From Candidatus Poribacteria bacterium (GTDB lineage: Bacteria > Poribacteria > DTPJ01 > WJIO01): a DNA stretch of 45,528 nucleotides. The notes below the pieces were generated by a model that was given only the letters and a program-made list of their open reading frames with translations, did no database searches and was not told where the DNA came from. Positions 1 through 45,528 of this stretch are shown here, piece after piece. Both the position numbers and the translations under genes were made by a program. Location: the NCBI GenBank assembly GCA_014730235.1, contig WJIO01000416.1, positions 1 to 45,528 of the forward strand. The letters are read 5' to 3'. Each line of letters opens with the position of its first letter. Position 1 is the stretch's first letter.

Positions 1-1857
1 ATTCTGGCCTTTATTGTCCTGCCTGTCTCTGCCCAGGAATCCTGGAAATGGAACCTTCCCCGAAATGCAGTTGGAAGACTTGGTAAAGGACATGTAAGTC
101 AGGTGCAGTTTTCACCCAATGGTGAATATCTGGCCATTGGAACAAATATGGGAGTATGGCTGTATGAGGCCGATGGATACACAGAAATAACCATATTTCC
201 CAGCTATGGCGATGAGCTAAAGTCTTTAGCCTTTAGCACCGATAGCAAGCTTATAGCTGCCGGCTTTAAATCCCTTTTATGGGAAGCCGCCATAAGAATA
301 TGGAATACCGATACCACAAGGATAGTCCACAGCTTTTCAGGCTTTGAAAGTGCAGTTACAAGCCTTGCATTTAATCCTGACGGTAAAACCATCGCTTCGG
401 GTTCAGAGGATAACCAGGTTCGACTCTGGAATATCAAGATCGGAAACATGATAAAAAATATTTCCGTCCATAACGATTCGGTAACTTCCCTGTCATATGC
501 ACCTGATGGAAAAGTTCTGGCATCCGGTTCTAAAGACAATACATTTAACCTGTATAATATAACCACCGGAAGCCTGAAAAAAATATTTTGCGGGGAACAA
601 TACCCGGTAGACTACATACACTTCAGCCCTGGTGGCTGGACTTTAACGTCAGTTTCAGCTCCCGTAGATAATCTAATAAAAAAATGGGGTTCCAGCGCAG
701 GTAATCTGGTAAGTGAAACTACCAGACCCGACCACTACATAACATCTGCCGCCTTCAGTCCCAACGGTGTAACCGTTGCCCTGGGATTGGAAAATGGTAA
801 TACTGTTATCCAGAACGTCAATAACGGAGAGGTATTTAGTGAAATCCAATCGTATGATCAAATTGTTTCATCCGTTTCCTTTAAACCCGACGGTATAACC
901 CTGGCAGCAGCATATTATGCCGATGATGTAAAGCTCTGGGATTTCCGCACAGCGGAATTAATAAAATCTTTACCGGAATTTGGATCGGCTGCAACGGTAG
1001 TGGCTTTCAGTCCGGATGGAAACACTCTGGCATCCGGTGGCGTTCATAATATTGTAAAAATATGGGATGTTAAGACAGGTAAAATTATTAAAAGCTTTTT
1101 TGATGAATCCGACTTCACCCACGAGCTAAAGCGTAAAACAGTAATAAACTCTCTTGCATACAGTCCTGATGGAAAAATGCTGGCGGCAGGTACCAGCAAC
1201 AAAAAGGTTAAAATATGGGATATTGAGTCGGGAAATTTAATAAAAACTATCGCTGGTTCTAAATCCGGTGTAGCTTCTGTGGATTTTAGCAATGACAGCA
1301 AAACTATAGCATACGGCTCATACGACGGAAATATAAGGGCTTTTGACCTGGATTTAGACCGGAACATCAGGTTTTACCCCAGCGTGGATTCGGTATACTC
1401 TGTAAAATTTAATCCTGCTGATGAATCCGTAGCCCTGGCCGGGTATAACAAAAATGTGGAAATCTGGGATACTCAACTGGGAAAACGAATTGAAACTTTA
1501 TCAGGCCCAAGGTCATATATAACCTCTGTAGACTTCAATTCCAAAGGCAAGATTGTGGCGGCAAGTTCCTTAAATGGTGAGATAAGGATATGGGATATAA
1601 CAACAGGAGAAACCATGTTTATAATTCCAAACCAGGGCAGAAGCCTTGCCTTCAGCACCGAGGGAAGAATACTGGCCTTCAGCGACAATAGAGGAAAAAT
1701 AAGGCTTCTCGACTGGGAAAATGGTAAATTTCTGGGCACGCTTTCACCTCATGGAGAAGGAATTTCTGACCTGGCCTTCAGCCCAAGGGGTATGATCCTG
1801 GCATCCGGTTCAGAAGGAGGCACTGTGCTTTTGTGGGATATTGCCCAATATAGATAA
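1..1857 (+). CDS. Exported WD40 double-propeller protein (5' end outside window)
   Basis: The reading frame is open from base 1, so the true start lies upstream. The first visible residues, ILAFIVLPVSAQ followed by ESWKW, look like the hydrophobic end and cleavage site of a Sec signal peptide, so the protein is probably periplasmic or secreted. A GTG at 103 is in frame but falls inside the first blade and is not a credible start. I count about 14 WD-type blades ending in motifs such as VRLWNI, VKLWDF, VKIWDV and VLLWDI, enough for two seven-bladed beta-propellers. WD40 propellers are protein-interaction platforms. The histidine kinase gene begins 6 bases after the stop, so the propeller may feed an extracytoplasmic signal to that kinase (inference). 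No catalytic motif is seen. Confidence 0.85.
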   Translation: MLAFIVLPVSAQESWKWNLPRNAVGRLGKGHVSQVQFSPNGEYLAIGTNMGVWLYEADGYTEITIFPSYGDELKSLAFSTDSKLIAAGFKSLLWEAAIRIWNTDTTRIVHSFSGFESAVTSLAFNPDGKTIASGSEDNQVRLWNIKIGNMIKNISVHNDSVTSLSYAPDGKVLASGSKDNTFNLYNITTGSLKKIFCGEQYPVDYIHFSPGGWTLTSVSAPVDNLIKKWGSSAGNLVSETTRPDHYITSAAFSPNGVTVALGLENGNTVIQNVNNGEVFSEIQSYDQIVSSVSFKPDGITLAAAYYADDVKLWDFRTAELIKSLPEFGSAATVVAFSPDGNTLASGGVHNIVKIWDVKTGKIIKSFFDESDFTHELKRKTVINSLAYSPDGKMLAAGTSNKKVKIWDIESGNLIKTIAGSKSGVASVDFSNDSKTIAYGSYDGNIRAFDLDLDRNIRFYPSVDSVYSVKFNPADESVALAGYNKNVEIWDTQLGKRIETLSGPRSYITSVDFNSKGKIVAASSLNGEIRIWDITTGETMFIIPNQGRSLAFSTEGRILAFSDNRGKIRLLDWENGKFLGTLSPHGEGISDLAFSPRGMILASGSEGGTVLLWDIAQYR

Positions 1858-1863
1858 ACTTAT

Positions 1864-3267
1864 ATGTTCAAAAGACTGAATATAAAAACCAAAATTATAC
1901 TACCATATATTCTTATCTTCACTGCAGTCATAGTAATCACCTCTCTGATAACAATAAATATAGTTTATAAGCGAATGGACGAACGCATTGAAGAACAGAT
2001 GGGCCAAATTTCCGAAAATCTTCTGAATATGGGTTTTGTATTTACCGATGATTTTCTCAATAGAATCAAACTCAGAGAAATTCTCGGGGTGGATATAATC
2101 GTATACAACCGGGATGGAACAATTGCCGCCACAACAATTAGTCGGGATATGACACCAACTATTATGACAGTTATAAAAATCCCGGAGATAGATCAGCATT
2201 TCTCTGAAGGTGAAGACGGACAGGTAATCAGGGAAATAACTTATCTTGGACAACCCTATAAAGTCATTTATAAACCCTTATCCTATAATAATCCCGAAAG
2301 CCCTATACTTTGTCTTATATCTTTTATTGGAGATATTGCCCAGGCCAAACGAAGGTCAGCAATAACTATAATACTGGTTGCCCTTTCAGGCATAATTCTG
2401 GTTTGCATTTTAGGCATATGGATAGCCGGAAGTATAACCGCACCTGTTAAACAACTGGTAAAAACCACAGAAAAAGTCGCCGCTGGAGATCTAACGGCAA
2501 AAGCGGAGGTTGATACAAAGGATGAAATAGGACTGTTGGCAAATTCCTTCAATCAAATGACTGCTGAGCTTAAATTGTCCAGAGATAAGCTTATACAGTC
2601 TGAAAAGCTGGCGGCTGTAGGTCAACTGGCAGCCGGGATAGCCCATGACATAAGAAATCCATTGACATCAATGAAAATGATCGTCCAGCTCCTGAAAAGA
2701 CGACTGAAAGACGATTCGGAAAGTCTGAAGCCTTTACAGGCCGTACTTGATGAAATCAGCAGGCTTGAGCTAAGTATAAACGGACTTCTGGATTTTGCAC
2801 GCCCTATGGAGCTTGATCTGAGACCAATGGACATATCAAAAACCATTGAAGACGTGTTAAAATTAACGGAAGCTGATTTAAAGCACAGAAAAATCCATCT
2901 TGTAAAAAACATAAAACCGGAATTACCTCTGGTATTGATGGATGAAAATCGCATAAAACAGGTGTTAATGAATATAATAGTCAATGCCATGCAGTCAATG
3001 TCAGAAAATGGCGAACTAAATGTTTCCTCGGGATACGACAGAGAAAAGGGAGAAGTTTGGGTAAAAATAGCCGACACAGGCACAGGTATGGAGCAGGATG
3101 TTCTGGAACATGTCTATGAACCATTTTTTTCAGCCAGATCCGGCGGCACAGGTCTTGGTCTGGCCAACGTAAAAAAGATGATTGATATGCACAATGGAAA
3201 TATAACTATAAAAAGCAAAATCAACCAGGGAACAAAGGTAAAAATAGCCATTGGGATTGTAACATGA
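1864..3267 (+). CDS. NtrB-like membrane sensor histidine kinase
   Basis: The 467-residue kinase has one transmembrane segment near residues 11-33, an extracytoplasmic sensor of about 130 residues, a second membrane segment near 165-190, and a HAMP linker with the DEIGLLANSFN signature. A HisKA domain with phospho-acceptor H261 in the H-box AHDIRNPLTS follows. The HATPase domain has an N-box (NIIVNAMQSM, near 369), DTGTGM and GGTGLGLANV. The sensor region has no recognised domain. The stop overlaps the start of the next gene (ATGA at 3264), so kinase and regulator are translationally coupled and almost certainly cognate. The short spacing from the WD40 gene makes this a three-gene operon. The ligand is unknown. 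Confidence 0.93.
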   Translation: MFKRLNIKTKIILPYILIFTAVIVITSLITINIVYKRMDERIEEQMGQISENLLNMGFVFTDDFLNRIKLREILGVDIIVYNRDGTIAATTISRDMTPTIMTVIKIPEIDQHFSEGEDGQVIREITYLGQPYKVIYKPLSYNNPESPILCLISFIGDIAQAKRRSAITIILVALSGIILVCILGIWIAGSITAPVKQLVKTTEKVAAGDLTAKAEVDTKDEIGLLANSFNQMTAELKLSRDKLIQSEKLAAVGQLAAGIAHDIRNPLTSMKMIVQLLKRRLKDDSESLKPLQAVLDEISRLELSINGLLDFARPMELDLRPMDISKTIEDVLKLTEADLKHRKIHLVKNIKPELPLVLMDENRIKQVLMNIIVNAMQSMSENGELNVSSGYDREKGEVWVKIADTGTGMEQDVLEHVYEPFFSARSGGTGLGLANVKKMIDMHNGNITIKSKINQGTKVKIAIGIVT

Positions 3268-4655
3268 GTAAAATACTGGTAGTTGATGACGAGGAAAAAG
3301 TATGCTGGGCCTTTGAGCAGTTTCTTAGAGAAGAAGGTCATGAACCGTTAATAGCCAGCAGTGGTCAGGAAGCCCTGGATAAGATGGCTTCGGAAAAACC
3401 AGACCTGGTTATAATGGATATCCGTATGCCCGGAAAGCTTAATGGCATCCAGGCCTTGACCGAGATGAAAAAGCTGGATCCTGACGTATATGTCATTATA
3501 ATGACAGCCTACGGCAGTATGCAGACCACCATCGAAGCCATGCAGGCCGGTGCTTATGACTTCATTGTAAAGCCTATAGATTTGGATCAGGTAGGCGTGG
3601 TAATCCAGAAAGCCATAAAATCTCAGGAAAAAAGCCGGGAACTGGATTTATTGCGCTCAGAGGTTATGGGAAAATACCAGAAGGATAATCTTATCGGCAA
3701 AACCCCCCAGATGCAGGAAATATACAAAACCATAGGGAATCTCACAACAAATGATGTTACTGTGCTAATCGAAGGTGAAACCGGCGTGGGTAAGGAACTG
3801 GTAGCCAAAGCTATCCATTATAACAGTATCAGAAAAGATAAACCCTTTGTTCCGGTAAATTGCGCCGCCCTCACCGAATCCCTGCTGGAAAGCGAGTTGT
3901 TCGGCCATGAAAAGGGATCATTTACCGGCGCTGTAACTCGAAAGCCGGGGAAGTTTGAAATAGTTAAAGACGGAACATTATTCCTTGACGAAATCGGTGA
4001 TATTTCCCATAACATGCAGATGAAGCTCCTTCGGGTGCTGGACAATAGAACATTTGAAAGGGTGGGAAGCAATGAACATCTGAAAATGCGAGCACGTATT
4101 ATAGCCGCTACCAACAAAAATATGGCAAAATCCGTAAATTCAGGACAGTTCAGAAAAGACCTTTATTACCGATTACGGGTAGTTTCCATCCAGATCCCCC
4201 CCCTGAGAAAGCGAAAAGAAGACCTACCTCTCCTCGTCAGGCATTTCCTATCCAATATAAACGAAGAACTTGGCAGAAATATAAAGGGCGTTGATCCCCG
4301 GGTTATGGAATTAATGATGGCCTATGACTGGCCCGGTAATGTCCGGGAGCTTGAAAATCTGATAAAAAGCGCAGCCGTCTTATGCAGGAGTGATATAATA
4401 CTTCCAGAACATCTCCCATCAAAAATAGCCCAAAGCAAAAAGGAATCAGAATTCAACGAGTTGGAAGAAATTCTCAAAAGTGTGCTAAAAGAAACACTGG
4501 ATTCAGGCTCAGACACACCATACAGCGACATAACAGAATATGTAGAAAAAATACTGGTGGAAGAAACATTAAATGAATTTGACGGAAATCAGGTTAAAGC
4601 TGCCGAAAAACTGGGTATCAGCCGTACTACCCTACGAAAAAAAATGAAGGAATAA
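3264..4655 (+). CDS. NtrC-like sigma-54-dependent response regulator
   Basis: The 463-residue regulator has a receiver domain with phospho-acceptor D52 (VIMDIRMP), then a sigma-54 activator AAA+ domain with Walker A GETGVGKE (near 171), the sigma-54 contact loop, Walker B (LFLDEIGD, near 242) and the R-finger region. It ends in a Fis-type helix-turn-helix (QVKAAEKLGISRTTLRKK). The contact loop reads GSFTGA instead of the usual GAFTGA. The family hydrolyses ATP to remodel the sigma-54 RNA polymerase closed complex. It overlaps the upstream kinase gene by 4 bases. I found no convincing GG-N10-GC sigma-54 promoter in the nearby gaps, so its targets may lie elsewhere. Confidence 0.94.
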   Translation: MSKILVVDDEEKVCWAFEQFLREEGHEPLIASSGQEALDKMASEKPDLVIMDIRMPGKLNGIQALTEMKKLDPDVYVIIMTAYGSMQTTIEAMQAGAYDFIVKPIDLDQVGVVIQKAIKSQEKSRELDLLRSEVMGKYQKDNLIGKTPQMQEIYKTIGNLTTNDVTVLIEGETGVGKELVAKAIHYNSIRKDKPFVPVNCAALTESLLESELFGHEKGSFTGAVTRKPGKFEIVKDGTLFLDEIGDISHNMQMKLLRVLDNRTFERVGSNEHLKMRARIIAATNKNMAKSVNSGQFRKDLYYRLRVVSIQIPPLRKRKEDLPLLVRHFLSNINEELGRNIKGVDPRVMELMMAYDWPGNVRELENLIKSAAVLCRSDIILPEHLPSKIAQSKKESEFNELEEILKSVLKETLDSGSDTPYSDITEYVEKILVEETLNEFDGNQVKAAEKLGISRTTLRKKMKE

Positions 4656-4763
4656 GTCATAGTTTGATAACAAATTTACTTTTTTATAGGCATTGAGCCT
4701 TGACAAGGTGTATCATCTGTTATAAAATACTCGATATTAAACGCGTTTTTTATTGTTTTTATT

Positions 4764-4965
4764 GTAATCGTTAAAAAATGTGGTTCTTTCGGGTTTAGTG
4801 TGGTAAAGATAAGAAACTTTTTATGCTGTCATTCCCGCGAAAGCAGGAATCCAGTAGTTCCACATAAAGACCGGATTCCTGCTTTCGCGGGAATGACAAA
4901 TTTTGTAATATACCATCATTATAAAGGTATTTTATAAACACATTTTTCATTTTTTTTACGATTAC
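4764..4965. repeat. Dispersed palindromic element, copy 1 (long core, mixed arms)
   Basis: This fills most of the 360-base gap after the regulator gene. The outer ends are the inverted repeat of arm family 2 (left GTAATCGTTAAAAAATG, mirrored at the right). The left side also carries a family 1 arm (GGTTCTTTCGGGTTTAGTG). The core is the long form: a GTCATTCC(C/T)GC hairpin on each side of a spacer, so the whole core is itself an inverted repeat from about 4831 to 4900. Apart from a Shine-Dalgarno site for the next gene, nothing else was seen in the gap. Confidence 0.8.
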
Positions 4966-5016
4966 TTTTATTGAAAATTACTTATTATTCATAAAAAGCA
5001 GGAAGGAGCTTTTTGT

Positions 5017-5655
5017 TTGATTGGTAAAAAAGTGAAACTTCTTATAACTGTAATTGTCATAACCATGATGCTTGCATCATTGGCAGCGGCGGATATTGCG
5101 GTTATATTCGACGAAGACGAAAACGACGAAGCTGGCGATGGTGATTTTGCCAATGTTTTTCCTAATCACGACGCAGGTAGTACCGTTACTGTAACCGACG
5201 ATGATTCTATATCTGGTAGATTCTCAGTATTTTGCACACCGTCTCAGTCATACAATAACGCTATTGCTGGGTGGGCATATCCCATAAGCAATGACGATTA
5301 TCGCTATATAACTTTTGCATGGCGAAAAGACGGTGGAACTGGTATAATGATACAACTTGCTTTTGATACCACATGGGCTTATAGATATTTTAGTGGTGTC
5401 AATGTAACAAATTGGCCGGGAATACAACTTGAAAACGATATTCCAGAAGACTGGATGGTTTATACCCGCGACCTTGTGGAAGATTTTGGAGCCAACTGGA
5501 ATCTAACAGGAGTAGCTTTAACCCCTTGGGATGGAGTTGGTGGTTACTATGATCATATAATACTCCATACCGATGAAGATGAAGGTAAAATTGGTCAATT
5601 TGCGGTAGAATTTAGTGGTAAATTAACCACAACATGGGGGAAAATTAAACATTAG
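5017..5655 (+). CDS. Secreted beta-sandwich-like protein with LTTTWG tail, paralogue A
   Basis: The 212-residue product starts at TTG 5017, placed by the AAGGAG site about 8 bases upstream. A Sec signal peptide (basic start, LLITVIVITMMLASLAAA) is followed by one compact domain. The segment RKDGGTGIMIQLAFDTTWAYRYF...WPGIQLE...EDWMVYTRDLVEDFG...LTGVALTPWDG resembles, from memory, a carbohydrate-binding-like module appended to large planctomycete and verrucomicrobial secreted proteins; here it stands alone. The C-terminus ends KLTTTWGKIKH, a tail shared with the next two genes. It is a tandem paralogue of the following gene, 70 bases away. Function is unknown; glycan binding is a guess. Confidence 0.85.
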   Translation: MIGKKVKLLITVIVITMMLASLAAADIAVIFDEDENDEAGDGDFANVFPNHDAGSTVTVTDDDSISGRFSVFCTPSQSYNNAIAGWAYPISNDDYRYITFAWRKDGGTGIMIQLAFDTTWAYRYFSGVNVTNWPGIQLENDIPEDWMVYTRDLVEDFGANWNLTGVALTPWDGVGGYYDHIILHTDEDEGKIGQFAVEFSGKLTTTWGKIKH

Positions 5656-5725
5656 TTACAAAACAATCGTTACAGAATAAACGATTGTAATTCAACAATT
5701 TATTAAAACCTCAAGGAGGATGTAA

Positions 5726-6337
5726 GTGAAAATATTTTTAAGTACGCTGATTATAACTCTGTTAGTCATTTGCCCTATGGCCTTTGCTGATATGGTAGTC
5801 TTATTTGACGAAAATACCGCATCAGAAGCCGGAGGCGGCGATTTTCCCGCTTTATTCCCCAATCATGATGCAGACAGTGTGGTAGAGATTTCAGAAACCG
5901 AAAGCTTTGCCGGAAGCGTATCTGTTTTAGCTACACCATCCCAGTCATATAATAATATCATTGAGGGATGGGAATTTCCCGTTGATGATTACCCATATCT
6001 GACATTTGCATGGAAAAAAGACGGCGGTACCGGGATAATGGTACAGTTTGCTTTTGACACTACCTGGGCTTACAGATACTACAGCGGCGTCAACGTTACA
6101 GATTGGCCAGGAATTCAACTGGAAGATACTATTCCAGAAGACTGGATGATGTATACCCGAAATCTGGTTGATGATTTTGGCGGCGGATGGAATCTTACAG
6201 GTATAGCATTAACTCCGTGGGATGGTGAAGCAGGCTATTACGATTTCATGATACTTCACAGCGATCCTGAACCACCCACAGCCGTTGAAGCTGAGGACAA
6301 GTTGACCACAACATGGGGTAAGATGAAGAGTAATTAA
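5726..6337 (+). CDS. Secreted beta-sandwich-like protein with LTTTWG tail, paralogue B
   Basis: The 203-residue product starts at GTG 5726 behind an AAGGAGGA site. It has a Sec signal peptide (LIITLLVICPMAFA, then D) and the same domain as the upstream gene, with nearly identical core segments (GGTGIM, FDTTWAYRYYSGVNVT, WPGIQLE, PEDWM, LTPWDG). The N-terminal segments (FDE, NHDA) also match, so the two arose by tandem duplication. It ends KLTTTWGKMKSN. A hairpin with a T-run at 6363-6402 terminates the pair, which probably forms one transcript. Function is unknown; secreted or surface display is inferred from the signal peptide and the shared tail. Confidence 0.85.
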   Translation: MKIFLSTLIITLLVICPMAFADMVVLFDENTASEAGGGDFPALFPNHDADSVVEISETESFAGSVSVLATPSQSYNNIIEGWEFPVDDYPYLTFAWKKDGGTGIMVQFAFDTTWAYRYYSGVNVTDWPGIQLEDTIPEDWMMYTRNLVDDFGGGWNLTGIALTPWDGEAGYYDFMILHSDPEPPTAVEAEDKLTTTWGKMKSN

Positions 6338-6362
6338 TATTTAACTCTCATCCTGATTCTTT

Positions 6363-6402
6363 AAAAAGGCCTGTTGGGATTTTGCCTCAATGGGCCTTTT
6401 TT
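6363..6402 (+). terminator. Intrinsic terminator after the paralogue pair
   Basis: AAAAGGCC pairs with GGCCTTTT across a loop that contains a further partial pairing, and the second arm runs into a T-tract. It lies 25 bases after the paralogue B stop codon. Confidence 0.75.
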
Positions 6403-6545
6403 CTGGCAAGCAATGACACACATATGTCACATCTTCAATTTATAATTTTAAAGTATAATTATGCAAACAGATTAATTTGATAATGGAATTAGGGATTAAG
6501 TGGCTTAAAATTGTCGAGTTAATTAAAATCATAACACGTTTATTT

Positions 6546-6665
6546 GGTTCTTCCGGTTTTAGTGTGATTATAATCGAAAATTCTCTCAGCTTGTCATTCC
6601 TGCTTTCGCAGGAATGACAGCATAAGAAAGTTCCTTATATTTACCACACTGAACCCTGAAAAGCC
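6546..6665. repeat. Dispersed palindromic element, copy 2 (family 1 arms, short core)
   Basis: About 120 bases with both family 1 ends in inverted orientation: left GGTTCTTCCGGTTTTAGTGTG, right mirrored as CACACTGAACCCTGAAAAGCC. The middle is an 11-bp stem (GTCATTCCTGC) with a TTTC loop. Left and right inner arms differ (ATAATCGAAAATTCTCTCA versus the mirror of TAAGGAACTTTCTTATGC). It occupies the gap before the 6723 gene and no other feature is visible there. Confidence 0.82.
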
Positions 6666-6722
6666 GTTTATTTTAATTCCGTGACTTAACATAATTAAAT
6701 ACTTTAACCGGGAGGGAAAAAG

Positions 6723-7973
6723 ATGTTTAGGAAGGTCGCTATTTTAACGCTATCAGTTCTGATAGCTGTTTCTTTGTGTTCAGGCTTGTCAGCTCAGGAA
6801 TGGTATGAGATGCGGGAACCTGAAGGTTCACCGTTAATAAATATACCAAAAGCGGACAGAGCCTTGTTGGATGCCCTATATATCAGCGTAATGTTTATAA
6901 CTGCGGAAGATCTGGCCATGATATCACCCATCTATAACGCCCTGGACACGCTGCCGGGAATAGATGTTCGCACATGGTTTGATTCTTCAGCCGGTACTCC
7001 GGATATGGCCACATTACTGGAACATGATGTGGTTATTGTATGGGCAAGTGGAGACATAGCCGATACAGACACCCTTGGTGATGCCCTGGCCTACTATGCC
7101 GATCTGGGCGGCGGTGTAATAGTAGCCAGTCCTTCAAGATTTCCAGGTATAGCCATAGGTGGCAGATTTATGGATGATGGATACGATCCACTGATGAATG
7201 GTTCTGGCCCCCTGGGTGGCGATGTTCTGGGAGCCAACGATCTCCATAATATTATGTCAATCCCCTATGCAATCACAGCTATCTGGGGTGATGGAAGGGA
7301 AGAAACAGAACTCCGGGCCGGCGCTGATCTGGTGGCATGGTGGAGCGATGGTAATCCAATGGTGGCCACAAAGGGTAACGTAGTAGGAATTACCCTTTAC
7401 CTGGGAGATGAAGCCGGCACATGGTGGGATGGTCATGTTCCTCAACTCCTGGCCAACATCTGTAATTGGCTGGTGGGAAATACATCAGTAGCCTGGACTT
7501 TTGTTTATGCCGATATGTTCGCCGACACAGGTTCAGGAACAGCAGTACCGCTGCTAAGACATTATCGCGACACTGTTTTGATCAATGATGTAGATGGCGA
7601 AACCCTCGTTGGTGAACTTTACGAAGATCATTCAGAGGAATTAGCCCGTATACTTATGAAACATCCCTGGTTAAGACATCGCTGTGCCATAATGATAGCA
7701 AAGCATCTGAAAGATATTCATGATGTACTGGAAGGTGGTCAGATGCGCCTGACAAAGCATCAACTCTGGCAGATTCTCTGGTTATTAAGAGATATATCCA
7801 GATATGCAAGCCCGGAATTCAGGGCTTATATCAGAGATGTCCAGATAACTATGCTTGATAAAGATCAAATGCTGGATTTTGGCGTTATTGTTTCTGATCG
7901 TTTATTCTTTGCGCCCAAGAAACCTGCAAACAATCTGACTACAAGCTGGGGCGCAATAAGAAAAAATCATTAA
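6723..7973 (+). CDS. Secreted protein with GATase-like N-terminal domain and LTTSWG tail
   Basis: The 416-residue product starts at ATG behind GGGAGGG. A Sec signal peptide (VAILTLSVLIAVSLCSGLSA, then QEW) precedes a region (about 50-250) that looks like a class I glutamine-amidotransferase-like fold: strands around VMFITAED, DVVIVWASGD, GGGVIVASPSRF and VVGITLYLGDE. No Cys-His-Glu triad is evident, so it is probably non-catalytic. The C-terminal half (270-400) is helical and charged, with no recognised domain. The protein ends NNLTTSWGAIRKNH, the same tail as the two preceding secreted proteins, although the rest is unrelated to them. This argues that the tail is a sorting or processing signal, not part of one fold. 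A terminator follows at 8011. Confidence 0.8.
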   Translation: MFRKVAILTLSVLIAVSLCSGLSAQEWYEMREPEGSPLINIPKADRALLDALYISVMFITAEDLAMISPIYNALDTLPGIDVRTWFDSSAGTPDMATLLEHDVVIVWASGDIADTDTLGDALAYYADLGGGVIVASPSRFPGIAIGGRFMDDGYDPLMNGSGPLGGDVLGANDLHNIMSIPYAITAIWGDGREETELRAGADLVAWWSDGNPMVATKGNVVGITLYLGDEAGTWWDGHVPQLLANICNWLVGNTSVAWTFVYADMFADTGSGTAVPLLRHYRDTVLINDVDGETLVGELYEDHSEELARILMKHPWLRHRCAIMIAKHLKDIHDVLEGGQMRLTKHQLWQILWLLRDISRYASPEFRAYIRDVQITMLDKDQMLDFGVIVSDRLFFAPKKPANNLTTSWGAIRKNH

Positions 7974-8001
7974 TCCTGTAGTAAGTAATACTGAATCATA
8001 A

Positions 8002-8127
8002 TTAATAAAGGGACGCATTTTTAATGCGTCCTTTTTTCTTACTATTTATTCCACCCCATGTTACAGAATGTTTATCCCTCCCGTCAACACTCGTAGTAAC
8101 CTCCTCTCCAAACATAAATTTATGTCC
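8002..8127 (-). pseudogene. Possible fossil 3' end of a gene with a TWG tail
   Basis: On the minus strand a 41-codon open frame contains VDGRDKHSVTWGGINSK (about 8088-8040). This resembles the tail of the secreted proteins nearby (VEAEDKLTTTWGKMKSN): V, D, K, T, W, G and S fall at matching positions. The frame then runs through the terminator hairpin of the neighbouring gene and has no Shine-Dalgarno site, so it is unlikely to be an intact gene. It may be the decayed end of a lost paralogue. Coincidence cannot be excluded. Confidence 0.25.
8011..8037 (+). terminator. Intrinsic terminator after the 6723 gene
   Basis: A perfect 9-bp stem (GGACGCATT pairing with AATGCGTCC, 3-base loop) is followed by six T, 38 bases after the stop codon at 7971-7973. 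Confidence 0.9.
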
Positions 8128-8136
8128 ATGAAAACT

Positions 8137-8254
8137 TTGGCTCTTCCGGCCTGAGTATGATAATAATTTGAAAATTTTCTCAACCTGTCATTCCTGCGAA
8201 AGCAGGAATGACAGCATAAAGAAGTTTCTTATCTTTATCACAATAAATTGAAAC
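8137..8254. repeat. Dispersed palindromic element, copy 3 (family 1 arms, short core)
   Basis: The left end GGCTCTTCCGG and the inner arm ATTTGAAAATTTTCTCAACCT lead into the 11-bp GTCATTCCTGC hairpin (GAAA loop). The right arm (AGCATAAAGAAGTTTCTTATC) degrades towards its outer end. It lies in the 640-base gap before the citrate-synthase-like gene, which also holds a terminator, a second repeat type (8273-8316), a promoter and a leader. Confidence 0.8.
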
Positions 8255-8272
8255 AGGTTCGTCAATACCACT

Positions 8273-8316
8273 AGGCATAAATTTTACAATCCTGTGTCAT
8301 TGCAAGGAACAGGGTG
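8273..8316. repeat. Second dispersed repeat type, copy a
   Basis: The segment beginning GCATAAATTTTACAATCCTG and continuing through GTCATTGCAAGGA to GGTGAC matches, in inverted orientation, the segment at 32524-32568 with scattered substitutions. The GTCATTGC-AAGGA core resembles short repeats common in environmental bacterial genomes (from memory). Confidence 0.5.
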
Positions 8317-8391
8317 ACATGTATAGTAAGTTTTTGACCTGTTCAAAAACCTTCACGGAAGAAATTTATGCTCGGACCCAAAACTAAAAGC

Positions 8392-8420
8392 TTGAATATA
8401 TGCCCTTGTAATGCTATAAT
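8392..8420 (+). promoter_or_regulatory. Sigma-70-type promoter of the citrate-synthase-like gene
   Basis: TTGAAT (8392-8397), a 17-base spacer and a perfect TATAAT (8415-8420). Transcription from about 8427 would give a leader of nearly 190 bases. The leader holds a pairing ACTCAG (8423-8428)/CTGAGT (8459-8464) at its very start and a 9-base long-range pairing TCCGAAAAT (from about 8473)/ATTTTCGGA just before the ribosome binding site. Confidence 0.55.
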
Positions 8421-8614
8421 TCACTCAGATTCCCTTTAGGTAATTATAAAAAACACGCCTGAGTAAGATCTATCCGAAAATCTTCACTTTCGCAAAAATA
8501 GCTGGCATAAATAAAAACACTTCTAAATACCCAGCAAAATATAGACGAAAGCTTGATCTATAAATTAATATTTTCGGATTAATATAAATAATAACAAAGG
8601 AGGATTCCATCCAA

Positions 8615-10429
8615 TTGAATAAAATAAATAAAGCAAAAGTTCTATTGAAAACAAATTTTACTGATTGTAGTATTGATTATGTAGAAGAACCAAATCTGCT
8701 AAGAGACATATATCCTTACGATTCTGTTCCCAGGATACAATTTGATTATAAAATAGTGCCTCTGGATCCAGCAGAAGATATGTTTATAACTGATACCACC
8801 TTTAGAGACGGCCAACAGGCCCGGACTCCTTATACCACAGAACAGGTATTAGATCTTTTCGATTTTCTGAACAGATTAGGTGGCCCTAATGGCATAATAA
8901 GACGATCAGAATTCTTCTTGTATAGCGATCGGGATAAAGAAACTGTCAGGCGTTGTATGGCAAGGGAATATAAATATCCGGAGATAACCGGTTGGATAAG
9001 AGCCACAAAAGGCGATCTTGAACTGGTAAAACAGATGGGCTTGAAAGAGACAGGCCTTCTCATGTCTATATCTGATTACCATGTATTTCTGAAACTTGGC
9101 AAAGACAGAAAACAGGCCACTTATGATTATCTGGAAGTTGTAGATGCCGCTCTGGAAAATAACATAATACCCAGGTGTCACCTTGAAGATATCACCAGGG
9201 CTGATTTCTGTGGTTACGTTATACCCTTTGTCCAGATGCTTATGAAGCGTTCCGACGAAAGCGGTATACCCATCAAGATAAGAGCCTGTGACACCCTGGG
9301 ATACGGTGTTACATATCCCGGCGCAGCCTTACCCCGCAGCGTTCCCAAGATGATGAATGCCCTTATAAACGAAGCCGGTGTTCCTCCAGAAAATCTAGAA
9401 TGGCACGGTCATAACGACTTCCATAAGGTACATATAAACGCCGCCACCGCATGGCTGTATGGTTGTTCTGCCGCCAACGGAACACTTTTAGGTTTTGGTG
9501 AAAGAACGGGCAACCCACCAATTGAAAGCCTTATCATGGAATATATAGGCCTCAAAGGTGAAACAAATGGCATTAACACGTCAGTCATTACAGAAATTGC
9601 AAACTACTTCCAAACTGAATTAAAGACTCGCATACCGGAAAATTATCCATTTGTTGGCTCTGAGTTTAACACCACCAGGGCAGGAATTCATGCTGACGGC
9701 GTCTTAAAAAATCCCGAAATATATACTATTTTCAATACCGGAAAAATCCTGAATCGTCCTGTTGATGTTACCATATCGGACAAATCAGGCCTTGCAGGTG
9801 TGGCATACTGGGTCAACAGCCATCTGGAACTTGAAGGTGATGATAAACTGGACAAGCGTCATCCGGGAGTTGTAAGAATATATGAATGGGTAGAAAATCA
9901 ATATAAAGTAGGCCGGATAACTGGTATTTCATCTGCAGAGATGCTCCTGCAGGCTCGAAAGTTTTTACCTGATTTATTCGAGTCCGATCTGGATAAACTA
10001 AAGCAAAAAGCCAGTGATATTGCCGTTCATCTGGTCGAACAAGTTGCTGAATTGCTTGACATAAGAAGCATGAATAACCAAAAGCAGGAAGCTATAATGC
10101 AAAAACTCATTGATGAAAATCCTTTCATTCAGTGGATTTATATAACTGACCTTAAAGGCAATATGGTAACCCACGTTATCGTGCATCCTGAAGACCAGGC
10201 CAAATATGCCACCGTAAGTGAAAACGACAACTTCTCTGACCGTCCCTGGTTTATTGGCCCCCTTAAAGATGGCAAGGTTCATGTTACCGACTTTTATTCT
10301 TCAAAGTATACTGGTGCTCTTTGTATAACGGTATCCGCTCCTATAAGGAGTCAACTGGAGAAAATAGTCGGTATAATAGGCGTAGACATAAGATTTGAGG
10401 AACTTGTAAAACTCGAAGAACAGGAGTAG
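8615..10429 (+). CDS. Re-citrate synthase-like HMGL-family enzyme fused to a Cache sensor domain
   Basis: The 604-residue product starts at TTG 8615 behind AAAGGAGGA. Residues about 50-380 form an HMGL-like (LeuA/homocitrate synthase type) TIM barrel with TDTTFRDGQQ, a metal-binding WHGHNDFH segment (H264/H266 region) and GFGERTGNPP. The DTTFRDGQQ and LGGPNGIIR features recall the Re-type citrate synthases of anaerobes (acetyl-CoA plus oxaloacetate); homocitrate, citramalate or isopropylmalate synthase are alternatives. The usual LeuA regulatory domain is absent. Instead residues about 480-600 form a Cache/PAS-like ligand-binding fold (WIYITDLKG, SDRPWF, DFYSSKYTGALCITVSAPI, IVGIIGVDI), normally found outside the cell in chemoreceptors. 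There is no signal peptide or membrane segment, so a cytosolic allosteric role is inferred. The aconitase-family gene follows 18 bases later. Confidence 0.75.
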   Translation: MNKINKAKVLLKTNFTDCSIDYVEEPNLLRDIYPYDSVPRIQFDYKIVPLDPAEDMFITDTTFRDGQQARTPYTTEQVLDLFDFLNRLGGPNGIIRRSEFFLYSDRDKETVRRCMAREYKYPEITGWIRATKGDLELVKQMGLKETGLLMSISDYHVFLKLGKDRKQATYDYLEVVDAALENNIIPRCHLEDITRADFCGYVIPFVQMLMKRSDESGIPIKIRACDTLGYGVTYPGAALPRSVPKMMNALINEAGVPPENLEWHGHNDFHKVHINAATAWLYGCSAANGTLLGFGERTGNPPIESLIMEYIGLKGETNGINTSVITEIANYFQTELKTRIPENYPFVGSEFNTTRAGIHADGVLKNPEIYTIFNTGKILNRPVDVTISDKSGLAGVAYWVNSHLELEGDDKLDKRHPGVVRIYEWVENQYKVGRITGISSAEMLLQARKFLPDLFESDLDKLKQKASDIAVHLVEQVAELLDIRSMNNQKQEAIMQKLIDENPFIQWIYITDLKGNMVTHVIVHPEDQAKYATVSENDNFSDRPWFIGPLKDGKVHVTDFYSSKYTGALCITVSAPIRSQLEKIVGIIGVDIRFEELVKLEEQE

Positions 10430-10447
10430 CGAACAGCTAATAAAAAG

Positions 10448-11698
10448 ATGGGCAAAACTATTTCTGAAAAAATAATAGGTGAAAAAGCCGGTAAAGATGT
10501 ATCTGCTGGTGATTTTGTTGTGGCAAACGTTGACCTGTGCCTTCTTCAGGACGGCACAGGTCCCCTGGCCGTAAGAGAACTACAAAAACTGAATATGGAA
10601 AAATTGGCCAATCCGGAAAGAACAGTTATGTTTATTGACCATTCATCCCCAAGCCCCAGGGCAGAATTATCCAACGACCATGTGTTGCTGAGAAATTTCG
10701 CCCGTAAAACCGGCGCGGTTTTATCCGATGTAGGCTGCGGCATTTGCCATCAGGTAATATCAGAGGATCACGTAAATCCCGGCAATATCCTTGTTGGTTC
10801 AGATTCCCATACATGCACCGGCGGCGCTCTGGGTGCTTTTGCCACAGGTATGGGTTCTACAGATGTGGCCATCGCTATGGCCCTGGGTAAAACGTGGCTG
10901 CGTGTTCCTGAAACATTCAAAATCAATGTAACAGGTCAATTCCCCCAGGGCGTATATCCTAAGGACTTAATACTACACATAATCGGCATGATAGGTGCTG
11001 ATGGGGCCACATATAAAGCCCTGGAATTCTGTGGTGAAATCATCGAAAACATGGGAATGTCAGGCCGTCTAACTCTATGCAATATGGCAGTAGAAGCCGG
11101 TGCAAAAACCGGCATGGTTGAATCTGACGACATAACAAGAGATTATCTCAAAGATCGGGGAAGACCAGAAAAGTTCCGTCCTGTTTTTGCCGATCCTGAC
11201 GCCGTATATGAAAGAACAATCGATATAGATGTCAGTAAATTAACGCCTATTGTAGCCTTTCCCCACACAGTTGACAACACAAAATCCGTTGAAGAAGCGG
11301 AAGATATTAAAGTCCAGCAGGTGTTTATCGGCTCATGTACCAACTGCCGCCTGCAGGATTTAAGAATTACTGCAGATATATTGAAGGGAAAGGAAAAGCA
11401 CCCGGATGTAAGGTTACTGGTAACACCCGCATCCAAAGACGTATACCTGAAGGCCAGCAAAGAGGGAATCCTTGACATTCTGGTAGAAGCCGGAGCCGCC
11501 ATAAGCTCCCCCGGATGCGCCGTATGCTGTGGTATACATGAGGGAATCCTGGCCGACGATGAAGCATGTATATCAACGTCCAACAGAAATTTTTTAGGCC
11601 GTATGGGAAATCCCAAATCCTATGTCTATCTGGCATCACCAGCCACAGCAGCAGTTAGCGCATTAACAGGCAAAATAACTGATCCGAGAAAAATCTAA
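10448..11698 (+). CDS. Aconitase/isopropylmalate dehydratase-family large subunit
   Basis: The 416-residue length matches the two-subunit LeuC/HacA type, not the roughly 750-900-residue single-chain aconitases. Cluster-ligand cysteines are C297 (GSCTNCR) and C357/C360 (SPGCAVCCG), expected to hold a [4Fe-4S] cluster. GSDSHTCTGG and the substrate-site segments are intact. The family dehydrates and rehydrates 2- or 3-hydroxy tricarboxylates. Coupling to the preceding synthase suggests that it processes that enzyme's product (citrate to isocitrate, or a homologue). The swivelling small subunit (LeuD type) needed for activity is not in the window after this gene. The Shine-Dalgarno site is weak, so translation may be coupled to the upstream gene. 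Confidence 0.88.
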   Translation: MGKTISEKIIGEKAGKDVSAGDFVVANVDLCLLQDGTGPLAVRELQKLNMEKLANPERTVMFIDHSSPSPRAELSNDHVLLRNFARKTGAVLSDVGCGICHQVISEDHVNPGNILVGSDSHTCTGGALGAFATGMGSTDVAIAMALGKTWLRVPETFKINVTGQFPQGVYPKDLILHIIGMIGADGATYKALEFCGEIIENMGMSGRLTLCNMAVEAGAKTGMVESDDITRDYLKDRGRPEKFRPVFADPDAVYERTIDIDVSKLTPIVAFPHTVDNTKSVEEAEDIKVQQVFIGSCTNCRLQDLRITADILKGKEKHPDVRLLVTPASKDVYLKASKEGILDILVEAGAAISSPGCAVCCGIHEGILADDEACISTSNRNFLGRMGNPKSYVYLASPATAAVSALTGKITDPRKI

Positions 11699-11741
11699 AC
11701 ACAATATCCCATTGATTAAATCGGCAATTAAGGTATGTTAT

Positions 11742-11899
11742 GGACATAATTTAGTTGTCATTCCTGCGAAAGCAGGAATCCAGTCTCCCAGGATAGTATT
11801 TTTTCTGGATTCCTGCTTTCGCAGGAATGATAGATTTTGTAATTTACCATAATCATAAAGGTATTTTCTAAACACATTTTTCATTTTTTAACGATTACT
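11742..11899. repeat. Dispersed palindromic element, copy 4 (family 2 arms, long core)
   Basis: The left inner arm GGACATAATTTAGTT is identical to that of the copy at 25454, but the outer left end is lost. The core is the long double-hairpin form from 11757 to about 11832. The right arm (AAAGGTATTTTCTAAACAC, then TTTTTAACGATTACT) is family 2. The element fills the gap between the aconitase-family gene and the second kinase. Confidence 0.82.
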
Positions 11900-11928
11900 T
11901 AACATATTCCGTTAAACAGTAAATCATA

Positions 11929-13359
11929 ATGCGCCTGCAATGGAAATACACACTGATAATAAACAGCTTTATCCTCCTGACCATGACGATCTTCTTCCTG
12001 ATAAACGACAGAATGGTCAAGCAGGAAAGCGTTTTGTCAGTTATCAGAGATTATCTGAAAGGCGCAACCATGAGGGATATAGCCAGCAGGATACAGGAAC
12101 GAATTTCCGGCGAAAACGATCCTGAAAGACTGGCAAAGATCATAAGAACTCTGGATTTAACCGAAAAGCTAAGAGAAGCGGATTTAGAGATAGTAGACAT
12201 AAATGTCACTGATTCCAACGGCATTGTAATTGCCAGTCTCACTGAAAAAAATCTGGATAACAAAATTGACGAGGAAGGTCTGCAAAGGATATACTCCAAA
12301 CAAATGCGCCTGCGGTATCCGCCCAAGGGTTATTACGGTCGTTGGGTCGTGGAATATACCTTGCCGTATATAAGGTTCAGCCAGTACGAATACGAGGAAC
12401 TAGGTGCGCTTCAAATCATGTTCTCAGCCCGGGGCATTGCCAGCTACACCCGGCAGTTGCGCATGAGAAATCTGCTGTCCATAACCCTGATAGCGGTAAC
12501 ACTGACTATTTTCATTATACCCCTCACCAGCTACCTTATTGTCCGCCGTTTGGAACGATTAATGGAGACAATATCTACTGTCCAGTCCGGGGATCTGGGG
12601 GCCAGGTCTGAGGAGTCATCAAACGATGAGATAGGTCGTCTGAGTAAGAGTTTCAACAGGATGATCGATCAGATAAATTCCGAACACGCCAGCAGATTAG
12701 AAGCCCTGGGTAATCTGGCTGCCGGCGTTGCTCATGAAGTCCGTAATCCCCTCAATTCCATTGCCATGACCATACAATACCTGAAGGATACGATAGAGGA
12801 TCAACCTGAGTCCGAAGCCCAGGAATGTCTGGATGTTATCACCCGTCAGGTGGAGGAACTGGATCGGATTGTGGAAGATTTCCTCCAATTGACCCGGCCT
12901 ATTGAAATGAACTGGCAGACTGTAGACCTGAAAGGCTTTTTATCCGATATAATGCGAAATTTCGTTTCATCAATGGAAATAGCCAACATTAAGTTGACTT
13001 GTAACTACTCCAGTGATATTATATATGTCAGGATCGATCCTGACAAGATAAGACAGGCCGTATCCAATATCGTCATTAACAGCATTCAGGCCATGCCAGA
13101 AGGTGGCAAATTGACTGTCACCACGGAAAAAAACGACGTTCAGAAAAACGCTGTTATAAAAATAACCGATACAGGTCCTGGCATACCAGAGGAAAATAAA
13201 GACAGGCTTTTCGAACCATATTTCACAACAAAACCCGACGGCACAGGATTGGGTTTGGCCATTACATATAGAATGATAGATGCCCATGAAGGGGAAATCG
13301 GAGTAGAAAGCCAGATAAACAGGGGAACTACTTTTACTATAATTTTGCCCTATTCATAA
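11929..13359 (+). CDS. NtrB-like membrane sensor histidine kinase
   Basis: The 476-residue kinase has a membrane segment at about 9-24, an extracytoplasmic sensor of about 155 residues, and a second membrane segment near 184-207 (ITLIAVTLTIFIIPLTSYLIV). HAMP follows (VQSGDLGARSEESSNDEIGRLSKSFN in part), then HisKA with H269 (GVAHEVRNPLNS) and HATPase motifs NIVINSIQAM, DTGPGI and GTGLGLAI. The sensor has no recognised fold and differs from that of the 1864 kinase. No good Shine-Dalgarno site precedes ATG 11929. The stop lies 6 bases before the next start, so it forms an operon with the response regulator. Confidence 0.92.
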   Translation: MRLQWKYTLIINSFILLTMTIFFLINDRMVKQESVLSVIRDYLKGATMRDIASRIQERISGENDPERLAKIIRTLDLTEKLREADLEIVDINVTDSNGIVIASLTEKNLDNKIDEEGLQRIYSKQMRLRYPPKGYYGRWVVEYTLPYIRFSQYEYEELGALQIMFSARGIASYTRQLRMRNLLSITLIAVTLTIFIIPLTSYLIVRRLERLMETISTVQSGDLGARSEESSNDEIGRLSKSFNRMIDQINSEHASRLEALGNLAAGVAHEVRNPLNSIAMTIQYLKDTIEDQPESEAQECLDVITRQVEELDRIVEDFLQLTRPIEMNWQTVDLKGFLSDIMRNFVSSMEIANIKLTCNYSSDIIYVRIDPDKIRQAVSNIVINSIQAMPEGGKLTVTTEKNDVQKNAVIKITDTGPGIPEENKDRLFEPYFTTKPDGTGLGLAITYRMIDAHEGEIGVESQINRGTTFTIILPYS

Positions 13360-13365
13360 TAATGG

Positions 13366-14790
13366 ATGAACTTCCCGGTGATTACTGATAACAAAATGAA
13401 ACCAAGAATCCTTGTAGTAGATGACGAAGAAACTCAACGAAGGATGCTCCAGAAAATCCTGATAAGGGAAGACTATGAGGTTCAAACCGCATCCGGTGGA
13501 AAAGACGCTCTGGAAAAATTCAAAGAAAAAAATGCCGATGTGGTCGTAACCGATGTCAGGATGCCCGATATGGACGGTTTACAGCTTTTTAGGGAGATAA
13601 AGAAGATAAACGAGGATTCATCCGTTATACTCATAACCGCCTATGGAAACCTCTCATCCGCCGTTGAAGCCATGGCTAACGGTGCATCTTATTACCTTGA
13701 AAAGCCTTTAACCCCTCTAAAAATAGACCATCTAAAGGTGCTGATAAAAAAAGCAATACAAAACAAGGAAATCCTGGAAGAAAATAAACGATTGAGGGAG
13801 GAAGTAAGGGATAAATACGGTTTTGGAAGCATCGTAGGTCACAGCGAGAAAATGCAGGAGATATACGCAGACTTGAAGAAAGTGGCTGAGTCAGACGTTA
13901 CTGTCCTGCTTTTAGGTGAAACCGGCACAGGTAAAGAGTTAGCCGCCCGGGCAATTCATTACAACAGTTCCCGAAAGAGATATCCCTTCAGAAAAGTAAG
14001 CTGCGCATCTTCTCCCGAAACTCTATTGGAAAGCACCCTCTTTGGCCACGAAAAAGGAGCATATACAGGTGCTGACAGCCGACAGATCGGTATGTTTGAA
14101 AGCGCAGACAAAGGTACTATATTCCTTGACGAAATTGGCGAAATCAACCAGAGCGTCCAGATAAAACTACTTCGATTCCTACAGGAAAAAAAGCTTGAAA
14201 GGGTTGGGGGTACTCAGACTATTCAGGTCGATGCCAGGGTAATAGCCGCAACAAATGTGGATCTGGAAGAAGCTGTAAAACAAAATAAATTCAGAAAGGA
14301 CTTATATTACCGACTTAACGTAGTTTCCATATCTATGCCTCCTCTGAGAGAAAGAAAAGAGGATATCCCACTGCTGGTAGATCACTTTTTGGAAAAATAT
14401 AAAGACAAAAACAACGGTAAAATCAAGCAATTATCTCAGGAGGCTTTGTTATTGCTTAAATCCCACACATGGCCCGGAAATGTAAGGGAACTGGAAAACT
14501 GCATAGAAAGGGCTATTGTCATGGGTGAAAATAATATAATAAAACCCTCGGATCTTCCCTCAGAATTACAGGACTATAGCCAGTTAAACACCGATGATGA
14601 AAAAATAATAAGAGACATACCAACTGACGGTGTATCTCTGGATGATATTGAGAGGGATTTAATCATAAAAGCCTTGAAAAAAACCGGAGGAAATCAAACT
14701 GAAGCTGCAAAAATACTGGGAATAACCCGTCGCCAGCTTCAATACAGAATGGGAGAAAAATACTACATTTCACCTGAAGAATATACATAA
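13366..14790 (+). CDS. NtrC-like sigma-54-dependent response regulator
   Basis: The 474-residue regulator may instead start at Met11 (13396), where the receiver domain begins MKPRILVVDDEE. The receiver has phospho-acceptor D63 (VVTDVRMPD). The AAA+ domain has Walker A GETGTGKE, the contact loop GAYTGA (tyrosine variant of GAFTGA), Walker B IFLDEIGE and the GNVRELEN segment. The C-terminal Fis-type helix-turn-helix is NQTEAAKILGITRRQLQYRM. It is the partner of the kinase immediately upstream. It is similar to, but clearly diverged from, the regulator at 3264, so this is a second independent pathway. Confidence 0.93.
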   Translation: MNFPVITDNKMKPRILVVDDEETQRRMLQKILIREDYEVQTASGGKDALEKFKEKNADVVVTDVRMPDMDGLQLFREIKKINEDSSVILITAYGNLSSAVEAMANGASYYLEKPLTPLKIDHLKVLIKKAIQNKEILEENKRLREEVRDKYGFGSIVGHSEKMQEIYADLKKVAESDVTVLLLGETGTGKELAARAIHYNSSRKRYPFRKVSCASSPETLLESTLFGHEKGAYTGADSRQIGMFESADKGTIFLDEIGEINQSVQIKLLRFLQEKKLERVGGTQTIQVDARVIAATNVDLEEAVKQNKFRKDLYYRLNVVSISMPPLRERKEDIPLLVDHFLEKYKDKNNGKIKQLSQEALLLLKSHTWPGNVRELENCIERAIVMGENNIIKPSDLPSELQDYSQLNTDDEKIIRDIPTDGVSLDDIERDLIIKALKKTGGNQTEAAKILGITRRQLQYRMGEKYYISPEEYT

Positions 14791-14848
14791 TATCAGCAAT
14801 CTTGCAATTCGGTTAGTATCTGTCTCAATTTAGTAGGTTGAAATTTTT

Positions 14849-15052
14849 GTTCTTCCGGGTTTGGTACGGTAAAGACAAGAAACTTCTTTATGCTGTCATT
14901 CCTGCGAAACTCTTATTCCTTTTTGCTCAAGATTTTTCCAAAAGCTTAAAGCAGGAATCCAGAAGCCTAACATTATGACTGTATTCCTGATTTTGCAGAA
15001 ATGGCAAAATGAGAGAGTTTTTAATTATAACCACACCAAACCCGGAAGAAAC
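14849..15052. repeat. Dispersed palindromic element, copy 5 (family 1 arms, disrupted core)
   Basis: Intact family 1 ends in inverted orientation (GTTCTTCCGGGTTTGGTACGG left; mirrored CCACACCAAACCCGGAAGAAAC right). The order of inner arms is opposite to copies 2 and 3, so the element sits in reverse orientation. The core hairpin is broken by about 36 extra bases including CTCTTATTCCTTTTTGCTC, also found in the copy at 22700. The right half of the core has decayed (GTATTCCTGATTTTGCAGAA). Nothing else is seen in this gap. Confidence 0.8.
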
Positions 15053-15084
15053 AAGTATCATAAACAAGGAGCAGACAAATTAAC

Positions 15085-17271
15085 ATGGGAATATTAGATG
15101 GATTAAGCGAAATACAAAAAGAGGCAGTTCAATACGGAGATGGTCCGCTTTTGCTTTTAGCCGGAGCAGGAAGTGGAAAAACCAGGGTTCTTACCCATCG
15201 CATAGCTTATTTAATTGAAGAGCGCGGCGTATCTCCCACAAATATACTGGCTGTCACATTTACAAACAAAGCCGCCGATGAAATGAAACACCGTCTTGAG
15301 GAACTCGTTGGTATTGTCAGTTCCATAATATGGGTGAGTACATTCCATTCAAGCTGTGTCCGTATTCTAAGAGATAACATAGAAAATCTGGGATATTCCC
15401 GAAATTTTTCCATATACGATGCCACGGATCAGCTAACTCTGGTAAAACAGGTGCTTCAAGAACTTCAAATAGATCCAAAACAGACAAGACCTCATTCCAT
15501 TCTCAACGCCATAAGCAATGCAAAAAACAACCTCCAGACTTGGGAGGATTACGCAAAATCCGTAGGTAGCTTTTTTGAAGAAAGGGTAGCTGACGCTTAT
15601 AAATTATATCAAAAACTCCTGACTGAAAATAATGCCCTGGATTTTGATGACCTGCTTATGCTTACTGTAAGGTTATTTCAGGAAAAACCGGAAGTGTTGC
15701 AGTTCTACCAGGACAAATTCCGATACATACTCATAGATGAATATCAGGACACAAACCACGCCCAGTATATAATAGCCCGAAGTCTGGCGAAAAAATACAG
15801 GAATATCTTCGCTATTGGCGACGATGATCAATCCATATACTCCTGGCGCGGTGCAGATATTCGCAATATCCTGGATTTTGAAAAGGATTATGAGGACGCA
15901 GCCGTCTTTAGACTTGAACAAAATTACCGGTCAACAAAAACCATACTGGACGCTGCCAACAACGTAGTCGTCAATAACAAAAGAAGAAAAGAAAAAAGGC
16001 TCTGGACTGATAACATAGAGGGCGAAAAAATTATATGTTATGAGGCTACCGACGAAAAAAACGAAGCCGAATATATAACGGATATAATATCCAAAATGCA
16101 CTCGGATGAAAATCTCACTTACAACGATTTTGCCGTATTTTATCGCATGAACGCCCAATCCCGTACAATTGAAAACGCTCTACGTATAGCCCGGATACCC
16201 TATACTATAGTAGGGAGTTTAAAGTTCTATGAGCGTATGGAAATCAAGGATATTCTGGCCTATTTACGGGTATTGGTTAATAATCGGGATACAATAAGCC
16301 TTAAGCGCATAATCAACACACCAACTCGAGGCATAGGTAAAGTCTCCATTGAAAGACTGGAGGAATTCGCCTACCAGGAGCAAATAACTCTATACGAAGC
16401 GGCAAAACGAGCCAGATCAATAGACTCTTTACAAAGCCGGGCCCAGAAAGCCATATCGGGCTTTATAGAGTTTATGGAAAGCGTTGACATAACAAAAAAA
16501 CCAGGCGATATTATTGAGGAAATTTTAAAAAGATCAGGATACGAAAAGTCACTGGAAGAAGAAGGCACAGTTAAAGCCCAGAGTCGCCTGGAAAATACTC
16601 TGGAGCTTATATCCGAAGCAAAAGAATTTGAAGAAAATAACGAAGACCATTCCCTGTCAGCTTTTCTTGAAGGTATAACTCTAAAGTCAGATATAGATTC
16701 ATGGGATGAAAACGCAGATCAGGTTTCTCTCATGACCCTTCACAATGCAAAAGGCCTGGAATTCCCGGTAGTATTCATAACAGGAATGGAAGAAGGTATA
16801 ATGCCTATATGGAACGCTTTACAGAACGATGCAGAAATGGAAGAGGAAAGACGCTTGTGCTACGTAGGAATAACCAGAGCAAAGCAAAAACTCCATTTAA
16901 CATCAGCGGCAGAAAGAAGGCTTTTCGGAAGCATATCCAATAACGCCCCATCAAGATTTATTGATGAAATACCTTCAGATTTAAGAACAAGTCATAAAGA
17001 TACTACACCAATAGTCACATCTCCAACTGTATCAAAGGTAATCTCAAGGAAAAAAACTTACGTTAAAAAGATAGACGATGATAGCGATGCCTTTGACTTT
17101 AAAAAAGGCGACAGGGTACAGCATCCAACCTGGGGAGAGGGTATAATTCAAAAAACCAGCGGCAGGGGAAAAAACATGATGGTAACTGTCAAGTTTAATA
17201 ACAAAACAACCAAAAACCTCATGGCTGAATATGCAAAGCTGGAAAAAGTTATACAACTCAGAGATATTTAA
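15085..17271 (+). CDS. pcrA: UvrD/PcrA-type DNA helicase
   Basis: The 728-residue superfamily 1A 3'-5' helicase shows all expected motifs: AGAGSGKT (Walker A, residues 26-33), DEYQDTN (Walker B, near 219), GDDDQSIYSWRGAD, LEQNYRST, a segment around VSLMTLHNAKGLEFP (near 546) and YVGITRAK. The C-terminal 55 residues, with GDRVQHPTWGEGIIQ, form the Tudor-like domain of PcrA/UvrD that contacts RNA polymerase or DNA. The family acts in nucleotide excision repair, clearance of recombinase filaments and replication-transcription conflict. A Shine-Dalgarno site (AAGGAG) precedes ATG 15085. Length and architecture are normal. It appears to be transcribed alone. Confidence 0.95.
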   Translation: MGILDGLSEIQKEAVQYGDGPLLLLAGAGSGKTRVLTHRIAYLIEERGVSPTNILAVTFTNKAADEMKHRLEELVGIVSSIIWVSTFHSSCVRILRDNIENLGYSRNFSIYDATDQLTLVKQVLQELQIDPKQTRPHSILNAISNAKNNLQTWEDYAKSVGSFFEERVADAYKLYQKLLTENNALDFDDLLMLTVRLFQEKPEVLQFYQDKFRYILIDEYQDTNHAQYIIARSLAKKYRNIFAIGDDDQSIYSWRGADIRNILDFEKDYEDAAVFRLEQNYRSTKTILDAANNVVVNNKRRKEKRLWTDNIEGEKIICYEATDEKNEAEYITDIISKMHSDENLTYNDFAVFYRMNAQSRTIENALRIARIPYTIVGSLKFYERMEIKDILAYLRVLVNNRDTISLKRIINTPTRGIGKVSIERLEEFAYQEQITLYEAAKRARSIDSLQSRAQKAISGFIEFMESVDITKKPGDIIEEILKRSGYEKSLEEEGTVKAQSRLENTLELISEAKEFEENNEDHSLSAFLEGITLKSDIDSWDENADQVSLMTLHNAKGLEFPVVFITGMEEGIMPIWNALQNDAEMEEERRLCYVGITRAKQKLHLTSAAERRLFGSISNNAPSRFIDEIPSDLRTSHKDTTPIVTSPTVSKVISRKKTYVKKIDDDSDAFDFKKGDRVQHPTWGEGIIQKTSGRGKNMMVTVKFNNKTTKNLMAEYAKLEKVIQLRDI

Positions 17272-17319
17272 GTTTAAGCAACTTCAAGACCATTTTCCCC
17301 TTTAATAAGTATAGGTTCC

Positions 17320-17393
17320 GTCATTCCTGCGAAAGCAGGAATCCAGAAAGAGACAGGTTTAGAAGACTGGATTTCTGCTTTCGCAGGAATGAC
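17320..17393. repeat. Dispersed palindromic element, copy 6 (long core, arms not recognised)
   Basis: The double-hairpin long core (GTCATTCCTGC stem with GAAA loop, spacer, mirrored hairpin) lies between the helicase gene and gatC. The flanks do not match either arm family clearly (left TAATAAGTATAGGTTCC, right AGAATTTG). Confidence 0.82.
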
Positions 17394-17475
17394 AGAATTT
17401 GTTTAAATTTATTCATAGAAAATCAGCAGATACTAATTAAGTCAGCGCCATCTATTAATCAAGGGAGAATTTTCA

Positions 17476-17766
17476 ATGCCAAAATTAAACATAAACGAAG
17501 TCGAACACGTAGCAAATCTGGCCCGTCTGGAGTTTTCAGAGCAGGATAAAATAAAACTTACCGAACACCTCGTGGAAATTCTTGATTATATAGACAAGCT
17601 CAACGAACTAAACACCGACGATGTCCAACCAACATCCCATGTAATCCCTGTCAAAAATGTTGTCAGACCAGATAAAGTCAAACCATCACTAAAAAAAGAG
17701 GCTGCCTTATCCAATGCTCCAAGCAATGTAGACAACCTCTTTGAAGTGCCAAAAATAATTGAATGA
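17476..17766 (+). CDS. gatC: Aspartyl/glutamyl-tRNA amidotransferase subunit C
   Basis: The 96-residue product matches GatC throughout (VEHVANLARLEFSEQD, HLVEILDYIDKLNELNTDDVQPTSHV, and a C-terminal segment with NVVRPDKV). GatC is the small subunit that wraps the GatA-GatB interface in the complex converting Glu-tRNA(Gln) or Asp-tRNA(Asn) to the amide. gatA and gatB do not follow: the next gene is on the opposite strand, and nothing upstream matches either. An AGGGAG site precedes the ATG. The length is normal, and a separate gatC is common. Confidence 0.95.
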   Translation: MPKLNINEVEHVANLARLEFSEQDKIKLTEHLVEILDYIDKLNELNTDDVQPTSHVIPVKNVVRPDKVKPSLKKEAALSNAPSNVDNLFEVPKIIE

Positions 17767-17865
17767 TATTAAATTATAATATAAGAAAAAAGCGTACCCT
17801 TGCAGTCTGATCATTCTATATTAAATTAGCGGAGTGTTTTATAAGTTTGTTTTTAACAGACGGAC

Positions 17866-18030
17866 TTAACCGCCATAATTTGTATAGCTTGTAGCGCAAC
17901 ATGCCGAAAGCGTTTTTGTTGCGCTGGGATTATTTACTACATCTACATCGTCAAGGTCAGAGTTATCATCACCAAACAAACAGTCAAGAATATCTTCCAG
18001 AATTCTTGAGTAGTCAAAAAACGATAGCAT
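17866..18030 (-). CDS. Candidate RiPP precursor peptide (54 residues, C-terminal CCATSYTNYGG)
   Basis: ATG (18030-18028) follows an AGGAGAG site by 4 bases, and TAA ends at 17866. The peptide has an amphipathic start (MLSFFDYSRILEDILDCLFG), an acidic stretch (GDDNSDLDDVDVV) and a Ser/Thr/Cys/Tyr-rich end: NNPSATKTLS, then ACCATSYTNYGG. This leader-plus-core layout is typical of ribosomally made, post-translationally modified peptides. The likely core holds adjacent C44 and C45, Y49 and Y52, several Thr/Ser and a terminal Gly-Gly. It lies 113 bases downstream of the HTH-binding-protein gene in the same strand as a radical SAM/SPASM maturase and a glycosyltransferase. A promoter, a leader hairpin and a trailer with a T-run support expression as a separate, abundant transcript. 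I recognise no named family. No protease or exporter gene is adjacent. Confidence 0.75.
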   Translation of the reverse strand: MLSFFDYSRILEDILDCLFGDDNSDLDDVDVVNNPSATKTLSACCATSYTNYGG

Positions 18031-18041
18031 GTCTCTCTCCT

Positions 18042-18060
18042 TTTACCACTTACTGGTAAA
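18042..18060 (-). promoter_or_regulatory. Leader hairpin or operator before the precursor gene
   Basis: TTTACC and GGTAAA form an inverted repeat with a 7-base spacer. On the minus-strand mRNA the second arm directly abuts the AGGAGAG ribosome binding site, so the hairpin could modulate translation of the precursor; as DNA it could be a small operator. Confidence 0.4.
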
Positions 18061-18097
18061 TTGAGACTGCAAAAGGTACGCATAATTTAAAGCATAA

Positions 18098-18126
18098 TTA
18101 ATAGTAATTGCTATTGTTTTTCTCAA
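18098..18126 (-). promoter_or_regulatory. Promoter of the precursor peptide gene
   Basis: Reading the minus strand: TTGAGA (18126-18121), a 17-base spacer, TATTAA (18103-18098). Predicted start is near 18091, giving a transcript of about 305 bases to the T-run at 17786. A 13-base sequence CAGAATTCTTGAG (18134-18122) overlaps the -35 box and recurs in inverted orientation at 17998-18010 inside the gene, suggesting paired operators. Confidence 0.5.
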
Positions 18127-18143
18127 GAATTCTGTTTCATTCC

Positions 18144-20054
18144 TTAAAACACTACCCTTACCTTTTGCTTTTCATCTGAAACCGAATCTATTTCTTCGTC
18201 GTTAGTTATTATTTCCCAGTCTTTTGAAGCTGTCAGAAAGCTTAAAATCGAAGATATGTAAGTCTTGTCAAGTATGTAGTTGCTGCTAATAAATTCGTTT
18301 CCCGTAAATAAAAATATAGCCGGATAATCGTCATGAATTATTTCATGTATTTTTTGATACTTTTCCTTCCTCTTTTCCAGATCAACTTCGCTCCTCGCTT
18401 CATCAAAATACTTGTCAACCTGACTGTTATTGTAAGATGTCACGTTGAGTTGAGAGTCTGAATACCATATTCTATAAGCATAATCCGGATCCGCACCAAA
18501 AGGTATTTTAAATAAAGAACATTGGCAATCTGTCTTTTGAAGTTCTGTATACTCCGTATATATTATATCAACTTTTACCCCAAGTTTCATAAGCTGAGCT
18601 TTTATAGCAATAGCAATACGTTGCATTATATCCGAAGAGGTAGTTACATTAACAGATAACTCAAATAACTTACCGTTCTTTTTCAAAAAGCCGTCGTTGT
18701 AATCGTATTCCCATCCAGTTTGTTCTATTAAACGACGGGCGTTCTCAAGTTTATAAGGGGTTGGTTGCACAGAATTGTTATAAGCCCATGAATCCAGGCT
18801 AAAAGGTCCGGTACATATATCCCCATGTCCCTTAAGCTGTGTATTAATAATGGATTCCCGATCAATAGCATAATCTAAAGCTATGCGAACTCTTAAATCC
18901 CTGAGCATAGGATCCCGGGTATTAAGAAAAAGGGCATAATAAGCCTCACCAGATGACGAATAAACCCGAAATTTACCTTTGCTGTTTAAAAATAAAAGAT
19001 CAGGAGCAGCAAGATCAAGAGCTATATCAATATCGCCCTTTCTTATGCTGTTTACAGCTTCTTTACGATCCGGATAGTGTTTAAATTCCAGGTTATCAAG
19101 GATCGGTCTTCCTGGTTCATAATAATCACGATTGGCCTCAAGTGTTATAGTATCATCTTTATCCCAACCGGAAAATTTAAATGGGCCTGAGCCTATAGGA
19201 TAATGGTTATATGGTGTTTTCCAGAAATCCTCACCTTCAAGAAGGTGTTTGGGTGCTATCGGCCAATCAAGACGATGGGCAAGGGGGGCAAATGGATATT
19301 TTAGATGTATTATAAAAGTATATTTATCGGGTGTTTCCATACGGTCAATCAACACATATCGCTCTAGTAATTGTGACTTATTAGCAGGATCCATAATACT
19401 TCTGAAAGTAAATTCCACATCATGTGATGTCAGTGGATGACCATCATGAAAATACACATCATCTCGAAGGTAAAAAGTCCACCTTAAACCATCTTTGGAT
19501 ACTTTCCATTCTTTACAAGCATCTCCCACTGGTTTATCAAGACCATCAGTATCCAGAAGACTGCTATATAACAGATTCATTATAGTTGCTGATATGGTAT
19601 CGCTGGTTAAAATCGGATTAATAATACTGGGCTTACTGCTGTGACCTATAATTAATTCTCCGCCCCGATTTTTTGCTTTTGCACCTTTAGATAAAATTCT
19701 TATCATTCCAAAAAACTTCTCCGAAGGTATGTTCTGATCTATTAATTTCAGCAGCTTTTCACCATAATTTTTGATATTATCATCCTCACAGTATTTCATA
19801 CCCTTTGAGATCAAATATCGGGCTGCGCGAAGGCTGTCCAGGTCTATTTCTCTGAAAAGATCATAGCTATCGTCCAGAAGTCGATAACCTTGACCATCAA
19901 AGCGAATGGGTATTCCTGAATTAGCCAGTGTGTTAATATACCGATAAACCCCTCGTTCACTTACATCGCATAGTTTTGACAGTTCCCCGGCTGTAAGGCT
20001 TGGATATTCCTGAACATAACGTAATAGATCAAACAGCTTCTCCGATTTCGTCAC
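18144..20054 (-). CDS. Cytoplasmic HTH-(peptide-binding protein) fusion regulator
   Basis: The 636-residue product starts at GTG 20054 with AGAGGTG upstream. Residues 1-60 are a winged helix-turn-helix (LSKLCDVSERGVYRYINTLANSGIPI, DGQGYRLL) of the HTH_11/DeoR type. Residues about 125-610 are a family 5 ABC solute-binding domain of the DppA/OppA kind (LRWTFYLRDDVYFHDGHPLTSHDVEFTF, VRIALDYAIDRESI). There is no signal peptide or lipobox, so it stays in the cytoplasm, like SgrR, in which such a domain senses a small ligand. Because the domain family binds peptides or sugars, the ligand may be the modified peptide or a breakdown product (inference). It lies 28 bases after the maturase stop, in one operon with it, and next to operator-like repeats. 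Confidence 0.88.
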   Translation of the reverse strand: MTKSEKLFDLLRYVQEYPSLTAGELSKLCDVSERGVYRYINTLANSGIPIRFDGQGYRLLDDSYDLFREIDLDSLRAARYLISKGMKYCEDDNIKNYGEKLLKLIDQNIPSEKFFGMIRILSKGAKAKNRGGELIIGHSSKPSIINPILTSDTISATIMNLLYSSLLDTDGLDKPVGDACKEWKVSKDGLRWTFYLRDDVYFHDGHPLTSHDVEFTFRSIMDPANKSQLLERYVLIDRMETPDKYTFIIHLKYPFAPLAHRLDWPIAPKHLLEGEDFWKTPYNHYPIGSGPFKFSGWDKDDTITLEANRDYYEPGRPILDNLEFKHYPDRKEAVNSIRKGDIDIALDLAAPDLLFLNSKGKFRVYSSSGEAYYALFLNTRDPMLRDLRVRIALDYAIDRESIINTQLKGHGDICTGPFSLDSWAYNNSVQPTPYKLENARRLIEQTGWEYDYNDGFLKKNGKLFELSVNVTTSSDIMQRIAIAIKAQLMKLGVKVDIIYTEYTELQKTDCQCSLFKIPFGADPDYAYRIWYSDSQLNVTSYNNSQVDKYFDEARSEVDLEKRKEKYQKIHEIIHDDYPAIFLFTGNEFISSNYILDKTYISSILSFLTASKDWEIITNDEEIDSVSDEKQKVRVVF

Positions 20055-20082
20055 TTTAGCACCTCTCTGCCGCCTACTCCTC

Positions 20083-21393
20083 CTATTTAATCCTTGATAA
20101 TAGTTTCATCTTCAATGTTTCCGAAATAGATCTTTCTATAAAATCCATCTCACATATTAACTTACTCATATCACCATATTTTACATATGCTGCATGTTTA
20201 CATCCTCCATCACAATATGGCATATAAGCACACTTAAAACATTCTTCGGGAACTTCAATTCCTATCAAATCCTCATGTCTTTGGCTTAATTCCTGGCTGT
20301 ATACATCCCCAACCTCAAATCCTTCTCTTCCCACAAAAGCAGGACATGTATACATCCTACCCACTGGATCTATAACCAGAACCGTACCATCCCGGTTCAT
20401 ACTGCATACAGTATAATTTGCATTTGTATCAACATTAAAACCCCTGTTAAGGGCTTCCCACTTCAGTTTTACCAGGTCTTCCTTAGCCCAGTCTTCCGAA
20501 GCTGACACACAATCCGCTTGCTTCGTTGGCTTCAGTTCTCCGTATTGGTTTTCAATGTTCACTATCGGGCTGAAATTTATTTGCTCAATTTTTTCCTTTA
20601 AACCTATTTCATCCAGGTAATCCAGCATTCGTGGAACACTTTCAAGGTTTTCTTTATCAATATTTACGCCTATTTTTATTCCCACCTCATCCGAAACCTG
20701 AATAAGATTTTTAACTATCCTATCAAATGAGCCTTTACCATTCTTATATGGCCTCTTCTTATCATGAGCTTCTTTATCTCCGTCAAGGGTAACTTTTACA
20801 CTCTTTAGTCCCAGGGGTGTAAGCCGCTCCATCAATTCAGGCTTCAAAAGCGAACCGTTGGTGGTTATAGTAAAAATAAAGGACAGCCTATTCTGGTCAC
20901 AATACTCATGTAACCTGGAAGCTATATATTCGATCGGCCGGGGGTTCATCAATGGTTCCCCGCCGTAAAATAAAAGAACTATCTTTTCTGTATTATTCAG
21001 TTCTGCTCTTTCTACAAACCAGTCAACAACAGCTTGGGAACATTCATCATCCATTCTTATTGAAGTCTTAACACCCTCTTCTACACAGTATTCACAGGCA
21101 AAGTTGCAGTCATAGGTGGTTAAAACAGTAGCTCTTAGTATCGAAGTATCTCTCCTGGCCTTATCGTACCAATCTTTTAATTCCCCGGCTTCATCAGCCG
21201 ATTCATCCACAATAAAGCCCAATTCTGTAAATTTATCAATATATTTTTGTTCTTCCTTATCGGGATTTTCAGGTAAATTATTTAATATATTTCTGGATTT
21301 TTCACCTATTACAGCCGTTGCCTGATTAAAAGTGTTAAATACCAGGTATTTTTTACCCAGAGGAACAAAAATTGTAAACTGCGATAATTTCAA
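20083..21393 (-). CDS. Radical SAM/SPASM peptide maturase
   Basis: The 436-residue enzyme starts at TTG 21393, overlapping the glycosyltransferase stop (TTGA). Residues 1-70 are a PqqD/RRE-like segment that may bind the precursor leader. The radical SAM cluster motif is C96-X3-C100-X2-C103 (DCNFACEYC), followed by the GGEP-type motif FYGGEPLMNP. The C-terminal SPASM domain matches the consensus exactly: C330-X14-G-X4-C350, then C385-X2-C388-X5-C394-X3-C398, then C414, seven cysteines for two auxiliary [4Fe-4S] clusters. The family makes thioether, C-C or other crosslinks in peptides, or formylglycine in sulfatases. No sulfatase gene is in the window, while the 54-residue peptide at 17866 lies downstream, so peptide modification is favoured. 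Which bond it makes cannot be read from sequence. Confidence 0.92.
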   Translation of the reverse strand: MKLSQFTIFVPLGKKYLVFNTFNQATAVIGEKSRNILNNLPENPDKEEQKYIDKFTELGFIVDESADEAGELKDWYDKARRDTSILRATVLTTYDCNFACEYCVEEGVKTSIRMDDECSQAVVDWFVERAELNNTEKIVLLFYGGEPLMNPRPIEYIASRLHEYCDQNRLSFIFTITTNGSLLKPELMERLTPLGLKSVKVTLDGDKEAHDKKRPYKNGKGSFDRIVKNLIQVSDEVGIKIGVNIDKENLESVPRMLDYLDEIGLKEKIEQINFSPIVNIENQYGELKPTKQADCVSASEDWAKEDLVKLKWEALNRGFNVDTNANYTVCSMNRDGTVLVIDPVGRMYTCPAFVGREGFEVGDVYSQELSQRHEDLIGIEVPEECFKCAYMPYCDGGCKHAAYVKYGDMSKLICEMDFIERSISETLKMKLLSRIK

Positions 21394-22481
21394 AATCCCT
21401 CTCCCTTGATAATAGCCATTGTCATATCCATAAGTTCGTCGTACTCCTCAAAAGAATCCCGTCGAACTTGGCCCCAGGCTTCTTCATCTTCAGGATCAGT
21501 TGCCTCAAATCTTTCAGTTATATCCAGAGCTTTCAAAGCTAGTTCATGCAAACCATTATTGCTGTTGCTCGAAATTTGCTTGAAGCAATCCACCGCTGTC
21601 TCATAGCGACCTATTCTCCGCAAAAGTATACCAAGCCAGAAAGGATGTATCATGTTATTAGGTTCCATCTGCGCCGCTGTATAAAATTCCTTGCCAGCTT
21701 CCTTAAAAATTTCATGGCTAAGAAATATTGCTCCCCTGACATCGTGAGCATGAGGAACAGAATTAAGTTCCGGAAACATTTCTTCTATGGAAATATCATC
21801 CATCGCCTCTTTGATAAAACCTCGAATATCATTTGTAACCTTTTTCCTGGATTCCTTCCCGCTTCGATTCTCGTCATGTCTTCTATACATGGCTAAAGGC
21901 TTATCTATGGCTTTCATCGGGTAGCATCTGGCTATCCTGATCCACATATCGTAATCCTGGGCGTAGGTGTTTTTATAAAGCCCTACTTTATCATAGCATT
22001 CTTTTCTGACCATCACAGTTGGCTGACTAAATATACAATGTCTAAGCATGGTAATAAGGCCGCCGTGCTTTGAAAAATCCGGCACAGATTTAGTATGCAG
22101 TATATTACCCTCTGTGTCAATGATATGATGTCCGCTGGCTACCAGGCCAACGTCTGGATTCTCCTGGAATACCCCTACCTGAATTTCAACCTTTTCAGGC
22201 ATAAAAAGGTCATCATCATCAACCCTTGCTATATATTCACCGGTGGATTCTTCTATACCCCGATTCACCGCCGAACCCGGTCCACCGTTTTGTTTGTAAA
22301 TGTATCTTATTTTATCCCGGTAGGATTCTATTACTTCTTCGGTATTATCTGTAGAGCCATCATTTACAACGATTAATTCAACATCACTGTAAGTTTGATT
22401 GAGAACACTTTCGATTGTCTCTGGCAGCCACCTGGGACGGTTATAAGTAGGAATTATAACACTAACCCGTCCATTCTCCAT
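21390..22481 (-). CDS. Family 2 glycosyltransferase with TPR-like tail
   Basis: I place the start at ATG 22481 (behind AAAAGGTG), giving 363 residues; an in-frame TTG at 22517 has no ribosome binding site. The N-terminal GT-A domain (residues 1-220) has VSVIIPTYNRPRWLPETI, IVVNDGSTDNTEE and the nucleotide-sugar/metal motif VDDDD. The C-terminal part has TPR-like helices (HPFWLGILLRRIGRYETAVDCFKQI in part). There are no membrane segments, so it acts in the cytosol. It is the first gene of the operon and is translationally coupled to the radical SAM gene. Some GT2 enzymes glycosylate RiPPs (SunS-type glycocin S-glycosyltransferases), so the precursor peptide is a candidate acceptor. A surface-polysaccharide role is possible but no such cluster is nearby. 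Confidence 0.88.
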   Translation of the reverse strand: MENGRVSVIIPTYNRPRWLPETIESVLNQTYSDVELIVVNDGSTDNTEEVIESYRDKIRYIYKQNGGPGSAVNRGIEESTGEYIARVDDDDLFMPEKVEIQVGVFQENPDVGLVASGHHIIDTEGNILHTKSVPDFSKHGGLITMLRHCIFSQPTVMVRKECYDKVGLYKNTYAQDYDMWIRIARCYPMKAIDKPLAMYRRHDENRSGKESRKKVTNDIRGFIKEAMDDISIEEMFPELNSVPHAHDVRGAIFLSHEIFKEAGKEFYTAAQMEPNNMIHPFWLGILLRRIGRYETAVDCFKQISSNSNNGLHELALKALDITERFEATDPEDEEAWGQVRRDSFEEYDELMDMTMAIIKGEGF

Positions 22482-22558
22482 TTTATACACCTTTTCAATA
22501 TGAATTTCTGAAGACAAATCATATCAAACTAAATACCAATATACCCTTATTTGTCTAT

Positions 22559-22587
22559 ATTATATCATAGTTGACAAGATTTGTCAC
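22559..22587 (-). promoter_or_regulatory. Promoter and embedded operator of the glycosyltransferase-maturase operon
   Basis: Minus strand: GTGACA (22587-22582), a 17-base spacer, perfect TATAAT (22564-22559). The perfect palindrome TGACAA-ATC-TTGTCA (22586-22572) spans the -35 box and the spacer, where a bound repressor would block polymerase. Further GACAAAT/ATTTGTC half-sites occur just downstream. Confidence 0.6.
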
Positions 22588-22638
22588 CAACTTTTAACAT
22601 AAAAAATAGCTTTCTATTAAGAAAAAACGATATAAATT

Positions 22639-22680
22639 CCCAAAAAGTGAATAATTTAAGTAGTATTCAGTTTTTTTGGT
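22639..22680. other. AT-rich hairpin in the divergent gap
   Basis: CCAAAAAGTGAAT pairs imperfectly with ATTCAGTTTTTTTGG. It could be a weak terminator or transcription boundary between the minus-strand peptide operon and the plus-strand DUF4139-like genes. It lies in the 490-base gap, which otherwise holds the promoter at 22559 and a decayed palindromic element. Confidence 0.35.
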
Positions 22681-22699
22681 GAATATATTTAAAATTAAT

Positions 22700-22810
22700 G
22701 GCTCTTCCAAATTAAGTCTGGAAATAATTTAAAAACTTTCTAGGCATGTCATTCCTGCAAAACTCTTATTCCTTTTTGCTCAAGCTTTTTCAAAAACCTT
22801 GAAGCAAAGA
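22700..22810. repeat. Dispersed palindromic element, copy 7 (decayed)
   Basis: The left family 1 arm (GGCTCTTCCAAATTAAGTCTG, then TTTAAAAACTTTCTAGGCAT) leads into GTCATTCCTGC. The hairpin is then interrupted by the same extra segment (CTCTTATTCCTTTTTGCTC) seen in the copy at 14849. The right half is lost after GAAGCAAAG. The bases from about 22810 to 22995 show no gene or clear signal apart from a ribosome binding site at their end. Confidence 0.7.
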
Positions 22811-23009
22811 ATCTCATCTCATACTTTCCCAAAAGAGGATTTAGGGGGATTGGAAATGGAGGATCAAGGGCGATTTTTAGAGCGTTTGAAAATTCAAGAA
22901 TCATTATCGAAAACCACTAAGTTTCTGAAAAAGAACTTGTATTAACATGAACAAAGAGGTATTATACTGGCAAAACAAAGAGTACCTGTAATTCAAGGAG
23001 GTAATAAAA

Positions 23010-24317
23010 TTGAAAAATGTAATGATAACTTTAATAATTTTACTAATACTGTTACCCAAAAGCCTGCCAGCCCAGGTTCAGATGGTAACCCGTCCAGATA
23101 GCGAAGGTGTAGAGCTTACAATCTACAACAGCAGGGATTTAACCCTCGTCAAAGAGCAAAGAAACATAACCCTGAAAAGCGGTTTGAATCTCCTGCAATT
23201 TAGCTGGGTTGACACCCTGATCGATCCAACATCCATCCATCTGGACGTGGCCGACACAGATATTGGCGTTGAAGTCCAATCGGCCATATATCCGCCAAAG
23301 CTGTCCAACACCATACAATGGTATGTAAAATCCGAAAACGCCGGAGAAAAAAAATTGGAAGTATCCTATTTCACCAGCGGATTAACATGGAGCGCAAACT
23401 ACATAGCCATTATGGATAAAAGCGAGGAAAAAATGTCTCTGGAAGCCCTGGTGAATATATCCAACAACAGCGGCGAAGACTACGAAAACGCCCATACTCG
23501 TCTTATTGTAGGAGAAATCCAGCTAGTTGAGGAAGTAAGAACCTTGGCCGCTGGTAGGGCAGTAGAAAAATCAGCAAAAAAAGCCGAAGACAGGGAAACA
23601 GAACTGCGTCGAAGAGCCAGGGGAGCGGCCGTAGCAACCACCGATACTGCTTTTGATCTCTATGCAGCCAAAGCACCCGCCGTTGCCGAAACCCAGACCC
23701 TGTCCGAATATTACATGTATGTGTTGGAAGGGCGAGACACCATAAAGCACGAATGGCAAAAGCGCAAGTTATCCTTCGTAATTGAGGATATACCAGTTAA
23801 AACAGTCCACAGGTTCGGCGAACATGGTCAGAGGGTAGCCCGTTTTTACCAGTTCAAAAATGATGAGGAACACAATTTGGGCACAGAACCAATGCCAGAA
23901 GGCAATGTTGTAGTTTTCATAAAAGACGAAAATAACACCATCTCTTCTTATGTAGGCCAAACCTGGATTGAATTCACTCCTACAGGAAAAGAAGTAAAGC
24001 TGTATCTCGGTCCGGATCCCGAAGTAAAAGTTGAAAAAAAGCAGATGAGTAACAGAAGGGTAAATCTGTTGTTTGACGAAAAAAACAGAAGCCTTGTTAA
24101 GTTCGATACCGAACGTGAATTTACCTTCGAGATAGAAAATTTCAAAACCGAAAGCGTTAATCTGGAAATAAAGGAAAATCTGGGCAGAGATTGGCAGATA
24201 CTGTCCTCAACTCATGACTACGAAAAAAAAGACGCAAATTCTATAGAATTCAAGCTGGAACTGGATGCAGACAGTAAGGAAACGCTAAAGTATCAGGTTA
24301 GATTTATGGGAAGATAA
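23010..24317 (+). CDS. Secreted DUF4139-like protein, paralogue A
   Basis: The 435-residue product starts at TTG 23010 behind AAGGAGGT. A Sec signal peptide (VMITLIILLILLPKSLPA, then Q) is followed by a beta-rich protein. ELTIYNSRDLTLVKEQR, LNLLQFSWVDTLIDPTSI, VSYFTSGLTWSANY and SLEALVNISNNSGEDYENA match the DUF4139/mucoidy-inhibitor-A-like family as I remember it. A charged helical insert sits near residues 180-225 (RAVEKSAKKAEDRETELRRR). The C-terminal region has LGPDPEVKVEKKQ and ends KYQVRFMGR. Function is unknown; cell-envelope location is inferred. The next gene, 15 bases on, is a paralogue. Confidence 0.8.
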   Translation: MKNVMITLIILLILLPKSLPAQVQMVTRPDSEGVELTIYNSRDLTLVKEQRNITLKSGLNLLQFSWVDTLIDPTSIHLDVADTDIGVEVQSAIYPPKLSNTIQWYVKSENAGEKKLEVSYFTSGLTWSANYIAIMDKSEEKMSLEALVNISNNSGEDYENAHTRLIVGEIQLVEEVRTLAAGRAVEKSAKKAEDRETELRRRARGAAVATTDTAFDLYAAKAPAVAETQTLSEYYMYVLEGRDTIKHEWQKRKLSFVIEDIPVKTVHRFGEHGQRVARFYQFKNDEEHNLGTEPMPEGNVVVFIKDENNTISSYVGQTWIEFTPTGKEVKLYLGPDPEVKVEKKQMSNRRVNLLFDEKNRSLVKFDTEREFTFEIENFKTESVNLEIKENLGRDWQILSSTHDYEKKDANSIEFKLELDADSKETLKYQVRFMGR

Positions 24318-24332
24318 GGAGGGATAATAAAA

Positions 24333-25454
24333 ATGAAGCCAACACAAAAAGCAAAAACGAGAAATTTTTTAGGTATAGCCATCATATTAATCCTGCTAAC
24401 AACAGCAACTATAAATGCCCGGATAGAATTGGTTACAGTGCCTGAGCGCGAAAGCATATCCATAAGTATAGACAGAAACAACAGCGCGCTGGTTCAGGAA
24501 TTACGCACAGTAACAGTCAAAGAGGGTGAAAACGTGGCCCAGTTCGACTGGTCGAATATAGACATAGACATGAACACAGTTCAACTCCAGGTGCTTGAAG
24601 GTGAAGACTCAGTAACTTTTGGCTCTATGTCCATACCCCCGGGGTCAAAAAACGCTTTGATGTGGGATATCCAGAGCCAGAAGTCTATGGAGCTACCTGT
24701 CCGGGTGTCCTATAAAGTCAATGGTATATACTGGAACTGTAATTATACAGCCCTGGTAAACGACGATGAAACGTCCCTGAGTTTACAGGCTGATGTAACC
24801 GTCAGCAACCAAACTCAGGATCAATACGAAAACGCGAACATAAATCTGGAAGTGGGCGAAACTTTCCAGCAATCTCTGGAAAGCAATGAATCAAAAAAGA
24901 TAACACTATTCAACATGCCCCAAATACCTGTCCAGAAGACTTACACCTCTGATCCTGATAAATTCGGTAAAAACGTAGCAATACATTACAAGTTTAAAAA
25001 CACCAGAAAAGAAATGCTTTTGGCTGGAAAGATTAGGATATACAAAAAGGATAAAAGCGGCAGTAGAGCCTTCCTGGGTGAAGACAGAATTGAATTTATC
25101 CCCGCAGGCGGCGAAGTTGACCTTTACACCGGCAGCGCCCGGGATGTGGAAGTCGAAAGGGCCGTAATTGAACAGCGTCAGGTAAACATCAGGAGAGACG
25201 TAAGGGGAAATATATCAGTATACGATACAGACGAATCCTACAAAGCTACAATCAAAAATCACAAAAATGACTCAGCAAAGGTTATAGTCCGTATACATCT
25301 AAACGACTTCTGGGAAAATCCAGAGTCAAAACATGAATACAAAAAAGAAAACGTCAATATTCTGGAATTTAACGTCCAGGTAGAACCAGGCGAAGAAGAA
25401 GTAATAAATCTGGATATTTCGGGCAAAAACCTTACTCAGGGTTTTATATTCTAA
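24333..25454 (+). CDS. Secreted DUF4139-like protein, paralogue B
   Basis: The 373-residue product starts at ATG behind AAGGAGGG. A hydrophobic signal segment (LGIAIILILLTTATINA) is followed by the same family features as paralogue A (ISIDRNNSALVQELRTVTVKEG, VSYKVNGIYWNCNYTALV, SLQADVTVSNQTQDQYENAN, YTGSARDVEVERAVIEQRQV). It lacks the charged insert and is about 60 residues shorter. Tandem duplication followed by divergence is likely. The stop codon overlaps the first base of a palindromic element (25454). Function is unknown. Confidence 0.8.
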   Translation: MKPTQKAKTRNFLGIAIILILLTTATINARIELVTVPERESISISIDRNNSALVQELRTVTVKEGENVAQFDWSNIDIDMNTVQLQVLEGEDSVTFGSMSIPPGSKNALMWDIQSQKSMELPVRVSYKVNGIYWNCNYTALVNDDETSLSLQADVTVSNQTQDQYENANINLEVGETFQQSLESNESKKITLFNMPQIPVQKTYTSDPDKFGKNVAIHYKFKNTRKEMLLAGKIRIYKKDKSGSRAFLGEDRIEFIPAGGEVDLYTGSARDVEVERAVIEQRQVNIRRDVRGNISVYDTDESYKATIKNHKNDSAKVIVRIHLNDFWENPESKHEYKKENVNILEFNVQVEPGEEEVINLDISGKNLTQGFIF

Positions 25455-25570
25455 GTAATCGTTAAAAAATGGACATAATTTAGTTGTCATTCCTGCGAAA
25501 GCAGGAATGACAAATTTTGATAATTATAAAGGTATTTTCTAAACACATTTTTCATTTTTTAACGATTACT
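25454..25570. repeat. Dispersed palindromic element, copy 8 (best family 2 copy)
   Basis: A 117-base element with perfect 18-base terminal inverted repeats (AGTAATCGTTAAAAAATG). Left inner arm GGACATAATTTAGTT, short core (11-bp GTCATTCCTGC stem, GAAA loop), right inner arm including AAAGGTATTTTCTAAACAC. CTA occurs on both sides, which could be a 3-base target duplication. It begins at the last base of the upstream stop codon and ends 10 bases before the next ribosome binding site. Confidence 0.88.
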
Positions 25571-25599
25571 CTAAATAAACAGGAGGATTGAAAAATAAT

Positions 25600-26145
25600 A
25601 TGGAAATCAAACCCGGTTTCAAAAGCATGTTTAACGGCAAAGACCTGACCGGATGGACAGGTAACATGGATTTATGGAAAGTTGAAGACGGAATTCTGGT
25701 AGGCAGAACGGTTGAAAATCTGGATCACAACGAATTCCTTAGAGCGGAGAAAACATACTCCGACTTCGTGATGTATTGTGAGGTACGCCTGAAAGGTTAC
25801 AACAGCGGCATACAATTCCGAAGCAAGGTGCTTGAGGATGGTCACATGGCAGGATATCAAGCTGACATTGGTGACAACTGTTGGGGTGCATTATATGAGG
25901 AAATGCTCAGGGGACATTTGGTTAATTACAAACCGGACCTGATCGACAATATCCTTAAACACGAGGAGTGGAATGAATACCAGATCATAGCGTCATCGGA
26001 TTATATCATACAAATCCTGAACGGCGTAGTAACCGCAGAACTGGTAGATCCCGACGGTGCATCATCAGGATACATAGGTCTTCAGATACATTCAGGACCA
26101 CCCCAGGAGGTATGTTTTAAAAACCTTTGTATAAAAGAACTGTGA
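25600..26145 (+). CDS. DUF1080 (3-keto-disaccharide hydrolase-type) protein
   Basis: The product is 181 residues from ATG 25600; an in-frame TTG at 25588 is only one base from the AGGAGG site and too close to be favoured. The sequence shows the DUF1080 hallmark FNGKDLTGWTG, LWKVEDGILVGR, YSDFVMYCEVRLKGYNSGIQFRS in part, and GYIGLQIHSGPP near the end. The fold is a concanavalin-like beta-sandwich; some family members hydrolyse 3-keto-glycosides. There is no signal peptide, which suggests action in the cytoplasm. It heads an operon of five genes (to 31417) that looks like a glycan or glycoside catabolic module. The Gfo/Idh/MocA oxidoreductase in the same operon could supply a keto-sugar intermediate. 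Confidence 0.88.
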   Translation: MEIKPGFKSMFNGKDLTGWTGNMDLWKVEDGILVGRTVENLDHNEFLRAEKTYSDFVMYCEVRLKGYNSGIQFRSKVLEDGHMAGYQADIGDNCWGALYEEMLRGHLVNYKPDLIDNILKHEEWNEYQIIASSDYIIQILNGVVTAELVDPDGASSGYIGLQIHSGPPQEVCFKNLCIKEL

Positions 26146-26158
26146 GGTTAAAGATAAT

Positions 26159-27253
26159 ATGCAATTAACGCCGCGAGAACGCTATATAAAAACTCTTGGA
26201 TTTGATAATCCCGACGTTCCATTCCTCAGGGCCACCGGCGGATGGCGAGAAACCTCTGAGCGTTGGCAAAAAGAGGGATGGGATGGTACATCATTACAGA
26301 AGTTATTCAAAACTGATCCCATGGCCAGCACTGGTGTATACTACGGTCCTGTCCCAAGATTTGAATATAAGATCGTCGAAGAGGACGAAAAAACTAGGAT
26401 TTACATAAATCACGAGGGAATACTAATGCGGGAATTCAAGGACTACGGCGGAAACTCCAGTATGCCCCAGTTCTTGAGGTTTCCTGTGGAAAACGAAGAG
26501 GATTTCCATAAAATCCGGGATGAAAGGCTTGGTTTAAATTTCAGACAGCGGGCCCCTCAGAACTGGAATGATCATATAAAACACTGGAACAACAGGGATT
26601 ACCCCCTCATGTGCTTTGCCGACAGGTGGGGTGGCTTTTTCGGTCCACTCCGAAACCTTATGGGATTAGAAAATCTTGCCGTGGCCTTTTACGACCAGCC
26701 CAAACTGGTAGAAAAAATGATGGATCAAAGGGCTGATGCCATTATCCAGATCACAAAAAAGGTTCTGGATGATGTAGAGCTTGACATATTCGCCTTCTGG
26801 GAGGATATGGCCTACAACACCGGCCCGTTGATCGGCCCTGAGATGTATCGTAAATTCGCATTACCCCGATACAAAATGGTCTGCGAATGGCTTAAAAGCC
26901 GGGGAATAAAATTCATAGGTCTGGACAGCGATGGCGATATTACAGAGCTAATACCCATCTGGCTGGACGCAGGCATCAACGTATTATGGCCCTTTGAAGT
27001 CGCCGCCGGTATGGACGTAGTAAAAGTCCGTAAAGAATACGGGCATGACCTGGCCCTTATCGGTGGAATTGACAAAAGAGCTGTGGCCACAGGCGGTAGT
27101 GTTATGAAAAAAGCCGTTGACCACATCATGCCAGTGGTAGAGGATGGCGGATATATACCTGAGATGGATCACAGCGCACCCCCGGATATTTCATGGCACA
27201 ACATGTGCGAGTATATGGAATATTTAACTAAACAGCTTGGAAGAGAAATATAA
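26159..27253 (+). CDS. Uroporphyrinogen decarboxylase-like (URO-D superfamily) protein
   Basis: The 364-residue product belongs to the URO-D superfamily: LTPRERYIKTLGFDNPD at the start, FYDQPKLVEKMMDQRAD, FWEDMAYNTGPLIGPEMYRKF, IDKRAVATGG and YIPEMDHSAPPDISW. It lacks the N-terminal arginine pattern of true heme-pathway HemE as I recall it, and no heme genes are nearby. This subgroup is often found beside sugar-catabolic genes and is related to cobalamin- or CoM-dependent methyltransferases (MtaA/MtbA type). A methyl-transfer role on a methylated sugar is therefore plausible but unproven. It lies 13 bases after the DUF1080 gene and 2 bases before the heparinase-like gene. Confidence 0.85.
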   Translation: MQLTPRERYIKTLGFDNPDVPFLRATGGWRETSERWQKEGWDGTSLQKLFKTDPMASTGVYYGPVPRFEYKIVEEDEKTRIYINHEGILMREFKDYGGNSSMPQFLRFPVENEEDFHKIRDERLGLNFRQRAPQNWNDHIKHWNNRDYPLMCFADRWGGFFGPLRNLMGLENLAVAFYDQPKLVEKMMDQRADAIIQITKKVLDDVELDIFAFWEDMAYNTGPLIGPEMYRKFALPRYKMVCEWLKSRGIKFIGLDSDGDITELIPIWLDAGINVLWPFEVAAGMDVVKVRKEYGHDLALIGGIDKRAVATGGSVMKKAVDHIMPVVEDGGYIPEMDHSAPPDISWHNMCEYMEYLTKQLGREI

Positions 27254-27255
27254 TC

Positions 27256-29130
27256 ATGATTAAACAAATATACGACAGAGAGAAACTAAAAGACATATTA
27301 ATCACTAAAGACTCATGGCATCCATACCCCACCGCCAGGGAACACAGCGAATGGGAGACCATACCCGAATCAATCCGAAAAGCCCACATCAAGCGTGGTG
27401 AGGAAAAACTTGGTTATGATTGGCCAACAGTCCTGGCTGTGCGCTACATGGATTATGTAAGGACAGGCGATAGAAGAAAACACCAGAGCGTAAGTTTTGG
27501 TCGCCGTAATGCTCTGACAGATCTGGTAATAGCCGAATGTATGGAAAACCAGGGACGATTCATGGACGACATAATGAACGGCATCTGGGCTATATGCGAA
27601 GAATCCTTCTGGGGTGTAGCCGCCCATTTAGGCGCACAAAAAGTCGGTTCCGGTCTGCCGGATGTAGCCGAACCCATTGTTGACCTCTTTGCAGCCGAGA
27701 CATCCGCGCTCCTGGCCTGGACGATGTATCTGGTAGGATCAAAGCTTGATGGTATTTCAAAACTAATAGTTCCACGCATAAAGCTGGAAATTGACCGACG
27801 AATCCATACCCCATTGTTGGAACGTGACAACTTCGGCTGGATGGGCTTCCAGGGTCAGCGTGTTAACAACTGGAATCCCTGGATATGCTCCAACTGGCTT
27901 ACCTCGGCTCTAATTGTAGAAGATGACGAGGAAAGACGCGTTAACCTTGTAGCCAAAGCTATCCGAACTCTGGATAATTTTATAGACCCATACCCGAAAG
28001 ACGGCGGATGTGACGAAGGTCCCGGCTATTGGGGCAGAGCAGGAGCATCCCTATATGATTGCCTGGAATTGCTTTATAGCGCTACCGATGGTGTTATAGA
28101 TGTTTATGATGAACCCCTCATCCAGAACATAGCCAAATTTATTTACCGGGTGCAGATACATGACAGATATTTCATCAACTTCGCCGATGCCCCGGCCATG
28201 CTAACACCATCACCTTTTATTGTATACCACTTTGGCAAGCGAATAAACGATCCGGCCATGATATCATTGGGTAAATGGTCAGCTAGCAAGCAGGACATAA
28301 AGAAAAATGGCTATGCTACAAACATAGGTCGCATGCTGCCAGCCCTGTTCTCAATAGAAGAAATCCTTGATGCCGATTCAAATCCACCTTTACCAAGGGA
28401 TGTATGGCTTAATGTAATTCAGGTTATGGTAGCAAGGGATAAAGAAGGTTCTTCTGAAGGATTTTTCCTGGCTGTAAAAGGTGGTCATAACGCCGAGAGC
28501 CATAACCACAACGACGTGGGTAATTTCGTTATATACATGGATGGCAAACCCGTCCTGGTGGATGCTGGTGTTGAGGCATATACTGCTAAGACTTTCAGTT
28601 CCAGGCGTTACGAGATATGGACTATGCGGTCAACATACCATAACCTTCCTGACATTAACAGTACACAGCAGTCAGCGGGAGGAAACTACAAATCCGAAAA
28701 GGTCTCATACAGCTACGATGACCATAAAGCTGAGATCAATCAGGACATCGCCACAGCATATCCCGAAAGCGCAAATGTCAAATCCTGGAAACGCAGTGTA
28801 ATCTTGAATAGAGGTGAGAATATCACCATCGTTGATTCATATGATCTAAAAGAATCCAACGGTGAAACTATTTTGAACCTTCTAACCCCATGCAAGGTAG
28901 TTGTAAAGGAAAAAGGGGTAATCCATCTGGAAAACTCACACCTATCTGATGATCGCAGTTCAGGTTCCGCCCGAATACACTATGATAAAGATAAGCTGGA
29001 TGTGGATATCGAAGAAGTAAAAGTAGAGGATAAAAGGCTTAACAGCATCTGGGGAGACTTCCTCTATCGTATAATGTTGAAAGTAAAGGATAAATCCCTT
29101 AATAATACTGTAAAGCTGTTAATCAATTAA
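27256..29130 (+). CDS. Heparinase II/III-like polysaccharide lyase
   Basis: The 624-residue product has an N-terminal (alpha/alpha) toroid region (WAICEESFWGVAAHL, GGCDEGPGYWGRAGASLYD) and a C-terminal heparinase II/III beta-sandwich. The region from about 400 has GGHNAESHNHNDVGNFVIY, DGKPVLVDAGVEAYT and RRYEIWTMRSTYHNLP, a well-conserved catalytic-type block. The family cleaves uronic-acid glycans such as heparin, alginate or oligo-uronides by beta-elimination. No signal peptide is visible, so an intracellular oligosaccharide lyase is more likely than a secreted depolymerase. It is translationally close to the URO-D-like gene. The substrate cannot be assigned. Confidence 0.88.
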   Translation: MIKQIYDREKLKDILITKDSWHPYPTAREHSEWETIPESIRKAHIKRGEEKLGYDWPTVLAVRYMDYVRTGDRRKHQSVSFGRRNALTDLVIAECMENQGRFMDDIMNGIWAICEESFWGVAAHLGAQKVGSGLPDVAEPIVDLFAAETSALLAWTMYLVGSKLDGISKLIVPRIKLEIDRRIHTPLLERDNFGWMGFQGQRVNNWNPWICSNWLTSALIVEDDEERRVNLVAKAIRTLDNFIDPYPKDGGCDEGPGYWGRAGASLYDCLELLYSATDGVIDVYDEPLIQNIAKFIYRVQIHDRYFINFADAPAMLTPSPFIVYHFGKRINDPAMISLGKWSASKQDIKKNGYATNIGRMLPALFSIEEILDADSNPPLPRDVWLNVIQVMVARDKEGSSEGFFLAVKGGHNAESHNHNDVGNFVIYMDGKPVLVDAGVEAYTAKTFSSRRYEIWTMRSTYHNLPDINSTQQSAGGNYKSEKVSYSYDDHKAEINQDIATAYPESANVKSWKRSVILNRGENITIVDSYDLKESNGETILNLLTPCKVVVKEKGVIHLENSHLSDDRSSGSARIHYDKDKLDVDIEEVKVEDKRLNSIWGDFLYRIMLKVKDKSLNNTVKLLIN

Positions 29131-29243
29131 TTGATCAGGCCCATTTGAATTAAAAATTCTATGTTAAACTTGCTTAAAGCTTCGCCCTACCGAAAGCTAT
29201 TAAGTAAATATTTCTATCTTATTACCACTCAGGAGAAATAAAA

Positions 29244-30467
29244 ATGTCCAAAATTAAATTAGCCTTTATAGGCTGCGGTGGCATGGCCGGGGCCCATCTC
29301 AACGGCTACCTGGAGCTTAAGCGCAAGGGTATTGACATATTTGACATAGTGGCTCTGGTTGATCCGGTAGAGGCCAACACAGAAAAATTCGCCCACCGAA
29401 TAGCGGAAGTGCAGGAATTCCCTATCCCAACTATATACAAAGACCCGGAAAAAATGCTTGCTGAACAAAAACCCCATGCAGCCGATATATGCACACCCCA
29501 TTTCCTGCACCATAACCACGCCATAATGTGTCTGGAAGCCGGAGTTCATTCCATAGTGGAAAAACCTTTAGGTGTAACAATCAAAGCCACAAAGAAGATG
29601 ATACAGGCTGCCGAAGATAACAACAGAATACTCGCTGTTGCGGAACAGGTGCGTCGATGGCTTCCAGCCCGTACTGTGGCCTGGGCTGTTCACAACGGCA
29701 TGATAGGTGATCCCCAAATGTTCTTCGCCCACACCGTAGGTGGCTCCAAGATCAACCCTGATGAAACGATAAGAAACCGCGTGATGACATGGAGACAGAA
29801 CAAACTAACCGGCGGCGGAGGCCCTATCTTTGACTTTGGAGTACATTACATTGACCTGTTGATATACATATTCGGCGATATAGAGTCAGTCCACGCATAT
29901 TCAGGAAAATTCGGAGATCTGAAATACAAAGATACAGAAGGCAATGTGGTTGAACCTACAGTCGAGGATACCTGCATAGCCAGCATAAAATTCAAAAGCG
30001 GTGTGGTAGGGACATGGAATTGGTCGGGCATAGCACCGGGAAAATCCCTGAGCTATACCGTCTATTACGGCTCAAAAGGCTCAATATATAGCGGAGGAGT
30101 CTATCCCAACAGCCCTCAGTTACAGCTATGGGACGATACCATAAAAGAACCATCGGAGCTTATACACGAATTTGTCACCAAAGTTGATAAAGCCGATCTG
30201 GAAAGGTTTTTCCCACAGGAAGTATACCCGGAACCGGAAAAAGTAACCGGCGATCATGGGGTACTGCTGGAAGTATACGATTTCCTGAAAGCCATCATAG
30301 ACAACCGTCCACCAGAACTTGGTGGTTGGGATGGCCTAAAAGCCCAGGCCGTGCCTATAGCCTTCTTCGAATCGGCCCAATCCGGTCAGGTTGTGACTAT
30401 TGATGATGTAATGGAAGAGCGAGTTGAAGCTTATCAACAGGAGATAAACCATAAGTGGCGGATATAA
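29244..30467 (+). CDS. Gfo/Idh/MocA-family oxidoreductase
   Basis: The 407-residue NAD(P)-dependent sugar oxidoreductase has an N-terminal Rossmann fold (LAFIGCGGMAGAHLNGY), the conserved EKPLGVT motif of the family and a C-terminal substrate domain (GGGGPIFDFGVHYIDLLIYIFGD) with the catalytic His of the family in FGVHYIDL. Such enzymes oxidise or reduce hydroxyls of sugars, inositols and sugar acids. A 113-base gap separates it from the heparinase-like gene and contains an AGGAG site but no clear terminator, so it may continue the same transcript. Its stop overlaps the start of the transporter gene. Confidence 0.9.
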   Translation: MSKIKLAFIGCGGMAGAHLNGYLELKRKGIDIFDIVALVDPVEANTEKFAHRIAEVQEFPIPTIYKDPEKMLAEQKPHAADICTPHFLHHNHAIMCLEAGVHSIVEKPLGVTIKATKKMIQAAEDNNRILAVAEQVRRWLPARTVAWAVHNGMIGDPQMFFAHTVGGSKINPDETIRNRVMTWRQNKLTGGGGPIFDFGVHYIDLLIYIFGDIESVHAYSGKFGDLKYKDTEGNVVEPTVEDTCIASIKFKSGVVGTWNWSGIAPGKSLSYTVYYGSKGSIYSGGVYPNSPQLQLWDDTIKEPSELIHEFVTKVDKADLERFFPQEVYPEPEKVTGDHGVLLEVYDFLKAIIDNRPPELGGWDGLKAQAVPIAFFESAQSGQVVTIDDVMEERVEAYQQEINHKWRI

Positions 30468-31417
30468 AAACTTCCGGTAGCGTATACGGCGGATATGTAT
30501 TAGTTTTACTGGCTATAATCGTCTTCAGCACCATTGAAGTAGGATCTCAGCATCTACAGAAAGAAATGGGTGCATCAGCACTGGATGTCAGCCTTCTGCG
30601 ATTCAGCATTGGCGGCATCTTTCTGCTGATTACGGCTTGTATAAAGTTGGGCAGAGGTTACATGATAAAGATAATCAAAGAGGACGGCCTGCGCCTTGCT
30701 CTACTGGGGTTAATAGGTACAACGGGAGTATCCCTGTTTTTTCACCGCAGTCTTACGCTGACCAGCAGCATGATCGCCGGGGCAATATTTTCCATAAATC
30801 CGGCTATAGTTGCATTGGTGTTTATCGTGTTTGGTGTGGATAAACCCAACTGGAAGCGCATATTGGGTGTACTGCTAGGCATAGCCTGCGTATTGGTCAG
30901 CAACATCGGCGCTCAGGCCCACGAACCCGAATTTCCCAATTATTTCCTGGGCAACATCTTCATGGTTATTGCGGTGCTGTGCTGGTCATTCTATTTCTTC
31001 CTGGTGCGCAAATACATAAAGAAATACGGTGGCTTTGCTATAAGTGGAATAGTGGTAACCTGCGGCTCTATAGCATTACTCCTTTTCGCACCTTTTGCCA
31101 GCAGGTTAGGATGGGGTGAAAGCCTGACTTTCTTCAGTTCCCTGACGCTGCGAGGGTGGCTGTTAGCACTCTATCTTGGGGCTATCACCACCGGTCTTGG
31201 CTATTACTGGCTTTATAATGGCCTAGCTAAAACAGGAGTATCAAACGGTATGATGGTATTCTTCATTAAACCCGCACTTGTAGCACTTCTGGCTTATTTC
31301 CTCCAAGGTCAACGCCTTTCCGTATGGATATTATTTGGCATTGTGCTGGCTGCATCTTCTGTGCTGATGGTGAATAGTTCAATCAATCGTAAAAAAGTTA
31401 AAGCGGCTGATTTTTAA
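30455..31417 (+). CDS. EamA/DMT-family transporter
   Basis: The 320-residue inner-membrane protein has about ten hydrophobic segments arranged as two EamA repeats (first from YVLVLLAIIVFSTIEVGSQ, second from YFLGNIFMVIAVLCWSFYF). The GTG start at 30455 lies inside the 3' end of the oxidoreductase gene, with AGGAG 11 bases upstream, so the two are co-translated. Drug/metabolite transporters of this family move small metabolites, often outward. The context suggests a sugar-derived compound, but this is inference. Confidence 0.88.
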   Translation: MADIKTSGSVYGGYVLVLLAIIVFSTIEVGSQHLQKEMGASALDVSLLRFSIGGIFLLITACIKLGRGYMIKIIKEDGLRLALLGLIGTTGVSLFFHRSLTLTSSMIAGAIFSINPAIVALVFIVFGVDKPNWKRILGVLLGIACVLVSNIGAQAHEPEFPNYFLGNIFMVIAVLCWSFYFFLVRKYIKKYGGFAISGIVVTCGSIALLLFAPFASRLGWGESLTFFSSLTLRGWLLALYLGAITTGLGYYWLYNGLAKTGVSNGMMVFFIKPALVALLAYFLQGQRLSVWILFGIVLAASSVLMVNSSINRKKVKAADF

Positions 31418-31424
31418 TACTGTC

Positions 31425-31538
31425 GGTTCTTCAGGATTAAGTGTGGAAATGAAAAACAATGTATCTTCCTGATTCGTCATTCCTGCTTTTGCAGGAATGA
31501 CGAATTCTATAGGCAAAAATACTCAAGCCGGAAAAACC
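31425..31538. repeat. Dispersed palindromic element, copy 9 (diverged family 1)
   Basis: Ends GGTTCTTCAGGATTAAGTGTGG (left) and the mirrored GCCGGAAAAACC (right) enclose an 11-bp hairpin CGTCATTCCTGC with a TTTT loop. It lies between two convergent genes (transporter and phoU), where the hairpin could serve as a bidirectional terminator although a strong T-run is missing. Confidence 0.75.
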
Positions 31539-31546
31539 TAAAATTT

Positions 31547-32200
31547 CTAGATCTCTCGACTATGTTTTATAGTCTCACCTTTTACCATAAATATAACGTC
31601 CTCGGCTATATTTGTCGAAAGATCGGCTATTCTTTCAATCTGTCTTGTTATCAAAATCAACTCCAGAGATCTTTCGATGGTAACGGGCTGGTTTGTCATA
31701 TAGCAGCATAACTCACTGATAATCATATCCCGCAGGGCATCCACCAACCTGTCTCTCACCCGGACATTCATAGCCAGTTCCGGGTCTTTATTCGTAAATG
31801 CATTCAGGCTGTCCCCAACCATGCCAGCGGCGATACTGGACATCTTGGGTATATCCAGCAGGGGTTTAACGGAGGGTTTCGTTATCAAAGACAAAGACCT
31901 TTCAGCTATATTAACCGCATGGTCAGCCAACCTTTCCAGGTCGTTGTTTATCTTCATAATCATTGTAATAGTTCTGAGGTCTGATGCCTTGGGTTGATAA
32001 AGGGCCAGAAGGCTTATAGCCATTTCGTCAATCTCAACTTCCAGTTCATTAACTTTCGGTTCATCCACTTTTATAACTTCTTGGGCTATTTCCTCATCCC
32101 TTTCAGTTAATGAATCTATGCTTTTCTCTATCATTTGCTCAGTAAGGGACGCCATGAAAAGCAACCGCTCTTTTAACTGAGGTATCTTTGCCTCCAGCAC
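31547..32200 (-). CDS. phoU: PhoU phosphate-signalling protein
   Basis: The product is 217 residues from GTG 32200, chosen because GAGGTGA lies 5 bases upstream; an in-frame GTG at 32209 overlaps that site and is less likely. Two three-helix PhoU repeats each carry the metal-binding signature E-x2-AD-x3-NIAE (ERLADHAVNIAE and ERIADLSTNIAE). PhoU links the Pst phosphate transporter to the PhoR/PhoB system and represses the response in high phosphate. No pst or phoBR genes are in the window, so it stands alone here. Confidence 0.93.
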   Translation of the reverse strand: MLEAKIPQLKERLLFMASLTEQMIEKSIDSLTERDEEIAQEVIKVDEPKVNELEVEIDEMAISLLALYQPKASDLRTITMIMKINNDLERLADHAVNIAERSLSLITKPSVKPLLDIPKMSSIAAGMVGDSLNAFTNKDPELAMNVRVRDRLVDALRDMIISELCCYMTNQPVTIERSLELILITRQIERIADLSTNIAEDVIFMVKGETIKHSREI

Positions 32201-32366
32201 TTTACTCACCTCTTTTTAAATTGTGCTTCTGGAATACAATTACTTCAGTACTGATAAATATTTAAATAAGCTAAACTAAATTATACCAGTCAAATATTAA
32301 ATTTCGATTAATATTTAGTTAAAATTATCCAAAATATTGGGAAAATATCATTATTTTTATTGTTTA

Positions 32367-32512
32367 TAATCGTTAAAAATGAATATCACTTAATTGTCAT
32401 TCCTGCGAAAGCAGGAATCCAGTCTTTAAGTAGATCTACTGGCTTCCTGCTTTCGCAGGAATGACAGCGTGAAGAACTCTCTTATCTTTACCACACTGAA
32501 CCCGGAAGAGCC
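32367..32512. repeat. Dispersed palindromic element, copy 10 (chimeric)
   Basis: The left end is family 2 (TAATCGTTAAAAATG). The core is the long double-hairpin form. The right arm is family 1 (CTTATCTTTACCACACTG, then AACCCGGAAGAGCC). The element is thus a hybrid joined at the palindromic core. It lies in the 560-base gap between phoU and the VWA gene. Confidence 0.85.
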
Positions 32513-32523
32513 AAACTTTATTT

Positions 32524-32568
32524 GTTACTCCGTCCTTCGCAATAACGCAGGGATGTAAAATTTATGCT
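32524..32568. repeat. Second dispersed repeat type, copy b
   Basis: Inverted and diverged match to 8273-8316 (GTTACTCCGTCCTTCGCAAT ... GTAAAATTTATGC). Bases 32569-32655 that follow show no recognised feature. Confidence 0.5.
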
Positions 32569-32655
32569 TGGTTTATTAAGGCAAATCTTGAAAGCAATAC
32601 TACTATGTGTTAAAATATCGTCGTAAGTTCAAAGGTTTGAATTCTCCAATAATTC

Positions 32656-32750
32656 AATCGTTAAAAAAGGAATATAACCCATTCCTGCAAAAACAGGAAT
32701 GACATACAAGATAGGTTTTTCTTGATTACCAAACCTAAGTCAGAAGAACC
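32656..32750. repeat. Dispersed palindromic element, copy 11 (chimeric, decayed)
   Basis: Left AATCGTTAAAAAAGG (family 2 type), a short core with a degraded hairpin (CATTCCTGCAAAAACAGGAATG), and a right end of family 1 type (CAAACCTAAGTCAGAAGAACC). It ends about 20 bases before the VWA gene. Confidence 0.7.
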
Positions 32751-32771
32751 AAAAATACCAGCACAAATAAA

Positions 32772-35549
32772 ATGATTCCGCGTATTTCAAATTACTGGGC
32801 AATGCTGCTTTTGCTGCTTATACCCTATACATATTATCTAACACGAAAAAGCCTTGCTGATCTGCCTAAATGGCGCAACTGGGCAGCTTTTGTTCTGCGT
32901 TCTGTTATCATATTAATATTAACCTTATCTCTGGCCGGATTAAAAATTACATGGAGAAAGCAACAGATTTGTGTTATGTTTCTCGTTGACAGGTCTAGAA
33001 GCGTTGATCCTATGGAAATACAGCGCGCCGAGGAATATATAATAAAAACCAGTGAATCTATGACCGAAGATGACATGATAGGCGTTATTACCTTTGCCGG
33101 GGAGCCGAATATACAGATTCCACCTGAAAAAATTTCCAGAGTTCAGATAGGAGAACTGGAAGACCCATATAAACCTGAGTATACAAATCTATCGTCAGCT
33201 ATAAAAACTTCTGCCTATGTAATGCCCGGGGCAAGTCAAAAGAAGATTGTTATAATGTCTGACGGAAACGAAAATGTTGACAAGTCTATAAAACAGGCAA
33301 GAATAGCAAGAACCGGGGATATACAGATTTACTCTCTGCCTATGAAAACAGCCGTTCAGGATAAACCTGAGGTTATGGTTGAAAGCCTTATGGGGCCCGA
33401 CTCTATAGCATCGGGTCAGGTTTTCAGTCTGGATGCGGTAATCCGAAGCAATATAGATGCTAAGGCTGTCGTTAAACTCCTTAAAGACAAAAATTACGTG
33501 GATGAAAGGCGGGTTGACCTATCCCGGAATAAAAAGCATGTGGTGGAGTTTTCCCAGTATCTGGAAACTCAGGGTACTCATATATATGAAGTATATATTA
33601 CCCCTTCAGATGATACATTACAGGAGAATAACGAGGGTAAGGCTCTGGTGTTAGTGACCGGGCGACCGGGATTGCTTTACATAGCTGGGGATAATCTAAA
33701 TCGCGACTATCTCCGGGAAGTTTTGGTAAATCAGGGATTTGAAATCCGGGATGGCTCTGTTCCCATCTCCCTGGATCAGATGCGGGAATACGGCGCAGTG
33801 ATTCTTAATGACGTACCTGCGTCAGAATTTTCAGATCAGAAGATGAAGGTATTGGAAAGCTACGTCCATGACATGACCGGTGGGCTTATCATGGTGGGGG
33901 GAGAGGATAGCTTTGGAATCGGTGGTTACAGTGAAACGCCGGTTGAAAAGGCTTTGCCAGTAAAAGTTATTCCGGAGCAGGAGAAGCGATCATTATCCAT
34001 TGTTTTAGGTATTGACAGCTCCGGAAGTATGGCCGAACCCAGCGGCGGCTATCGGAAGATAAGTCTGGCCAAAGAAGCCGCCATCGCTGTTGTCGATTTT
34101 CTCAAAGAAGAAGACCAGCTTGGTATTGTGGCCTTTGATGCAAAGGTAAAACCTGTGGTTAGGTTGGGTAAGGTTGAATCCAAGGCTTTTATTGAGGACA
34201 GCATTGCCGCCATCCAGCCCGGTGGAGGAACAAATATATATCCAGCCCTCAGGACAGCTTATAACTGGTTTCAGAATACGGATACTCAACTAAAGCACAT
34301 GGTGCTGGTTTCCGACGGAAAATCCCAGCAACAGCAGGATCCTTTTCCCCTAGCTTTGCAGATGGCCCGGGATAACATAACCCTTTCTACTGTAGCAATC
34401 GGCCAAAACGCCGACATCGAGACTATGCGGGAACTGGCCCGCATCGGTCAAGGCAGATTTTACCAGACCAACCAGGCCGGAGATCTGCCGCGGATATTCA
34501 TCCGGGAGACTTTCGAGGCCTCCGAGTTTATCAACGAAGGTCTGTTTACGCCGGTAAAAACTCAGGACAGTCCGGTTATTAGCGGCGTTGATGTGGAATC
34601 CATGCCCTCCATTTACGGCTACATGGGAACATCGGCAAAGGACGGAGCTTCGGTGATTATCTCCACAGAGACCGGCGATCCTCTTCTTGCTGCGTGGCAG
34701 TATGGTCTTGGACGTTCTGTGGCCTTTACATCTGATACCAGGGCCCGATGGGCGGCAAATATGCTCATGTGGGAGGATTACGCAAAATTCTGGTCTCAGG
34801 TAATCAACTGGTGTGTTTCTGAAAACGCCGGAGATTTCCAGATTTCAGTCGGCATGTCCGAAGATGAGGGAACAATAACCGTTGACGCAGTGGATTCGCA
34901 AGGACAATTCAGGAATTTTCTGGATTTCCAGGCCCGGGTGGTGCTGCCTGATTTTACAAGTTCTGAAATTTCCCTGGAGCAGATTGGCTCAGGCCGATAC
35001 CAGGCCAGCTTTTCAACCCGGCAGACTGGAACTTATATCATAACCATCTCGGAAATCAGAGAAGGAAAACCCATTGCTTCCCGGACTATTGGCCTGGTTG
35101 CAGCATATTCATCGGAATACAGCGATCTGGAAGTCAACACTGCTCTTCTACAAGAACTTTCCAATATCACCGGTGGAAAATTCAATCCCGAACCTTCAGA
35201 ACTGGTTATTAGAGGTGAAGCCAAGACCTGGGGAATGAGGGAATTATGGCGAATATTGGCGCTTATCTCTCTGCCCTTGTTCCTGATAGACGTGGCCTTA
35301 CGTCGTATAACTATATCAAGACAGCAGATTCAGGAACTAAAACAAAAGCTGATGCCCCAACCCGCCAAAGAAGCACCGGTCACAGCAACATTAACTCAAC
35401 TGAAACAGAGTAAAACCGCAGTCTGGCAAAGAGATGAGCCAAAACCTGTCCGGAAAAATACCGTTATAAGTCCATCTAAAGAAGAAGAAAAAGCCCAGTC
35501 TGGATACACCTCACGACTTATGAAGGCCAAAAAACGGGCGGGAAAATAA
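32772..35549 (+). CDS. Membrane protein with two VWA domains and a GATase-like domain
   Basis: The 925-residue product has two N-terminal membrane segments (about 7-22 and 38-58, WAAFVLRSVIILILTLSLAGL). The first VWA domain starts near residue 68 with MIDAS motif DRSRS (from D73). A GATase1-like domain lies at about 290-400 (LLYIAGDNLNRDYLREVL, GGLIMVGGEDSFGIGGY). The second VWA domain has MIDAS DSSGS near 413. A beta-rich region follows, then a third membrane segment (LALISLPLFLIDVAL, about 828-843) and a basic C-terminal tail. BatA/B-like and related VWA proteins of this build use divalent metal for protein-protein contacts. The GATase-like part has no obvious catalytic triad. The function is unknown; a scaffold at the inner membrane is inferred. 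No Shine-Dalgarno site is evident. Confidence 0.85.
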   Translation: MIPRISNYWAMLLLLLIPYTYYLTRKSLADLPKWRNWAAFVLRSVIILILTLSLAGLKITWRKQQICVMFLVDRSRSVDPMEIQRAEEYIIKTSESMTEDDMIGVITFAGEPNIQIPPEKISRVQIGELEDPYKPEYTNLSSAIKTSAYVMPGASQKKIVIMSDGNENVDKSIKQARIARTGDIQIYSLPMKTAVQDKPEVMVESLMGPDSIASGQVFSLDAVIRSNIDAKAVVKLLKDKNYVDERRVDLSRNKKHVVEFSQYLETQGTHIYEVYITPSDDTLQENNEGKALVLVTGRPGLLYIAGDNLNRDYLREVLVNQGFEIRDGSVPISLDQMREYGAVILNDVPASEFSDQKMKVLESYVHDMTGGLIMVGGEDSFGIGGYSETPVEKALPVKVIPEQEKRSLSIVLGIDSSGSMAEPSGGYRKISLAKEAAIAVVDFLKEEDQLGIVAFDAKVKPVVRLGKVESKAFIEDSIAAIQPGGGTNIYPALRTAYNWFQNTDTQLKHMVLVSDGKSQQQQDPFPLALQMARDNITLSTVAIGQNADIETMRELARIGQGRFYQTNQAGDLPRIFIRETFEASEFINEGLFTPVKTQDSPVISGVDVESMPSIYGYMGTSAKDGASVIISTETGDPLLAAWQYGLGRSVAFTSDTRARWAANMLMWEDYAKFWSQVINWCVSENAGDFQISVGMSEDEGTITVDAVDSQGQFRNFLDFQARVVLPDFTSSEISLEQIGSGRYQASFSTRQTGTYIITISEIREGKPIASRTIGLVAAYSSEYSDLEVNTALLQELSNITGGKFNPEPSELVIRGEAKTWGMRELWRILALISLPLFLIDVALRRITISRQQIQELKQKLMPQPAKEAPVTATLTQLKQSKTAVWQRDEPKPVRKNTVISPSKEEEKAQSGYTSRLMKAKKRAGK

Positions 35550-35641
35550 GGTTTTATAGTAAGCAATTTTCAGAAAATATATTCAACTTTTTCCTTAATG
35601 TGCAAAGCCCATTCCCCCGTTATTAACCATACTTTATCCAC

Positions 35642-38600
35642 TTATTCTCCCACAATAATTAGGTTCCCCGGTTGGTTTGTGTAAATCCAATAGCCTTTCC
35701 CCGGGTCTATTGTCTCAAAATCGTTGTTTAATCTGTCGGGATCATATTCCCCCCAGGTTTTGGTGATGGGGTTATAGGCATATATGGTAAAATCCCCTGA
35801 CAGACTGGAGGTAAGTTGGTCTATATCCAGGGGATATGTGGTGTTGCATCCTATGAGGTTCCATCCGGGGTAAAGCGTGATAAATCCAGGAGCTTGATCG
35901 CCCACGGCTTTCAGCATACCGGAACCGTTCATTAATAACCAATAACCATAACCACTCTTTATATTTGTCAGATCGTTCAGGAAGTCTGGCCCGCTGGTTT
36001 CGTATCTAAACCATTTCAGTGTTATTGGATCGTAACCCCATACGGCCTCGCATGTACCGTCTATCCTGGAAAGTAAAGAACTTACGCTGTTTTCAAAGGT
36101 TTCAACAGGTATGGAGATAAGATTCCATCCATCCCGCAGGGGTATCTCTGACGACAGGGCCAGAGTTACAGGAACACTCGCAGAATCTTTGTAATGGACC
36201 TTTAACTGAGTTTCAGAGGGCCTCAGATATGTTCTATCATAAGCCCTGGCATACAGATTATAATTACCGAAGGGATAACCTTCGGTATCCCATATCACTT
36301 CCCAGGGTGGACCGTTGTAATCAACTGCAATGGGCTCTGAGGTCTCAGGTGTATCGGGATAGAATTCTACCTTATGGATACCCATAGAATCAAGGGCATG
36401 AGCTGTTAATACTACCTGACCATGAACTACAGAATCGGCATCTGGTGAACTCATATAAACAGTTGAGGGGTTCATGGAATCTATTTTCTGGGTATAGGAG
36501 TTAATAAGCGACATATCGGAAGGGCCTGGAACTCCGAAAACTGTTTTCGATCCGTTTATGGGAAGGCTCATCTTTATCGTCGCTCCATCCTGGGGGGTAG
36601 CGCTGGAATTTACAGTAACGAAGAAACGCTTGGTAACGCCATGTATTTCATAATCCAGAGGTGAATCCTCTGACTGTTCCGGCAGCGGAGGTGACGGAAC
36701 AGGGCCGCGATACCATAAATTTGAGTTTTCAGGATGAGGGATCATGATGGAAATTTCATCATCAAAGTCAGGATTAAATATTTCGTTATTATCGCCATCA
36801 GCCCAGAGCTTTACTGATGACAGGTCAGAGTTGTCGGCAGTTCCTGTATTTTCGACCACAATGTATTCCAACATATCATTTCCTTCCGTTACTATACCGT
36901 TGCCGTCAAGATCTACATATATATGTTCGCTGATATATTGCTTTCCGTTATATACGTTGTCATTGTTGGCATCAACGTAGCGTTCATCGGGTCTGAAGTG
37001 TTTCATATTTGCTTTTCCTGATACAAGTACATAATCCCCGGATCCGCTGGTAAGATTACCTTGATCCAGCTTTCCGTCAGTGTTTTTATCATATATGATG
37101 GCCTCGTCCTGGTCGTATCTTGAGTTATGAGTGTTTTCTGAAGTTCCGCCGTCTATGTATTTTTCACTGCCAGAAAATTTGTTCAGTGCAGCCTTACCGC
37201 CGGTTATTATCTCACCGGATTCAAGTATTCCATTACTGTTTGAATCCTTTATTATCGCTTCGCCGGATTCGTATAGACCCGAAGCAGAATTATCATCGAG
37301 AAACTTATATTGAGATGGGAATGATTCTATGTCAGCTTTACCTTCCAGGTGTATTATATCGGTATCTTCCAGGAGATTATCAGGAGAACTCCAGCCAATT
37401 TCGGCAATGATGGCCTCACCGGGGGTGTAGATGCCATCGTGATCCGCATCTGTGAATCGATATATGGTTTCCTCAAACCTGTTAAGTTCTACAGCACCGG
37501 GCACAAGCACCTGATCGTCAGGCCCCAGAAGCATATCATCAGTCCTAATAATAGCTTCATTGCTAGTGTATGAACCATCGCTGTCTGTATCCAGAAAGAA
37601 GACATCCGCCCGGAATGTATTTATATCAGCAAAACCTTCTATAATTATTTCATTTTCTTCAACGTTATTATCACCATCATCCAGTGTTACCAACTCACCT
37701 ATATCAAACTGGTCATTTCTATCAGCATCAGAATACCTGTAAGCTGTTCCTGTCATATTTATCAGATCGGCATATCCATTGCTTTCCACCTCTCCGTTTT
37801 CCAGTATATCCGGTGTTTCATTGGAATCAATTATGATGGCTTCACCAATACCAGCAGTGATGGAAAAATCGTAATTCTGGTTGTGGTTGTTGTCTGAATA
37901 CCTTACCAGATCAGGTTTAAGCTGTTTCAGAGTAACCAAACCGGTAATCAGTATTTGATCTGCTGACTCCAAAACCCCTTCAGTGCCAGTATCCACTATA
38001 ACAGCTTCCTGATCATCAGGAACGCTGTTCTGGTTTGAATCGCAGTATTTGTGATTTTCAGAATCAAAAGACTTGAGAAACGGCACAGGGCCTGGCTCGA
38101 TTATTTCACCGGTGTCAATTATATCGTTATCGTTAAAGTCATTAACTCTTAATTCGCCAGGATCTGGTTGGTCGTTTTCATTAGCATCAACATATTTGAC
38201 ATTGGCAAATTCCCTTAAAGATGCTTCACCGGCAACGATAACCTGATCCTGATCCGGTAAAGTTCCTATAGACTGTATAATGTCATCATCGGAGCTATCG
38301 TAAACTATAGCTTCGTTATTCTGGTATAAACCGTCATGGTTGCTGTCCGCCCATTTGTTATTAACAGGCCAATTTTCCATGCAGGCATAACCGGAGGCAA
38401 TCAAGCTGTCAAATCCGGTTCCGTCAAGCTTTCCGGCTTCAATTTGATGGTTTTCTGTCCATATTATAGGTTCATAACCTTCGGAAAGAGATAAGCCATC
38501 ATAAGAACCGGAGTGATTATTATCCACGTATATGTATTCAGTAACGCTATTCAACTGGTTCATGGCTGATTGACCTGCTTCTCCGGGGAGAAGTACGCAA

Positions 38601-41600
38601 TCCCGATTTCTGGAACCGGGGGGTTGATATGTCAATTCACCGGAGTTTGAGTCTCCCAACAGAATATATTCCCCCAAAAAGCTGCCGGATTCATACCAAT
38701 CAAATACCAGTGCTTCATTAATATCGTAAATACCATTCCTGTTGCCATCAACAAATTTTTCGGTACGGCTGAAGCTTAAAAGCTGTAATTGGGAGGGGAT
38801 AATTACTTTGTCTTCACCGGTGCCATCAAGGGAGCCTTCACCAAGAAGTCCATCGGGATAACCGTCAGGGCTACTGTCAATTATCAATCCATCATCTGCG
38901 GAGAACTGGTTATTCCGATCTGAATCCAGATATTTATATGAACTTAAAAGCTGGTCATAGTGATTAAAGGTACTGCATGACCTGATATAGGCTTTATTAT
39001 CGGCTGCTAAACTGGGAAAATGGGGATAGGGAAGGTTATCTATATTATCGTTATCCAAATCTTCACCTTCGTCAACTATATTATTTCTATTCCTATCTTC
39101 GCCAACGGTGTCGGCTTTACCTGCTGTAATAATCTCACCGATGTCCAGCATATTGTTATCATTTTCATCCAGGACCAGAGCTTCATCAGGATCGAATATC
39201 CCGTTATTGCGCTCATCATCGGTAAACATTATCTGGAAAGGGAATGAACGTATACCAGCGCGGCCCGGTGTGATTATGTGATCCAGAGATTCAAGGCTGC
39301 CGGATTCGGATGTAATTATACATTCGCCCATATTATAATAGTGATCATCATCATCATCTATATAACAGACTGGGCCCCAGTTCTGGGTTATGCCTCTATA
39401 CAGATCAGTGGGATAATACTCAAATATTCCATCGTAGACAACTCTATCCGGACTATCCCATCCCGGATGTTCAGGTGTTAAAACGTTATGCAAAACTGTA
39501 TCAGGGTCAACGAGTTCCAGAACACCTAAAATCCCGCTTCTAACACTCCAATCAGGATTTTCGTTGATTACTGGTTGACCGTTATATACCTCATCGCCTA
39601 CAGCAGTCAGGAATTTTTCATGGAATTGGAACAAACGCATATTCGTATGTGAGGCTGGAGCTACCTGTGTACTCCATTTATTTTCGACTGAATAATCAAT
39701 CATACCATGAACTATATCGCCTGAATCCAAGATGAACAGCGGTTCATTATCCTGGATTAATACCTCTCTGTTATCGGGGAAATTGCTTAAGTTTGCGTCA
39801 ATATAGGCATTGGCGAAAGGATGGATTATATCTTCGGGCAGTGGATATATGCTGGCTACACCGGGTAATATTACATGATCAGGGCTGTCCTGCCCGTTTA
39901 ATTGACCAAGATCAAAACGCCAGGGATTTCCACTGTCCTTTATTATGGCTTCATGAAATATTTCACCCCCGGGGATATCATCAACACTATATGCCCAGGA
40001 AAACACAACAATACTGAAAACATATTTATTGACCTGGTAAATTGTGGCATAGTCCTCTGTGGGAGAACCACCTTCGTATATATTTTCAGCTATATACCAT
40101 TCTTTTTCCTGAAACTGATAGATAACAGGATTCTGTGGTACAGAGATAAATTCGTTATCATAAAAGGCCTGGGGTATTATTCCTGCATTTAGATCTGCTT
40201 CCATTTCCGCAATGAATTCTTTACCAAGTTCTAACTCTACAAAATCGCAAATCCGTGAGTTATCATTATCAGCGTCTAAATATTTATACTCCGGTGGAAA
40301 ATTGACCAAGGTACCGGGATTATATGCGACACAGTTTTTAAGAACACCCGATTCATAAGGGTCATATAATATGGCTTCACCATGGGAATAAACTTTATCA
40401 CCGTTACAATCAACGTATCTCTCGCGAGCGTAACCCTGGTTAAATCTTGTTATGTTGGCTGAACCGGATTTGAGAAAATGATCGTTAGTATCCAAAACGC
40501 CCTCAGGTTCAGAATCGATCAACATGGCCTCTTCGGTTTCAAATTGAGAGTTACTGTTGCCATCAAGGTATTTAATTAGATCTGTTGAGATCAGGGAAGC
40601 ATATCCTGGTTTTATGATTTCATCTGAGTCCACCAGATCATTGGTATTCAGGTCTCTCCATATGGCCTCATCTTTATCATATGTACCGTTATGGTTGTTG
40701 TCAATAAACTGCTCATCAAGGAGTTCTTTTGGGCCGACACCAGTTACCATCACCTGATCTGTATCATCAAGGATTGTATTGGAGTTATTATCCCTTATAA
40801 CAGCTTCACAGGTGCTATCGGGTTGGGCTTTACCGTCATAACCAGCATCTCCATCATCTATATAATATAAATTAGTTCCAAGAAGAGGTGTCAACAGGGC
40901 CAGACCGGGACGAAGCACCAGGTCATTATGATCCAGGGCCAGATGCTGTAAACCAATAGTATCATTTATCAGAACTTCATCGCTATCATCAAAGACATCA
41001 GGATCATTTCCGTCTGCGTCATGGTCGGAATCACCCTGAAAGAATCCGTCGCCGTTATGGTCAATATAAACTATGTTATTATCGGGTGTTTTTATGTCCA
41101 TAGAACCTGATATTAATATTTCATCGCCATCATCCAATACGGGAACTTCACCCTGATTATTTATAACAGGTTCACCAGTATCAAAGCCCATGCTACCATC
41201 AGTATCAACAAAAAGGGTTGAGGTATTGTCAGCCAGTGATAATAAACCGGCTTTGCCAGAATCTAAAACTACGTCATCAGAGCTTAAGATATTATCCTGG
41301 CTGAAAATTACCAATTCATCAGGGGAATGAATCTCATCACCATTGTTATCCGAGTAATACTGCCGACTGACATCTCCTGAAATAGGCTGCAAATTACAGA
41401 ATCCGGGTTTAACAATCTCACCGGAATTTAGTGTATAATCGGGACTATTGACCATCAATTCGTCTGTACTATAGTAACCATCATCGTTTATATCCGCCCA
41501 TTTTGTGTTGGCTCCAAAGGATGTAAGAAAGGCCAGGCCAGGTTTTAGAACAGAGTCAGATTCTGAAATTACATCCCAAAGACCGTTATTTCGTATTATA

Positions 41601-42877
41601 CACTCTCCATCCGTATAATTGCCGTTACCATCAGTATCAAAGAAATAATCGGTTGATAGAAAGGGGGTTAGATCGGCTTTACCGGAGTTTATAATCTGGT
41701 CTTCGGATTCCAAAAGGTGATCGGACTGACCGTTGTTTCTTACTATAGCTTCTAATATATCCAGACTTCCGTCGTTATCATTGTCAGAAAAAGATATGCT
41801 GTAAAAGCTTTTCAGGTTTGCTCTACCGGGAATGACTATCTTCCAGTAACTTACCAGATTATCTTCAGATTTGATTATCAACTCACCGGGGGAGTACATG
41901 TAATTACCGTCGTCGTCGGCAAAGACCATATCTTGATCATACAGAAGCTTCAGATCTGCATTACCCGCCCTGTATACTTTATCAACTCCTGAACCGTCCA
42001 GATCTCCCAGCTCCAGTTGACCAGATATGCCTGTATCCAGGATGATTGGCTCATCGGAAATATACCGACCATCACCGTTGAAATCCAGATATTTGACCTG
42101 GGGATTCACAGTTTTCAGGTCAGCATAACCGGAGAGTAAAATTGCATCGTCAGAATCCAGTATATCATCAGTAGAATTGATTATGGCTTCACCATAATGA
42201 TATGTGGCATTTGTTGAATTACCTTCAATACCGTCAGTAAAACGTATGTTTGGTGAAAATGCCGTCATACGGGCCAGGCCGGCTTTGATTATTTCTCCCG
42301 GAAAAAGTTTATCCTGCTGAGTTTCGATGTTTACTATAGCTTCTCCCGGGGTGTATTTTGATGAGCCATCGCTGTCAATATACAGCTCTCCAAAACCACC
42401 GACAGATTTAAAGGACTCAAGACTGCATAGACCGCTTTTTCTGACAAAATCATCTGCATCCAGGATATCGTCCTCTGAATTTATAATGGCTTCACCTGTA
42501 TCAATTGTGGTGTTTCCATCATAGTAACCATTCCCGGTATGGTCTGAATACCAGTCTGTTAAGCCAAACTGCTTCAGGGTATCGGCGGGATTTGATGATG
42601 CAATGCCGTTATGTAATTTTACATCTTCACTAATTCTGCCGGCATCAAAGGTGGGTATGGTGATGTCCAGTACCAGGAGATTTTCATAATTTTCGGGTAT
42701 GGTTACAGGTATATCACCATCAGGTGGAGATACATCAGATTTTGTTACCTCACTGGCAAAAAAGGCATATATACCTGCACCGGTGAAAATGGTGGTTAAG
42801 GCTATAATAATTATGATTTTGAGGTGTTTGTAGCCTTTAAATAAATGATTTTTCGAATATTTATAGCCGCGATTCAT
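35642..42877 (-). CDS. Giant surface protein with about 30 Ca-binding-type loop repeats
   Basis: The 2411-residue product starts at ATG 42877 behind AGAGGT. A basic N-terminus and membrane segment (IIIIIALTTIFTGAGIYAFFA, about residues 21-41) look like an uncleaved anchor or signal. Residues about 105-1990 consist of roughly 30 degenerate repeats of 45-65 residues. Each has an EF-hand-like loop (Y-x-D-x-(D/N)-x-(D/N)-G-x-Y), then GEA(I/L)I, a second acidic segment (DSNGILESGE-like) and a hydrophobic GxAxLxxF. C-terminal parts are an Ig-like domain (about 2130-2230) and two copies of a GWNLIS/GYW domain (about 2245-2411, with LRDGWNLISIPV and GKGYWIYTN). There is no LTTTWG tail. Calcium-stabilised surface fibre or adhesin is the inference. 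The frame is uninterrupted for 7.2 kb. It converges with the VWA gene. Confidence 0.85.
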   Translation of the reverse strand: MNRGYKYSKNHLFKGYKHLKIIIIIALTTIFTGAGIYAFFASEVTKSDVSPPDGDIPVTIPENYENLLVLDITIPTFDAGRISEDVKLHNGIASSNPADTLKQFGLTDWYSDHTGNGYYDGNTTIDTGEAIINSEDDILDADDFVRKSGLCSLESFKSVGGFGELYIDSDGSSKYTPGEAIVNIETQQDKLFPGEIIKAGLARMTAFSPNIRFTDGIEGNSTNATYHYGEAIINSTDDILDSDDAILLSGYADLKTVNPQVKYLDFNGDGRYISDEPIILDTGISGQLELGDLDGSGVDKVYRAGNADLKLLYDQDMVFADDDGNYMYSPGELIIKSEDNLVSYWKIVIPGRANLKSFYSISFSDNDNDGSLDILEAIVRNNGQSDHLLESEDQIINSGKADLTPFLSTDYFFDTDGNGNYTDGECIIRNNGLWDVISESDSVLKPGLAFLTSFGANTKWADINDDGYYSTDELMVNSPDYTLNSGEIVKPGFCNLQPISGDVSRQYYSDNNGDEIHSPDELVIFSQDNILSSDDVVLDSGKAGLLSLADNTSTLFVDTDGSMGFDTGEPVINNQGEVPVLDDGDEILISGSMDIKTPDNNIVYIDHNGDGFFQGDSDHDADGNDPDVFDDSDEVLINDTIGLQHLALDHNDLVLRPGLALLTPLLGTNLYYIDDGDAGYDGKAQPDSTCEAVIRDNNSNTILDDTDQVMVTGVGPKELLDEQFIDNNHNGTYDKDEAIWRDLNTNDLVDSDEIIKPGYASLISTDLIKYLDGNSNSQFETEEAMLIDSEPEGVLDTNDHFLKSGSANITRFNQGYARERYVDCNGDKVYSHGEAILYDPYESGVLKNCVAYNPGTLVNFPPEYKYLDADNDNSRICDFVELELGKEFIAEMEADLNAGIIPQAFYDNEFISVPQNPVIYQFQEKEWYIAENIYEGGSPTEDYATIYQVNKYVFSIVVFSWAYSVDDIPGGEIFHEAIIKDSGNPWRFDLGQLNGQDSPDHVILPGVASIYPLPEDIIHPFANAYIDANLSNFPDNREVLIQDNEPLFILDSGDIVHGMIDYSVENKWSTQVAPASHTNMRLFQFHEKFLTAVGDEVYNGQPVINENPDWSVRSGILGVLELVDPDTVLHNVLTPEHPGWDSPDRVVYDGIFEYYPTDLYRGITQNWGPVCYIDDDDDHYYNMGECIITSESGSLESLDHIITPGRAGIRSFPFQIMFTDDERNNGIFDPDEALVLDENDNNMLDIGEIITAGKADTVGEDRNRNNIVDEGEDLDNDNIDNLPYPHFPSLAADNKAYIRSCSTFNHYDQLLSSYKYLDSDRNNQFSADDGLIIDSSPDGYPDGLLGEGSLDGTGEDKVIIPSQLQLLSFSRTEKFVDGNRNGIYDINEALVFDWYESGSFLGEYILLGDSNSGELTYQPPGSRNRDCVLLPGEAGQSAMNQLNSVTEYIYVDNNHSGSYDGLSLSEGYEPIIWTENHQIEAGKLDGTGFDSLIASGYACMENWPVNNKWADSNHDGLYQNNEAIVYDSSDDDIIQSIGTLPDQDQVIVAGEASLREFANVKYVDANENDQPDPGELRVNDFNDNDIIDTGEIIEPGPVPFLKSFDSENHKYCDSNQNSVPDDQEAVIVDTGTEGVLESADQILITGLVTLKQLKPDLVRYSDNNHNQNYDFSITAGIGEAIIIDSNETPDILENGEVESNGYADLINMTGTAYRYSDADRNDQFDIGELVTLDDGDNNVEENEIIIEGFADINTFRADVFFLDTDSDGSYTSNEAIIRTDDMLLGPDDQVLVPGAVELNRFEETIYRFTDADHDGIYTPGEAIIAEIGWSSPDNLLEDTDIIHLEGKADIESFPSQYKFLDDNSASGLYESGEAIIKDSNSNGILESGEIITGGKAALNKFSGSEKYIDGGTSENTHNSRYDQDEAIIYDKNTDGKLDQGNLTSGSGDYVLVSGKANMKHFRPDERYVDANNDNVYNGKQYISEHIYVDLDGNGIVTEGNDMLEYIVVENTGTADNSDLSSVKLWADGDNNEIFNPDFDDEISIMIPHPENSNLWYRGPVPSPPLPEQSEDSPLDYEIHGVTKRFFVTVNSSATPQDGATIKMSLPINGSKTVFGVPGPSDMSLINSYTQKIDSMNPSTVYMSSPDADSVVHGQVVLTAHALDSMGIHKVEFYPDTPETSEPIAVDYNGPPWEVIWDTEGYPFGNYNLYARAYDRTYLRPSETQLKVHYKDSASVPVTLALSSEIPLRDGWNLISIPVETFENSVSSLLSRIDGTCEAVWGYDPITLKWFRYETSGPDFLNDLTNIKSGYGYWLLMNGSGMLKAVGDQAPGFITLYPGWNLIGCNTTYPLDIDQLTSSLSGDFTIYAYNPITKTWGEYDPDRLNNDFETIDPGKGYWIYTNQPGNLIIVGE

Positions 42878-42973
42878 ATTAAAAAACCTCTGGAAAGATC
42901 TAAGGGTGAAAGTTTTATTTTCTATATTTAAATAAAGATTTTGAAGGTTTTAGTCGCAATAAAAATCCATACG

Positions 42974-43048
42974 CCGTCATTCCTGCAAAAGCAGGAATGA
43001 CAAGCTGAGAGAATTTCCAATTATAACCACACTAAACCCAGAAGAACC
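42974..43048. repeat. Dispersed palindromic element, copy 12 (right half)
   Basis: The short core (GTCATTCCTGC stem, AAAA loop) and a right family 1 arm (TTATAACCACACTAAACCC, then AGAAGAACC) are intact. The left arm is missing or unrecognisable. It lies between two minus-strand genes. Confidence 0.78.
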
Positions 43049-43087
43049 AAAATTTTTTAAGTAATACCAAATTAAACCAAAAAACGG

Positions 43088-43762
43088 TTATTTTAAGTAT
43101 TCTTCCTTTAACTCCGGGTTATAAGGAGCGCGTCGGCCCGGGCATTTTTCTCTTGGGCATAACTGGCAGTTTACGTAATCGGTTTCTGTCTGAAAATATA
43201 ATCCCGAGACAGACTTTATTGGCATCATCAGGCAACTGTCTGTTAGTTTTACACCAATAAGCTTTTCCACATCACCGAAGAGAGAGAAGAGCTTGTGTTG
43301 TTCAGATATTGGCCAGTCTTCCAGAGAACCGGGGTTCATGGCTGACATCTTTCCGGGCCTGTATTTTTCGTCAATTTGCTGTCGCAAATGCCGCATGGCT
43401 TCACCCAGGGCCATTTGCTTTATAGTGTCCAGCATGAAATGCAACATCAATTCATCGGCGGGTATATCCAGTTTTTCCACCTCTATTCCGCACGTGGCGA
43501 TATAGGGAAATGTTCTTTCTACTTTGTCCAGATTTACCCTGAGAATACGGCTTGAGAATTCTACTCCTGAGATAGTAACGCTGTCATCAGAACGTGAATC
43601 TATGTATTTAATATCAAAAATGGCTTTAGGACAAAGCACAGGTAATGCTAATTCCAGAAGTTTTTCCACATCCTGGAGATATTTGTCATCCTGATCCATG
43701 TGCAGGCGTTTTAACACCTGAGTCGGACTTATTTCTACTTTTATATTATCAATTATTTCCAT
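43088..43762 (-). CDS. MetH-activation-domain-like protein with C-terminal Cys cluster
   Basis: I choose ATG 43762 (AGAGGT 6-7 bases upstream; an in-frame TTG at 43783 lacks a site), giving 224 residues. The sequence matches the S-adenosylmethionine-binding activation domain of cobalamin-dependent methionine synthase: MNPGSLEDWPISEQHKLF and MMPIKSVSGLYF correspond to its AdoMet-binding segments. It is free-standing, and ends in a cysteine cluster C-x2-C-x4-C (NCQLCPREKCPGRRAPY). Similar stand-alone proteins occur in anaerobes beside or away from corrinoid methyltransferases, where they may reactivate the cobalamin. The Cys cluster may bind iron-sulfur. No metH is in the window; the URO-D-like gene at 26159 is a possible, distant partner. 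Confidence 0.8.
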   Translation of the reverse strand: MEIIDNIKVEISPTQVLKRLHMDQDDKYLQDVEKLLELALPVLCPKAIFDIKYIDSRSDDSVTISGVEFSSRILRVNLDKVERTFPYIATCGIEVEKLDIPADELMLHFMLDTIKQMALGEAMRHLRQQIDEKYRPGKMSAMNPGSLEDWPISEQHKLFSLFGDVEKLIGVKLTDSCLMMPIKSVSGLYFQTETDYVNCQLCPREKCPGRRAPYNPELKEEYLK

Positions 43763-43798
43763 TTGCTGACCTCTATGGTACAATATGATACAATAAAG

Positions 43799-43827
43799 TT
43801 GCTGGATTTTGTGGGTTAGTGTATACT
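43799..43827 (+). promoter_or_regulatory. Candidate promoter of the third kinase gene
   Basis: TTGCTG (43799-43804), a 17-base spacer, TATACT (43822-43827), about 30 bases before ATG 43859. The -10 box is good and the -35 box is weak. Confidence 0.45.
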
Positions 43828-43858
43828 AGATTAAACAAAAAATCAACAGGAATTTTAA

Positions 43859-45352
43859 ATGAAAGCAAATCGAAAAACATCTGCATTGAAATTTAAAAGC
43901 AAATTAATCATGGTTTTTGCGTTTATCTGCCTTATTCCCACTGTATCCCTTGTGCTTGTATCGCAGTTAATGATTTACCAGAGTGTTAATCACTGGAAAG
44001 TTGTTTCCAGATCACTGCGGGAACTGCTGGTGGTTCCCATGAGCGAGGATGCCATGCAGTTAGCTTCTGATCCTGGTCTTATTGATGCACTTATAAAAAA
44101 CGAAGATATAACTGAAAATGATGTTGTTCTGGGTGGAAACTACATAATTGTGGTATATAATGAACAAGGAGAGCGAGTTTTTATAAACAGGGATGACGAG
44201 GCATTGAAAGAGCAACTGGCTTCCCTTGAAAAATCCAGACTTCCGCCAATTGAGGAATTTCGTCCCGGTGAAATTATTATTACCGGTGCTATCAAAATAC
44301 ATAAGGAGGAACTTGCACTTAATGCGGTCTTATGTGAAATACCGGAAACAGGAGAAGCTGTTGGCGTGGCGGCTGTGGGTAGATTTATTCCCTCTTCGCC
44401 AACAGATATTGGAACTACTACCCTTGTAATTATACTTATACTTGTGGCCGTTCTTGTGTTTATTATTTCAATATGGATCAGTTCCCTTGTGGCTAAGGAG
44501 ATAACAAATCCCATACAAAAGCTGGTGGATGGCACTCAAGAGCTTGCTAAGGGAAATCTTAATTATCATGTAAAAGTAGATGCCAGGGATGAAATGGGGA
44601 TTCTGGCTGATTCTTTTAACTACATGACAGGCAAATTAAAAACAAACGCGGAGGAATTGAAAAGGGCTGAAAAGGCTGCTGCATGGCAGGAGGTGGCCCA
44701 GAAGCTTGCTCATGAAATAAAGAATCCATTGACTCCTATTCAACTCTGTACCGAAAGACTCAAAAGACGTTATCAATCCCGAAGGGAAGGTTATGAGGAA
44801 GTACTAGAAGAATGTTCGTCAACTATCCTCAGGGAAGTGGATAGACTGAGGAAACTGTTGGATGAATTTTCACGACTGGCCCGTATGCCCCAGATCGATC
44901 CTGTTACAGGGGATGTGAACTCTGTTGTGCAGGATGCGTTAAATTTATATGGTAATTTTCCTGAAAATATTGAAATAATTACAGACTATGGCAGGGAAAT
45001 TCCCTTAACCAGTATTGATCAGGAGCAAATGGAAAGGGCTTTTTTTAACATAATAAAAAACGCTGTAGAAGCTATGGAGAAAACTGGTGGAAAGCTTAAA
45101 ATAAAGACAGGTATACATGAAGACTCAGGTAATATAATGGTTACTGTATCCGATACGGGATCCGGTATGTCGGCGGATGCTATGGAAAAACTCTTTACCC
45201 CGCATTTCTCTACAAAAAAAGGTGGAACTGGTTTAGGACTTGCCATTGTTAAAAAGATAATCGACGACCATAACGGAGATATTACTGTTGAGAGTGAAAA
45301 GGGAAAATGTACAGTATTTACTGTTATAATACCTGTATTGGAAGGAGCATAG
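43859..45352 (+). CDS. NtrY-like membrane sensor histidine kinase
   Basis: The 497-residue kinase has a membrane segment near residues 18-40 (LIMVFAFICLIPTVSLVLVSQ), an extracytoplasmic sensor of about 140 residues, a second membrane segment near 183-207 (TTLVIILILVAVLVFIISIWI), and HAMP (ELAKGNLNYHVKVDARDEMG in part). HisKA follows with H285 in KLAHEIKNPLTPIQLCTERL. HATPase has NIIKNAVEAME, DTGSGM and GTGLGLAIV. The AAWQEVAQKLAHEIKNPLTPIQL block is characteristic of NtrY-type kinases. It is paired with the response regulator gene that begins 5 bases after its stop. Confidence 0.92.
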   Translation: MKANRKTSALKFKSKLIMVFAFICLIPTVSLVLVSQLMIYQSVNHWKVVSRSLRELLVVPMSEDAMQLASDPGLIDALIKNEDITENDVVLGGNYIIVVYNEQGERVFINRDDEALKEQLASLEKSRLPPIEEFRPGEIIITGAIKIHKEELALNAVLCEIPETGEAVGVAAVGRFIPSSPTDIGTTTLVIILILVAVLVFIISIWISSLVAKEITNPIQKLVDGTQELAKGNLNYHVKVDARDEMGILADSFNYMTGKLKTNAEELKRAEKAAAWQEVAQKLAHEIKNPLTPIQLCTERLKRRYQSRREGYEEVLEECSSTILREVDRLRKLLDEFSRLARMPQIDPVTGDVNSVVQDALNLYGNFPENIEIITDYGREIPLTSIDQEQMERAFFNIIKNAVEAMEKTGGKLKIKTGIHEDSGNIMVTVSDTGSGMSADAMEKLFTPHFSTKKGGTGLGLAIVKKIIDDHNGDITVESEKGKCTVFTVIIPVLEGA

Positions 45353-45356
45353 ATTA

Positions 45357-45528
45357 ATGGATGATGTAAACATCCTTGTTGTTGATGACGAACCGGGAGT
45401 CCGATCATCTGTCAAAGGTGTTCTGGAGGATGAGGGATTTCAGGTTAATACCGTTTCCAGCGGGGAAGAGGCCCTGGAAAGTATTAAAGATATAAAACCC
45501 GATGTAGTTTTGCTGGATGTGCTTATGC
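45357..45528 (+). CDS. Response regulator, N-terminal part (cut by window end)
   Basis: ATG 45357 follows GGAGC. The visible 57 residues are a receiver domain: VNILVVDDEPGVRSSVKGVL, the acidic pocket DDE, and phospho-acceptor D54 in VLLDVLM. The output domain is outside the window. Because it follows an NtrY-like kinase it is probably an NtrX/NtrC-type sigma-54 activator, but this cannot be seen. Confidence 0.88.
   Translation, partial: MDDVNILVVDDEPGVRSSVKGVLEDEGFQVNTVSSGEEALESIKDIKPDVVLLDVLM

Follow-up and report, generated by a model that had tools for sequence, protein, structure and literature searches.

A short C-terminal tail of exported poribacterial proteins: a probable sorting signal that co-occurs with SprA

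Results

Tail-bearing proteins of the window

The window, that is, the whole analyzed stretch of 45,528 nucleotides from a Candidatus Poribacteria contig, contains three genes on the + strand whose products have Sec signal peptides and similar short C-terminal tails. Protein 1 (5017–5655, 212 aa) comprises the signal peptide (approximately residues 1–25), a beta-sandwich body, a disordered linker, and the tail AVEFSGKLTTTWGKIKH (5602–5652, +). Protein 2 (5726–6337, 203 aa), with the tail AVEAEDKLTTTWGKMKSN (6281–6334, +), is its paralogue, the two sharing 64% identity. Protein 3 (6723–7973, 416 aa), ending in PANNLTTSWGAIRKNH, has a body unrelated to both and forms a BLAST cluster of its own among the sampled tail proteins; its tail, NLTTSWGAIRKNH (7932–7970, +), lacks the upstream V-E/D-P described below and carries N instead of K. 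All this confirms the preliminary description of the window, which had given the same three C-terminal ends, two paralogues, and a third, unrelated body.

The structural model of protein 1 has a confidently predicted beta-sandwich, followed by the disordered linker and a short low-confidence helix at the tail; no folded C-terminal beta-sandwich domain is seen in the model at the tail itself, which is placed beyond the linker. The modeled sandwich bears a likeness to carbohydrate-binding modules, with modest scores. Among homologues of protein 1, the tail is retained in 36 out of 36 proteins from 14 genomes, at identities down to ~31%, and the stretch connecting it to the body varies in length.

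Two other features of the window were observed. Residues 274–326 of protein 3, well upstream of the tail, match the CFI-box-CTERM model NF041770 with 33.4 bits, below the cut-off of 40. On the − strand, positions 35642–42877 encode a 2411-residue protein with many D/N-rich repeats (D-x-D-G-x-Y and GEAI motifs) and no NCBIfam match.

The tail motif

The tail consensus in the genome of the window is [AP]-V-[ED]-P-x-[GDN]-K-L-[TA]-T-x-W-[GA]-x-[IL]-K-x(0-5)-COOH, ~17 residues in total. In 284 poribacterial tails numbered relative to the tryptophan, we see V at −10 (89%), E or D at −9, P at −8 (59%), K at −5 (90%), L at −4 (85%), and T at −2 (91%), W being followed by [GA], any residue, [IL], and K at +4 (95%), with usually 0–5 residues between this last K and the stop. 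A part of the sample was retrieved with KLTTTWGxIK, and hence the frequencies inside that string are inflated; the upstream V, E, and P were in no search pattern. The LTT(T/S)WG end recognized in the preliminary description holds, but its extent had been underestimated, as the real motif also includes V, E/D, P, and K at −10, −9, −8, and −5, respectively.

At the DNA level, the strict pattern YTNACNACNWSNTGGGSN has 17 matches in this genome versus two for the reversed pattern, the in-frame matches mostly lying 9–11 codons ahead of a stop; a broader pattern yields 79 matches (a count that includes double-counted sites) versus 11 in the control. As every synonymous codon of L, T, and G is used in the tail, selection acts on the protein. 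At least 60 ORFs in the sampled portion of the genome end in the motif, 50 of them with a signal peptide according to a simple heuristic, and the remaining ones are mostly cut by contig ends or lack a clear start. Thus, the tail, for which a whole-genome search had been proposed at the outset, is confined neither to the three window genes nor to cytosolic proteins, and that the tail itself is real is near certain.

Proteins carrying the tail

Signal peptides were found in 184 out of 224 poribacterial tail ORFs (a further 15 are truncated), compared with 105 out of 327 other ORFs under the same heuristic. The heuristic is crude and also fires on some cytosolic proteins of the window, so the enrichment is conservative. 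Tail proteins are almost never lipoproteins. With the tail removed, BLAST groups 264 of them into 41 unrelated clusters, a single LamG-like cluster accounting for 140 out of 264. Their Pfam bodies, considered for the 25 commonest of 43–45 families, include LamG, 3-keto-disaccharide hydrolase, F5/8 type C, kelch, PD40, beta-helix, and DUF362, among others; within the same scope, neither NCBIfam nor Pfam yielded a model for the tail in the pooled tail proteins.

The tail is thus enriched among signal-peptide proteins, conserved independently of the body, and not followed by a membrane helix, as had been anticipated from the window. The combination of a transmembrane helix and a basic end characteristic of LPXTG, PEP-CTERM, GlyGly-CTERM, and MYXO-CTERM signals does not occur here, there being little room after the last K. 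As in sorting signals, a short C-terminal motif is shared by many unrelated proteins of one genome. Literature searches with the motif letters returned unrelated papers only, and nothing joining Poribacteria with a C-terminal sorting signal was found in the literature.

Distribution of the tail

The strict DNA pattern is present in 82 out of 84 Poribacteria genomes, with up to ~50 copies per genome and mostly 0–1 in the reversed controls, and a looser pattern occurs in all 84. Among the KLTTTWGxIK matches listed for a set of 84,980 species, all but two loci come from records named Poribacteria. The two exceptions, L120 in a sponge “Pseudomonadota” MAG and L226 in a “Planctomycetota” MAG, may be poribacterial contigs that were misbinned or misnamed, or may result from transfer.

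Outside Poribacteria, a longer form of the tail, [ST]WGx[IV]Kx[LM][YF]R-COOH, is found at the end of exported proteins in 16 genomes verified at the sequence level. A 30-base pattern covering this form and the stop has 19, 15, 15, 8, 5, and fewer copies in a few such genomes, with zero in the control there. The sites read outside Poribacteria mostly belong to signal-peptide proteins built in the same way as in Poribacteria, and the shared core of the longer and poribacterial forms suggests that they are homologous. A separate observation concerns six genomes from different families outside Poribacteria, each with one pattern match, which encode a ~130 aa secreted protein ending in TWGSIKA[ILM]FR; in two of the six its gene adjoins sigma-factor-like and peptidase-like genes, as judged from sequence.

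SprA and other type IX secretion components

In the first test, every tail-bearing genome gave a SprA match, and the seven genomes picked as tail-free gave none. Over 288 genomes, SprA is present in 83 out of 84 Poribacteria, the only genome lacking it being 81% complete, and in 79 out of 204 others, including all 16 verified tail genomes outside Poribacteria (Fisher p = 9e-8 for SprA versus the verified tail outside Poribacteria); 63 out of these 79 SprA-positive genomes have no verified tail. This p-value leaves out genome G203, with 10 pattern matches versus zero in controls and its sites unread, and becomes 7e-6 if the SprA-negative genomes G104 and G164, whose loci are likewise unread, are both counted as positives. 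The pattern loci read in other genomes without SprA, among them G110, G134, G144, G172, G173, and G236, hold no matching reading frame of at least 40 aa.

PorV-family shuttles are present in at least 10 copies in nearly all tail-bearing genomes tested; because the family is expanded, these counts alone are uninformative. Type A C-terminal domains of the type IX secretion system (T9SS) co-occur with tails in the tail-bearing genomes tested, and some body families (loci L274, L300, and L216) carry a type A domain in place of the tail, these swaps involving common repeat or sugar-binding domains. PorU-like proteins give strong matches that fall below the curated cut-off in Poribacteria and exceed it in several other genomes. 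The 84 Poribacteria genomes also contain many ORFs of ~1,000–2,300 residues whose matches to the PorU T9SS sortase profile lie under its cut-off, constituting an expansion.

Gene clustering around 112 tail loci identified no machinery family recurring beside the tail genes, and T9SS genes do not adjoin them; recurrent neighbors resemble, by sequence, oxidoreductases, phyH-type enzymes, sulfatases, and permeases. The co-occurring sortase-like or secretion gene that the preliminary description suggested looking for has candidates in SprA/PorV and the PorU-like proteins, whose co-occurrence with the tail may reflect shared ancestry.

A divergent SprA in the genome of the window

The SprA homologue of this genome is a 2297-residue ORF (L291:2643–9536, contig C368, + strand) with a LysM domain near the N-terminus. 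It matches the TIGR04189 profile with E = 9e-54 and 182 bits versus the cut-off of 200 (hmmscan), and SprA_N just above its cut-off. For 1200 residues of this protein, a structure was modeled with moderate confidence (mean pLDDT 68.5, pTM 0.48), and its best matches are the four solved SprA chains (Foldseek E to 2e-45); in VIA comparisons with solved SprA, this model yields Z of 18.5–19.6 over ~800 aligned residues, with high rmsd. A phmmer search of the protein against PDB sequences found nothing, whereas the profile and fold searches did match. Profile, domain, and predicted fold together support the view that Poribacteria encode a divergent SprA. In an earlier genomic study, type A-like domains were noted in Poribacteria, Por structural genes were not found, and the export route was left open (Kamke et al., 2014; PMC3909097); a divergent SprA falling under the curated cut-off would explain why these genes were reported missing. 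The gene next to SprA (L291:9538–10137, − strand) encodes a signal-peptide protein that has a lamin-tail domain and the C-terminal end FTVWSAIR, a possible variant of the tail.

Discussion

The tail is probably a sorting signal, and no description of it was found. The preliminary description had offered a secretion, docking, or processing signal; the class is sound, and the choice among the three roles is not settled by sequence. We favor, with a probability of about 0.45, the reading that the tail is a minimal C-terminal signal for SprA/PorV-type export. Tail carriers would use Sec to pass the inner membrane, after which their flexible C-terminal peptide, AV[ED]P-x-x-K-L-T-T-x-W-[GA]-x-[IL]-K, would be offered to an export machine in the outer membrane; the most likely reader of the tail is the SprA/PorV-type (type IX-like) translocon encoded by these genomes. 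The tail, used mainly on small (~250 aa) proteins, would then serve as a minimal equivalent of the folded type A domain, and we infer that, once it is read by SprA/PorV, its carriers are exported to the cell surface or attached there.

The link between SprA and the tail is correlative and confounded by common ancestry, as the phyla may share SprA by descent; nearly all Poribacteria carry SprA, leaving no contrast within the phylum, and the tail has neither the motifs nor the fold of known type IX signals. Hints in favor of the link are the body families that carry a type A domain in place of the tail, the near absence of lipoproteins among tail proteins, and the published precedent of the short HBP35 signal described below. 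A stronger version is held more tentatively, being somewhat more doubtful than not: a third class of type IX signals, in which a ~17-residue linear peptide replaces the folded domain in Poribacteria and several other phyla and is read by SprA together with a dedicated PorV-like shuttle. If so, Poribacteria would have a divergent type IX route addressed by a peptide alone.

The same observations can be read differently. A dedicated receptor or protease unrelated to SprA might recognize the tail, with T9SS co-occurring because both are old in these phyla. This would agree with a tail form unlike all known type IX signals, with the presence of tails and type A domains in the same genomes, as two separate routes would give, and with the fact that most SprA genomes have no tails; weakly against it, no candidate family recurs among the genes around the 112 tail loci. 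We consider such a reader rather unlikely. Docking appears less probable still: after export by another route, the tail would bind a shared partner at the surface or in the periplasm, for instance an outer-membrane barrel or a cell-wall polymer, and hold ligand-binding proteins there. Many bodies do have sugar- or ligand-binding folds (LamG, F5/8 type C, CBM-like), and a flexible linker precedes the tail, but docking leaves unexplained how non-lipoprotein cargo crosses the outer membrane, if it does, and no partner was found.

The C-terminal targeting helices of FtsA and MinD suggest a comparison with a short amphipathic helix attaching proteins to a membrane surface. The low-confidence helix in the model, the basic residues, the tryptophan, and I/L would fit, but the helical moments computed for the window tails are modest (0.25–0.35), no higher than for a strand, and the near-invariant W-[GA] and K, together with the upstream V, suggest specific recognition over general amphipathicity, making this highly improbable. 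Finally, shared descent or chance, with a few paralogous families inheriting one end that has no separate function, would suit the two paralogues of the window and the large LamG-like cluster, but is in the main rejected and scarcely credible given forty other unrelated clusters with the tail, counts far above controls, and the conservation of upstream V and P outside every search pattern.

Poribacteria are best known from sponge symbionts. In each genome, the tail is borne by dozens of proteins, mainly ligand-binding ones, and would allow one to list their exported proteins from sequence. LPXTG, PEP-CTERM, and MYXO-CTERM signals have each led to a new sorting enzyme. The tail also points to a SprA translocon in Poribacteria, although this phylum has been reported to lack Por structural genes (PMC3909097); T9SS genes have been stated to be absent outside the FCB phyla (PMC11285876).

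Comparison with known C-terminal signals

The PEP-CTERM/exosortase and MYXO-CTERM/myxosortase systems (PMC1569441, PMC11980579) resemble the tail in that a short C-terminal region is shared by many unrelated signal-peptide proteins; however, their signals consist of a signature, a transmembrane helix, and a basic end, whereas the tail has no membrane helix. The T9SS type B domain (TIGR04131; PMC12618676) parallels the role proposed here, as it defines a second class of SprA cargo with shuttles other than PorV, but it is large and often encoded beside its shuttle gene, a neighbor that tail genes do not have.

The T9SS type A domain (TIGR04183), like the tail, is C-terminal, is found on dozens of Sec-exported proteins of unrelated function per genome, occurs in genomes with SprA and PorV, and has a conserved lysine near the C-terminus. 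In contrast, the tail is ~17 residues long and has no GxY motif or beta-sandwich fold, none of the three window proteins matches TIGR04183 at E up to 10, and both kinds of ends are present in the same genomes. Short forms of the type A domain in Prevotella intermedia have 40–55 residues (PMC11969387), and the type IX signal of HBP35 has been located in the final 22 residues of its domain (reported in PMC11285876, PMC11969387). Through the tail, the minimum size of a type IX signal becomes a directly testable question.

What the first reader, a model, noticed from the sequence alone, without database searches (positions are those of the whole stretch)
17786..22587. Candidate new RiPP system: glycosyltransferase, radical SAM/SPASM maturase, HTH-binding-protein sensor and a 54-residue precursor
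Seen: a minus-strand set of GT2 enzyme, SPASM maturase with all seven auxiliary-cluster cysteines and the CX3CX2C motif, a cytoplasmic HTH/solute-binding fusion, and a short gene with a strong ribosome binding site coding a leader-like peptide that ends ACCATSYTNYGG. Known: SPASM enzymes crosslink peptides; some GT2 enzymes glycosylate RiPPs. Inference: the peptide is crosslinked at C44/C45 or Y49/Y52 and perhaps glycosylated on Ser/Thr/Cys, and the fusion regulator senses the product. I know of no described class combining these four parts.
Basis: partly seen in the sequence, partly recalled or inferred. Interest (0 to 1): 0.92.

Follow-up and report, generated by a model that had tools for sequence, protein, structure and literature searches.

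The report
Sugar-linked radical-SAM peptide gene cassette
A little-studied bacterium carries a four-gene set that very probably makes a small ribosomal peptide, reshapes its end with a radical enzyme, possibly adds a sugar and senses it with a regulator; related sets occur in three other genomes of its phylum, so this looks like a new family of modified peptides, not yet tested by chemistry.

Summary
The window encodes, on the minus strand, a GT2 glycosyltransferase, a radical SAM/SPASM enzyme, a cytoplasmic helix-turn-helix/solute-binding fusion and a 54-residue peptide. The peptide is a real gene: an unbiased search finds a 43%-identical paralogue in the same genome (E=1.2e-4), ending CCCTYSYATYGG, on another contig beside a 48%-identical copy of the fusion regulator. 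Three other genomes of the phylum with the enzyme each have one small ORF with a strong ribosome site and the same C-SYxxY motif within about 2 kb of it. The GT2 subfamily occurs at full length in exactly those four of 84 genomes, and all four have the fusion regulator. A second phylum (Latescibacterota) keeps a binding-protein/small-ORF/radical-SAM arrangement. The enzyme is nearest the 'geopeptide' maturases (below cut-off) and, in structures, CteB, a thioether-forming enzyme. In one genome the operon also carries NDP-sugar genes, supporting glycosylation. Crosslink position, sugar attachment and what the regulator senses are inferred. Verdict: genuine, undescribed RiPP family; new variant of a known kind.

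The parts
17866..18030 (-). 54-aa precursor peptide MLSFFDYSRILEDILDCLFGDDNSDLDDVDVVNNPSATKTLSACCATSYTNYGG; acidic leader, C-terminal core CC-SYxxY-GG
   Evidence: homologous peptides in same genome (L073:12743-12892) and in G028, G063, G064; strong ribosome site; codon-level conservation
18144..20054 (-). cytoplasmic HTH_11 / family-5 solute-binding-protein fusion, probable peptide-sensing regulator
   Evidence: HTH_11, SBP_bac_5; best solved relative: oligopeptide-binding AppA 1xoc, 1.8e-59; fusions in all four genomes
20083..21393 (-). radical SAM/SPASM peptide maturase with N-terminal winged-helix-like region (probable leader-binding domain)
21390..22481 (-). GT2 glycosyltransferase (GT-A domain plus about 150-aa C-terminal region), translationally coupled to the maturase
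22559..22587 (-). candidate sigma-70 promoter of the cassette (GTGACA-17-TATAAT, extended -10)
   Evidence: consensus match only
18036..18066 (-). imperfect inverted repeat (TTTACCA-GTAAG-TGGTAAA core) at the precursor's ribosome site; possible operator or leader hairpin; not shared with the paralogue
   Evidence: function not tested

Best explanation
This is a RiPP biosynthesis cassette of an undescribed family. SHOWN by comparison: a conserved small peptide gene is tied to a SPASM-type radical SAM enzyme, a specific GT2 subfamily and a cytoplasmic HTH/solute-binding fusion. INFERRED: the peptide's acidic leader docks on the enzyme's N-terminal winged-helix region; the enzyme then uses SAM to make a radical in the C-terminal core (CC-SYxxY) and forms a crosslink, most likely a thioether from the conserved Cys (as CteB and PapB relatives do), with Tyr-based C-C or ether crosslinking the alternative. 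The GT2 then adds a sugar to the core, most likely on the invariant Ser or Tyr. The finished or trimmed peptide is bound in the cell by the oligopeptide-binding domain of the fusion protein, which adjusts expression of the cassette and of the second, unlinked peptide locus. No exporter or protease is encoded beside it. My probabilities: peptide is the enzyme's substrate 0.9; Cys thioether 0.5; glycosylation of the peptide 0.55; fusion senses the product or precursor 0.45.
For: Peptide paralogue in the same genome found without using the motif (E=1.2e-4), next to a 48%-identical fusion regulator. One C-SYxxY small ORF with ribosome site near the enzyme (near the fusion at the paralogous locus) in each of five loci, against 0.007-0.02 expected. 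GT2-enzyme-fusion adjacency in G000, G028 and G064; in G063, where the genes lie on separate contigs, all three and the peptide are still present. Full-length GT2 subfamily in exactly the four enzyme-bearing genomes of 84. G028 operon continues with epimerase, GHMP sugar kinase, nucleotidyltransferase and GNAT genes, gaps -110 to +83 bp. Enzyme nearest geopeptide maturase and other peptide-maturase models and CteB by sequence and fold (5wgg 3e-35; 5why 2.8e-15). Binding domain nearest oligopeptide-binding proteins. Latescibacterota G098: SBP_5 gene - small ORF with AGGAGGG site - enzyme.
Against: No chemistry. Peptides outside this genome share only the short core motif and leader acidity; their homology is inferred from position, ribosome site and motif. 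Cys count varies (CC, or GC in G064). G028/G063/G064 enzymes lack the last SPASM cysteine. No protease or exporter is linked. The GT2 could serve another substrate; sugar genes are linked in one genome only. Fusion regulators also occur without the enzyme (G000 C269, G028 C145), so their tie to the product is weaker. The G098 small ORF lacks the SYxxY motif. AlphaFold models are low-confidence (mean pLDDT 60 and 52).
Confidence: 0.68

Rival explanations
1. The peptide is made and crosslinked by the radical SAM enzyme, but the GT2 acts on a separate cell-surface or lipid acceptor and is only a genomic neighbour.
For: GT2 enzymes usually build polysaccharides; best named models are TuaG and EpsE; it is not a SunS-type peptide glycosyltransferase (no match of this gene to TIGR04195); TPR-like signal in its C-terminal region is weak.
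Against: Overlap of stop and start codons with the enzyme; exact co-occurrence of this GT2 subfamily with the enzyme, also in G063 where they are unlinked.
Confidence: 0.3
2. A mycofactocin/PQQ-like cofactor pathway: the peptide's C-terminal residues are turned into a small glycosylated redox cofactor rather than a peptide product.
For: Mycofactocin shares the parts list SPASM enzyme + GT2 + short peptide with a C-terminal Tyr (PMC7491314).
Against: No MftB, MftD, MftE-like genes beside it; enzyme scores 69 bits against 265 for MftC and GT2 48.6 against 280 for MftF; the peptide ends YGG or runs on for 13-16 residues after SYxxY in relatives.
Confidence: 0.07
3. The enzyme is an anaerobic sulfatase maturase and the small ORF is incidental.
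For: Shares the SPASM fold; anSME structures are among the matches.
Against: 97.8 bits against a cut-off of 349; conserved peptide beside it in several genomes; no sulfatase domain in the neighbouring proteins scanned.
Confidence: 0.03
4. The fusion protein is a general nutrient or metal sensor (SgrR-like) unrelated to the peptide product.
For: Matches nickel- and dipeptide-binding models as well; paralogues exist away from the enzyme.
Against: Present in all four enzyme genomes; its paralogue in C269 sits beside the second peptide gene; a family-5 binding protein also adjoins the enzyme in Latescibacterota G098.
Confidence: 0.4

Closest known systems
Geopeptide radical SAM maturase family (NCBIfam TIGR04280)
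   Same: Best family match of every enzyme examined, over full length (319 bits for the window, 190-293 for relatives); small peptide substrates
   Different: All below the 400-bit cut-off; precursors match no NCBIfam family; GT2 and HTH/binding-protein fusion partners; I could not retrieve a geopeptide precursor for comparison and found no paper on geopeptides
CteB / PapB (sactipeptide-ranthipeptide maturases, Cys thioether formation)
   Same: Closest solved structure by sequence and fold (CteB 5wgg/5why); PapB model 163 bits; Cys in every core
   Different: PapB and SCIFF cut-offs not reached; substrates are CC-SYxxY, not Cys-rich or Cys/Asp repeats; GT2 partner
Mycofactocin (MftA/MftC/MftF)
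   Same: Short peptide with functional Tyr near the C-terminus, SPASM radical SAM enzyme and GT2 glycosyltransferase (PMC7491314)
   Different: Enzyme and GT2 far below the MftC and MftF cut-offs; no MftB/D/E; different core; different regulator type
Glycocins with SunS-type GT2 (sublancin and relatives)
   Same: GT2 acting on a ribosomal peptide (from general knowledge)
   Different: This GT2 does not match the SunS model; glycocins lack a radical SAM enzyme (general knowledge)
SgrR-type regulators
   Same: N-terminal HTH fused to a family-5 solute-binding domain, no signal peptide
   Different: SgrR model 36.7 bits against 476; HTH type differs even among the relatives here (HTH_11, HTH_3)

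Membership tests
RiPP biosynthesis cassette (general) | short conserved gene encoding a precursor with leader and core | tested here: met
RiPP biosynthesis cassette (general) | modifying enzyme of a known RiPP-maturase type linked to the precursor | tested here: met
RiPP biosynthesis cassette (general) | observed post-translational modification of the peptide | not testable with these tools
   needs expression and mass spectrometry
Geopeptide maturase TIGR04280 | score above curated cut-off of 400 bits | tested here: not met
   319 bits; 190-293 for relatives
Ranthipeptide/sactipeptide | maturase scores above PapB / SCIFF / other curated cut-offs | tested here: not met
   PapB 163 vs 340; SCIFF 121 vs 425
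Ranthipeptide/sactipeptide | Cys thioether crosslink in product | not testable with these tools
   Cys present in all cores; bond unknown
Radical SAM/SPASM | CX3CX2C and seven auxiliary-cluster Cys | tested here: met
   C96/100/103 and C330, 350, 385, 388, 394, 398, 414; relatives in G028, G063, G064 lack the last one
Mycofactocin | MftC and MftF equivalogue scores; mftB/D/E present | tested here: not met
   69 vs 265 and 48.6 vs 280 bits; neighbours scanned are unrelated
SunS-type peptide S-glycosyltransferase | match to TIGR04195 | tested here: not met
   window GT2 not among matches at E<=1e-3
Anaerobic sulfatase maturase | score above TIGR03942 cut-off | tested here: not met
   97.8 vs 349 bits
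SgrR regulator | score above NF010149 cut-off | tested here: not met
   36.7 vs 476 bits; architecture alone is similar

The most novel reading that the evidence does not exclude
A new class of RiPP in which a radical SAM enzyme crosslinks a CC-SYxxY core, a dedicated GT2 glycosylates it, and a cytoplasmic oligopeptide-binding domain fused to a DNA-binding domain reads out the finished product, so that the peptide acts as an intracellular signal or cofactor rather than a secreted antibiotic.
Probability: 0.25. Interest if true: 0.82.

Novelty: new variant of a known kind. Interest (0 to 1): 0.62.

Why it matters
It would add a crosslinked and glycosylated peptide family from uncultured phyla, with a ready testable core (CC-SYxxY). 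The missing exporter and the intracellular binding-protein/DNA-binding fusion raise the question whether some RiPPs act inside the producing cell, and the fusion gives a direct biochemical handle (does it bind the modified peptide?).

Tried and rejected
Sulfatase maturase: rejected by scores and by the conserved peptide. Mycofactocin membership: rejected by scores and missing genes. SunS-type glycosyltransferase: rejected. TPR domain on the GT2: only sub-threshold, not claimed. Known RNA elements: none. Shared operator: the inverted repeat before the precursor is not found before the paralogue. Terminal YGG as family signature: rejected. Second enzyme for the unlinked peptide on C269: none found; next-best radical SAM protein in the genome is at E=3.6e-21, so one enzyme may serve both. 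Viral contigs gave only distant radical SAM proteins; plasmids likewise, best 27-28% identity. A GT4-linked radical SAM in G016 (L038) is a different system. Structure models were of low confidence and used only for fold class. Literature on geopeptides: none in the library; HTH/binding-protein fusions: nothing useful.
Full report
1. What is there. From the cassette's start: GT2 glycosyltransferase 21390-22481 (PF00535, 6.5e-41), radical SAM/SPASM enzyme 20083-21393, HTH_11/SBP_bac_5 fusion 18144-20054, peptide 17866-18030. GT2 and enzyme overlap by the bases TTGA. The enzyme has C96-X3-C100-X2-C103 and all seven SPASM cysteines. The fusion starts with the DNA-binding domain and has no signal peptide, so it is cytoplasmic. 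A sigma-70-like site with extended -10 (11 of 12 matches) lies at 22587-22559. GC content is that of the surroundings, and no Rfam element overlaps.

2. Is the peptide real? Yes. A search of the window's own genome with the 54 residues gave, besides itself, one significant match: C269:23245-23391, 43% identity, E=1.2e-4. That peptide, MFFNFMDLDVVLKSLFNDEESDEVVVLKDGTSAPCSLSCCCTYSYATYGG, has a GGAGGAG ribosome site and lies about 1 kb after a 48%-identical full-length copy of the HTH/solute-binding fusion, which had been found independently. Over 50 aligned codons the differences at positions 1/2/3 are 20/15/31, dN 0.54 and dS 1.54; seven of 22 identical residues use different codons, among them Ser TCG against AGC; the coding frame scores 112 (BLOSUM62) against at most 48 in any other frame; the alignment score is 84 against a shuffled maximum of 32 in 2000.

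3. Does it recur? The window enzyme alone, searched against 84 genomes of the phylum, gave three others at E<=1e-40: G028, G063, G064, 28-30% identity. Each has a small ORF with a strong ribosome site carrying the same core: G028 ...LLCCSYHNYVNAIEADWEEDSNV (before the GT2), G063 ...TGCCSYVFYPTNAVKPVEYDDINE (before the enzyme), G064 ...LLGCSYDFYVLLVEPILDEEGD (after the enzyme). For a 30-70 aa ATG ORF with C(x0-3)SYxxY the expectation per locus is 0.007-0.02 in dinucleotide shuffles, and no shuffle in 300 gave one with a ribosome site; each of five loci has exactly one. The motif was defined after seeing the peptides, so these figures are descriptive; the paralogue search is the independent evidence. 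Invariant residues across the five peptides: Met1, a Cys (C44 or C45 of the window peptide depending on alignment), S48, Y49, Y52. The terminal YGG is confined to this genome.

4. Partners. GT2, enzyme and fusion are neighbours in the window, G028 (L037: 11702-12835, 10123-11472, 8455-10062, all minus) and G064 (L042: 7062-8309, 8374-9762 plus; 10010-11665 minus). A GT2 profile made from these three found, at full length, only one further genome of the phylum: G063, the fourth enzyme-bearing genome, although its GT2 is on another contig. G063 also has the fusion, on a third contig, with an XRE-like HTH (L117); the wider phylum was searched for the fusion only with the window protein, which found no other full-length fusion than the C269 copy. 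If all four GT2 genomes were independent draws the chance of the exact overlap would be 5e-7; since the profile was built from three of them, the fair figure is about 1 in 81 for G063 falling where it did. The HTH type varies (HTH_11 in the window and C269, HTH_3 in G064) while the binding domain is kept. In G028 the operon runs on through GNAT (62 bits to dTDP-4-amino-sugar acyltransferase), zinc alcohol dehydrogenase, NAD-sugar epimerase (galE-like), GHMP kinase (heptose kinase-like), NDP-sugar nucleotidyltransferase (rmlA-like) and a PLP enzyme, with gaps of -110 to +83 bp: an activated-sugar pathway beside the GT2. G028 also holds a decayed second cassette on C129 (truncated enzyme plus fusion).

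5. A second phylum. The only match in the species-genome collection was Latescibacterota L036 (36-38% identity, cut by the contig end). A search of that phylum found G098: a family-5 binding protein gene (here apparently a lipoprotein, with frameshifts), a 42-aa ORF with an AGGAGGG site, MKLVVVKKCAKKWTSAKAEETGRCCILIEGTFWPCFEIGLNG, then the enzyme, then sensor-kinase genes as in L036. The peptide there has CC and aromatic residues but not SYxxY; I treat it as a candidate.

6. What kind of enzyme. Best NCBIfam match of all enzymes: TIGR04280 geopeptide maturase (window 319 bits, relatives 190-293; cut-off 400), then other peptide maturases; sulfatase maturase far below. Best solved relative: CteB, thioether-forming (5wgg 3e-35; 5why fold match 2.8e-15). 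The model, of modest confidence (pLDDT 60), shows two strands, helices and a strand in residues 7-63, compatible with the winged-helix leader-binding domain of such enzymes. PapB-type enzymes link Cys to Asp/Glu carbons (PMC9413430). From this a Cys-based crosslink is the first guess; the invariant Ser-Tyr-x-x-Tyr leaves Tyr chemistry open.

7. What the other parts may do. The GT2 keeps the DDDD metal-binding stretch and the AQDYxxWxR motif in all three. It is not a SunS-type enzyme. Glycosylation of the peptide rests on coupling, co-occurrence and the G028 sugar genes. The binding domain is nearest oligopeptide-binding proteins (AppA 1.8e-59); its place next to both peptide genes of this genome suggests that it senses the peptide. 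No exporter or peptidase is linked in any locus, which is a gap in the model.

8. Known or new. RiPP membership in the broad sense is met by gene content; no narrower family is met (see membership table). What is new here is the precursor family, the subfamily of enzyme, and the fusion regulator. I rate it a new variant of a known kind, with chemistry unproven. The host phylum is not named by the tools.

Noticed in passing
L088 (G098:C3), about 9626-9628, minus strand: The Latescibacterota enzyme has an in-frame TGA exactly at the codon of the invariant first SPASM cysteine (C330 in the window protein), followed about 30 nt later by a stable hairpin with a G in the loop (z -2.4). It could be selenocysteine, but the assembly lacks a selA match while sister G084 has one, and the neighbouring gene carries TGA, TAG and a frameshift, so sequencing error or decay is likelier.
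   Followed up: partly
L118 (G028:C129:179000-190000), 3551-5919, minus strand: A decayed second cassette: N- and C-terminal remnants of the radical SAM enzyme with the middle deleted, next to an intact HTH/binding-protein fusion.
   Followed up: partly
L073 (G000:C269) 12015-12446: A stand-alone 143-aa HTH_PafC/HTH_11 protein lies between the fusion paralogue and the second peptide gene.
   Followed up: no
L038 (G016:C15) 11855-15069: A radical SAM/SPASM enzyme directly followed by a 556-aa protein that looks like a GT4 glycosyltransferase, another possible radical SAM-glycosyltransferase pair in the same phylum.
   Followed up: no
window 35642-42877: A 2411-aa minus-strand ORF with a single recognised bacterial Ig domain.
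   Followed up: no
window 23010-25454: Two tandem DUF4139 proteins next to the cassette on the opposite strand.
   Followed up: no
L036 and L088: In Latescibacterota the enzyme is followed in both genomes by a membrane sensor kinase and a receiver-kinase protein, a second link between this enzyme and sensing genes.
   Followed up: no
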